From Candidatus Thermoplasmatota archaeon (GTDB lineage Archaea > Thermoplasmatota > E2 > DHVEG-1), in contig JAWABU010000011.1 in the NCBI GenBank assembly GCA_038884455.1, forward strand, positions 1 to 44,574: 44,574 nt of DNA, given 5' to 3'. The notes under the pieces are model-generated. The model saw nothing but the letters and a program-made list of their open reading frames with translations, did no database searches and had not been told where the DNA came from. The position numbers and the translations under genes were made by a program. Below are positions 1 through 44,574 of the stretch, piece after piece. Position 1 is the first letter of the stretch, and each line of letters opens with the position of its first letter.

Positions 1-216
1 ATTCCATTTAAAAAACCAAAGAAAAAAGAGCTCACCAAACAGGAGAAACGATACAACAAAAAACAGAGGAAAGCACGGGTGATCGTGGAACACACCATCA
101 GCAGGATGAAGAAATTCCGCATCATGGCTGAAGAATTTCGAAACAGACTCACACGATACGATCGTATGACGTCTATCGTCTGTGGACTGGTGAATTTCAC
201 CACACAATCAGAGTGA
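1..216 (+). CDS. IS5-like (DDE_Tnp_4 type) transposase, C-terminal part, cut by window edge
   Basis: The frame is open from base 1 to a TGA at 214-216 and gives 71 residues of a transposase C-terminus. The stretch VEHTISRMKKFRIM followed by FRNRL, a tyrosine/aspartate and IVCGLVNF is typical of the end of IS5-group DDE transposases (DDE_Tnp_4 type), where the glutamate of VEH is the third catalytic acidic residue. Such enzymes cut and join the ends of their own insertion sequence. The N-terminal part lies outside the window, so it cannot be said whether the gene is intact. The family is reasonably sure; the exact IS subgroup is not. It is a different family from the IS at about 3.3-4.8 kb, so two unrelated mobile elements flank the two secreted-protein genes between them. 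Confidence 0.75.
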   Translation: MPFKKPKKKELTKQEKRYNKKQRKARVIVEHTISRMKKFRIMAEEFRNRLTRYDRMTSIVCGLVNFTTQSE

Positions 217-325
217 AAAATAGCAAGTCGGGGGGTTAAAAGGGAATAGTTGTTCTTGTTTCACAATTACGCAAAAGGTCTATTGTATGATATTGTTATT
301 TTTCATCAACTCTGAATTACTGGGG

Positions 326-372
326 TGCCCTAAAGATACCATTTAAGTATCAAAGAGATATCTGCAAGGGCA
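326..372. repeat. Nested inverted repeat in the gap after the IS5-like transposase
   Basis: Outer arms TGCCCT (326-331) and AGGGCA (367-372) enclose a second hairpin GATAC (335-339) / GTATC (347-351). It lies in the 285-nt gap between the transposase end and the next gene. It could be part of an IS end or an RNA fold; the arms are short and chance is possible. Nothing else was recognised in this gap apart from the A/T-rich promoter just before the next gene. Confidence 0.3.
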
Positions 373-472
373 TGTTGGCTTCCTTGTACTTCTGTTTAAC
401 AAGAAAAACCAATGGTTAGATTTCATGTTTCCCAAACAATTCATATGAGAATTTGATGCATTTAAAATAAAA

Positions 473-480
473 TTTATATA
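473..480 (+). promoter_or_regulatory. TATA box of the 517-1095 secreted-protein gene
   Basis: TTTATATA lies in an A/T-rich stretch about 25 bp ahead of ATG 502. This is the archaeal TATA-to-start distance, so the transcript would begin at or just before 502. Confidence 0.5.
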
Positions 481-516
481 TAATAAATAACAATATAAAA
501 TATGAGGTCGATGAAA

Positions 517-1095
517 ATGAAAACGAAAAATATCATCATAATAAGCATTATGCTTATGACGCTAGTGATACCAACAAATATCGCTCTTGGTGACATAATA
601 AAATACCCAGATGAACTAGATCAAGAATGTTCAATTTTTGATAATATAGGTCTTTCACCATTAAACAATAGTGCTGTAGCACAATCCTTTGTTCCTACAA
701 TGAATATTCTTACACGTGTACGATTATTACTATTTGATAACGGTGCGCCTCAAAACTCGTTAAAGGTATCAATACGATCCTCTTTATCTGGTTTAGATTT
801 AACTTCAACTATTGTACAACCAGGTGATCTCAACGATCCTACTTGGATTACCTTTGATTTCAACGATATACAAGTCGAACCTTTAAAAACATATTACATC
901 GTTTTTAAACCTATTGGAGCTGTTGATATCAATAATCTTTACGCATGGGGTATGAACAATGCAAATGGATATACCTATGGATCAATTTTTACATCCCATA
1001 ATGACTATCTCGGAAAAAAAGGGTGGATATCAGAGTTTCTTAACAAAGACTTATGTTTTCAAACATATGGAAGGATGCAATACTCAACAACGTAA
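517..1095 (+). CDS. Secreted beta-sandwich protein of unknown function (choice-of-anchor R-like)
   Basis: About 192 aa with a Sec signal peptide (KTKNIIIISIMLMTLVIP, cleavage near ALG) and no later membrane segment, so it is probably exported. The mature part has the pattern AQSFVPTMNILTRVRLLL, then SLKVSIRSSLSG, WITFDF and TYYIVFKP. This recalls the extracellular jelly-roll domains called choice-of-anchor R, which often accompany surface proteins. I chose ATG 517 because GAGGT (504-508) sits 8 nt ahead of it. An in-frame ATG at 502 is about 25 bp from a TATA box and could be a leaderless start; ATG 511 is too close to the ribosome site. Function and ligand are unknown. It is followed 70 nt later by the beta-helix gene on the same strand. 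Confidence 0.7.
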   Translation: MKTKNIIIISIMLMTLVIPTNIALGDIIKYPDELDQECSIFDNIGLSPLNNSAVAQSFVPTMNILTRVRLLLFDNGAPQNSLKVSIRSSLSGLDLTSTIVQPGDLNDPTWITFDFNDIQVEPLKTYYIVFKPIGAVDINNLYAWGMNNANGYTYGSIFTSHNDYLGKKGWISEFLNKDLCFQTYGRMQYSTT

Positions 1096-1165
1096 AAACT
1101 TTAATCAATATGGAGTTCGCTTTATCTTCATAAATAAGTAACATAACAACATTCAACAAGCCTGG

Positions 1166-3208
1166 ATGAAAAAAATGAAAAAAATACAAAAAATTATAAT
1201 AAAGAATGGCATATCCATTCTTTTTATTTTTGTTGTACTAGTTTCACATTTTCAAATATTAGATGCAAATACCATCACAATTAATTTAGATGAAAAAAAG
1301 ATGACCAAAGAAATAGATTCAAGAAATATTATCTATATCCCAGATGATTATTCAACAATACAAGCAGCAATTACTGCTTCATCCAATGGTGATCATGTTG
1401 TGGTTAGACCTGGAACTTACGTCGGCAACGGTAATCGCGATATTACTTTTCAAGGAAAAGCAATTACTGTCCGAAGCACAGCAGGATATGAAGATGGAAA
1501 CGAATTCGGTTCAGCAGGATTTTGGAATACGGTGGAACAAACTATCATTGATTGTCAAGGAACAATCGATGATTCTCATCGTGGTTTTATTTTTGAAAAC
1601 AATGAGACATCAAATTCAGTTTTGCATGGATTTACAATTCAAAACGGGTTTATTAACCGAGATGATGACTATTTTATTTTTCAGTATTGTCAATATGGTG
1701 GTGGAGGAGCTATATTAATTAAATATCAAGAAACTCCTTTTGCTCCTTCTAACCCAACTATTCAGTATAATATTTTAAAAAATAACAAAGCAACAACAGA
1801 AAGTTATTTAGCGGATGTTTATGGTGGAGCAATATTTTGTTTCTATTCTCGTGCGATCTTAAAAAATAATAAACTCATCAATAATGAAGTATATCGACAT
1901 AAAGGCGCAGGACATGCATACGGTGGTGGAATAGCATTTTATGCTTCTTCGCCAATAATTATTGGAAATACGATATTAGATAATACAGCGCATGGCATCG
2001 CAGACGATCCTGTGGGGCCGCCATGTAGTTTAACTCATCTTGATGTCCTGGGCGGAGGAATATATATGAATCACGGTCCTGTTGATATTTCACATGGTTA
2101 TGGGCGAATTGAAGAAAATATTATTCAAGAAAATAAAGCACAAATTGACTATTATAGACATCCAACACTTATAGCCCAAAGATATGACTTATATGCGCTA
2201 GGTGGCGGAATATACGACAACTGGCACAGTGCAGATAATCAACCGTCCATAATGAGTAATGTTATATGTAATAATGACGCTGTTATTTTCATCCACGGTC
2301 AAGAGCCACAAAGTTCAAATGAGGCATTTTTTACTTATGGTGGTGGATATTATGGCACCCCTCATCAATATATCGCAAATTGGAAACCTCCGTTACCTAT
2401 CGTAAGGGACCATGCATTCCTCAGTAATCAAATCACTGATAACAAAGCTTTTATTGAAACAATTGATTGCAGTTTAGACCCAACCGATCAAGTAACCGCT
2501 CAGGGAGGAGGAATGTTTGCAGAAGGTACAAACCCTCTATATATTATTGGTTGTACCATAGCAAATAATCTCGCAAGTGTTTCTAATGCGGTTGGCCCTA
2601 ATTCCTACAATAAAATTGCTCGTGGTGGAGGCATTTTTAAGGGAAGTTATAATGCTTATTTAAAAAATTGTATCATCTGGAATAATTTTGTTGAAGATAA
2701 TATGGGCAGACAACTATATTCTTGTCAAAATAATATATATATCAGTAATTCTGTAATTCAACAATTACTCGGAGATATTAAAACTATTTCGGGATCTTTA
2801 TATCTTCAGAACTGTATTGATTCTGATCCGCTATTTGTAGGAAGTAATAATTATCATCTAAGGAGTACGTCCCCCTGCATTGATAGCGGCGAAACTGGTT
2901 ATATTCCTCGTCAAGATGATCCGCCCGAGAAAGATATTGATGGTCAAACGCGGATAGATCTAAGTGGTAATATTGACATGGGTGCTGACGAATATCAAAC
3001 ATCTCCATGTTCTCCTGGAGATATGAACAACGATGGAGTTGTTGACTTCGACGACGTGAATATCTTCATTGATGCTCTTTCAATGGATGAGATGGAATTC
3101 ATTACAATCCATCCAGAAAGTTGTTATTGGGCTGCAGATTGTAATCAAGATGGTGTTGTAGACTTTAATGATATTAATTCATTTATCACAATTTTAAGTA
3201 GAGATTAG
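1166..3208 (+). CDS. Secreted right-handed beta-helix protein with C-terminal dockerin-like repeats
   Basis: 680 aa. Residues 1-35 form a signal peptide. Residues about 55-560 are a parallel beta-helix of the pectate-lyase/NosD fold: IPDDYSTIQAAITASSNGD, then HGFTIQNG and many rungs with GGGI/GGAI turns and N-ladder stretches such as NTILDNTA. After it comes a choice-of-anchor Q-like segment (SPCIDSG, DIDGQTR, DMGADEY). The last 65 residues hold two Ca-binding dockerin-type loops, DMNNDGVVDFDD and DCNQDGVVDFND, each followed by a helix. Beta-helix proteins of this kind often bind or cleave polysaccharide, but no catalytic residues can be assigned here. There is no membrane anchor, so attachment, if any, would be through the dockerin. 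No cohesin is visible in the window. ATG 1175 is an alternative start. Its sequence style resembles planctomycete-type secreted proteins, and nearby IS elements make transfer plausible. Confidence 0.85.
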   Translation: MKKMKKIQKIIIKNGISILFIFVVLVSHFQILDANTITINLDEKKMTKEIDSRNIIYIPDDYSTIQAAITASSNGDHVVVRPGTYVGNGNRDITFQGKAITVRSTAGYEDGNEFGSAGFWNTVEQTIIDCQGTIDDSHRGFIFENNETSNSVLHGFTIQNGFINRDDDYFIFQYCQYGGGGAILIKYQETPFAPSNPTIQYNILKNNKATTESYLADVYGGAIFCFYSRAILKNNKLINNEVYRHKGAGHAYGGGIAFYASSPIIIGNTILDNTAHGIADDPVGPPCSLTHLDVLGGGIYMNHGPVDISHGYGRIEENIIQENKAQIDYYRHPTLIAQRYDLYALGGGIYDNWHSADNQPSIMSNVICNNDAVIFIHGQEPQSSNEAFFTYGGGYYGTPHQYIANWKPPLPIVRDHAFLSNQITDNKAFIETIDCSLDPTDQVTAQGGGMFAEGTNPLYIIGCTIANNLASVSNAVGPNSYNKIARGGGIFKGSYNAYLKNCIIWNNFVEDNMGRQLYSCQNNIYISNSVIQQLLGDIKTISGSLYLQNCIDSDPLFVGSNNYHLRSTSPCIDSGETGYIPRQDDPPEKDIDGQTRIDLSGNIDMGADEYQTSPCSPGDMNNDGVVDFDDVNIFIDALSMDEMEFITIHPESCYWAADCNQDGVVDFNDINSFITILSRD

Positions 3209-3225
3209 GTATTTGTTTACTTGCC

Positions 3226-3252
3226 TGACCTTCGCAGGTCATCGTCCTTTTC
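3226..3252 (+). terminator. Hairpin after the beta-helix gene
   Basis: TGACCT (3226-3231), loop TCGC, AGGTCA (3236-3241), then a pyrimidine-rich stretch with TTTT. It lies 17 nt after the stop codon. It could end the + strand transcript, and it abuts the presumed IS end. Confidence 0.35.
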
Positions 3253-3342
3253 TTGATTAGCCTGACTTCGCCAAACAGACCTTTTAACCTCTAACAATCC
3301 TCCGCTGATCAATTTGCCAAAACGGTTTTTACCATCGCAAAA

Positions 3343-4716
3343 CTAGTGATGTATCCTCGTACCTACACAGAAAATCACCAAACAACCCCATATTCTGGTG
3401 ACATGTTGCTCAAAATCGTGAATTTGAACCGGTTTTCCGGGTACACAACAGTAAGTGTCAAATTCTGCAGGTGTTTTTTGAGGAGTTTCACATTCTTCCT
3501 CGGAGAAATCTTCCGCAGAAACTGTGTCAAATTTATCAACATATTTGCAAAGGAAACTGATAAAAAAGATACCGATCACACAATAGTTGTTCCAATGTCG
3601 GATAGGACGCAATTCCAATCCTTCTTTTAGTGCTCGGATGAATTTCTCTGCGACATCCCGCTGTTTATACAAACGCAGGATGTTCTCAGGTTCAGTATCC
3701 ACGCTGCTTTCCAGGATAAAGAAACCCTCAAGACCGTTGATGTATGGGTTCTCGATATCCTGAAGGGTGCGTTGCAAACAGGGAATAAGCTGAACCCATC
3801 CCTCATCAAAAGGCAACACCGGATGTTTGCGTTTCTTCAGCAGCTTGTTACCTTGTTGTTTTTTCCGTATGAACTTTTGTTCTTTGATATGCATCTGTTC
3901 ATCGTATAATTCCGGTGAGAAGAAGATGTACGAAACACTATCGTCTTCTTCTTTCTTTTTGACACAGAAATACGTTCGATCGTTCACCACGATGTCGACA
4001 ACATCGGTGTTATGGTGCTTGAAAAACGTGAGATACTTCTTGTAGGAGTCAACATGTTTGGCTCGAAGGGTAAGAAAATGGAATTTCTTACTGCGTATCT
4101 TCTGTTTGTTCTCTATGGTGTTGGCACCGGTATCAAAGATCAACAATGAATCTTCTTGGAGTATCGCTGAGACGAGTCGGAATATCTCTCTCATGTGTTT
4201 CTTATCTTGGATGTTGCCTTTCTGAATCGTCAGCGCTGTGGGAATCCCATTGATCCCGGTACTGATGCCGAAGTTAATCTGCTGTTTATCCGGTCGCTTG
4301 TCTCTGGAATATCCATAGCTTGCCAGCTCTGATTTTCTCCCTTCAAGATAACTGGAGGAGAAGTCAACAACTTGTTCATCGTCAACCAGATCATGCTGTT
4401 TGAGGAACTGCTGATATCGATGGAAAATAATCGGAGACCGTTTTCCGATACGTTCCAATGTTCGATTTAATGTTCGATCCTTCAATGGTTCTTTCATCCC
4501 AAGCCTTTGGGCGAACTCCTGTGGATACGTTTCTGGTATCTGCAGGATAGAGACGGAGTGAGTGAGTTTGTTGCCGACAAGGACTTTGACATTCGGGATG
4601 AAATCTTTAGCGTTGATACCGATGTCGCTGAACAAATGTTGGAAAAGACCGTAACGGTTTTCTATCTGGTGTATCATTACAACAGCGCCTAATGGAATTG
4701 TTGTATTTTTGTTCAT
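3343..4716 (-). CDS. IS1634-family DDE transposase
   Basis: 457 aa, intact. The DDE core is visible: VDFSSSYLEG carries the first Asp, SLLIFDTGAN the second, and YKQRDVAEKFIRALK matches the Y-2-R-3-E-6-K signature of the IS4/IS1634 superfamily exactly. GYSRDKRPDKQQINFG is also characteristic of IS1634 transposases, as are the hydrophobic IPTALTIQKGN and the late IGIFFISFLCKYV segment. The enzyme moves the element it is encoded in. The gene has no frameshift, so the IS may still be active. Immediately upstream of its ATG is a 36-bp near-palindrome (4717-4752) that would form a hairpin at the 5' end of any transcript entering from outside. Confidence 0.93.
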   Translation of the reverse strand: MNKNTTIPLGAVVMIHQIENRYGLFQHLFSDIGINAKDFIPNVKVLVGNKLTHSVSILQIPETYPQEFAQRLGMKEPLKDRTLNRTLERIGKRSPIIFHRYQQFLKQHDLVDDEQVVDFSSSYLEGRKSELASYGYSRDKRPDKQQINFGISTGINGIPTALTIQKGNIQDKKHMREIFRLVSAILQEDSLLIFDTGANTIENKQKIRSKKFHFLTLRAKHVDSYKKYLTFFKHHNTDVVDIVVNDRTYFCVKKKEEDDSVSYIFFSPELYDEQMHIKEQKFIRKKQQGNKLLKKRKHPVLPFDEGWVQLIPCLQRTLQDIENPYINGLEGFFILESSVDTEPENILRLYKQRDVAEKFIRALKEGLELRPIRHWNNYCVIGIFFISFLCKYVDKFDTVSAEDFSEEECETPQKTPAEFDTYCCVPGKPVQIHDFEQHVTRIWGCLVIFCVGTRIHH

Positions 4717-4752
4717 AAAGAGATATTTGGATGTACATCCTCATATCTCTTT
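4717..4752 (-). promoter_or_regulatory. Near-perfect palindrome abutting the transposase start codon
   Basis: AAAGAGATAT at 4717-4726 pairs with ATATCTCTTT at 4743-4752. Inside is the perfect 12-bp palindrome GGATGTACATCC. Only the 2-bp step between the arms does not match. The outer arm ends directly at the ATG of the transposase. Hairpins at this place in other IS elements limit translation from read-through transcripts; that role here is inference. Confidence 0.5.
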
Positions 4753-4870
4753 TCATTAGGCACTACGTGTCGAACTCAAGTTAAAATCAAAGATGGTCAC
4801 ACTCAAAGATCTCTATTTTTTCTTCTTTTAAGGGAAGTTTAATTCAAATTTGAATATACTTGATCTCCAA

Positions 4871-7800
4871 TCAAATTGTTGTTATTTTTATGATTTTTAA
4901 CCATCCGTCAGAATCAGGTCCTTCATAAGCTATTGCATAATAATTGTTCCCAATATAAAGAATACTTGGATATGCACCCAATGATGTATCAAATTCTAAT
5001 GTATCAATAATAGAGTGTTCAATGGTCCCGTTATTATAGATTAAGAGGGTTTTTATTTTTCCTTTATAAAATGCATCTCGATATGCAATACCATATACTG
5101 AGTTACTAATAGGTTGAATTGTTGGGTATAGACATGCATTGCTTTCTTCAAACAAATACCAACTAGCATTAAAATGTTGGATTGTTCCATTGTTATTCCA
5201 AATTTTTATGGTTATAATCTTTCCAGGCCACTTAAAGCCTTCTTGATGAAATCCATAGGCAATAGCATGATAATCATCAGAAATGCAGATGATATTTGGA
5301 GTTTGTCCATCATATGCATCAATTGCATATACATAGGTATCTATTGGGGATTGTTGAATTGTTCCATTATTACTCCAGATCCTTATTGTTGTAACTAGAC
5401 CGCTTGTTGAAATCACATAAAGATCATTTCCAATAGAAATCATTTTTGAATATCTATTACCTGATGGATTGAATGTACTGATGATAGTACCATAGATTGT
5501 CCCATTTGATTGACCGATGGAAAAGGTCTTTACACAAGGTCCAGTAGCACTATCATACACAACAGCATAATAGTCATTAGCAATATGCACAAGGGATGGA
5601 AAAGAATCCTCCTCACCGGTACTCAAAATAGAGGAGCTCACTATAGACTGTTGAACCGTTCCATTACTCTCCCAAATCCGAAGTGTTGCAACCTTCAAAG
5701 CTGGTTCACCTGATATATAAGCAACAGCATAGTAATCACCTGTAACATGCAATATATAGGGTGTATCATACCATTCCTGTTCACTATCCAGAGTATACGA
5801 ACTCACCACTGATTTCCGTATTGTTCCATTATTCTCCCATATTCGTACAGTAATTATTTGACAACTTTGATCTGCAGTATCTGCTATATATATGATGGCA
5901 TAATACTGACTTGTTCCAATGCGAACCATGCATGGAGCAGCTCCTTGTGCAGGATCAAACTCGTACGAAGAGATAACCTCATCCCAGATATCCCCATACA
6001 ACGCATGTGTTGTAAAAGAATACGTATGATTTGACCAATCTTCTCCATCGGTTAGATTAACACTCCAATAATACTTAGTTGCTTCATGGCTCATTGTTGT
6101 TGGTATCTGAGAGTAGGTACCATTATAGACGCTGAGATTGCTTCCGATAGTTGCCCATGAACCAGATGCATTCGTTCTGAAGTAAATAGTTAAAGCATCA
6201 GCATTAGAATCATTCACTGTTATGGATAAACGGGGGTTGAGATTTTGATTTGTAGCACCATCAGTCGGAATTGGATTGCTCGCTACCGGTGGTTTATTTA
6301 TGGTTTTTCCAGATCCAAATACGAGAAAATCGGATAAATAGTGTATATTATTATACACGGTGTCTATCCATGATTCGTTTCGAATCTCGTTTGAAATTCT
6401 TAGCTCATCTATGAAACCTGGGAAGTAGTACGTATCGCAGGTAAAAAAGTAATAGCCTTTGCTTATATATGTAGGCTCAGTTACTTCAGTATTAAAAGTT
6501 AACCCTGACCCAGTATGTACCAGTGAATCATTAACATATATTTGTATGAAACCATTTGAGTAGGTGATAGTTATGAAATGCCAGGTATTCATCGAGAGAG
6601 GACCGTAATATCCTACCTCTCCGCCGCCCTCCTCTTCAAGGTTATTATTTGATATTGAAACATAGTTTAGTCCTATATCGATTGAGTATCCTTTTCCGCC
6701 TTCACAGGGGTTTTTACCTTTACTGAGAACACTGTTAAAAACATCAAAACTTGTCTGGTATACCCACATACTCCAAGTATACTGTCCGGATGAATAGAAG
6801 TCAAGGCTCGTAGAGTCTGGAATTGTTACATAATCGCCGTTGCCATCAAACTGGTAGGCACCATCTATCTGACCCGATGCAGTAAGGCTAGCGTTCCCTA
6901 TTTTTGTTCCATGGTTATTATTACTGGTTGAATCTGTTAAGAGCGAACCGGTGGTTTCGTTAAAGTGTTGGACCATGGCATAGTTGTTGCTCCATACACC
7001 CGCTATATTCTGGTAATTATTTTGGCAGAATGTATTGTTATAGTACATATATATCTCTGTATCTGTCGTTGCTGAAAGCGTAGGTATTTTCACCCAAGCT
7101 ACTAGTTCACCTGTAGTTGGATTAAATTTCTCAATCTCGTGATCAAGTTTATTCCGCCAGGTACCACTCGCCCAGTTTTCTGAGGTAGGAACAAAAAGAA
7201 TATCTGAACCATCAGATCGCGCATACATTTTTAAATCATTATCAGAGCTATTATATACAAGGATTGGAAAATTTGACAGCGTAGAGCTGATCAACGAATG
7301 ATTAAGAGTGATCTTCTTCCGGAATGTCCATGTGGAGAGGACACCGAGTTGTTCCCCAAAAACCGCAAAACTTTCAGGATCATACGTGTTAAGATATGTA
7401 GTGTTAATCCATGCACTGCTTCGAGCAGTATTCGAAATACGCACTTCATCAAGTTTTCCTGAAAGAAACTCCCCGAGTTTGAGATGATTTGCAGTAGTAC
7501 CTACCGCCACGAAAGGAGTATCACTATCGACAAGGACACCATCTTTGTAGAGTCGAGCAGTTGATCCATCATAAGTTAATGCTACATGATGCCAGTTGGT
7601 ATCAATTGTTGCTGAAACAATCGGACTTGATGAACCTATCAATCCGTACAGTGTAGTGCCAGCAGCATTGATTTCAAGACCATACATACCTTTCTTGCGG
7701 ATAACTCCTTTGTTGCTAGTGATTGTGGTAAAGTTTCCAGTAATGTGTTCGAATTTTTTGATCCACCAGTCTAAACCAGATGAAGAGCTGTTCAGATTCT

Positions 7801-10800
7801 GTCCGGTTCCCGCTGCATAGATATTGTTTTTTTGATCAACTGCAAGTGCAGAGAGATAATCTACTCCTGTTGTTCCATCAATGGTTTTATTCCACTGCCA
7901 GACATCTGGATATCCACTAGCATTAAGCTGTTGTATCCACCAGTCAAACCATGTCGAACCATTGAGATAGACTGATATACCTCCGAGATAGATATTCTGA
8001 GCAGTGTCACAGACTACCGAATAGATACGTTCTTGAACGCCGTAGGAATAGGTTTTGTTCCATTCTCGAACACCCGTGGTGCTATTGAAACGCATGAGCC
8101 ACCAATCTTGCGATGACGCACCAGAATGAACATTAGAACCATATCCACCGACGTAGAGATGGCCTTGGGTGTCAGTGGTGACTGAAAATGCAATATCATC
8201 AGAAGAAGTTCCTTTTCCAGTATAGGTTTTGTTCCACAAACGAGCACCAGTTGTTCCATGAAATTTCATAATCCACCAGTCACGACCTGATGATGACCCG
8301 TTTAATCCGTACCCGCATCCAACCACGTACACATTATCACTAGTATCAGTAACGACCGAATATGCTTCATCACCAACAAAATCAATACCCGAAGATCGCA
8401 TATGATACGTGTAATTCCAGTCAAGATCATTTGTTCGAGCGTTAAATCGCATAATCCAAACATCAAGTCCTGAGTTTGAACCATTCAAATTATACCCTGA
8501 GCCAACAACATAGATATTACCTTGGGAATCAACTGTTACTGACCGAGCATATTCATAATCATTCGTATATGATGAAAAAATTTTCTGCCAGATCTCTTCT
8601 CCGGTTGCTCGGTTGAGTTTGATAATCCACCAGTCACGACCTGAGGTTTTCGATTTAAGTTGAACGCCATCGCCTACGATATATACGTACCCATTCGCAT
8701 TGTCAACAGCGACGGATCTGGCATAATCTGCGCCGCCTTCGCTGGAAGATGAATAGGTCATATTCCAATCGCGCACCCCTGTGGTTGTATTAAACCGCAT
8801 AATCCACCAATCAGCACCAGATTTTGAGCTTACAAGTTTGCTACCATATCCAACCGCATAGAGATATCCTTGTGTATCACTTGCAACATCATATATCTCA
8901 GCAGCGGTACTTGAAAACGTTTTATTCCATGCTGTCGTGTTTTCCTTCATGTAACTTGATCGACCCATGGTATCCACAACTTTGGCGTACCAGGTTGTAT
9001 TTCCTTGAGCAGTCATCGTTGCAGTTATTTTCTGCGGTTGTTTTGTTATCACAGTATCTGTTGAATGAGCAATACTTGCAGCATACTTATTATACCCTGT
9101 CGTATGAAGATTTTCAATACTATCGCAAATGATTAACACAACCGTACTTCCAACATCAGCATCAACCCATGCAGAAAACGTAACCGTCCCATTATATGCA
9201 TATTTGGTTTTGTCAGTACTGCAATTCAGAAGTCGAAGTGTTGAGGTTGCTGCAGTTGCATTCATCGGCCATGATGACCATTGCTGCACGGTTTGCATTT
9301 CAGTCCCATTATTAAAAGTCCATGTGGTGTATGACCAAGCTGCATAGTAATATCTTGTTTTTTGCGTAAGACCCGTGTCATTAAACCACTGACCAGTCCC
9401 ATTATACACAAGTGTTCCATCAGTTCGACTTGTAGGAAAAGAACCAAGCTTTCGAACAATGACTGTCTTGTTTGCACCAGAGCCTCTATTCCATGAAAGA
9501 TTTATACACGTTTGATTGTATCCAACCGCTCTAAAGACAATCGGCTCTTGTGGTTTCGTTAAAAAAAATCGATAGGTCCCATAGTCAAGATAAAATGAGT
9601 TATTTGCTTGAGCCCGAAACTTGTATAACGTCCCATAGTCAAGTCCGCCATGATTATAGCTAAACGGAGTTCCCCTGTGTTTCGGATATTGACCGCCAAC
9701 CGTTGTTCCTGGTGGTACAACGTGAAATGCAACGGTACACGACTCACCACCATCATAGACTAGATATCCATGGAGTGTTGCATTCGTTTCTTTAACACCG
9801 GTTGATGCATTCGTAAGAACAATTGGGATCTGACTAATATTTCTCCAGCGAGTCTCAGTGTGATTGATGTTTCCTGCACGGTCAACAGCATAACCCAAGT
9901 ACGTATGATTTTTATAAGGTAAATTGGTAAAATTATGCTGATATTGATACAAGGTAGCTTGAAATAATGATTTAACTTCAGCATTATCTAAGGTTCGATT
10001 GAAAATAAGTACTTCGTCAATAAAACCATTAAAAAATGACAAATAATCTTCAAAATTTCCATTGAGCCATTGATGAACACCGATTGTCACATTTCTTTGA
10101 TTTGTTTCACCAACATCCCACAAAACACTTCCATCAACCTGACCATCGACATAAAGAACAAAATGAGTTCCATTATATGTTACACCAACATGATGCCATA
10201 GCCCATCGTTGACAGTAATCGTACTTTCAATAAAGCATTCTTCCATATATTGAAACAATACTTTTGTTCCCTGAACGTATAATTTGATATCTCCCGGATT
10301 AAAACCTTCTTCACCTTCTGCTCGACAGATAATTGTTCCAGATGAAGACGTTGTTTTAATCCACGCAAAAAAAGATTTAGGGGTTCGAACATCAAGTAAA
10401 CTTGGATTTTGTATTATTATAAAATCTCCGTCTCCATCAAAACGAAACGCTTTTCCATAATATCCTAAACTTGTTTGTGCAGCATTTCCATATTTTCTCC
10501 CATGATTTCCATAACTACTTATATCTCTCGGATCACCGGTTTGATTGATGTCATCCATCCGCATCCATAACTTGCAAGTCTGATTTATATTGACAAACGT
10601 ATACTGCTGATTTGAATCTGAAGAAGAAACACTAACATTTACATAGGTATTTGAAGTCGTCCCGTTTGGTGGGGTTGGCGGCGAGATAAAAGAAATACTG
10701 GGTTTAATAGTATCAATCGTCAGATTCCTGGTTTCAGTGTGATTTTTATTTCCTGCACGGTCGACAGCAAAACCTGCATAATTATAACTTCGATCAGCAA

Positions 10801-13800
10801 GATTTGTGATATTCGAATACTGTTGATATCGTGAAGCATTGTATAACGCTAAAATTTCACGAGGATGTAATGCTCGATTGAAAACTAACACTTCATCGAT
10901 ACTGCCCGTAAAATAATAATTACTGGATCCGACATTCAGATTTCCAATACAACCCCGGTTACAAGAAGGTATCGGTTCATTTGAAGAGACTGACATAGCA
11001 AGAGTTCCATCGATATACAGGAAATAATGATTAGTGGTATTTTTTGAAAAAACGAGGTGATGCCATACTCCATCATTGATATCATCACCTATTAAACTCA
11101 CGTACCCACCGACATTATCTCCTTTGAGTGCCGCCTCGGTATAGCCATCGTTGGCCATGATGAACAACCAATCATCTAGTGAACCTGTATCCCATTCTGC
11201 ATAGAGTACATTATTATCTTTGATCGTTGTTGGTTTTACCCACAGTGAAATCGTAAATTGATTATGTACTGCTGCCAATCCTGATGCATTCAGATTAATG
11301 TAATCTCCTGTTCCATCAAAACTATATGCTTTTCCATAAAAACCACTGATCGTTTGCGCTGCATTGCCCTGTGGTGAACCATGATGACCATAGGTACTTA
11401 GATCTCTGAGTGATCCTTGGATGATATTCCAGGTGATTTTATCCTCATAAAACGATGGAGAACCAGCACCACCGCGAAAGATATATTGTATCCGAAGTTG
11501 ATTTTGTACATAGCTATATCCAGCAATCGTAATATTCTGCCAACCGGTCGCTAACGTAGCCAGATAGCTATACCCATTTGTCCCATAATTCCATACATAA
11601 ACGTCAATCGTAGTACCCTCAGAAAGATACACTTTAACCGTGAGCGTCACATTATCTGGATTCGCATTTAAGGGAACAGTTGTATTAATATACAAGATAT
11701 TTTCTTCATCTTCACAGTCAATATGTGTATCCCAGTTTTCATCATAACCACCATTTGGTAAATCCCCTGACCACATACCTACTTTATGCGCAGAATCCTC
11801 GGTATCATCCGCATACAGATAAGACGATGGTGGTTGCACATCATCCATCCGCATCCAAAGAATATTTGATCTGTTAAAATCAACAAAACTATAATGTTGA
11901 TTGGTATCAGTTGTCGATAGACTGATATTCACCCAGGAGGTGTTGCGGTATGTGTTGTTATCTGGTGTTGGACTACTAAACGAAATACTCGGTTTTGTTG
12001 TATCAATCGTTATATTGTATTCTTCGGTTTGATTCCAGTTTCCACCTCGGTCAGGATCATAGCCTCGAAAACGATATGTCCCTTGAGTAAGTCCTGTGAA
12101 ATTATGGTAATACTGATACAGTGAAGCATTATATAATGATCGAATCTCTGATGGTGCAAGCGCTCGTTTGAAAACAACAACATCATCAACATATCCATTG
12201 AGATATCCTCCAAGACTTGAAGTACCAATGTAAAAATCACCGCTTTGAAATGGTGTTTGTCGTTCGCCACTTGCAATAAAAACACCATTCACGTATAATG
12301 AAAGATGTGTACCATTAAAAACTGATATCACATGATACCACGTTTGTTTATTTATCGGATAAGCGCCAAAATATTCAAAGTTTTCATCAGGCCAACAGTT
12401 AAGTTCTCCAGTATTTCCACTATCATACGAGGTTGCAATAAGCGCAGGACCTCCAAACTCGCCTCCTGCTTGATTGATTGGATAATCCTGATCACCGTTC
12501 GTTGGATCACCAATACGATTCCAGTAAATCCATCCACCATAGGTAAAACTTGTTGAAGTTGGGATTACCGCTGAGCGTTTAATATAATCGCCGGAACCAT
12601 CAAAACGAAACGCTTTCCCAAAATATCCATTCAACGTTTGTTGTGCATCCCCATATTTGGTTCCATGATTCCCACAGGTGCTGAGATCTCGAGGACTCCC
12701 CGTACTATTCACGGTATCCATCGGCATCCATAACACCAAATCCTGTTGGAAATCAACAAAACTATAATGTCGGTTCCAGTCAGAGGTTGCCATACTAATA
12801 TTAATCCAGGTTCTATTGAGATGTGTATTATTTGCTGGTGTTGGATCAACAAACCGAACCGACGGCTTCAGCGCATCAACAGTATACCTATCACTGAGAT
12901 AACTGAGTTTTTTAATCCACCAATCATATGATGTCGAACTTGAATTTAGATTTTGACCATACCCAGCAAGATACACATTCTCTTTTGAATCAACGGTAAC
13001 ACTTCGAAGGTAATCAGAACCAGTTCCAGTTGAATGCGACATATTCCATTCTCGAACACCCGAGGTACCATTGAAGCGCATCAACCACCAATCATACGTC
13101 GATGTGGTTTGATGAATATTATATCCTGCACCAGCAACATACACCTTTCCACACGCATCAGTAGCAACTGAATAACCATAATCAACTCCAGTTTTTCGAC
13201 CATTGTAGGTTTTATTCCACAGACGAACACCAGTTGAGGTATTAAATTTCATGATCCAGACATCATACGATGAGCTCGTGGTATTCAGATTCTGACCATA
13301 CCCGGTAATATAGAGATTTTTCTGCACATCAAGTGCGAGTGCGTAGGCTTGATCAGATCCAGTACTCCGACCGTTATAGGTTTTGTTCCATAACCTCGCG
13401 CCGGATGAGCCATCGAATTTCATAATCCACCAATCAGATCCAGAAGTTGTGGTATTTAGATTGGCTCCATATCCAGCAACATACACGTATCCTTGAGCAT
13501 CGGTAAGTACTGACAAAGCTGAATCAGCACCAGTAGTACGACCATTGTAGGTTTTATTCCACAGACGAACACCAGTCGTTCCATGAAACTTCATAATCCA
13601 AATATCAGCAGCAGAGGTTGTCGTGTTTAAATTACTCCCATATCCAGCGACATACACATTATCACTGCTGTCAACAGTCACCGCGTATGCATAATCATTG
13701 CCAGTAGTACGACCATTGTAGGTTTTATTCCACAGACGAACACCGGTGGTACCATTAAACTTCATAATCCACCAATCAATCCCTGATGTAGTGGTATTTA

Positions 13801-16800
13801 ACTTTTGACCTACTCCTGCAGTATAGACGTTTCCTTTTGAATCAACTGCAACAGAATAAATAATGTCAGTACCACCACTGTGATAGGTTTTATTCCACAA
13901 ACGAACACCGGTTGATGCATTAAATTTCATCAACCATGCATCGGTCCCTGAGGTCGTCTGGTTGAGATTTGAACCAGATCCCCCAACATATATATTTCCA
14001 AATCGATCAGCAACAACCGAATAGGCATAATCACTACCTGTGGTACGACCAGAATAGGTTTTATTCCACGTCTCAAGACGATCATCAGTATTGCTCAGAT
14101 TATCACACAGTTTGACATACCATGTGGTGTTTTCATTTGCTGGGATCGTCACAGTAATCTTTTGTGGATAACTCGAAACAGTTACATTTGCAGATGTCGC
14201 AAAACAAGATTCACGATTTGTATAACTTGCTGCATCTAAACGTTTCGTACTATTTGCAACAAGCAAAACAATGGTACTTGCAGACGAAGCATGAGCATAC
14301 GCGGTAAACGTAATGTTATAACTACTGCCATACAACGTGGCATCTGTTGAACAATTCAATACCGACAACGGTTGGGTTTTGAACAAATACGTCCTATTTG
14401 TCCACGTTCCAGAACCAGAAACATCTGTGGTATTCACCCACCAGGTATATAGCGTATCCGGCTTCAATCCTGACACCGGACAACTCACGGTACTATTTAA
14501 GCCATCATTAGAATACGAACCGACATTTGGCCGTGTCGAAATATAGTATCGAATTAGATCTCCATCAGCATCGGTAAGCGTAATATTAAGTTTATTCGTG
14601 TTCAATGGAACATTTGTTGATTCATTTCCAGGTATAGGATTACTTTGCGATGGAGGCACATTATAGTAATACGTAACGCGGATTTGAACCTCCCAGACAC
14701 AAAGATAACTACTACTATGAGTAATGCCCGCATAAACATTACAATCAAGATCAGAAACATTACTCCACGTCCAAGGAGATGGAGCATTCGTATCAGACGT
14801 AATATCAGCATACAACGTCCAGGATTTTGACGTATTCACTGTCAATGTTTGATTCGTTCCAGTTCCTTTTGAAAAAATCGGTTGAAGTTTAACTGAAGCA
14901 TCACCAATTGTCACTGTTTTGTTAGCAAGGGCACGAAGCTGAACTCGAATAATTGAAGAGCTTCCTGCTCCACTACATTGATTTGCAGTTAGCTTTTCAA
15001 TATCATTATTTACATTTGTCTGAGCGCATGTATTTTCATTAGTATCACACATATAACTCGGATTTTTCCAGGTCGTTTTCTTAGCATCATACCCTGAAAA
15101 ATAATAGGAAACTGTTGATGTTGCAGTAGGTTCAAAAAAAGTATCATTACACTCAGCGTCTTGGGCAGACCACCAAGTATAGTCAATAGGATCATGAGTA
15201 ACCCTATTCAAAAGTGCATTTTCAATGTTAATTTCTGGGACAAGATAGGTAACACTCTCATTATACGCACACGTATGGAGCATACCAGTACTGCGAAAAC
15301 GATGTCGAATCAAATCAGGAGTTAAATCTGGTTCAGCTTCGAGAAGCACGGCAGCAGCACCAGCAACAAAACCAGCACTGAGCGATGTTCCGGAGGCAAC
15401 ACCATGCAGAGTTTGAATATTATCACCTGGAGCAAAAAGATCAAGAGTTGGGTTTTTATTAGCATACTCTGCAATCCACCCATATTGATCAACTGCTGAA
15501 ACAGAACACACACTTTGAGCACATGCTGGAATACTGATTGCAGTACTGCCATGATTTCCTGCTGCAGCAACAACAAAAATACCACGGTCAACTGCATCGG
15601 TACAAAGCTGTGATAGTGGATCTGCATCATAAAAACCGGTATACCCGCAGGTTGATCCAATCGAAAAAAGAATGATATCAGGGTTTTGATCAATACAATA
15701 CTGGAGTCCTTCTAACACATCAGACATATATCCGTGTCCCTGGGAATCTAACACTTTGGCAACAACAAGGGTCACATTTGGAGCAATTTTTCGAAGAACA
15801 TCAGCCACCATCGTCCCATGACCATGATCATCAAAAGGTGTATCATCATGGTTGACAAAATCATAACCATACGCATAGGGAATCAGTGACGAATCAACAC
15901 CGGTATCAAGAAGACAGACGGTAACATTTTTTCCTGAATATGGAATCAAAGGTATGGTAAAGTCATGCAGATCAACAGATCGATCAGCTGGAGCAGCGAG
16001 AACCTTAAATGAAGAGTCAACCATAATATCTTGAATCGAATCAACAGTTTTTATCGATTCTAAAAACCGAGAATCAGCAATGCCCGCAATAATCTTTTTT
16101 TGAGGAATTTCTGCAGTACAAATAAATCCAGATTGGAGGAGACTTTCTCTATCAGAGCTACAGTCTTGCGTATCATTTCTCAGCTGAATAATCACTCGAA
16201 GTGAACCATCATGACTCTCTTGGAGCTGTTTTTGAAGCTCTGAAATCTTTGAAATAACTTCTGAAGTATCCGAAGATGCATCTTGAGATGATGTCCCAAA
16301 CAATGCAGTATACCATTTGAAAAACCATGAAAATGGATTCCACCAGTCAAACAAAACCATGGTATCAAAATGGGTCGTTGACTCATAGTCAAAAATTCCA
16401 TCTTGGGAAAAAACAAGATAGCTTATACGAGATCCTGGTACATAATGCACCCATGGTTGAATTGAAAAAACAACATCAACTCGCAGAGTTGGTGATGATA
16501 AAAGGAACGGTTTTGAATATGCAACCATCGGTAGAGCAACAAGAGGTTCTGGTAATTTCTTCCGAAACAGTTCGACTGGTAGATCATCAAAAGCGATTTT
16601 GTTCGTCTGATATTTTTTATTCATAACCGAGTGGGAATCGACCATGATATCAATAATATCAATACCTGGAGTGTGCAAACAGGCAAAAACAATCGTGTCA
16701 TTTACCGAACCAGCGATAGTTCTCGACACAATCTTTGTTTTTTCAGAAGAATACTGCATATGTTCCTCATGTTTATCAACAATCTGCAAAATTCTCTGAC

Positions 16801-17533
16801 GTTCACCAGAAGGTTTCTTCAACGGCGGATCCATCACCCAGGCTTCTAACGTCAACGCACCGGTAAGATTCAAACTCGGACTCGAACCACAATCAACAAC
16901 ATCATCAATACCATCAAACTGATCAGCACCATTTAACACAGCACGACCAACAGTACCCTGAACAACACCACCGTACACAGCTCCATCATTATTATACTCT
17001 GTTGAATCGTAATGAAGACCGGAGTTTTCCTTGAGATGATGAACCATAGAATATCGATTACTCCACACATCACCAACTGCTTGTTGACTCTCACACTCAG
17101 GATTCCCATAATACATATACAAAACCGTATCAATCGAAGCGTAGAGAAGCTGTACTTTGACCCAGACAACAAGCTCACCAGTATTACCATCAAACTTTTC
17201 AATCTCATGCGGCTGCACGGTCCGATTCATCCAGTCAACAAAAACAATATCATCACCATCATCCTGAGCATACTGCGCAAGATCACTATCAGCACTCCGA
17301 TATAAAAGAACAGGAAAGTTTGTTTGTTCTTCAGCAACCTTGGTATGATCAATCACAATTTTCTTACAGTATGACCAATTACAATCCCACCAGGTTAATG
17401 GTTCACCAGCAACGTAGGAATATCCACTACGAGTATCTAAAAACTGTGTTCCAAAGAAATAGGTTCCCTGAAAACCTCCAAGAATTAGACAAATGACAAT
17501 TGCAACCGACAGAATAGCAAGTTTCTTATTCAC
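4871..17533 (-). CDS. Giant secreted subtilisin-family protein with LamG modules and three propellers
   Basis: 4,220 aa from GTG 17533. That start has GAGGAG 7 nt upstream; ATG 17554 has none. Order: signal peptide (LAILSVAIVICLILGG); DUF2341; first half of a LamG (about 165-240); I9-like propeptide (about 430-515); S8 subtilase with D543 (LLDTGVD), H572 (HGHGTMVAD), N660 (AAGNHG) and S717 (GTSLSAG), all present; beta-sandwich and FN3-like segments; seven SBBP-type repeats of about 57 aa (about 1155-1550); three Ig-plus-LamG modules (about 1560-2530); FN3-like; seven more SBBP repeats (about 2870-3275); a lone second LamG half (about 3275-3400); DUF2341 plus a full LamG (about 3400-3750); FN3; seven repeats of the type found in the neighbouring pilins (about 3845-4220). 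It should act outside the cell as protease and adhesin. N-glycosylation sequons recur in every SBBP blade. No C-terminal anchor or sorting signal is visible. It is coupled to the AbrB-like gene upstream. Confidence 0.85.
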   Translation of the reverse strand: MNKKLAILSVAIVICLILGGFQGTYFFGTQFLDTRSGYSYVAGEPLTWWDCNWSYCKKIVIDHTKVAEEQTNFPVLLYRSADSDLAQYAQDDGDDIVFVDWMNRTVQPHEIEKFDGNTGELVVWVKVQLLYASIDTVLYMYYGNPECESQQAVGDVWSNRYSMVHHLKENSGLHYDSTEYNNDGAVYGGVVQGTVGRAVLNGADQFDGIDDVVDCGSSPSLNLTGALTLEAWVMDPPLKKPSGERQRILQIVDKHEEHMQYSSEKTKIVSRTIAGSVNDTIVFACLHTPGIDIIDIMVDSHSVMNKKYQTNKIAFDDLPVELFRKKLPEPLVALPMVAYSKPFLLSSPTLRVDVVFSIQPWVHYVPGSRISYLVFSQDGIFDYESTTHFDTMVLFDWWNPFSWFFKWYTALFGTSSQDASSDTSEVISKISELQKQLQESHDGSLRVIIQLRNDTQDCSSDRESLLQSGFICTAEIPQKKIIAGIADSRFLESIKTVDSIQDIMVDSSFKVLAAPADRSVDLHDFTIPLIPYSGKNVTVCLLDTGVDSSLIPYAYGYDFVNHDDTPFDDHGHGTMVADVLRKIAPNVTLVVAKVLDSQGHGYMSDVLEGLQYCIDQNPDIILFSIGSTCGYTGFYDADPLSQLCTDAVDRGIFVVAAAGNHGSTAISIPACAQSVCSVSAVDQYGWIAEYANKNPTLDLFAPGDNIQTLHGVASGTSLSAGFVAGAAAVLLEAEPDLTPDLIRHRFRSTGMLHTCAYNESVTYLVPEINIENALLNRVTHDPIDYTWWSAQDAECNDTFFEPTATSTVSYYFSGYDAKKTTWKNPSYMCDTNENTCAQTNVNNDIEKLTANQCSGAGSSSIIRVQLRALANKTVTIGDASVKLQPIFSKGTGTNQTLTVNTSKSWTLYADITSDTNAPSPWTWSNVSDLDCNVYAGITHSSSYLCVWEVQIRVTYYYNVPPSQSNPIPGNESTNVPLNTNKLNITLTDADGDLIRYYISTRPNVGSYSNDGLNSTVSCPVSGLKPDTLYTWWVNTTDVSGSGTWTNRTYLFKTQPLSVLNCSTDATLYGSSYNITFTAYAHASSASTIVLLVANSTKRLDAASYTNRESCFATSANVTVSSYPQKITVTIPANENTTWYVKLCDNLSNTDDRLETWNKTYSGRTTGSDYAYSVVADRFGNIYVGGSGSNLNQTTSGTDAWLMKFNASTGVRLWNKTYHSGGTDIIYSVAVDSKGNVYTAGVGQKLNTTTSGIDWWIMKFNGTTGVRLWNKTYNGRTTGNDYAYAVTVDSSDNVYVAGYGSNLNTTTSAADIWIMKFHGTTGVRLWNKTYNGRTTGADSALSVLTDAQGYVYVAGYGANLNTTTSGSDWWIMKFDGSSGARLWNKTYNGRSTGSDQAYALALDVQKNLYITGYGQNLNTTSSSYDVWIMKFNTSTGVRLWNKTYNGRKTGVDYGYSVATDACGKVYVAGAGYNIHQTTSTYDWWLMRFNGTSGVREWNMSHSTGTGSDYLRSVTVDSKENVYLAGYGQNLNSSSTSYDWWIKKLSYLSDRYTVDALKPSVRFVDPTPANNTHLNRTWINISMATSDWNRHYSFVDFQQDLVLWMPMDTVNSTGSPRDLSTCGNHGTKYGDAQQTLNGYFGKAFRFDGSGDYIKRSAVIPTSTSFTYGGWIYWNRIGDPTNGDQDYPINQAGGEFGGPALIATSYDSGNTGELNCWPDENFEYFGAYPINKQTWYHVISVFNGTHLSLYVNGVFIASGERQTPFQSGDFYIGTSSLGGYLNGYVDDVVVFKRALAPSEIRSLYNASLYQYYHNFTGLTQGTYRFRGYDPDRGGNWNQTEEYNITIDTTKPSISFSSPTPDNNTYRNTSWVNISLSTTDTNQHYSFVDFNRSNILWMRMDDVQPPSSYLYADDTEDSAHKVGMWSGDLPNGGYDENWDTHIDCEDEENILYINTTVPLNANPDNVTLTVKVYLSEGTTIDVYVWNYGTNGYSYLATLATGWQNITIAGYSYVQNQLRIQYIFRGGAGSPSFYEDKITWNIIQGSLRDLSTYGHHGSPQGNAAQTISGFYGKAYSFDGTGDYINLNASGLAAVHNQFTISLWVKPTTIKDNNVLYAEWDTGSLDDWLFIMANDGYTEAALKGDNVGGYVSLIGDDINDGVWHHLVFSKNTTNHYFLYIDGTLAMSVSSNEPIPSCNRGCIGNLNVGSSNYYFTGSIDEVLVFNRALHPREILALYNASRYQQYSNITNLADRSYNYAGFAVDRAGNKNHTETRNLTIDTIKPSISFISPPTPPNGTTSNTYVNVSVSSSDSNQQYTFVNINQTCKLWMRMDDINQTGDPRDISSYGNHGRKYGNAAQTSLGYYGKAFRFDGDGDFIIIQNPSLLDVRTPKSFFAWIKTTSSSGTIICRAEGEEGFNPGDIKLYVQGTKVLFQYMEECFIESTITVNDGLWHHVGVTYNGTHFVLYVDGQVDGSVLWDVGETNQRNVTIGVHQWLNGNFEDYLSFFNGFIDEVLIFNRTLDNAEVKSLFQATLYQYQHNFTNLPYKNHTYLGYAVDRAGNINHTETRWRNISQIPIVLTNASTGVKETNATLHGYLVYDGGESCTVAFHVVPPGTTVGGQYPKHRGTPFSYNHGGLDYGTLYKFRAQANNSFYLDYGTYRFFLTKPQEPIVFRAVGYNQTCINLSWNRGSGANKTVIVRKLGSFPTSRTDGTLVYNGTGQWFNDTGLTQKTRYYYAAWSYTTWTFNNGTEMQTVQQWSSWPMNATAATSTLRLLNCSTDKTKYAYNGTVTFSAWVDADVGSTVVLIICDSIENLHTTGYNKYAASIAHSTDTVITKQPQKITATMTAQGNTTWYAKVVDTMGRSSYMKENTTAWNKTFSSTAAEIYDVASDTQGYLYAVGYGSKLVSSKSGADWWIMRFNTTTGVRDWNMTYSSSSEGGADYARSVAVDNANGYVYIVGDGVQLKSKTSGRDWWIIKLNRATGEEIWQKIFSSYTNDYEYARSVTVDSQGNIYVVGSGYNLNGSNSGLDVWIMRFNARTNDLDWNYTYHMRSSGIDFVGDEAYSVVTDTSDNVYVVGCGYGLNGSSSGRDWWIMKFHGTTGARLWNKTYTGKGTSSDDIAFSVTTDTQGHLYVGGYGSNVHSGASSQDWWLMRFNSTTGVREWNKTYSYGVQERIYSVVCDTAQNIYLGGISVYLNGSTWFDWWIQQLNASGYPDVWQWNKTIDGTTGVDYLSALAVDQKNNIYAAGTGQNLNSSSSGLDWWIKKFEHITGNFTTITSNKGVIRKKGMYGLEINAAGTTLYGLIGSSSPIVSATIDTNWHHVALTYDGSTARLYKDGVLVDSDTPFVAVGTTANHLKLGEFLSGKLDEVRISNTARSSAWINTTYLNTYDPESFAVFGEQLGVLSTWTFRKKITLNHSLISSTLSNFPILVYNSSDNDLKMYARSDGSDILFVPTSENWASGTWRNKLDHEIEKFNPTTGELVAWVKIPTLSATTDTEIYMYYNNTFCQNNYQNIAGVWSNNYAMVQHFNETTGSLLTDSTSNNNHGTKIGNASLTASGQIDGAYQFDGNGDYVTIPDSTSLDFYSSGQYTWSMWVYQTSFDVFNSVLSKGKNPCEGGKGYSIDIGLNYVSISNNNLEEEGGGEVGYYGPLSMNTWHFITITYSNGFIQIYVNDSLVHTGSGLTFNTEVTEPTYISKGYYFFTCDTYYFPGFIDELRISNEIRNESWIDTVYNNIHYLSDFLVFGSGKTINKPPVASNPIPTDGATNQNLNPRLSITVNDSNADALTIYFRTNASGSWATIGSNLSVYNGTYSQIPTTMSHEATKYYWSVNLTDGEDWSNHTYSFTTHALYGDIWDEVISSYEFDPAQGAAPCMVRIGTSQYYAIIYIADTADQSCQIITVRIWENNGTIRKSVVSSYTLDSEQEWYDTPYILHVTGDYYAVAYISGEPALKVATLRIWESNGTVQQSIVSSSILSTGEEDSFPSLVHIANDYYAVVYDSATGPCVKTFSIGQSNGTIYGTIISTFNPSGNRYSKMISIGNDLYVISTSGLVTTIRIWSNNGTIQQSPIDTYVYAIDAYDGQTPNIICISDDYHAIAYGFHQEGFKWPGKIITIKIWNNNGTIQHFNASWYLFEESNACLYPTIQPISNSVYGIAYRDAFYKGKIKTLLIYNNGTIEHSIIDTLEFDTSLGAYPSILYIGNNYYAIAYEGPDSDGWLKIIKITTI
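7720..8940 (-). repeat. Second block of seven SBBP-type propeller repeats
   Basis: Within the giant protein, seven units of about 58 residues start at WNKTFSS, WNMTYSS, WQKIFSS, WNYTYHM, WNKTYTG, WNKTYSY and WNKTIDG. Each continues with YSV-x-D, YVxGxG and WWIMKF. Seven such units are expected to close one seven-bladed propeller. Confidence 0.75.
12880..14070 (-). repeat. First block of seven SBBP-type propeller repeats
   Basis: Seven units of about 57 residues (about 170 bp) begin at WNKTYSG, WNKTYHS, WNKTYNG (four times) and WNMSHST. They are similar at the DNA level as well: the stretch encoding GVRLWNKTYNGR recurs almost unchanged near 13200, 13545 and 13715. This suggests fairly recent internal duplication or conversion. 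Confidence 0.8.
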
Positions 17534-17705
17534 AACAATTCTCCTCAACAACATCTAGCGTGTTTCGAAGTATCAATTCACCATCACTAAACGGTATTAT
17601 CTCAAGTGCATCTCCCTGCTTGATGTTATATGCTTCTGCAAGCTGCTTTGGAAGTGCAATGATAATGCTTCGACCAGAACGTCTCGTCCGTCGTACGAGC
17701 GACAC
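17526..17705 (-). CDS. Small AbrB/MazE-type DNA-binding protein (swapped-hairpin fold)
   Basis: 59 aa from GTG 17705, with a strong ribosome site AGGAGGGG (17713-17720) 7 nt ahead. The sequence RSIIIALPKQLAEAYNIKQGD followed by LEIIPFSDGELILRN is the AbrB/SpoVT/MazE swapped-hairpin DNA-binding fold, in which two chains form one operator-binding unit. No toxin partner is adjacent, so an antitoxin role is unlikely. The next gene is the 4,220-aa surface protein, whose preferred GTG start lies inside the tail of this gene's neighbourhood: its ribosome site (17541-17546) is within this reading frame and its start is 2 nt before this stop codon region. That arrangement couples translation of the regulator to the adhesin. 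A local or self-regulating repressor is the natural inference. Family call is confident; target is unknown. Confidence 0.75.
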   Translation of the reverse strand: MSLVRRTRRSGRSIIIALPKQLAEAYNIKQGDALEIIPFSDGELILRNTLDVVEENCCE

Positions 17706-17736
17706 TATTCAACCCCTCCTCTAAGAACGATTTGTA

Positions 17737-17757
17737 ATATATACCAAAATATATATA
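17737..17757 (-). promoter_or_regulatory. TATA boxes ahead of the AbrB-like gene and giant protein
   Basis: On the - strand TATATATAT (about 17749-17757) and GTATATATT (17738-17746) precede GTG 17705. Starting about 25 nt after the first would give a leader of roughly 20 nt that contains the AGGAGGGG site. This supports a transcript separate from the pilus operon. Confidence 0.5.
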
Positions 17758-17793
17758 CATTGTGTTTTTTGTAGATATATTGCTCCGGATTTA

Positions 17794-17808
17794 TTTCATA
17801 TTATGAAA
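17794..17808. promoter_or_regulatory. 15-bp inverted repeat, possible operator
   Basis: TTTCATA, one base, TATGAAA. It lies about 40 bp upstream of the TATA boxes of the AbrB-like gene, between them and the pilin gene end. A symmetric site here could bind a dimeric regulator such as the AbrB-like protein. It could also be chance in A/T-rich DNA. Confidence 0.3.
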
Positions 17809-17809
17809 A

Positions 17810-17822
17810 TGAGAAAAAAATA
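17810..17822 (-). terminator. T-run after the pilin-like gene
   Basis: On the - strand the stop of the 291-aa gene is followed almost at once by A/T-rich sequence with TTTTTTTCTC. Archaeal RNA polymerase stops at such T-runs. It suggests that the pilus operon ends here and that the AbrB-like/giant pair is transcribed on its own. Confidence 0.4.
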
Positions 17823-18698
17823 TTATTGTATCCATCCAGGTGAGAATTGAATCCCAAGAATCGTTTTTTCAAAAGAGACCGTTGGTTTGGTTCCGTCAAA
17901 AGAAATTATAATCTTATTATTGTTTGGATCGGAAGCAACTGAAAAACGATAAAGATCAGTTGGTTGTCCATCTTTTTTAAATCCTGCTTTCGTTAAAATA
18001 TCGGTAACTACCTTTTCCCAAAGTTGATAATGCTCTGAAGTTATAGTCAGTGACGTTACAGTTGATAACTGCTCCGCAGCAATATGTTCTCGAAAATAAA
18101 TTTGGATCGGATACGTTCCATATCCTCCTAGCGAGCTAATTCCTCCCTCCGGGTTGAAATCAACACAATGAATCGAAATCTGTGGCTCAGGTGTTGTTGC
18201 CGCAGTGATGGTCGGTTTTGACAGCATGACTGACCCTTCAGATTGTTTCAGGATAATCGCAGTGTTTTCATAGGTATACTCTTGATTTAAAAAATATGCG
18301 TTATCTGAAGAATATCGGAAGGAACGAATCTGAGCACTTCTAGTTCCGCCACTAAAAGATATTTCTATTGTGTGGCTTTCTGACAATAATTGTATATGAC
18401 CATATGCTCTGCTTGAAGAAAGAAAACCAAGCTCCTTACTTCCAAGAGTGATAAAATTAGTTATCGGAATTGTTGATTGTGTTACCACAAGATTATCAAC
18501 AGCATATTTAAATTGACTGAACTGATTTGCAACTTGACTCATATGTTCTGCTTCTCGTTCTTGCATCCATCGAGGAACATAGATGGTTTGTATAATCGAG
18601 ATAACACCGATAACTAAACCAACAATCATAACGGCGACAATAATACCTGCAACACCATTTGTATTATCAAACAATGGTATGAACGCTTTTTTTTTCAT
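17823..18698 (-). CDS. Pilin-like membrane-anchored protein (DUF7289-like)
   Basis: 291 aa. The N-terminus has a short basic leader, then NTNGVAGIIVAVMIVGLVIG, a class III-like hydrophobic helix, and a polar helix (MQEREAEHMSQVANQFSQFK) that continues the stalk. The rest, from about residue 65, is predicted beta-rich with repeated SFSGGTRSAQIRSF-like strands. This layout (GV-x-hydrophobic helix, then QEREAEHxxxxxxQF) matches archaeal pilin-like families such as DUF7289. The role is probably a minor pilin or a membrane-held component of the pilus. The ribosome site GAGGTGAGGAG is 5 nt before the ATG. It is the last gene before the T-run and follows the 1,325-aa pilin by 49 nt, so it belongs to the pilus operon. 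The prepilin peptidase that would process it is not in the window. Confidence 0.7.
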   Translation of the reverse strand: MKKKAFIPLFDNTNGVAGIIVAVMIVGLVIGVISIIQTIYVPRWMQEREAEHMSQVANQFSQFKYAVDNLVVTQSTIPITNFITLGSKELGFLSSSRAYGHIQLLSESHTIEISFSGGTRSAQIRSFRYSSDNAYFLNQEYTYENTAIILKQSEGSVMLSKPTITAATTPEPQISIHCVDFNPEGGISSLGGYGTYPIQIYFREHIAAEQLSTVTSLTITSEHYQLWEKVVTDILTKAGFKKDGQPTDLYRFSVASDPNNNKIIISFDGTKPTVSFEKTILGIQFSPGWIQ

Positions 18699-18747
18699 AG
18701 GTTCTCCTCACCTCTCATATTATGTACTACTTGCCCAGTGATGATTA

Positions 18748-21700
18748 TCAAGCATCTTTAAATAATGTTCGGATGACAACATCGTCAAGAATAGCATGAC
18801 ATCCTCCAATAACAAGGGGCTCAGAAGTCGTTACAATAGGAACGCCCATATACGAAGAGTTTTGTTTACTCTCCTCCTGATCTTCAATTCGAAGTGTCAA
18901 CGTTGCTGTTTGAAAATCATATCGAACTCGGATAAGATAAAAAACAATCAAAGGATTTACCGTGTAATTATTCCAACAAGTAATATTTTGTCCGCCTACG
19001 AAAATTGTTGCACGAATTCGTACAACATTATCGGTAACCTGACCGTACACAGCATACGCATTCTTTTTTACAATGAGACCATCAGGTTTATCTGAGTGAG
19101 CAATCGGTAGTTTAACGATTTTTACATAACCATTAAAATAAGAATATCCTCCATAAAAAATTGCATACGTTGAATCATGAACCTGAACAATTGAAAACGG
19201 AGTTGGATACCCATCAAACGGTGAATTTGGATCAAACTCGGAAAACGAATCAAACGTATCTACGATATTTCCTGTTGTTTGATCGATGCGAATCGTTTTT
19301 ATTTTTCCACTCCCTGCACGATAAAAAACAGCATATATCCTTTCTCTCAAGTGGAAAATTTGTGGATAAGAAAATCCACCTTCAAATACAAATTGGTCAA
19401 TCGGAGTTGTCGAGATAAACTTTCCAGTAGTAGTGTTCAGAGCATACACAGTCATCAGACCAGTATGTGGATACTCCCTCCTGGTGTATATTAATGTAAT
19501 AAAAGATTGCTCATCATGGGCTCCTACTTGGTTTATAGTAAAGAAATTAATTAATGATAGTTGCGAAATAGATAAGAAGTCAATAAATGTAATTGTATTA
19601 CTCGTAACTGTAAATGTTCGTAAACGGAGTACATAATCCTCATACACTGAACCAAGAACAAAAAGATTGGTATCAGCTATGCGAATTATCGATGGATAAT
19701 ACAAGCTTGAAGGAGTGCCAAATTCAGTTGGTGTTCCATGAAGATTTACTGCTCCTTCATCAGTAAATGAAACTAGTTGAATATATCCAACTGAACCTGA
19801 TATTCTATACACTAAAGGATATAGTATCTGAGATCCTTGTTGAATACTTGGACCAAGAAAAGGATACATGCCAAAATAGGAAAAATCAAAACTTTGTTTC
19901 AAGGTAATTACGATTCCATCATTCGAAATGGTAAATGTTTTGATCCATAAATTACCATTAGCACCTCGGAAGACCACAGCAAACAAATGATTCGAACCAA
20001 CCGCACGAATATAATTAAAATTTGGAGTTTCAAAGATATTTAAAAGATAAGAACTACTCGGAGATGCTAATCTTCCCAGGGAGATAACATAATTGGTGAT
20101 AATTTGATTAGATATCACTCCAGAGTTAAATATTCTGATGGTTTTAATATACGCATCATGGTTTAATCCTTGGTGAAATAGCGCATAGATACCTGAACCA
20201 TCATCCTCTTTTAGTTTATACATAGCATTATTGTCATAAACACAAAATAAACCAAGTGTATGGACACCACGAACCGGATACGTATCATCAATCATCCCCC
20301 CAGAACTAAACTGAACTGTTTTAAGTACACCATCATAATTTTTTTGCCGATATACAACACCAAACAAAGAATTACTGATAAGAAAAATTTGAGGTTCATA
20401 CGGATCAGCATTACTATTAACTCGCAGTTGAATAATGATACTATCTTTTATTGAAGGAGTAATAACGCCGGTATTAACATTTATTTCAATTGTTTTAATT
20501 ATACAACAATATGTATCTGAAGACCCTGAAGGACCACGATAGACAATAGCGTAGTAACCCATATCCCCAGATCGTTCAAGTTCGATAATATCAGGTTCAA
20601 AAAAATGATTGACAGCTGGTTCGAATGTATAACTAGTAATAAGTTGATAATTAGTATCAGTATATCGAAATGTTCTTATTTTTCCAACAATCTGCGAAGA
20701 ATCCTCTGAAGGTCCACCATAAACAACAGCAATAAGAGGTTCAGAACCATCAGCAACTTTAATAATCTCAGGCGACTGACAATTTCCAGCATCTAATGAA
20801 TTGTCGCGTAGACTAATTGAATGCACATGAAACTGATTTGGATTTGTCTTTTTTATTTTTATTGTTCGAAATGCCCCATCACCATGCATAAAAGCAACAG
20901 TAAAATAATAAAAATTTGCATCCTCTTTTATTTTTAATACTTCTGGTTGAATCGCTTTTCCTTCAGCAAGTGGATTACTCGAATAATTATGAGAAAAGTT
21001 ACCGATCGTACTCATGAAAGTTAGTGAACCACTACTAGTTACCCGGAATGTCTCAACAATACCTAGATAATTTACTCCAAGTGAATAGACTACAACAAAA
21101 TAACGACTTTCATCAGAGATACTATCAATGAAATCAATATCTGGATGATAACAACGGGTATGCGCTGATCGAACAATACCTGGGTTTCCTGGTGGTATTT
21201 GAATAAAACCAGTATTCGTTATATAAAGTGTTCTCAAGCCAATACCGTTTCCCCCGCCTCGACTCCAAACAAGAACAAATACATTATTTGGGCCTCCAGA
21301 TCGAATAATCTTTGGATTAAAACAACCAACACCCGACTGATTCTGAAAAACAAAAAAATCAATAAAACAACCATTCGTCGTATTGACTATACTCCCATCA
21401 TTTCGTATCTTCACAGTTACAAGATAACCATGGGGAGAAGCATTCTGATTTCGACTTACAATAGCATAGATTTTCCCATCACCTGTATCAGAAACAAAAG
21501 CAACATCAGCTTCATAACAATCATAGTATCTTGGTCCAAAACTTGATAAACCACCAGCAATATTCGAAACGATCGATCCGACGTTCTTATCAGCATATTC
21601 TAATGGCTTCATTTTAAAATCAATTTGAAGATTCTTGGTCAAATCCAATGAATTACTATCAGGAACTTGGACATAATCATCGATTCCATCAAAACTCAAA

Positions 21701-22722
21701 GCATAATCAGTTGAATATGAATTTTCTCGTTGAACCCATGAGGGACCGATCATACCTGGTTGAAGTGTACCATTATTATAGTTTCTTGTTTGGTCATAAG
21801 CAATACGACCAGTTCCTTCATCAAACTTCCAATGGCCAACTATTTCACTTTTTGTGACAAAAATAAGACTATCCCCATATTTAATATATGGTTGATTGTT
21901 ATAGGTATACGCTATTGCTGCACGAAAACGATACGTGGTTTCAGAATCCAATCCAATAATTTCGAAACCAAAATTTGCAGCAACTGGGCGGTTGTCATCA
22001 ATATTTGCCGACATCACGTAATTGTGTTGTGGTGGATTTGTAGGATTTTGTGGATCTAAAGGCAACAAGGTATGATCAATCGAGCAATATTGAATCATAA
22101 CATAACGAGCAGTAAATCGACTAAAATCAATAAAATTATAATATAAAGAAACCGATGCTGTGGTCAGATCAGTTGTAGGATCAACATGTGTTAGAACATA
22201 GGGAACATCCCCTTTTTCACCGGTTTGTAAAGTCACATCAAGAATAATCCGATGTGTTGAAATATCCTCAATGCGACCTACAACCTCCATGTTTCCAAGA
22301 GAAACACTTTGAGTATAGGTTACCTCGTCACCAATCTTCCAACGATGCTCTGACCCGCTAAAAGCAAAACCATCTGTAGATTCACCAAGAATATACGAGT
22401 GTGTCTCTCCAGCAATGATCACCGATACTTTAATTTTTGAAACAAGTTCATCTCCCCCAAGATGACGAAAAACAACAGAATTACCTTCAATAGAACCAAC
22501 AAGAGTTACCTGTTGGGTTAGCTCATGAGTATAACTTGTCGATACCTGCGTTACCAAAAGATACAATGATGAAAACAATGCGATAGATATCGACAGCAAT
22601 AAAATAGTTCCAAGTATCTCAGAGACAGCATTATTCTTCTTGAAAAAAACAGATGCTTTTTGTTGTATAAAACATAAAAAATAATGCTTCTTTCTAGGAT
22701 AAAAAAACCTATGGATTGCCAT
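18748..22722 (-). CDS. Giant pilin-like protein with split LamG holding 14 propeller repeats
   Basis: About 1,324 aa from ATG 22722 (1,331 from ATG 22743; both overlap the gene upstream; GGTGG lies about 10 nt before 22722). A long basic leader ends in KKNNAVSEILGTILLLSISI, an archaeal type IV pilin N-terminus (cleavage expected near the Ala). Then a pilin-like beta domain (to about 190), an FN3-like domain (about 190-300) and a LamG first half (GHWKFDEGTG, YALSFDGIDDYVQVPD). From about 400 to 1,218 come 14 repeats of the pattern P-x-I-x-x-I, YAIVY, G-x-IKT-x-x-I-x(3)-G-x-I. The last 110 residues are the LamG second half (LIVKKNAYAVYG to VIGGCHAILDDVVI). Fourteen repeats suit two seven-bladed propellers. 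It is predicted to be exported by the ATPase/T2SF machine of the same operon and held in or on a pilus. Ligand unknown. Confidence 0.8.
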   Translation of the reverse strand: MAIHRFFYPRKKHYFLCFIQQKASVFFKKNNAVSEILGTILLLSISIALFSSLYLLVTQVSTSYTHELTQQVTLVGSIEGNSVVFRHLGGDELVSKIKVSVIIAGETHSYILGESTDGFAFSGSEHRWKIGDEVTYTQSVSLGNMEVVGRIEDISTHRIILDVTLQTGEKGDVPYVLTHVDPTTDLTTASVSLYYNFIDFSRFTARYVMIQYCSIDHTLLPLDPQNPTNPPQHNYVMSANIDDNRPVAANFGFEIIGLDSETTYRFRAAIAYTYNNQPYIKYGDSLIFVTKSEIVGHWKFDEGTGRIAYDQTRNYNNGTLQPGMIGPSWVQRENSYSTDYALSFDGIDDYVQVPDSNSLDLTKNLQIDFKMKPLEYADKNVGSIVSNIAGGLSSFGPRYYDCYEADVAFVSDTGDGKIYAIVSRNQNASPHGYLVTVKIRNDGSIVNTTNGCFIDFFVFQNQSGVGCFNPKIIRSGGPNNVFVLVWSRGGGNGIGLRTLYITNTGFIQIPPGNPGIVRSAHTRCYHPDIDFIDSISDESRYFVVVYSLGVNYLGIVETFRVTSSGSLTFMSTIGNFSHNYSSNPLAEGKAIQPEVLKIKEDANFYYFTVAFMHGDGAFRTIKIKKTNPNQFHVHSISLRDNSLDAGNCQSPEIIKVADGSEPLIAVVYGGPSEDSSQIVGKIRTFRYTDTNYQLITSYTFEPAVNHFFEPDIIELERSGDMGYYAIVYRGPSGSSDTYCCIIKTIEINVNTGVITPSIKDSIIIQLRVNSNADPYEPQIFLISNSLFGVVYRQKNYDGVLKTVQFSSGGMIDDTYPVRGVHTLGLFCVYDNNAMYKLKEDDGSGIYALFHQGLNHDAYIKTIRIFNSGVISNQIITNYVISLGRLASPSSSYLLNIFETPNFNYIRAVGSNHLFAVVFRGANGNLWIKTFTISNDGIVITLKQSFDFSYFGMYPFLGPSIQQGSQILYPLVYRISGSVGYIQLVSFTDEGAVNLHGTPTEFGTPSSLYYPSIIRIADTNLFVLGSVYEDYVLRLRTFTVTSNTITFIDFLSISQLSLINFFTINQVGAHDEQSFITLIYTRREYPHTGLMTVYALNTTTGKFISTTPIDQFVFEGGFSYPQIFHLRERIYAVFYRAGSGKIKTIRIDQTTGNIVDTFDSFSEFDPNSPFDGYPTPFSIVQVHDSTYAIFYGGYSYFNGYVKIVKLPIAHSDKPDGLIVKKNAYAVYGQVTDNVVRIRATIFVGGQNITCWNNYTVNPLIVFYLIRVRYDFQTATLTLRIEDQEESKQNSSYMGVPIVTTSEPLVIGGCHAILDDVVIRTLFKDA

Positions 22723-25700
22723 ACCGTTCATCCCACCATTCATTAAATTTTGAACTATGATACGCTATATCAAAAACGTTATCATAAATTTCAAATTCAT
22801 CATAAAAAGCATTAAAGCCAGACGATCCACAATAATTTCTGCCTATGTAAAAGTTCACTTCTTTAATAACCTCAAGTTCAATCCTTTTCAGTTGTAAAAA
22901 ACCTCCTGGGAGAGATGGAAGAGAATAAAAAAATGGATTTTGATTCTTATCAAAATAATTCGACAACGTCATAAAACCAGATCCACCCGATTTATATCGG
23001 AAAACTATGTAATTCCAACAATCTGAGACGAGAGGAACAGAAACCGTCAATGTGCGATCGCTCGTATCAATTATTGATGCATACACAACATGATCGTACA
23101 CAGAAATATTGAAAATGTTATACTCTTGTGAATCATATCCAATAATAGTACACATTCTTTTTTCCTGATTAAGAGAAATCAAATGAACAACAGCATCTTC
23201 TTCTGGACCTTGTGCTACCAAAAGCAATTTATACGGAGATTCTGACAAATCAACAGGTAAGAACCGAGCAAATAAATAATTTTTTTGTATACTTTTATAA
23301 GCATCAATGCTACTGACATCTCCTTTTTGTAGATTGATACGAACTGTTGCTAATTGTAAAAAACCATTACCGAATGGAGAAGTATGAAACATGAATGTAT
23401 CCTCAAAAACACGAACAAGTGAAATATAACTATTACTTTCAAAGAACTGTATTGTGCTTAAAGAAATTGCCGATCCATCCTCAGAAATTGTGAACACAGC
23501 AAAACCACTGAATCCTGGAGCCTCAAGATGTGTATACGTAAGTACGTAGATTTCTCCTTCATGAATAATTGTTGGAAAAGCAAGAGAACCAAAGAGCGAA
23601 AAAATCTCAATAGGTCGTTCAATGATTCTTTGAGGGGCCCCTTCAAAAAAAGAATAAGTAATAACAGACGAACCGAATACAAAAGCAAAAATATTAGTAA
23701 CTTGAGAAATACGAATAACATCACAACCATACTGTGGACAAGGCCCAACATTTGTAATAACATCATAATACTCTGGATCGTTTTGTATAGTTATGGTACC
23801 TCCATCGGTAATTTGGCATGATTGAACAACAAAAACAGTTTGTCCAGTATACAAACCTCCATAACATACTATATAACTCTGGTTTTCAAGTGGATACATT
23901 TTCGGGTAATATACTTTAGTAATACCAGAAACTGAAGGAACAAACAGCGTAGGCCCATCAAGTAGTGGATGTGTAATTATTCCATTGTCATTGATTTGTA
24001 CAGTAACAATATACCCTTGAGAAGAGGGCGATCCTGGATTTGTTTGATAGACAATTGCATATACTGTGGTATGAACTCGAAGAATCCTCGGATTAAAACA
24101 ATCATCAGCAAATTTAAAAACGTCAATGAATACACCTGGCTCGACACCAGTTCCACCAACAGGTCTACCAATCATTGAAAAAATTTTGTTGACAGCAAAT
24201 GTCTTTATGTATCCTCCGTCGTTCTCCCCTCGACAGACAACCGCATAATAATAGTAATTTGTATCGTGAGAAAGAAGAATTGTATCAGGGGTGAAAAAAT
24301 TTTGACAACCAACATATGCTGAATCAATTAGTGAAATAGTAACACTTGTTTCAGATATGACAGAAATTGTTAATGTTTTAATAATCCCATTATTATCATC
24401 GTTTGAATATGATGAAGAAAGTTTCTTACAAAACATCGCATATAACGGTTGAGGAGTTTCATAGTTTGTATATACAAAAACAGGCCAGCCGATTACTGAT
24501 TGTTCAACGATAAAATTGTCTCTAACAAGACGAATTCCGTTTAGAGAATAATGATTCATAGTAACATTGATTATATCAAGATATGCGTAATTATTAACCC
24601 CTCGAAAGGATACCGCAAAAAAAGCAGAAGATCCAATGATTTGAGATAGCCTTACAATCCGGAATTCACTAAATTGAGAACCTTCAATATCAATAGATGG
24701 ATATGTTTTTGGACCTAGACTACTATCAATAAAATCATCTCGTGGAGGACTATCAATAACACCAGTATCTGGAATTTCAACGATTACCACCCGCCCGATA
24801 CTTGCATGTTCATCATCAAGACCTGCATAGTACACAATAGCAAACAAACCAGTATCAGACACCTTAATGATCTGAGGAGTTACACCATTTAAATCATCAA
24901 ATAAACAAGCATTCAACGAAGAAGTAACGATAGCTCCTGTTGTCGGATTGATGTTAAAGGAACGGAGCCGACCATCATGATCAAAATCCTCGTAGACAAC
25001 AACAAAGGTATCGGAATCAACCATAGCAATATCAGCAGCATAAACAATTCCTTCATTGTCAGCATCTCCTACTGGAACAGTAGTATACATATTAACATGA
25101 CTTATTGATGTGATACTACTCCCAGTTTGAGAGATACTAAACGTTTTAACAATTCCCCTGTAATCTGATGTTGCATACACACAGGCAAAAAAATAATTAC
25201 CTCCAGAAGTACTACAATACACAATATCTGGAACAAAACACACGCTATCTTGACCAGAAAAAACATATTCAGAAATTGGAGTGTCTGAAATATCACCAGC
25301 TGCAGAAATTTGAAATGTTTTTATTCTTCCAATATCACTTGGCCCAGTATAAATAACCCCAAAAATATCACCAGAAATATGGAACATTTTCGGATTCTGA
25401 CATGAACCTAATTCAAAAATAAATACATCAAAATATGTTGTCGTACTATCTTTTGATAAAACCTGACCAGAGAAATCTGTTTTTTTTACCTTAAGGGTTA
25501 CGATAGCACCTTTCTTTTCTGTTGTTGAACCGGTTCGACCAGCCAACGCAAGGGTAATATTTTCTGACTCTGTTCCAACATAAATACAATCTGTTTCATA
25601 AAAACCGATATACGAATTACCAAATGTAGAAAAAGAATTAAAAACATTGTCTGGAACATTACAAAATTTACCATCAGCATGCTCACCAGGTTTAACCCAA

Positions 25701-26815
25701 CCTTCACACGTCATTTGTTCAACAGGGTTTATCAAACCCTGTGATAAATCAATCGATATATAATCATCATATCCATCCAGCTCAAGCGCTGAACCTCCTT
25801 TGACCGTATTGTCAGGTACGGTCTGCCATTGAGGCCGAAGAAACATAGGATTGTCAGGATATAATTCACCATGATGTTGATGTGGGCCAGAATCAAACGC
25901 AGTAAGCCCTTGTCCTTCATCAAACTTCCAATTTGCAAGAAGATTTGTTAGTGTCGAGAAACTTTGAATCGAAGAACTCAACAATTCAAGGGTTTGTTCA
26001 ACTCCTTGATCATCACGATAGGTATACTTGATTTGTGCTTGGTAGTGATATCGTGTTCCCATATCAAGATCACCTACAGTCTCATCATAAAAATCCTGGA
26101 TGGCATCGGTGGAATACCAAGAGGTATAGAATTTATTGTTTGGATCCGCGCTTTTCCAATATATAAACCGAATGTTACGACCACTAAATTCTTGAAATTT
26201 AAAATCATACGACATATGAAATATTGCTGATGTCTGAGCAATGCTCGTTGCAGGAAGCGTGGTAACAACCGGCCCAACAGCAGATAATCCTTCCTGGAGA
26301 ATACTTTTATATATCACTGCATTCACCGAAGGATTAAAAATCGTAACTACAATTTCACTTGCAGCTATCTGATACGAGGGTAATCCAAAAGTCGTAGACA
26401 GAGAGGAGTCAAAAGAAAAAGATTCACCGATATCAAACATATTATTCTGATTTACATCGTTTGTACCTAAAAATATTTGTAACGATTGTGTTTTTGTATG
26501 TTCACCTACCGCAATTGTTACAATGCAATCTCCAGTAATTGATTCACCACCATAATGATGAATATAGATGACAGGAATGTCAACGGTTCCAAGAAGACTT
26601 GTTTTTGGAATACTTTGAGGAAAATAAACTGAAAGAACAGAAAAAACAACTACAGACAATACTATAAAAAGTGCCACGCCAATCGTAACAAGCAACATGG
26701 TTCCAACAACTTCAGAAACCCCTCTAGTATCATACCGGAAATCTTTTTGAAACAAACGACGATCCGATTGATACTTCTTCTGTAGAAGAGCTAGTTGTCG
26801 CCATTCTTTTTTCAT
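22709..26815 (-). CDS. Giant pilin-like protein with split LamG holding 14 repeats (second paralogue)
   Basis: 1,368 aa. Leader of about 30 residues rich in K/R, then DTRGVSEVVGTMLLVTIGVA, a textbook archaeal pilin N-terminus with the signal-peptidase site before or after the Gly. Beta-sandwich pilin domain to about 185, FN3-like domain to about 290, LamG first half at about 293-380 (LANWKFDEGQG, ALELDGYDDYISID, CEGWVKPG), 14 repeats to about 1,205 (for example NPRILRVHTTVYAIVYQ, then GYIVTVQINDNGII), and the LamG second half at the end (YASIIDTSDRTLTVSV, CWNYIVFRY, FYIGRNYCG, AFYDEFEIYD). GGTGAT before the ATG is complementary to the 16S tail. It starts 20 nt after the 838-aa paralogue and its end overlaps the next gene, so the three are one operon. 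Surface role and fold are inferred; target molecule unknown. Confidence 0.8.
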   Translation of the reverse strand: MKKEWRQLALLQKKYQSDRRLFQKDFRYDTRGVSEVVGTMLLVTIGVALFIVLSVVVFSVLSVYFPQSIPKTSLLGTVDIPVIYIHHYGGESITGDCIVTIAVGEHTKTQSLQIFLGTNDVNQNNMFDIGESFSFDSSLSTTFGLPSYQIAASEIVVTIFNPSVNAVIYKSILQEGLSAVGPVVTTLPATSIAQTSAIFHMSYDFKFQEFSGRNIRFIYWKSADPNNKFYTSWYSTDAIQDFYDETVGDLDMGTRYHYQAQIKYTYRDDQGVEQTLELLSSSIQSFSTLTNLLANWKFDEGQGLTAFDSGPHQHHGELYPDNPMFLRPQWQTVPDNTVKGGSALELDGYDDYISIDLSQGLINPVEQMTCEGWVKPGEHADGKFCNVPDNVFNSFSTFGNSYIGFYETDCIYVGTESENITLALAGRTGSTTEKKGAIVTLKVKKTDFSGQVLSKDSTTTYFDVFIFELGSCQNPKMFHISGDIFGVIYTGPSDIGRIKTFQISAAGDISDTPISEYVFSGQDSVCFVPDIVYCSTSGGNYFFACVYATSDYRGIVKTFSISQTGSSITSISHVNMYTTVPVGDADNEGIVYAADIAMVDSDTFVVVYEDFDHDGRLRSFNINPTTGAIVTSSLNACLFDDLNGVTPQIIKVSDTGLFAIVYYAGLDDEHASIGRVVIVEIPDTGVIDSPPRDDFIDSSLGPKTYPSIDIEGSQFSEFRIVRLSQIIGSSAFFAVSFRGVNNYAYLDIINVTMNHYSLNGIRLVRDNFIVEQSVIGWPVFVYTNYETPQPLYAMFCKKLSSSYSNDDNNGIIKTLTISVISETSVTISLIDSAYVGCQNFFTPDTILLSHDTNYYYYAVVCRGENDGGYIKTFAVNKIFSMIGRPVGGTGVEPGVFIDVFKFADDCFNPRILRVHTTVYAIVYQTNPGSPSSQGYIVTVQINDNGIITHPLLDGPTLFVPSVSGITKVYYPKMYPLENQSYIVCYGGLYTGQTVFVVQSCQITDGGTITIQNDPEYYDVITNVGPCPQYGCDVIRISQVTNIFAFVFGSSVITYSFFEGAPQRIIERPIEIFSLFGSLAFPTIIHEGEIYVLTYTHLEAPGFSGFAVFTISEDGSAISLSTIQFFESNSYISLVRVFEDTFMFHTSPFGNGFLQLATVRINLQKGDVSSIDAYKSIQKNYLFARFLPVDLSESPYKLLLVAQGPEEDAVVHLISLNQEKRMCTIIGYDSQEYNIFNISVYDHVVYASIIDTSDRTLTVSVPLVSDCWNYIVFRYKSGGSGFMTLSNYFDKNQNPFFYSLPSLPGGFLQLKRIELEVIKEVNFYIGRNYCGSSGFNAFYDEFEIYDNVFDIAYHSSKFNEWWDERYGNP

Positions 26816-26835
26816 AGTACATCACCGATACGTTT

Positions 26836-29352
26836 TTAATAATTATTTTTTCCAATTTTTAAATAATCGATATATCCATAGAAAGGACCCATAAAAATAT
26901 CAACAGGTACAACAACCATCGTACCGTGACCTTGTTTTGTAAATATATTACTACCAACTTGAAAACGCATCTGATTATTCATATATTCTAATGATATCTC
27001 TACCCAACCAGATGGCTTATCTGCAACAAGTTCATATTTCACACCACCCATTGTACATATTTCTGCGATGAGAAACGGGCCATTTGCTTTCACTGCAAAA
27101 ACAGCATTCTTTTCAATGATTACTTGATATCGTATGTCGCACGAAACACGAATTGTCGAAAGAAAACCTTTCACAGTACTAAATAGACCGCCGAAACACA
27201 TAATCGCAGTATCAGACGACATTGGGATGAGTTTTACAAAACAACCAGGATCAGTATACGTATATCTATCAAGAAGGCAAGGTTGAATATACCCATTTTG
27301 ATTAATTTTAATGGTACTTACCGTAGAAGTATATGATGGAAGTACAACATACGCAAGAGTATAGAGATCATTTCTCATCGAGATAATCTTCATATCTTGA
27401 GCATAAAAAGGACAGATGTATGAATCAATCGTATTTATAGAAAAAGCACCTCGTTCTTGGGAGATATATATGGTTTGAACAAAACTATATCGATCCATTT
27501 GAGCCCATGCTTGACTATAACAGATTGCAAAAATACCTGAAGTACTATTTATCGCGATAATATCTGGTTTAAATCCTAATTGATCATATTGAAATGAAGC
27601 ATTGGCAACAGAATACAATCCAATCTTACCGGTATACGGATTGATATAAAAAATATTAATATTCAGTTGACGTATCGGTACTGTTGAATCACCTCCATAA
27701 ATCACCGCGTAGTAGTTATCGGTTACATGAATAATGTCAACTTCAGTACAATACGGATACGGCAACTTTCTTGTATCGATTTGAGTCACACCAGAAGGCG
27801 AAATCGTTAAAGTAATAATACCACCAGTCTCAATCGGTTTTACTGGATTGTAATGACCGCCAAAACATACAGCATAGATATCTCTTTCAATATGGATCAT
27901 TGTTGGTTTCCATCCGTAATACGGACCAAGAACTACTTGCTTTGTATCAATCAATGAGATACTTCCTGTCGTTGGGTTGATCAGTAATCGTAGATATGCC
28001 CATTGGGGAGTCGCAAAATCACTACTCCCCGCAGCAATAACAATATACATATCATTTGAAATATAATATATACATGGATTTAGATAATAGATATTTTTAG
28101 TAATGGTTTTCGTATCTCTAATCCCACCAATAGAACCATCGGTATTTACCTGTACCGTAAAGATATACAGATTTGATGTTGTACCATCAGTGCAAACGAT
28201 GACAACATCATTAGTAGACCCATAAACAGGAATCATATCTGGAGAATAGCACACATTGTTAAAAAAAGAACCCCCGAAAAGTTTCTGGTCAATACGTTGA
28301 ATTTTTCCAAAAAAATCATTCGATGAGGCTTCCTCAAATTTCGCTCTAAAATTTACCTTAAACGAATCAGTAACATCAAATTTATGATGATATGGAATAA
28401 CCACTCGATCATCGACATCTTCATCAAAAAAAACCGCATCATATCCATCCTCTTGTTGATAACTTACATCATACGGAGCTTGAAACGAAGAACCATGAAC
28501 TTTTGGTTCCATTCCATCGTGTAATAAAGTTTCTTCGGTCGTGAATTGATAGTCTGCTCGTGGAGTAGTATAGGTCCAAAAAATCACAGTCGTACTATGT
28601 TTGGTTATCGTTGTTCCAAGAGAATTGATATATTTCAGATGTGCTGAAACACTAATTTGTGTACCCCTTGGAAGACTGCTCAGCTCAGTAGAAATCGTGT
28701 TCTTAATCCCGTTTTTCAAAACATATTTTGTATATTCAGTGGTTGCAACGGTATACGTAAAAGACAAAGCATCTTCTCCGGTATACGAAGAAAAAAAATC
28801 ATAGTTGATAAAATCATAAAAAAGACTTACCGTCGCACGCCATGTCCCATCCACATCCTCAGTAATCGTATTCTCAACAACAGGATTCATAACAACATAT
28901 GGACTTTCCTGTAGCACCTTGTCAAGAATAACAAGATTATTCTCACGATCCACAATTTTTACATGTACATACGCATCAGGTAATTCTGGCTGCCCCTGAT
29001 ACGTTATCGATTGACCAATCGACCACTGCATAGAAAACGTCTCTCCAACCGTCTTTTTTGTAACAACCTCTGAACCATCTGGATTTTCAGCCGAGCCAGG
29101 ATACCGAATTGTATAGACAATCTCTACAGAGGGGCTCAGCGCTTCACCACCCTTATGCAACAAGACAATCTTATCATCTTCAACAGCACCAACGATATTA
29201 ACAAAACGGCGTTCAGGACCCTGCATATTCGCCCAAGGATTTACAATTACTAATGTTAGAACAGAAAAAACAGATACTGCAAAACTAATCATCAGTAACG
29301 TTCCAAGTGTCTCAGACACAGCATCAGTAGTTTGTAACTTTTTCAGTATCAT
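26836..29352 (-). CDS. Large pilin-like protein with split LamG holding seven repeats (third paralogue)
   Basis: 838 aa. Short leader MILKKLQTT, then DAVSETLGTLLMISFAVSVF, an archaeal pilin N-terminus. Pilin beta domain to about 170, FN3-like domain to about 265, LamG first half about 267-350 (YDAVFFDEDVDDRVVIPYH, SFKVNFRAKF), seven repeats about 367-740 (for example KPTMIHIERDIYAVCFGG and GWKP, YCTEV, GFKPD unit starts), LamG second half 740-838 (AVFAVKANG, WVEISLEYMNNQMRFQVG, DIFMGPFYGYIDYLKIG). Same architecture as the two larger neighbours but with one propeller instead of two. GAGGTG sits about 9 nt before the ATG. It is the first pilin after the secretion genes, 24 nt from the T2SF gene. 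It may be the ancestral form from which the 14-repeat proteins arose by doubling, or a distinct tip subunit. Confidence 0.8.
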   Translation of the reverse strand: MILKKLQTTDAVSETLGTLLMISFAVSVFSVLTLVIVNPWANMQGPERRFVNIVGAVEDDKIVLLHKGGEALSPSVEIVYTIRYPGSAENPDGSEVVTKKTVGETFSMQWSIGQSITYQGQPELPDAYVHVKIVDRENNLVILDKVLQESPYVVMNPVVENTITEDVDGTWRATVSLFYDFINYDFFSSYTGEDALSFTYTVATTEYTKYVLKNGIKNTISTELSSLPRGTQISVSAHLKYINSLGTTITKHSTTVIFWTYTTPRADYQFTTEETLLHDGMEPKVHGSSFQAPYDVSYQQEDGYDAVFFDEDVDDRVVIPYHHKFDVTDSFKVNFRAKFEEASSNDFFGKIQRIDQKLFGGSFFNNVCYSPDMIPVYGSTNDVVIVCTDGTTSNLYIFTVQVNTDGSIGGIRDTKTITKNIYYLNPCIYYISNDMYIVIAAGSSDFATPQWAYLRLLINPTTGSISLIDTKQVVLGPYYGWKPTMIHIERDIYAVCFGGHYNPVKPIETGGIITLTISPSGVTQIDTRKLPYPYCTEVDIIHVTDNYYAVIYGGDSTVPIRQLNINIFYINPYTGKIGLYSVANASFQYDQLGFKPDIIAINSTSGIFAICYSQAWAQMDRYSFVQTIYISQERGAFSINTIDSYICPFYAQDMKIISMRNDLYTLAYVVLPSYTSTVSTIKINQNGYIQPCLLDRYTYTDPGCFVKLIPMSSDTAIMCFGGLFSTVKGFLSTIRVSCDIRYQVIIEKNAVFAVKANGPFLIAEICTMGGVKYELVADKPSGWVEISLEYMNNQMRFQVGSNIFTKQGHGTMVVVPVDIFMGPFYGYIDYLKIGKNNY

Positions 29353-29376
29353 TACCTATTCCACCTCAGTAGTGCA

Positions 29377-30300
29377 TTACATTCCTAACAGCAATTTAAA
29401 CGATAACCATGATATAATAATCATCACAAAAATATGTTTCACACTCGATGTTAATTTTCCATCTTCAAAAACACCAGCAACAACACCAGAACCAATACCC
29501 TGCATCAATGTTGCATAATAAAAAATACTTGTAATCTCCTGAATCGAGACGCGAGGACCACCACCCCCCATAACACCCTGCATCCCTGAAGAGCCTTCAC
29601 CGACCATCGCGGGAATAAAACTCGTACACAAAATCAAAATAATCGCAAGAAACACAAACATACCAACATAAATCACAACAACATAGGAGGCCATACTTGT
29701 TTTCCGCTCAGATTCCAACAGTTTAATCTCACGAGCATCCTTTGCAGCAAGATCAAGCACATCAGCAACATTCCCACCACTTTTACTTGCCTCAATGATC
29801 AACGAAATTGTCCGACGAATCGATTTCGTATACACCCTGCGAGAAAAATCAACAAGCGCATCAGTAACATTACTCCCCCAAGATACCTGCTGTGAAATCT
29901 TCTGAATCTCTGGTGTAAGAATTCCATAATTACCTTTCGAGGCAAACAAAATAGCCTTGGTGAATGTCATACCAGCACGACGTGACTCAGCAAGATCACG
30001 GACAAAATCAGGAAAAATAGCATCAATTTTCGAAATCCGTCGCATCCGCATTGCTTCATACATGCCAAAAATCCCAGTACCTGAAAGCATCGCCAGAACA
30101 ATATAATCCCCAGGATTTAAAAAACCTGGAAAAATCCGAACCAACGTCAAAACCGCTAAGAGAAGAAATACAACAATACAAACAATGGTGACAACAATCA
30201 CGATTAACCGAGTCTTCTGACCAGTCAAAATAAGATTTTGGAAAAAACCAATCTTTTTTTGAGTATCTGGAACAGATTTTTTTTCTTTTTTCTCAAACAT
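29377..30300 (-). CDS. T2SF-domain membrane platform protein (TadC/FlaJ-like)
   Basis: 307 aa. Cytoplasmic start, two membrane segments (about 33-80), a cytoplasmic T2SF domain (about 95-210; FVRDLAESRRAGMTFTKAI, VSWGSNVTDALVDF, ISLIIEASKSGGNVADVL) and two or more segments towards the end (YVVVIYVGMFVFLAIILIL and MIIISWLSFKLLLGM). Proteins of this family form the inner-membrane platform on which the assembly ATPase works and through which pilins are raised. It has a single T2SF domain, as in Tad systems, where archaellum FlaJ has two in one chain. It begins 6 nt after the other T2SF gene, so the pair probably forms a heteromeric platform. The GGG/GSSGMQGVMGGGGP loop near residue 245 is unusually Gly-rich. 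Confidence 0.88.
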   Translation of the reverse strand: MFEKKEKKSVPDTQKKIGFFQNLILTGQKTRLIVIVVTIVCIVVFLLLAVLTLVRIFPGFLNPGDYIVLAMLSGTGIFGMYEAMRMRRISKIDAIFPDFVRDLAESRRAGMTFTKAILFASKGNYGILTPEIQKISQQVSWGSNVTDALVDFSRRVYTKSIRRTISLIIEASKSGGNVADVLDLAAKDAREIKLLESERKTSMASYVVVIYVGMFVFLAIILILCTSFIPAMVGEGSSGMQGVMGGGGPRVSIQEITSIFYYATLMQGIGSGVVAGVFEDGKLTSSVKHIFVMIIISWLSFKLLLGM

Positions 30301-30306
30301 CGATGC

Positions 30307-31185
30307 TTACGCCCCCTGACACATACCTTTAATCACCACAGCAAAACCCATATGAACCATAGGAACGACCATGAAAATTAAAATATACAAAAACATCGCA
30401 TTAAAATCCCCGCTGATAATCATCATCAATGGAATCACAATCAACAACAATAAGATACCTGCAACTGCAGCAGTCACATAGCTTTCAGCCATAATTCCCA
30501 AGGTTTCAAGCAATTGTTTCTGTGCCTGACGATTCTCCCACATATACTGGTTTGCCTTTGCTAAAAAATATGATCGAAGTGAACCACCGGACGTGACAGT
30601 AACTACCATTCCCTGTAAAAATTCTTTAAATTTCTGGGATGGTGTCCGTTCAAGATTCTTTTTAATTGCTGTAAGCAAATCTACTCCAAGTAATGTCACA
30701 TCACGATAAATCCATGCCGCCTCCTTATTGATCTCTCCGTAAATATCCTGCTTTGAAAGACTTTTAAAAATTTCAGTTGGTGTTACCCCTGCTGATGCCA
30801 TCGCTGAGATGAAATTACAAGCATATGCTAAATGAACGTTAATATTTTTACTCCGAGCTTTTGCTCTACTTGCGGGTATCTTTAATAAGAGTGCATATGT
30901 TAGAGTACCAAAGACACCGGGAAGACTTAGTAACACTCCAACAATCATCAAAGAGAGATTCACATGAGCAACAACAACAAGAATCGCAAGAAAAACAGAC
31001 ATTCCAATCAAACTTCCGATCATAACCAGAATCGATGCAAACATCACATACGAAAGATACGCATCTGTTCGAATCTCCATATGCGCAGATTGCAACATTT
31101 TATCAAGTTTCTCAGAAACATTTTTTCGGGCAAAACCACCAAACCACTGATAACAAACCCTCTGATATTTAGTTAACGTCATCAT
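30307..31185 (-). CDS. T2SF-domain membrane platform protein (TadB/FlaJ-like)
   Basis: 292 aa with membrane segments at about 45-90 and at the C-terminus (about 215-285) and a cytoplasmic T2SF domain between (YACNFISAMASAGVTPTEIF, KKNLERTPSQKFKEFLQGM, TSGGSLRSYF). It is the partner of the next T2SF protein. The first ATG (31185) overlaps the stop of the ATPase gene in ATGA; a second ATG follows directly, and GGAGG lies 4-8 nt ahead of the two, so either may be used. The overlap means translation is probably coupled to the ATPase, giving balanced amounts of motor and platform. Which of the two T2SF proteins corresponds to TadB or TadC cannot be settled by eye. Confidence 0.87.
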   Translation of the reverse strand: MMTLTKYQRVCYQWFGGFARKNVSEKLDKMLQSAHMEIRTDAYLSYVMFASILVMIGSLIGMSVFLAILVVVAHVNLSLMIVGVLLSLPGVFGTLTYALLLKIPASRAKARSKNINVHLAYACNFISAMASAGVTPTEIFKSLSKQDIYGEINKEAAWIYRDVTLLGVDLLTAIKKNLERTPSQKFKEFLQGMVVTVTSGGSLRSYFLAKANQYMWENRQAQKQLLETLGIMAESYVTAAVAGILLLLIVIPLMMIISGDFNAMFLYILIFMVVPMVHMGFAVVIKGMCQGA

Positions 31186-33005
31186 TCCCTCCTCCGAAAT
31201 CCAATACGTTTCCGCTTCTGAGGAGTACCCTTCGCCCCACCATCTCTAGGATCAGCGACATCGACATTACTTGCAGGGTCAACCACCATTTTCTTTTCAT
31301 ACACAACATCACGTTCAATATTTTTTTTCAGAGTATCTTTTTTCTTCGATAACAACTCGATATCTTCATCATTTCTCACTTTTTGCATCAATTCATCTGG
31401 AGTCTCAGCATACCACGCTACAATCTGAGCAACCTCTTTGAAAGAACGGATACCTTTTCGATGCATCCAATTCAAAATATCAACGCGACGTTTAATCTCC
31501 TGCATCATTGCTTCCTTATCCATATCATATTGCGATCGAATTCGTTCAAGAATATAGCTTTTCCCAGAATAGATAAATCTATCCTCGATGGGATCCCAAC
31601 GGAACACCTCATTGGTCAAAATTTCTTTTGTCATTGGATCAATATCAACAATCTCAACAATTTGTTTACATCGACGCACCCGTTTATCCCCAACTTGAGC
31701 GCTCACCTGTATTGAAATAATATCAAGCGACTGAAGCATAATTCGAGGAACCTCAATTGGTTTACCTTCCAACCGATGAATTAACGATTTCGTCGAATCA
31801 GCATGAAATGTCGAATAGGTTGTATGACCGGTTGCCATTGCTTGAAACAACACATACGCTTCCTGACCACGAATCTCACCAACAAGAATATACTCAGGTC
31901 GTTGCCGAAGCGCCGCTTTCATAAGATCAAATAAATCTATCTCACCAACAAACTTATCATGCACAACCTCGCCAAAACCAGAACGAACGACACCAGGAAT
32001 CCAATTGGGATGCGGCAAATTAATCTCACGAGTTTCTTCAATTGAAACAATTTTTGCTTCTCGAGGAATAAACAACGATAGTGCATTCAATGTTGACGTT
32101 TTTCCAGCAGCAGTACCACCAGCAAAAATCGCATTAATACCATGCTCCACAGCAAGCCACATATAAGCAACCATCTCAGGAGACATACTATGATACTCGA
32201 TCAAATCAGTTGGGGTAATCGGATCAGCACGGAATTTCCGAATCGTAAACGTTGAACCTTTTGCAGTCACTGTTTTACTTAAAGTCATTTGAATACGAGA
32301 ACCATCAGGCATTGTTGCATCAAGCATCGGCTCAGCAATTGAAATATGCTTGCCACACTTCTGAGCAAGTTTAATAACAAACGCAGATAATTCTTCCTCA
32401 CTGTCAAATTGTATACTACTCCTCAACGATCCATACTTCTTATGATACAGGAAAATCGAAATATTCGCACCATCACACGAAATATCCTCAATATTCGTAT
32501 CGCGCATTAACGGATCTATCTTCCCATATCCAAGAAAATCACGGACAACATAATATAAAATTTTTTTCTTAAAAACCTCATCTGCTTTAATATCATAATC
32601 ATTAATAACTTTTTCAATCTGTTCAACTAAATATTCATCGACACGATCTTTTTCAAGTTCATCTAACCGATGGTCCATAACCTTTAGTAACGTTTCCTGA
32701 ATAAACTGAACTGATTTTTCCTCATCAGGTGACAGAAATGGTTCGATAACTCGATAATATTTATCTAACGTCTGTGTATTTTTTAAAATCTTGATGTACG
32801 TAAACGGTTCATTGACCGCATAAAAATCAAGCTCAACAACAGATTCTTGTACAGCAACATCCTGTTGTGTAAAAGAAACGACACCCTTAGTTCCACACAC
32901 TGAACACGTTATTTCAACTTGTTGATCTAGTTCACCCTCTACCATATTTTTTGTTTGACAGTTTGGACATATCGCGATTTTCTTCAACATATTCTTACTG
33001 CTCAC
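31182..33005 (-). CDS. Type II/IV secretion ATPase with N-terminal zinc ribbon (GspE/FlaI/TadA family)
   Basis: 607 aa from GTG 33005 (GTGA overlap with the upstream ATPase stop); ATG 32990 is an alternative. Residues 13-37 form a zinc ribbon (C13, C16, C34, C37). The N-terminal domain follows (about 60-250), then the RecA-like motor: Walker A GGTAAGKTST at about 299, Walker B YILVGEIRG at about 371 and the His box GHTTYSTFHAD. It hydrolyses ATP as a hexamer to drive pilin extraction at the T2SF platform. The tail carries RKRIGFRRRE, a basic motif also found in the neighbouring ATPase. It is a close paralogue of the 33002-35815 product, with blocks of near-identical DNA. Both appear catalytically competent. 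Two such motors in one operon are unusual for archaeal pili and may point to assembly and retraction, or a mixed ring; this is inference. Confidence 0.9.
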   Translation of the reverse strand: MSSKNMLKKIAICPNCQTKNMVEGELDQQVEITCSVCGTKGVVSFTQQDVAVQESVVELDFYAVNEPFTYIKILKNTQTLDKYYRVIEPFLSPDEEKSVQFIQETLLKVMDHRLDELEKDRVDEYLVEQIEKVINDYDIKADEVFKKKILYYVVRDFLGYGKIDPLMRDTNIEDISCDGANISIFLYHKKYGSLRSSIQFDSEEELSAFVIKLAQKCGKHISIAEPMLDATMPDGSRIQMTLSKTVTAKGSTFTIRKFRADPITPTDLIEYHSMSPEMVAYMWLAVEHGINAIFAGGTAAGKTSTLNALSLFIPREAKIVSIEETREINLPHPNWIPGVVRSGFGEVVHDKFVGEIDLFDLMKAALRQRPEYILVGEIRGQEAYVLFQAMATGHTTYSTFHADSTKSLIHRLEGKPIEVPRIMLQSLDIISIQVSAQVGDKRVRRCKQIVEIVDIDPMTKEILTNEVFRWDPIEDRFIYSGKSYILERIRSQYDMDKEAMMQEIKRRVDILNWMHRKGIRSFKEVAQIVAWYAETPDELMQKVRNDEDIELLSKKKDTLKKNIERDVVYEKKMVVDPASNVDVADPRDGGAKGTPQKRKRIGFRRRE

Positions 33006-35815
33006 AAGCTATCTTTTGATATCTTTTCTAAGACGGCTCTTGGATTCTCATAATATTGAACAATTAAAGTTGAAACTTTTTTAAATTCACGAATATTTTT
33101 CTTGTTGAGCCATTCTAATAATTTTGCACGATTTTTGATTTCTTCGGTCATCTGCTCACGAGAAACATCCTTTTCAGATCGAATCCGTTCAATAATATAG
33201 CTTTTCCCAGAATAAATGAACTTATCCTCAACCGGATCCCACCGGAACACTTCATTGGTTAAAATTTCTTTCGTTGTTGGATCAATATCAATGATCTCGA
33301 TGATTTGTTTACATCGGCGTGCACGTTTATTTTTTACCCGAGAAATCACCTGGATACAGACGATGTCAAGTGCTTGAAGCATAATACGCGGGATGTTAAT
33401 TGGCTTACCTTCTAACCGATGAATTAAAGACTGGGCTGAATCAGCATGAACTGTTGAATATGTTGTATGACCGGTTGCCATCGCCTGAAACAACACATAC
33501 GCTTCACGACCACGAATCTCACCAACAAGAATATACTCAGGTCGTTGCCGAAGCGCCGCTTTCATAAGATCATACATATCGATTTCACCGACAACTTTAT
33601 TACCAACAACCTCGCCAAAACCAGATCGAGCAACACCTGGAATCCAATTTGGATGCGGCAGATTAATCTCACGGGTTTCTTCAATTGAAACAATTTTTGA
33701 ATCCTGCGGAATAAACAGAGCAATAGCATTTAACACTGATGTTTTTCCAGCAGCAGTACCACCAGCAATGAGTGCATTGATCCCATTTTCAACGGCAAGC
33801 CACAGGTAGGCAACCATTTCAGAAGACATGGTATTGAACTCAATGAGATCCGGAGGTGAAAATGGATCTTCTTTGAATTTCCGAATCGTAAACGTAGATC
33901 CTTTGCTGGTTACCTCAGTACTCAAGGTCATTTGAATACGAGAACCATCAGGCATGGTTGCATCAAGCATCGGCTCAGCAATTGAAATATGCTTGCCACA
34001 CTTCTGAGCAAGTTTAATAACAAATGCAGATAATTCCTCTTCACTGTCAAATTGAACGTTACTTTTCAATGAACCATATCGTCGATGATATAAAAAAATT
34101 GGTATCTGTGCACCATCACACGAAATATCTTCAATATTTGGATCTTTCATGAGATTTTCAAGACGATCTAAACCAAGGAATTGTTTTTCTAAAAAGTAGA
34201 TGATCTTCTTTTTTGACTGTTCATTGATGGATAGTTGATAATCATTAATGATGAAATCAATTTTTTCATGTAAATATTTTTTTTCTCCTTTTGCTTCAAT
34301 TTCAAAAGGCTCTATCGATGTCCGTTGTAATGTTTCTTTAATAAAATTCATAAAATCTATTTCTTCTTGGGTTAACTCAACTTCAACGATGAAATATCGC
34401 TTATCCAGGGTTTCTTTTTCACGGATAAGTTCAACATAACAAAAAGGTTCAGAGATTGGATAGAAATCAAGTTCATCCCATGACCCTTCTCGATAGCCAT
34501 ATTTCAGTAATGTTGAATGTTTTAATTGTTGCGCAACATCAGTATAGCGAACAAGACCGTCTGGTTGAAGCTCATCGATCTTAACATGCTGCTGTTTTTC
34601 AATTGAACTTGGCGAAATCGGTGTCTTTTCAGCAAATTCTTCGTCAACCTGTGTCCCCCGCAACAACCATTGATCAATCTGTTGAGTTGGTACCTTTGAA
34701 GTATCAGATTCCTCATCTGGATCATATGCTCCCTCAGGAATAATGCTTGTTGAAGAAGTCATTTCTTTTTTTCGTTCTTTATATTTCTCAACTTCTTGAC
34801 CTTTTTGTTCTACTTCTTTTTGCAGCTCAATATTCTGATGCTTATCTTTTTTCGATGTATCCTGACGCACCTGAGGAGGTTTTTTTTCAGGACCAGAAGT
34901 ATCGTAGTTGACAGTATCGTCAGTTTTATTCAAAACGCTGTCTCCGCTTTGGTTCAATTGAGGAGAAGTTTGTATACGCTCGTTTTGAGCTGGACCTCTG
35001 TATTTTTCGACCGCATGATCTATTTTTTCTTGTTTTTTAAAAATTTTAGCCTCCCGAATCTTTTGATCAAGCCATTTTCGTTCTTCACTGCTCCCGCCAA
35101 TAATCCCGAAAGTAGTATCTGATGCATGAGATTGAGCTTCAGGCTGATTTGCTACGTTATCGTAACCATTTTTGTGTTTTAATGGCAAAGATGATGTTTG
35201 GAGATTATTGTCAGATTCCGAAGAAGGCATATCTTTTTGACGTTTGAAACCGATACGTTTTTTGGTTTTAATGTGGGTCGGTTTATCTGTTGTTCTTTGA
35301 ATCTCATCAGTATATTGGGTGATTGAAGTATGGTCGTTGTTTTTTTTCTTTTTGTTCTTTTTTTCTTTTACGAAAAAAACCGCTGATTCTTTTTTCTTTT
35401 GCAATTTTTCTATCTTTTTTCTCTTTTTTTCTTCTTGTTTTTGCTGTTTTTGAAGTAATTTTTTTTGTTTTTTTTCTTCACGACGTTGTATCTTTGCTTC
35501 TTTGCGCTTGTTTTTTTCTTGTTTTTGTTGGGTTTGAGTAGGAGTCATTGATTGTCTTCGAACAGATGACTCTTTCTGTTTAATAAAAAACGCACCTGAT
35601 CGTCCAGAAGGAAAATACGATAGTTTTTGAGGAACTTGTTGTTCATTATTTTCAGATTTCAGTATTGAACTCATGAATATTTTATGTACTGGGGTCCTCA
35701 AGGGTTGTGTTCTTTTTTCAACTAATATTCTATCAACTCGTTCTTCAATCGTCTCTGGATGATAATCTGAAGAAGAGAAAGAAGGGATTTTAGATCGAGC
35801 TATATCCTCGCTCAT
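33002..35815 (-). CDS. Type II/IV secretion ATPase with long charged N-terminal extension (GspE/FlaI/TadA family)
   Basis: 937 aa from ATG 35815, which has a perfect AGGAGG 6 nt upstream; an in-frame ATG at 35857 would add 14 residues but lacks a ribosome site. Residues about 90-165 are extremely K/E/Q-rich (KKQKKLLQKQQKQEEKKRKK), followed by a polar, probably disordered region to about 420 that contains KKRIGFKRQ. The conserved part starts near 450 (DELDFYPISEPFCYVEL) and has Walker A GGTAAGKTSV at about 688, Walker B YILVGEIRG near 762 and GHTTYSTVHAD. It lacks the zinc ribbon of its paralogue. It is the first gene of the pilus operon, behind a TATA box near 35975 and a leader of about 130 nt. 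The basic coil could bind nucleic acid, membrane or the second ATPase; nothing in the sequence decides this. Confidence 0.88.
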   Translation of the reverse strand: MSEDIARSKIPSFSSSDYHPETIEERVDRILVEKRTQPLRTPVHKIFMSSILKSENNEQQVPQKLSYFPSGRSGAFFIKQKESSVRRQSMTPTQTQQKQEKNKRKEAKIQRREEKKQKKLLQKQQKQEEKKRKKIEKLQKKKESAVFFVKEKKNKKKKNNDHTSITQYTDEIQRTTDKPTHIKTKKRIGFKRQKDMPSSESDNNLQTSSLPLKHKNGYDNVANQPEAQSHASDTTFGIIGGSSEERKWLDQKIREAKIFKKQEKIDHAVEKYRGPAQNERIQTSPQLNQSGDSVLNKTDDTVNYDTSGPEKKPPQVRQDTSKKDKHQNIELQKEVEQKGQEVEKYKERKKEMTSSTSIIPEGAYDPDEESDTSKVPTQQIDQWLLRGTQVDEEFAEKTPISPSSIEKQQHVKIDELQPDGLVRYTDVAQQLKHSTLLKYGYREGSWDELDFYPISEPFCYVELIREKETLDKRYFIVEVELTQEEIDFMNFIKETLQRTSIEPFEIEAKGEKKYLHEKIDFIINDYQLSINEQSKKKIIYFLEKQFLGLDRLENLMKDPNIEDISCDGAQIPIFLYHRRYGSLKSNVQFDSEEELSAFVIKLAQKCGKHISIAEPMLDATMPDGSRIQMTLSTEVTSKGSTFTIRKFKEDPFSPPDLIEFNTMSSEMVAYLWLAVENGINALIAGGTAAGKTSVLNAIALFIPQDSKIVSIEETREINLPHPNWIPGVARSGFGEVVGNKVVGEIDMYDLMKAALRQRPEYILVGEIRGREAYVLFQAMATGHTTYSTVHADSAQSLIHRLEGKPINIPRIMLQALDIVCIQVISRVKNKRARRCKQIIEIIDIDPTTKEILTNEVFRWDPVEDKFIYSGKSYIIERIRSEKDVSREQMTEEIKNRAKLLEWLNKKNIREFKKVSTLIVQYYENPRAVLEKISKDSL

Positions 35816-35875
35816 TGCATCCCTCCTTTCTTCACACATTCCACGTTTGCATCCCATCCCATTTAATTATCTTTA

Positions 35876-35891
35876 CTAATAGTCTAATAGT
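35876..35891 (-). repeat. Tandem 8-bp repeat and nearby palindrome in the pilus operon leader
   Basis: CTAATAGT occurs twice in direct tandem at 35876-35891. A 10-bp palindrome AGATGCATCT lies at 35934-35943, near the expected transcription start. Both fall between the TATA box and the ATPase start and are candidate regulator sites; chance is not excluded. Confidence 0.3.
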
Positions 35892-35969
35892 ACTCTACAT
35901 CAAACTACCTGGAGTAATTCATAGTTCTTGCATAGATGCATCTCATCAACGCTTTTTGATATCGCTTAA

Positions 35970-35981
35970 CCATATTTATAC
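35970..35981 (-). promoter_or_regulatory. TATA box of the pilus operon
   Basis: On the - strand GGTATAAATATGG is a good archaeal TATA box. The start would be about 35945, leaving a leader of about 130 nt before ATG 35815. No other gene lies between. Confidence 0.5.
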
Positions 35982-36035
35982 CTTTCTTTATTTTTCGGAA
36001 AAATACTCGAAGTACACCGTATGTATTAACAGAAG

Positions 36036-36161
36036 AAAAATAGCCTAGAGAGAGACCTTGAAGGAATTCGACCGGATACACCGCACAAACCGCCTCTTCA
36101 AAGACTCATACTCGAAAGGACGAAACAAGACATCAAACGTCTCACTCGCCTCTCTAAGCAT
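36036..36161 (-). ncRNA. Candidate structured RNA gene with its own TATA box and T-run
   Basis: A block of about 120 nt that is clearly richer in G/C than its A/T-rich surroundings. On the - strand GCUUAGAGAG (36159-36150) pairs with CUCUCUAGGC (36052-36043): ten pairs closing the whole element, one a G.U that would be a C/A mismatch on the + strand. Inside, CUUUGAAG (36103-36096) pairs with CUUCAAGG (36063-36056), eight pairs with one G.U. A third hairpin has GAGAC (36143-36139) and GUCUU (36131-36127) around a 7-nt loop. TTTATATAGT (36190-36181) lies about 25 nt upstream of the first stem base, and TATTTTTCTTCT follows the last. I do not recognise it as tRNA, 5S, 7S or RNase P RNA. A 60-residue reading frame crosses it on the same strand but has no recognisable protein features. 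Function unknown. Confidence 0.55.
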
Positions 36162-36180
36162 GATACATTGTGTCAGTAAT

Positions 36181-36190
36181 ACTATATAAA
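36181..36190 (-). promoter_or_regulatory. TATA box for the candidate RNA gene
   Basis: TTTATATAGT on the - strand, centred about 25 nt before A36161. Because the core is nearly symmetric it could also work rightward, but no gene follows on the + strand until 36511. Confidence 0.45.
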
Positions 36191-36230
36191 TGTATGTTGG
36201 CAAAAAGTCATGGCGAAAAAAATTCAATGA

Positions 36231-36386
36231 TTATTTATTTGTTTTTTCTTGAATCATATGTGAAACTAAAAAGATACAATCACAATCATGACAACAACAT
36301 TCGTGAGCTTGTAGTTGTTTGCCGTACTCCCCACGAAGCGCCATTATCTTTTCACTACCGCACTGTGGACATAAAACTTTTTCCAT
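36231..36386 (-). CDS. Small zinc-ribbon protein
   Basis: 51 aa from ATG 36386, which has GGAG 9 nt upstream. The reading frame is open further upstream to 36497, but that extra part is hydrophobic, A/T-rich promoter-like sequence and is probably not translated. The protein has CPQCGSEK at residues 6-13 and a cysteine-rich second half with C30, C31, C32, C35 and C37 (HECCCHDCDC). One CxxC pair from each side makes a zinc ribbon as in many small archaeal proteins that bind nucleic acid or transcription partners. The extra cysteines are odd and could allow alternative metal binding. It sits alone on the - strand, just upstream of the candidate RNA gene, between the pilus operon and the next + strand gene. 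Function unknown. Confidence 0.6.
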   Translation of the reverse strand: MEKVLCPQCGSEKIMALRGEYGKQLQAHECCCHDCDCIFLVSHMIQEKTNK

Positions 36387-36510
36387 ATCTAATAACTCCG
36401 AAAAAATTCTACACCTCGTTAGACTAAATAAAAAAAAGACATAAAAATATATCGAATGCAAAAATTCGTGATGAAAAAATATAAACCATGAATTCATATT
36501 TCAATACTTT

Positions 36511-37233
36511 GTGATCAAAAAAACGATTTCTGTTCTCGTTATGTTCTTGTTTTACTGTTCAAGTATACACTCAAATGGATCATGTCAACAAGCCGACCAG
36601 CACCCTTCTTTACAAATTGTAAGTCCATCGATAGTCAACGAAAGCGAACACTTTTACATACAAATACTACTTAATATGACACCTCTTGCTAATGCAACAG
36701 TTATTTTCAATCAGCACACAAAATATACCAACAGCACAGGATATACGTCGTTTAACGCCCCGAGAGTATTACCAAATGGTATCGCTACGTATCAGATAAT
36801 AGCGTATACCAGTCGCCTCTCACCAGTATACAAAAATATTTCAATTCTCAACCGACCTCAGCTTTTTGCACTGCTCGAAAGGACCGTAATTCAAGCAAAA
36901 AAACCATTTCTTATTACAATTATCGATGACGAAGGCCGTTTAATAGAAGATGCAACAATATCATTTAATAATAAACAAATGAGAACTGACAAAAATGGTT
37001 CAATCATACTACTAGCTCCTAACGTAAATAAAAGTAAACTTTTTAATATAACTCTTGAAAAAAATGGCTATATTAATAACACGATACTTATCATTGTTTC
37101 ACCATTTGGAAGTTCTGAAAATGTTGTAGGTTTGTACGTAAGCATTGGAATTTTTCTTATGCTCTCCATACTATCAAGTGTTCTTCTGATCCAACGATAT
37201 TTGAAGAAAAAAAAGATAAATCGCAGAAAGTAA
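36511..37233 (+). CDS. Membrane-anchored surface protein with two Ig-like domains
   Basis: 240 aa from GTG 36511. No ribosome site is visible, but AAATATAAACC lies about 28-35 nt upstream, consistent with a leaderless transcript. Signal peptide at residues 1-25 (TISVLVMFLFYCSSIHS). Two beta-sandwich domains follow, about 32-118 (SLQIVSPSIVNESEHFYIQI, PLANATVIFN) and 120-200 (FLITIIDDEGRLIEDATISF, MRTDKNGSIILLAP), of the carboxypeptidase-regulatory/CNA-B-like kind. A C-terminal membrane helix (VVGLYVSIGIFLMLSILSSV) ends in a basic stop-transfer tail, LKKKKINRRK. Several N-x-S/T sequons fit an exposed glycoprotein. It is a single gene facing away from the pilus operon. A role as pilus partner or S-layer helper is possible but not shown. 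Confidence 0.75.
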   Translation: MIKKTISVLVMFLFYCSSIHSNGSCQQADQHPSLQIVSPSIVNESEHFYIQILLNMTPLANATVIFNQHTKYTNSTGYTSFNAPRVLPNGIATYQIIAYTSRLSPVYKNISILNRPQLFALLERTVIQAKKPFLITIIDDEGRLIEDATISFNNKQMRTDKNGSIILLAPNVNKSKLFNITLEKNGYINNTILIIVSPFGSSENVVGLYVSIGIFLMLSILSSVLLIQRYLKKKKINRRK

Positions 37234-37311
37234 AAGTATGTTCTATGTCAACATGTATTGAAAAAAATTTAAATAAAACTATTTGATGTCACCCACTCTA
37301 TACGGAGAAGA

Positions 37312-37374
37312 GGAGAGGAAACCCCCTTAAACTATTAAACTACTACTTTTTAACTCTTCATATGATTCCTCTCC
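37312..37374 (+). promoter_or_regulatory. Inverted repeat in the leader of the HPS-RraA gene
   Basis: GGAGAGGAA (37312-37320) and TTCCTCTCC (37366-37374) are exact complements separated by 45 nt. A TATA-like AAATTTAAATAAAAC is near 37265-37280, so both arms would lie in a leader of about 120 nt. The distal arm could hide or expose downstream sequence. Role unknown. Confidence 0.35.
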
Positions 37375-37423
37375 CTTCAAACAATTCCAACAATAAAAAA
37401 AGACTTTAATAGGTACCATACAT

Positions 37424-38728
37424 ATGCATCGTTCTATGAAACCGATTCTCCAAGTAGCACTGGACCTGATTAACGCTGATCGTGCACTCAAGATCGCCTA
37501 TGAAAGTATTGAAGGCGGAGCAGACTGGATAGAAATAGGAACGCCGTTAATCAAAAGCGAAGGGATGAACATCATTCGAATCATGCGAGAAAAATATCCA
37601 ACAAAAACAATAATAGCAGACATGAAAACAATGGATACCGGATCTCTTGAAACAGAAATGGCAGCAAAAGCAGGAGCAGACATTATCTGCATTCTCGGAG
37701 CAGCTGACAACAGTACGATTATCGATGCAGTGCAATCTGCACGAAAATACGGCATCCAAATAATGATTGACCTCATAAATGTCCCTGATCCAGTGAAGAG
37801 AGCACGAGAACTCGAAAAACTTGGAATTCATTACCTCTGTATTCATACTGGTATTGACGAACAAATGAAAGGAAAAAAACCGTTTCAAGTGCTTGAGAAA
37901 CTTGTAACAAAAACAAATCTCCCCATAGCGGTTGCCGGAGGACTGAATAGTGAAACAGCACCAAAGGCAATACAAAAAGGTGCACAAATCATTATCATCG
38001 GTGGTGCAATTACAAAAGCGCATAATATACGAAAGGCAACACAACAGATTAAAAAAGCAATAATAACACAAAAACCGATTCCAACAGAACTGTATAAAAA
38101 ATATGACAAAAATCAGATACGAGATGCCTTTTCCAAGACAAGTACCTCAAATATTTCAGATGCTATGCACAAACAAGGTGCTCTTATCGGTATTCGACCA
38201 ATTCGTTGTGGATTTCACCTTGTGGGACAAGCATTAACTGTGAAAACGATTGATGGGGACTGGGCAAAACCTATTGAAGCAATTGATAAAGCAGAACCTG
38301 GAAACGTCCTTGTAATTGATGTCAACAGAGGAACCACAGCCATCTGGGGGGAACTGGCAACCTGGAGCGCACAACAAAAAAAATTAGCTGGCGTAGTTAT
38401 TGATGGAACAGTTCGAGACCTTGAAGATCTTCTGAAATTAAACTTTCCTATCTTTACTCGATATATAGCACCACATGCAGGAGAACCAAAAGGATTTGGA
38501 GAGATCGGTGCTGAAATTATCTGCGGCGGTCAGAAAATACGGACTGGAGATTGGATTATTGGCGATGACTCAGGAGTTGTCGTTGTCCCGCAAGAAATCG
38601 CCCATGAAATTTGCAACCGAGCTTTAGATATCAGAGAACAAGAAAATAGAATACGGCAGGAAATCAAACAAGGTGGATCACTCGGTAGTGTTCTAAAACT
38701 TAAAAAATGGGAGAAAAAAATTGGATGA
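37424..38728 (+). CDS. Bifunctional 3-hexulose-6-phosphate synthase / RraA-like protein
   Basis: 434 aa. Residues 1-215 are a TIM barrel of the OMP decarboxylase superfamily, with the signature D66-x-K-x-x-D71 (ADMKTMD) and the phosphate-binding AVAGGL and IIGGA motifs; this is hexulose-6-phosphate synthase (formaldehyde plus ribulose 5-phosphate to hexulose 6-phosphate, reversible). Residues about 225-425 are an RraA/HMG-aldolase-like domain with SDAMHKQG, NRGTTAIWGELAT and GVVIDGTVRD. This fusion is well known in archaea, where HPS run in reverse supplies ribulose 5-phosphate in species lacking the oxidative pentose pathway. The partner isomerase (PHI) is not in the window. AGGT precedes ATG 37424; ATG 37436 is an alternative start. 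The stop overlaps the DUF362 gene, so the two are co-expressed. The role of the RraA half is unsettled. Confidence 0.9.
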   Translation: MHRSMKPILQVALDLINADRALKIAYESIEGGADWIEIGTPLIKSEGMNIIRIMREKYPTKTIIADMKTMDTGSLETEMAAKAGADIICILGAADNSTIIDAVQSARKYGIQIMIDLINVPDPVKRARELEKLGIHYLCIHTGIDEQMKGKKPFQVLEKLVTKTNLPIAVAGGLNSETAPKAIQKGAQIIIIGGAITKAHNIRKATQQIKKAIITQKPIPTELYKKYDKNQIRDAFSKTSTSNISDAMHKQGALIGIRPIRCGFHLVGQALTVKTIDGDWAKPIEAIDKAEPGNVLVIDVNRGTTAIWGELATWSAQQKKLAGVVIDGTVRDLEDLLKLNFPIFTRYIAPHAGEPKGFGEIGAEIICGGQKIRTGDWIIGDDSGVVVVPQEIAHEICNRALDIREQENRIRQEIKQGGSLGSVLKLKKWEKKIG

Positions 38729-39711
38729 CCCATGTTGTTTTCTTTCAAGATATCGAAAAACTATCAAAGGCACTTACTTTTTTTCATGTTCCTACCTATG
38801 AACATCAAACTATTCCAGTTAAACTTCACATGGGAGAAATCAACAATAAAAATTATCCACAACCAGAGTTTGTCCGGAAAGTAGTCACTCTGCTGAAGAA
38901 CATGAACGCACATCCATTTCTTCTTGATACTACTGTTGCTTATCCCGGTTTACGCAGTACAAAAAAGGGATATCAAAAACTTGCATCTCTGCATGGTTTT
39001 ACTGAAAAAAAAATCGGATGTCCAGTAATCATTGATACAGTAGGTATATCTACAAAAATAAATGAGTATTGTTTTAATGTGGCAGTTCATCTTGCTGAAG
39101 CATCTCATATTTTTTCAATTGCTCATGTGAAAGGACACATCCAGACGGGCATGGGCGGAGCAATTAAAAATTTTGGTATGGGTGGTGTAACAAGGCAGAC
39201 CAAAATGATGATGCATCACGCAAGTCGACCAAAATATATTCAAACGAATTGTACCTTTTGTGCCGAATGTGAAAAAAATTGTATCTATAACGCAATAAAG
39301 GTCGATCAGAAAAACTGGAAATACAACAAACGAAAATGCTTTGGATGCGGAGTATGCGTTGATCATTGTACAACTCAAGCACTACACTATCAGAAAGCAG
39401 ATCTACAATTTCTTATCGCATGCGCAGCCTATGCGTGTGTTCATGGAAAAAAAGTTCTCTATCTCAATGAACTAAAACGTATCGCGCAAAGCTGTGACTG
39501 CGATCCCTTTCCAGGACCATTCATTTGTCCAGATATTGGTTATCTCCTTTCTGACGATCCTGTTGCAATCGATAAAGCCTCCCTCGATCTTATTCATGCA
39601 CAAAAAAAAGATATTTTTCAAAAAATCAATAACGTCAATCCATACAAACAGATCGAGTTCGGATTCAAACTCGGCCTTGGTAACCCAACGTACGAAATGA
39701 TTACGATCTGA
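38725..39711 (+). CDS. DUF362 protein with two [4Fe-4S] ferredoxin motifs
   Basis: 328 aa from ATG 38725, which forms an ATGA overlap with the HPS-RraA stop; ATG 38707, six codons earlier, is also possible. The DUF362 domain covers most of the chain (VKLHMGEINN, MNAHPFLLDTTVAYPGLR, SHIFSIAHVKGHIQTGMGGA, DDPVAIDKASLDL). A dicluster ferredoxin segment is inserted near residues 175-215, with CTFCAECEKNC and CFGCGVCVDHC. Such proteins are common in methanogens and related archaea and are thought to move electrons or act on an unknown acid, but no reaction is proven. Translational coupling to HPS-RraA hints at a shared pathway, for example a one-carbon or sugar-phosphate redox step. That link is inference. 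Confidence 0.85.
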   Translation: MTHVVFFQDIEKLSKALTFFHVPTYEHQTIPVKLHMGEINNKNYPQPEFVRKVVTLLKNMNAHPFLLDTTVAYPGLRSTKKGYQKLASLHGFTEKKIGCPVIIDTVGISTKINEYCFNVAVHLAEASHIFSIAHVKGHIQTGMGGAIKNFGMGGVTRQTKMMMHHASRPKYIQTNCTFCAECEKNCIYNAIKVDQKNWKYNKRKCFGCGVCVDHCTTQALHYQKADLQFLIACAAYACVHGKKVLYLNELKRIAQSCDCDPFPGPFICPDIGYLLSDDPVAIDKASLDLIHAQKKDIFQKINNVNPYKQIEFGFKLGLGNPTYEMITI

Positions 39712-39775
39712 ATCAATTCGAAAAACATATATGTTAGTTTTCTTTGAAGGGGCTGACGTATAGAAGGTATATCGT

Positions 39776-41152
39776 ATGATAGAAACACCACAAAATCAAA
39801 CGAAACCGAATCAACCAACAGAACCTAAAATTATGAACCGTTGGATCATCGTTTTCGGTGGTATTTTAATCCAACTTGCCTTAGGGGCAATCTATGCCTG
39901 GTCAGCATTTACCACACCACTCCAAGGAACGAGCGGTAATCTCAGCGAATATGCATTCACAAAAACAGAAACACAAGCAATCTTCAGCGTTGGTCTTCTA
40001 TTCTTCGCACTTTTCACTATCATCGGTGGAAGGTTACAAATAAAATATGGCCCCATGAAGGTAGCACTCCTCGGAGGCATCCTCCTTGGATCTGGATATA
40101 TCCTAGCAAGTCTTGTTGGAGCGAATTTCATCGGTAAACTGATTTGTATTGGAATGATTGCAGGAGCAGGAATTGGATTGGCGTATGTCGTCCCAATTGC
40201 AACAGGAGTGAAATGGTTCCCCGATAAGAAAGGACTTGTTAGTGGACTCGCCGTAGCAGGATTTGGCTTTGGAGCATTTATCTGGATTCTTCTTGCAAAC
40301 CCACCAAGTATTCTTGGATTTTCCGGATTAATCACCAAGCAAATCGGGCAATATACATATACTGTTACAAATGTTGACATGGCATTTCGAATCTATGGCA
40401 TCGCATTTCTCGTCCTGGTGATTCTCGGATCGCTGGTAATGAAAAATCCACCAGCTGGATGGAAGCCACAAGGATGGAATCCACCACAACAAACAGCACA
40501 ACAAAAAACAACATTAAATCTGAAACCAAGAGAAATGCTCAAAAATAAACAATTCTATATTTTATGGTTGATGTTCTGCATTGGTGCACTTGCAGGACTC
40601 ATGGTTATCGGTAATGTCCAAAACTTCGCAAAAAGCCCAACCGACGGTTTTACAGCCCATAATTTCACCATGCAGGAAGCAACTGATTTTGCTGTGATCG
40701 GAGCAGCAGTATGCCTTCCAATATTCAACGGAATTGGACGAATCGTGTGGGGACAACTGTCTGATAAAATTGGACGGCGAAAAACATTCATCATTATGTT
40801 TCTTTTCCAAGCAGGCATGATGACCATCTTTTTGTATACAACAGAAAACCCTTATTTCTTTTTCATAGCTGCAGCCATAATTGGTTTTAATTTTGGAGCG
40901 AATTTTGCATTATTTCCCGCCGCAACTGCTGATTCCTTTGGATCTGAAAATCTTAGTATAAACTATGGTTTTATTTTTACATCTTATGGTGTAGGTGGAA
41001 TCGTTGGACCAATCCTGGCCGGTATGGTACAAGATGCGAACATGAGCTTTTTATATGCTTTTATTCCTGCAGCAATTCTCTGCCTTATTGCAGCATGTCT
41101 TGCACTTATCTACAAAGAAAATGCCAGTCCTGGCACCAAAAAAACATCATAA
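39776..41152 (+). CDS. MFS transporter of the oxalate/formate antiporter (OFA) family
   Basis: 458 aa with about 12 membrane helices. The first helix FGGILIQLALGAIYAWSAF, the AGAGIGLAYVVPIATGVKWFPDKKGL segment and the WGQLSDKIGRRKT loop between helices 8 and 9 are typical of the OFA family of the major facilitator superfamily. These carriers exchange small carboxylates such as oxalate and formate; the actual substrate cannot be told from sequence. A hydrophilic N-terminal tail rich in Q/N/P (residues 1-20) precedes helix 1. AAGGT is 8 nt before the ATG. The gene is separate from the DUF362 gene by 64 nt, with a TATA-like CATATATG in the gap, so it may be transcribed both with and without it. 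Confidence 0.88.
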   Translation: MIETPQNQTKPNQPTEPKIMNRWIIVFGGILIQLALGAIYAWSAFTTPLQGTSGNLSEYAFTKTETQAIFSVGLLFFALFTIIGGRLQIKYGPMKVALLGGILLGSGYILASLVGANFIGKLICIGMIAGAGIGLAYVVPIATGVKWFPDKKGLVSGLAVAGFGFGAFIWILLANPPSILGFSGLITKQIGQYTYTVTNVDMAFRIYGIAFLVLVILGSLVMKNPPAGWKPQGWNPPQQTAQQKTTLNLKPREMLKNKQFYILWLMFCIGALAGLMVIGNVQNFAKSPTDGFTAHNFTMQEATDFAVIGAAVCLPIFNGIGRIVWGQLSDKIGRRKTFIIMFLFQAGMMTIFLYTTENPYFFFIAAAIIGFNFGANFALFPAATADSFGSENLSINYGFIFTSYGVGGIVGPILAGMVQDANMSFLYAFIPAAILCLIAACLALIYKENASPGTKKTS

Positions 41153-41159
41153 ACAAAAA

Positions 41160-41190
41160 AACTTTTTTATTTTTTATTCTTTATTTTATT
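41160..41190 (+). terminator. T-rich terminator after the OFA gene
   Basis: Repeated T-runs (TTTTTTATTTTTTATTC and more) start 8 nt after the stop codon. They overlap the 3' end of the convergent carbonic-anhydrase-like gene. Archaeal polymerase stops at such tracts without a hairpin. Confidence 0.55.
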
Positions 41191-41618
41191 TCAATTTCAT
41201 GGACTTTCCACTGTTCATCCACCCATAATGTAGTAATGCTTATATTAAAACCCCAGGAGCTCAGAACTTTTCTTGCTTTCGCAAGCTGCTCAAGTTGTAA
41301 TTCCTTGCAAACCGGATTACCCGCGCAATCATAATGACCAACAACAGCAAGAATCCTAGAACCATGTTTATTGACCGAAATAGAAACTCGATTTTTTATT
41401 GAATGAACAAGATCTTGTGGATGCTCTTCTGCAAGGATTTTTATCGGTCCAGGTTCAGTGATCATATCAACAAACTGAACCTGATATTGCTTCTGCATCC
41501 ACGCAATCACAGGTAATTGAACACGACCGTCCATGCAATTAATTACTGTTGCAAACAAACCTTGATGACCTAAATGTTTTTTTTGAGTTACTCCTTGCGC
41601 ATGTATTTTCGAATTCAT
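41181..41618 (-). CDS. Small beta-carbonic-anhydrase-like zinc protein
   Basis: 145 aa. The zinc site of beta carbonic anhydrases is recognisable: C28-x-D30-x-R32 (INCMDGR) and H95-x-x-C98 (GHYDCAG). In that family Cys-His-Cys bind zinc and the Asp-Arg pair helps water deprotonation in CO2 hydration. It is shorter than standard enzymes (about 200 aa) and lacks the helices that build the usual dimer, and fits the small Pro_CA_2-like group, whose activity is uncertain. A perfect ribosome site GGAGGTG lies 7 nt before the ATG. It stands alone between the OFA gene (convergent) and the valS unit (same strand, 48 nt upstream). It could supply bicarbonate or be a structural relative with another role. 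Confidence 0.75.
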   Translation of the reverse strand: MNSKIHAQGVTQKKHLGHQGLFATVINCMDGRVQLPVIAWMQKQYQVQFVDMITEPGPIKILAEEHPQDLVHSIKNRVSISVNKHGSRILAVVGHYDCAGNPVCKELQLEQLAKARKVLSSWGFNISITTLWVDEQWKVHEIEIK

Positions 41619-41666
41619 TGATAAACACCTCCAAAATCAAAGTATTAAAACAAATAAAACTTTTTT

Positions 41667-41777
41667 TTAATGCGAAAAAATCACAATAAAACCTGTGAAG
41701 ATCATCGCTAAAACAATCAATATAGCGAGTACTTTAACAATCATCAGTTTTAGATTTTTTTTAGTAACGACCTTCAT
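41667..41777 (-). CDS. 36-aa single-helix membrane peptide coupled to valS
   Basis: ATG at 41777, stop at 41667. Basic start (MKVVTKKNLK) followed by one hydrophobic helix (IVKVLAILIVLAMIFTGFIV). The ATG lies 5 nt after the valS stop, and GAGGTGA, which includes the last codons of valS, is a strong ribosome site for it at about 11 nt. No family is recognised; length and sequence do not fit SecE or SecG. It is too short for most gene finders. The ribosome site and position make it more likely real than chance. Confidence 0.5.
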   Translation of the reverse strand: MKVVTKKNLKLMIVKVLAILIVLAMIFTGFIVIFSH

Positions 41778-41782
41778 AGGAT

Positions 41783-44506
41783 TCACATCTCACCTCTTTT
41801 TAGCTCCAAATAAAACGTATCAAATTTCCGAACAATATTTTTTTGTTTACCATGAATACGTGCTTCTTTCTCAAGGCGAATATATCCATCTTTCACTAAA
41901 TAATCATCTTTTATAGAATGCGGGATGTTTAAAGGAACATCTGAAAAAGGAATATCGCCAGAGTCTTGTAGCTTTTGAATAATTAGTGATTGATTTTTCT
42001 CAAGCCATACTTTAAAGTTTCCACTTTCTTGTTTGAGAGTTGGACCAATCTTCGCAAACACAGGATTAATCTTTGTTATCCTTTCTTCAACATTGGGAGT
42101 TCCCACAACAAAATGATGATCTTTCGGATATTTCAATGTCGAAGTAATAAGAGGAGCACTTCGCTGTAACGCATGGATATATCCCTCTGGAGCATACGTT
42201 GCTACCCCTGGAAGAGGTGCGTTGAGTGCAATACCCTGTTCACTTTTCCAAGAACGAACCGCTGCAATATACTGTTTCACGATCTCCCCATAGGATTCTT
42301 TAACATCATCGACAAGAACTGATGTTGGCCAGTCTAAAAGATGGATACTTTTTCCTTCTTCAAAACGTTTATACCAAACATGATATAATTCTTCGGTTAT
42401 ATGCGGGAAAAACGGAGCGAAAAGTTTCAATAATCCAATACCAACTGTATATACTGTATATCGAATACTTTCACTGTTTTCGTTTTTATATACTGATTCC
42501 TTAATCATCTCAAGATAATGATCTGCGAATTCATGCCATAAAAAAAACTCAATTTCTTTCATTGCCGCTGAGTATTCAAAAACATCCATGAGTTGCGTTG
42601 TTTTTTCCACAAGTCTACTAAACTTAGTTAAAATCCACACATCAACATCGATGAGATGACGAGGTTTTTTCGGTTTATTTTTTTCAAGAACAGAACCAAT
42701 AAATTGCTCTACATTCCAAAGTTTCCGTAAGAGTTTAACACCACGGATCACATCTTTTTTCCGAAACGGATTATCCTCTCCCAGAGCGCAACTTGCAGCA
42801 TAACATCGAAACGCATCAGCACCAAACTCGTCAATAACCTGCAACGGATCAATCACATTACCTAAACTTGCATGCATCGGTGTTCCATCTTCAGAAAGAA
42901 TAAAACCACCCATCATCACATTCTCAAAAGGTTGTTCACCAGTCAGCAGAGTACATCGTAAAATCGTGTAAAACGCCCACGTCCGAATGATATCATGTGC
43001 TTGAGGACGAACCGACATCGGATACAATCGTTTAAAAAGATCGTCGTTTCGATACCAAAACGTATTGTACAGCGGAGAAATTGATGAATCCATCCAAGTG
43101 TCAAAAACATCTTCACAACCTTTCAAAGATCCACCACATTTTGGACATGTCTCAACCGGTGGTTTATCAACTGTTGGGTCGACGTAACAATCCTTGATTG
43201 ATGCGAGTACAACTTCACCACAGTGTACACACTCCCATAACGGAATAGGCGTTGCAAAATACCGCTGCCGACTAATCACCCAATCCCACTCCAACGAATT
43301 AACCCATTCAACAAGACGAATTTTCATAAAATCAGGATACCATGACATCTTGTCACTTGCAGCAAGAACAGCTTGTTTAAACGGAATTGTTTTCAAAAAC
43401 CATTGTTCAGCATTAACGAATTCAACTGGGGTTTTACACCGCCAACATACTCCAACATTTTGATCAAGAGAAACTTGCTTAATGAGAAGATCATGTTTCT
43501 TAAGATCATCAAGAACTGCATGGCGAGCATCAGCAATCGTCATACCTGCATATTTTTTACAGATATCGGTCATTTTGCCTTCTTCATTAATACTCATCTC
43601 AATAGGGAGCTTATATTTAAAAACCCATTTCAAATCCTCTTTATCACCAATGGTACAAATCATAACAATACCAGTACCAAAGTTCGGATCAACAGCCTCA
43701 TCTTGAACAATTCTCACCAATTTATCAAAAAGAGGAACTTTCACGGTTTGATCAACTAACCATGCTGCCCGTTCATCAGACGGATGAACCGCAAGTATCT
43801 GACATGACGGAAGCATCTCTGGACGAGTGGTCGCAATCTCAACATACATTCCCTGCTTATCTTTTCCAATACCATGATAATTCAATAAAACCTCAGGTTG
43901 TATATCGGTGAAATAAAACTTCAGCGTGTTCAGAGAGGTCGATCGAGCAGTATACGTCACTTCTGCATCAGCCATAGCAGTCATACATCGTGGACACCAA
44001 TTAACCGGGAATCTCCCCTTATAAATATGACCCATTTCATATAATTTCAGGAAAGAGATCTGGGTAATTCTTCGGTAATATTCAGCATCGGTCTGATAAT
44101 AGATCGACGGATCCATGCTTTCTCCAAGACGAATAAATTGATCAGTCATCGTCTGAATGTTTTCCTGCGCAAACGCAGAACATAGCTTGATGAACTCATG
44201 CCGATCAATATCCTTCCGAGTTATGTTGAGTTTGCGTTCAACCCGTTCTTCAATCGGTATACCGTTTACATCAAAACATAAAGGAAAAAAAACATTATAC
44301 CCTCGCATTCTTTTATAGCGAGCAGCAAAATCAATATGGGTATAATGAACTGCATGACCGGCATGCAATGGCCCTGATGCATACCGCGGAGGAACATCGA
44401 TACTATATGGTTTTTTCTTACTTTGAAAGTCAAAATGATAAATCTTTTCTTTCTGCCAGTATTGTTGCCATTTTGCCTCAAGAGCCTTCTGATCGTATTC
44501 AACCAT
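41783..44506 (-). CDS. valS: Valyl-tRNA synthetase, archaeal type
   Basis: 907 aa, class I synthetase that charges tRNA-Val. HIGH region is PLHAGH (residues 46-51). The CP1 editing domain has ATTRPEMLPSCQ, VHPSDER and FGTGIVMICTIGDKEDL. Zinc-binding CxxC pairs occur (NWCPRCM, VCWRCKT, CVHCGE, CPKCGG). Further motifs are DWVISRQRYFATPIP, EDVFDTWMDSS, and an anticodon-binding helical domain followed by a C-terminal extension. The second signature, normally KMSKS, reads TPMHASLGN near residue 543, so both Lys are missing. The surrounding sequence (EDG, LGNVIDP) is otherwise normal, and the chain is full length, so the gene is unlikely to be decayed; a lineage-specific variant is the best reading. 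No ribosome site is seen before the ATG, which suggests a leaderless start. The 36-aa membrane peptide gene follows it. Confidence 0.9.
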   Translation of the reverse strand: MVEYDQKALEAKWQQYWQKEKIYHFDFQSKKKPYSIDVPPRYASGPLHAGHAVHYTHIDFAARYKRMRGYNVFFPLCFDVNGIPIEERVERKLNITRKDIDRHEFIKLCSAFAQENIQTMTDQFIRLGESMDPSIYYQTDAEYYRRITQISFLKLYEMGHIYKGRFPVNWCPRCMTAMADAEVTYTARSTSLNTLKFYFTDIQPEVLLNYHGIGKDKQGMYVEIATTRPEMLPSCQILAVHPSDERAAWLVDQTVKVPLFDKLVRIVQDEAVDPNFGTGIVMICTIGDKEDLKWVFKYKLPIEMSINEEGKMTDICKKYAGMTIADARHAVLDDLKKHDLLIKQVSLDQNVGVCWRCKTPVEFVNAEQWFLKTIPFKQAVLAASDKMSWYPDFMKIRLVEWVNSLEWDWVISRQRYFATPIPLWECVHCGEVVLASIKDCYVDPTVDKPPVETCPKCGGSLKGCEDVFDTWMDSSISPLYNTFWYRNDDLFKRLYPMSVRPQAHDIIRTWAFYTILRCTLLTGEQPFENVMMGGFILSEDGTPMHASLGNVIDPLQVIDEFGADAFRCYAASCALGEDNPFRKKDVIRGVKLLRKLWNVEQFIGSVLEKNKPKKPRHLIDVDVWILTKFSRLVEKTTQLMDVFEYSAAMKEIEFFLWHEFADHYLEMIKESVYKNENSESIRYTVYTVGIGLLKLFAPFFPHITEELYHVWYKRFEEGKSIHLLDWPTSVLVDDVKESYGEIVKQYIAAVRSWKSEQGIALNAPLPGVATYAPEGYIHALQRSAPLITSTLKYPKDHHFVVGTPNVEERITKINPVFAKIGPTLKQESGNFKVWLEKNQSLIIQKLQDSGDIPFSDVPLNIPHSIKDDYLVKDGYIRLEKEARIHGKQKNIVRKFDTFYLELKRGEM

Positions 44507-44574
44507 GGAAAATCACTATATCCAAACTAAAATAACAAAGCGAGAGATGATTTCTACTTATTAATTTTCGGGTG

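Follow-up and report, generated by a model that had tools for sequence, protein, structure and literature searches.

In an uncultured Thermoplasmata archaeon, three adjacent genes code for giant pilins in which an array of predicted propeller blades is nested within what appears to be a single LamG domain, and which are best read, with a probability of roughly 60%, as large adhesive minor pilins of an archaeal type IV pilus with a pair each of ATPases and platform proteins. The window, i.e. the whole stretch of 44,574 nucleotides that was analysed, holds the three genes (GP1, GP2 and GP3) directly after the genes of the pilus machinery (two ATPases, two platform proteins), in the following order:

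33002..35857, minus strand: T2SSE/PilB3-type pilus assembly ATPase 1, 951 aa (PF00437, 116 bits), the operon's conserved first gene
31182..33005, minus strand: T2SSE/PilB3-type ATPase 2, 607 aa (PF00437, 110 bits), with an N-terminal zinc-ribbon-like segment
30307..31185, minus strand: pilus platform protein a, T2SSF, 292 aa (PF00482, 62 bits)
29377..30300, minus strand: pilus platform protein b, T2SSF, 307 aa (PF00482, 76 bits)
26836..29352, minus strand: open reading frame of giant pilin GP1, 838 aa, one predicted propeller; orthologues at the same operon position in seven other genomes
22709..26815, minus strand: open reading frame of giant pilin GP2, 1368 aa, two predicted propellers
18748..22743, minus strand: open reading frame of giant pilin GP3, 1331 aa, two predicted propellers
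17823..18698, minus strand: DUF7289 protein, 291 aa (PF23960, 28.7 bits), with a pilin-like N-terminal helix

The N-termini of GP2 and GP3 match Pilin_N (PF07790) above its cut-off of 25.2 bits, with 31.0 bits and, at residue 38, 25.7 bits, respectively; that of GP1 scores just below it (19.8 bits) and aligns with the N-termini of its orthologues, and a prepilin-like site, TTDA/VSETLGT, was recognized in it by eye. No other pilin model matched any of the three N-termini in the Pfam search. The start codon of GP3 is uncertain, its frame overlapping that of GP2 by 35 bp. The giant pilins are thus encoded with pilus ATPases and platform proteins, and a prepilin peptidase is present in the same genome. 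A first-pass annotation, made from the sequence of the window, had described three adjacent giant proteins with archaeal type IV pilin stalks; its reading frames were correctly placed, all on the minus strand, and the Pilin_N matches together with the adjacent machinery uphold the pilin assignment.

Conservation of this operon was seen within a single family of Thermoplasmata. The order ATPase-ATPase-platform-platform-GP1-GP2-GP3-DUF7289 is kept in seven other genomes, in some of which it is cut by contig ends, and the order in other genera is ATPase-ATPase-platform-platform-GP-DUF7289. Wherever the operon is complete, a DUF7289 homologue of ~290–309 aa comes after the giant pilin or pilins, and this protein (orthologue 40% identical) is probably a constant minor pilin or adaptor. 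Between genera, the giant pilins share 28–30% identity against 59–70% for the machine (67–69% for ATPase 2), and this faster divergence is about equal over all giant-pilin domains rather than confined to the head.

Inspection of reading frames and a Pfam search revealed no major pilin of ordinary size among the operon's genes, which favours the view that pilin signal and machine serve for export and anchoring only, so that, in place of a long filament with a tip, the giant proteins would make up a short pseudopilus or a surface coat anchored in the membrane. Such a use is conceivable, if clearly not the probable one. It would agree with the occurrence of the same blades in non-pilin giant surface proteins (G084 with 2028 aa and one of 4227 aa from the window itself) and with the unordered surface protein layer of Cuniculiplasma and Oxyplasma (PMC12448462); Thermoplasmatales have no S-layer, and large propeller proteins could join such a coat. 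However, a dedicated, conserved operon that includes two ATPase and two platform genes argues for a genuine pilus, and pilins of ordinary length (168 and 175 aa) are encoded elsewhere in the genome, remote major pilins being normal in archaea (PMC12448462).

Each giant pilin is built in the same order, namely archaeal pilin N-terminus, probable Fn3/Ig-like domain, first LamG half, repeat array and, at the C-terminus, second LamG half, with the following limits:

28903..29352, minus strand: GP1 pilin module, residues 1–150 (Pilin_N; helix 10–37 in the AF2 model)
28576..28902, minus strand: tentative GP1 Fn3/Ig-like domain, residues 151–259 (profile of relatives against Fn3 chains of the PDB; beta strands in the AF2 model)
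28318..28575, minus strand: putative GP1 LamG first half, degenerate, residues 260–345 (alignment to orthologues whose N half matches the LamG HMM)
27139..28317, minus strand: GP1 insert, residues 346–738, seven blades forming one predicted propeller (HMM and orthologue mapping; AF2 and Foldseek)
26839..27138, minus strand: putative GP1 LamG second half, residues 739–838 (alignment to orthologues whose C half matches the LamG HMM)
25670..25945, minus strand: GP2 LamG first half, residues 291–382 (LamG HMM, iE 2.7e-8; PF13385 after splicing of the halves)
23159..25669, minus strand: GP2 insert, residues 383–1219, 14 blades as 7+7 (all 14 by orthologue mapping, 9–10 directly by HMM)
22712..23158, minus strand: GP2 LamG second half, residues 1220–1368 (weak PF13385 match, E 0.008, profile 118–144; splicing)
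21583..21846, minus strand: GP3 LamG first half, residues 300–387 (LamG HMM, iE 1.0e-11, model 4–80 of 211)
19099..21582, minus strand: GP3 insert, residues 388–1215, 14 blades as 7+7 (12 directly; 14 by orthologue mapping, one weakly)
18751..19098, minus strand: putative GP3 LamG second half, residues 1216–1331 (C halves of orthologues match the LamG HMM, iE down to 7e-10)

The domain between pilin module and LamG is probably of the Fn3/Ig-like type, as the profile of GP1 relatives matches Fn3 chains of the PDB at the equivalent place (E 0.0015). Neither this domain nor the 7/14/14 rule of blade numbers was part of the first-pass annotation.

That one LamG domain is split by the insert is supported at the level of sequence by three lines of evidence. 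First, an HMM built here solely from intact LamG domains finds complementary halves flanking the array in ~30 proteins, including most orthologues, with each half covering a different part of one LamG profile and no part matched twice. Second, when the insert was excised in silico from five proteins and the joined halves were scored against PF13385 (Laminin_G_3), three of the five (two relatives and GP2) rose above the cut-off. The two relatives reached 56.2 and 41.7 bits over profile positions 1–150, the separate halves of the former scoring 17.6 and 34.9 bits; spliced GP2 reached 33.4 bits, but in two stretches, and spliced GP1 and GP3 gave no Pfam LamG match. Third, a homologue of 466 aa has the same pilin-Fn3-LamG order with an uninterrupted LamG, and its homology to the split relatives breaks off at the insertion point, the alignment ending in most cases at residue 323 and the tails resuming at ~334.

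The two halves may therefore pack into one sandwich. A separate short beta domain at the N side and an independent jelly roll at the C side, with the propellers between them, would be the other arrangement, and a very improbable one given the complementary profile halves in many proteins, the full-length LamG match obtained by excision in relatives and the intact LamG of the homologue with an empty site. It draws on the AF2 model of an orthologue head (overall pLDDT 70.7, pTM 0.66, from an alignment of only 8 rows, probably too shallow for the LamG), in which the C segment is folded and the N half is left unfolded with a pLDDT of ~25, and on GP1, whose LamG is too diverged for detection by either PF13385 or the intact-domain HMM. 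The GP1 assignment rests on alignment to seven orthologues, in most of which the putative LamG halves are visible. In GP3 itself, the intact-domain HMM found no match to the second half. Matches to the NCBIfam model TafC lay far under cut-off, touched the LamG region only and were dismissed. The split LamG announced by the first-pass annotation is supported at the level of sequence, the intact-domain HMM finding the N half in GP2 and GP3 and both halves in most orthologues, although no native window protein reaches the PF13385 cut-off; the insert, given there as 375–815 residues, is indeed large, with sizes corrected to 393, 837 and 828 aa in GP1, GP2 and GP3.

The repeat is a four-stranded blade of ~52 aa for which no Pfam or NCBIfam model exists. 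Complete arrays comprise 7, 14 or 21 blades across several distinct architectures, the arrays of 21 being found in a non-pilin; those of the window, with 7, 14 and 14, correspond to one, two and two predicted propellers of seven four-stranded repeats per ring, the last blade of each array being partial in the HMM. Since the identity between blades shows no periodicity of seven, the 7n rule looks structural rather than the result of recent block duplication; a recent doubling of a seven-blade block as the source of 14 blades was rejected for want of an identity peak at separation 7. An artefact of DNA-level repeats was also discarded, as all that TRF detected in this region was a pair of small, imperfect repeats.

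A propeller fold is predicted by modelling: AF2 folds the seven blades of the orthologue as a propeller (pLDDT mostly 75–94), and nearly all Foldseek matches of this model are propellers, several of them seven-bladed. The model of the window's GP1 is weaker (mean pLDDT 63, pTM 0.56, alignment of only 8 rows). Comparison of head profiles with PDB sequences revealed no propeller relative. The best structural matches include seven-bladed lectins (PLL2 lectin, TMt 0.72), and others are sialidases, GH43 enzymes and a rhamnose-glucuronate lyase. Such enzymes often combine a propeller with a ConA-like domain, so that the heads might be pilus-displayed glycosidase- or lyase-like enzymes digesting extracellular polymers, with LamG as carbohydrate-binding module. 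This is unlikely, as the matches are at the level of fold (8–13% identity), the blades are alike along the array with no candidate active-site blade found, Pfam detects no glycosidase family and the non-enzymatic lectins fit at least equally well.

The nested pilin/LamG/array arrangement occurs in ~30 proteins from many genera. This recurrence, together with the quantization of complete arrays in sevens, argues against a chance arrangement. The propellers of the first-pass annotation are borne out by the models and blade counts, and its fixed design extends through the family beyond the three paralogues.

Several known systems share part of this design. In PilC/PilY1 tip adhesins (IPR008707), a propeller protein is also believed to work at the tip of the pilus, but these are not pilins, belong to another propeller family (no Pfam match to it in the giant pilins) and are presented by a separate minor-pilin complex. 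PLL/PHL lectins share the seven-bladed fold, with no sequence relation found. Bacterial sialidases with lectin domains combine propeller and lectin, again with no sequence relation found, and the Vibrio cholerae sialidase shows the reverse nesting, with a lectin inserted in the propeller. Streptococcus sanguinis PilC, a glycan binder placed at the pilus tip by modelling, provides a functional precedent; it has the same pilin, Ig/Fn3-like, ConA/LamG order and is likewise a large minor pilin among several per locus, whereas it is bacterial, of 52.8 kDa, with an uninterrupted lectin, no propeller and a bacterial motif instead of PF07790 (PMC9934059). Modular pilins such as S. sanguinis PilB have functional domains grafted on a pilin, PF13385 being a common graft and a tip location being proposed; in the accessible part of the survey, they are bacterial only, the named extreme is 860 residues and no nested propeller stands among the named architectures (PMC8179133). 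The giant pilins also join a pilin module to C-terminal domains that are not pilus-specific (LamG and blades), but they lack the bacterial motif IPR012902, the criterion of that survey, and because their N-terminus is PF07790 they are an archaeal counterpart outside the survey set. The novelty claimed in the first-pass annotation thus holds for the nesting of a propeller and for the giant version in archaea, LamG-bearing modular pilins being already on record in bacteria (PMC8179133, PMC9934059). In archaea, the Cuniculiplasma divulgatum CdiP pilus, also from Thermoplasmatota, has two ATPase and two platform genes, but its described pilin genes are remote from the machinery; its pili terminate in hooks, the composition of which is unreported (PMC12448462). 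Candidatus Mancarchaeum (Mia14) has LamG proteins near type IV pili loci and propeller surface proteins in its genome, yet the accessible text describes no single-chain fusion of pilin, LamG and propeller (PMC5498576). Propellers and LamG go unmentioned in Makarova 2016, and the literature search yielded no publication about an archaeal pilin with a ConA-like lectin.

Under the adhesive minor-pilin reading, the N-terminal helices of GP1, GP2 and GP3 would be cleaved by prepilin peptidase and pack into, or cap, a pilus built by the operon's two ATPases and two platform proteins. Fn3/Ig-like spacer and LamG sandwich would form a rigid head; the chain would leave LamG after the strand ending in EAWVKP, make one (GP1) or two (GP2 and GP3) propellers and return to complete the sandwich. 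With both ends nested, the propellers would be fixed without a floppy linker, as suits a tip bearing pulling force. The design is probably a means of holding on to something external to the cell, and the most likely ligands of the heads would be glycans or proteins, on surfaces or on partner cells, perhaps reached from a three-pilin cap at the tip. More tentatively, and rather doubtfully, GP1–GP3 could form a fixed three-subunit cap with five propellers. Such a cap would underlie grappling tips, among them the terminal hooks, so far unexplained, of Thermoplasmatota pili, and LamG would be a general archaeal socket for nested heads, with propellers in one loop and, in a 932-aa pilin of the same genome, jelly rolls in another.

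The findings extend the modular-pilin idea from bacteria to archaea, in a family whose operon is dedicated to pilins of 840–1370 aa. One or two predicted propellers of an unnamed repeat family, apparently nested in LamG, offer a case of domain insertion with an uninterrupted relative for comparison and a structure-based counting rule of 7n blades, and the composition and function of an archaeal pilus tip become directly testable.

The three open reading frames located by the first-pass annotation for the giant pilins GP1, GP2 and GP3 (838, 1368 and 1331 aa, minus strand) were recovered at the same coordinates by ORF calling. The Pfam Pilin_N model matches GP2 and GP3 above its cut-off and GP1 slightly below. 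Upstream, on the same strand, Pfam identifies two ATPases of the T2SSE/PilB3 type and a pair of T2SSF platform proteins; GP3 and GP2 overlap by 35 bp. The genome (1.70 Mb, 98% complete) also encodes a prepilin peptidase, additional platform genes and, elsewhere, pilins of ordinary size (168 and 175 aa). GP3 has a long leader ahead of its pilin site and an uncertain start codon. Features in the window and in other loci are as follows.

3343-4716, minus strand: DDE transposase gene, past the end of the 4227-aa gene
4871-17554, minus strand: secreted protein, 4227 aa
17823-18698, minus strand: DUF7289 protein, 291 aa, downstream of GP1-GP3, with a pilin-like N-terminal helix
within 22644-22743, minus strand: 32-bp repeat, 1.9 copies, in the GP3 leader
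L031 (G000:C1, own genome) 6089-8887: giant pilin, 932 aa, in another pilus operon
L050 (G084) 6773-12859: non-pilin, 2028 aa
L100 (G031) 4665-6065: 466-aa protein, pilin-Fn3-intact LamG

The blade repeat filling the insert between the two LamG halves is 52 aa long (consensus PDIIHVSGDIYAIVYRGSSNDGYLKTVKISNNGTITDSVIDTLEFDTSNCRE, iterated HMM) and is matched by no Pfam or NCBIfam model. That such repeats form propellers, as previously proposed, is supported by the AlphaFold2 (AF2) model of an orthologue head, with seven blades at pLDDT mostly 75-94, and by Foldseek, where nearly all of its top 50 matches are propeller proteins or complexes holding them (TMt 0.72 for PLL2, 0.66 for PHL and 0.64 for Sec12). 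Complete arrays have 7, 14 or 21 blades in all proteins examined, if a single missed blade or a surplus partial one is tolerated; arrays falling below these numbers belong to truncated or broken proteins, or to diverged sequence.

7 blades: GP1; pilins of 713-757 aa with LamG; pilins of ~500 aa without LamG, blades attached directly (L046, L101-L104 in G022, G006, G037, G033, G026); C-terminus of the 4227-aa protein
14 blades: GP2, GP3 and single giant pilins
21 blades: the 2028-aa non-pilin

In the window, the HMM directly detects 6-7 blades in GP1, 9-10 in GP2 and 12 in GP3; once blades are mapped over from the orthologues, the counts become 7, 14 and 14. Blades separated by seven positions are no more similar than those at other separations, and therefore the multiples of seven probably reflect ring closure.

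Native GP1, GP2 and GP3 show no LamG above the Pfam cut-off. An in-house HMM, trained exclusively on ten intact LamG domains, places an N piece (model ~3-80) before the array and a C piece (~103-205) after it in ~30 proteins; several others have just one of these pieces. When the insert was deleted in silico and the remainder scanned with Pfam, a G022 protein gave a LamG of 56.2 bits (profile 1-150) versus 17.6 and 34.9 for its separate halves, a GP2 orthologue 41.7 bits (1-150) and the window's GP2 33.4 bits over two stretches; GP1 and GP3 gave no Pfam LamG match. Blastp alignments of the 466-aa protein to split relatives mostly stop at residue 323, where the insert starts, and its residues 334-463 are aligned by the C-terminal tails of several of them. 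As the AF2 models leave the N half unfolded, we infer rather than observe that the two halves are packed in one sandwich.

Related large proteins share these modules. The 4227-aa protein contains DUF2341, a subtilase (541-755), five intact LamG domains, SBBP-type propeller repeats and a C-terminal array of the giant pilins' own repeat family. In the 932-aa pilin the LamG is interrupted in another loop, at profile position 126 of 151, and the insert there is a different, jelly-roll-like sequence of ~465 aa. The blades of the 2028-aa protein split a LamG itself lying between beta-helix segments, a double nesting. In ~1720-aa giant pilins (L051, L052 in G079, G066, and others of the class), PKD-like and beta-helix-like sequence replaces the propellers.

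In searches covering 145 relatives and, across the phylum, 390 genomes, giant pilins turned up mainly within one Thermoplasmata family; the relatives' named records are MAGs labelled Thermoplasmata or Euryarchaeota archaeon, and isolate names point to lake sediment for two of them. Seven genomes keep the order ATPase, ATPase, platform, platform, GP1 (~835 aa), GP2 (~1300), GP3 (~1290), DUF7289, some losing upstream genes to contig ends and two having GP2 or GP3 split in two; other genera have one giant pilin of ~1180 aa in place of GP1-GP3. Identity between the window and three relatives is 59-70% for the pilus machine, ~40% for DUF7289 and 28-30% for the giant pilins, in all domains. In complete operons the giant pilin(s) are followed by a homologue of DUF7289, ~281-309 aa long and probably a constant minor pilin.

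The papers searched describe no modular pilin from archaea that has a propeller nested in it. Lectin-bearing modular pilins are already described from bacteria (PMC8179133, PMC9934059). In Streptococcus sanguinis PilC, modelled at the pilus tip, the lectin binds glycans, and the order pilin, Ig/Fn3-like domain, ConA-like lectin is that of the giant pilins (PMC9934059). The window's machine resembles that of the CdiP pili of Cuniculiplasma in its two ATPases and two platforms; those pili bear terminal hooks, and their pilin genes are distant from the machine (PMC12448462). The main rival readings are a non-filament surface role for the giant pilins and an enzymatic head. From the PilC-like domain order and the CdiP-like machine, we infer that the giant pilins may be adhesive minor pilins, at or close to the pilus tip, whose nested design would keep the propellers firmly held.
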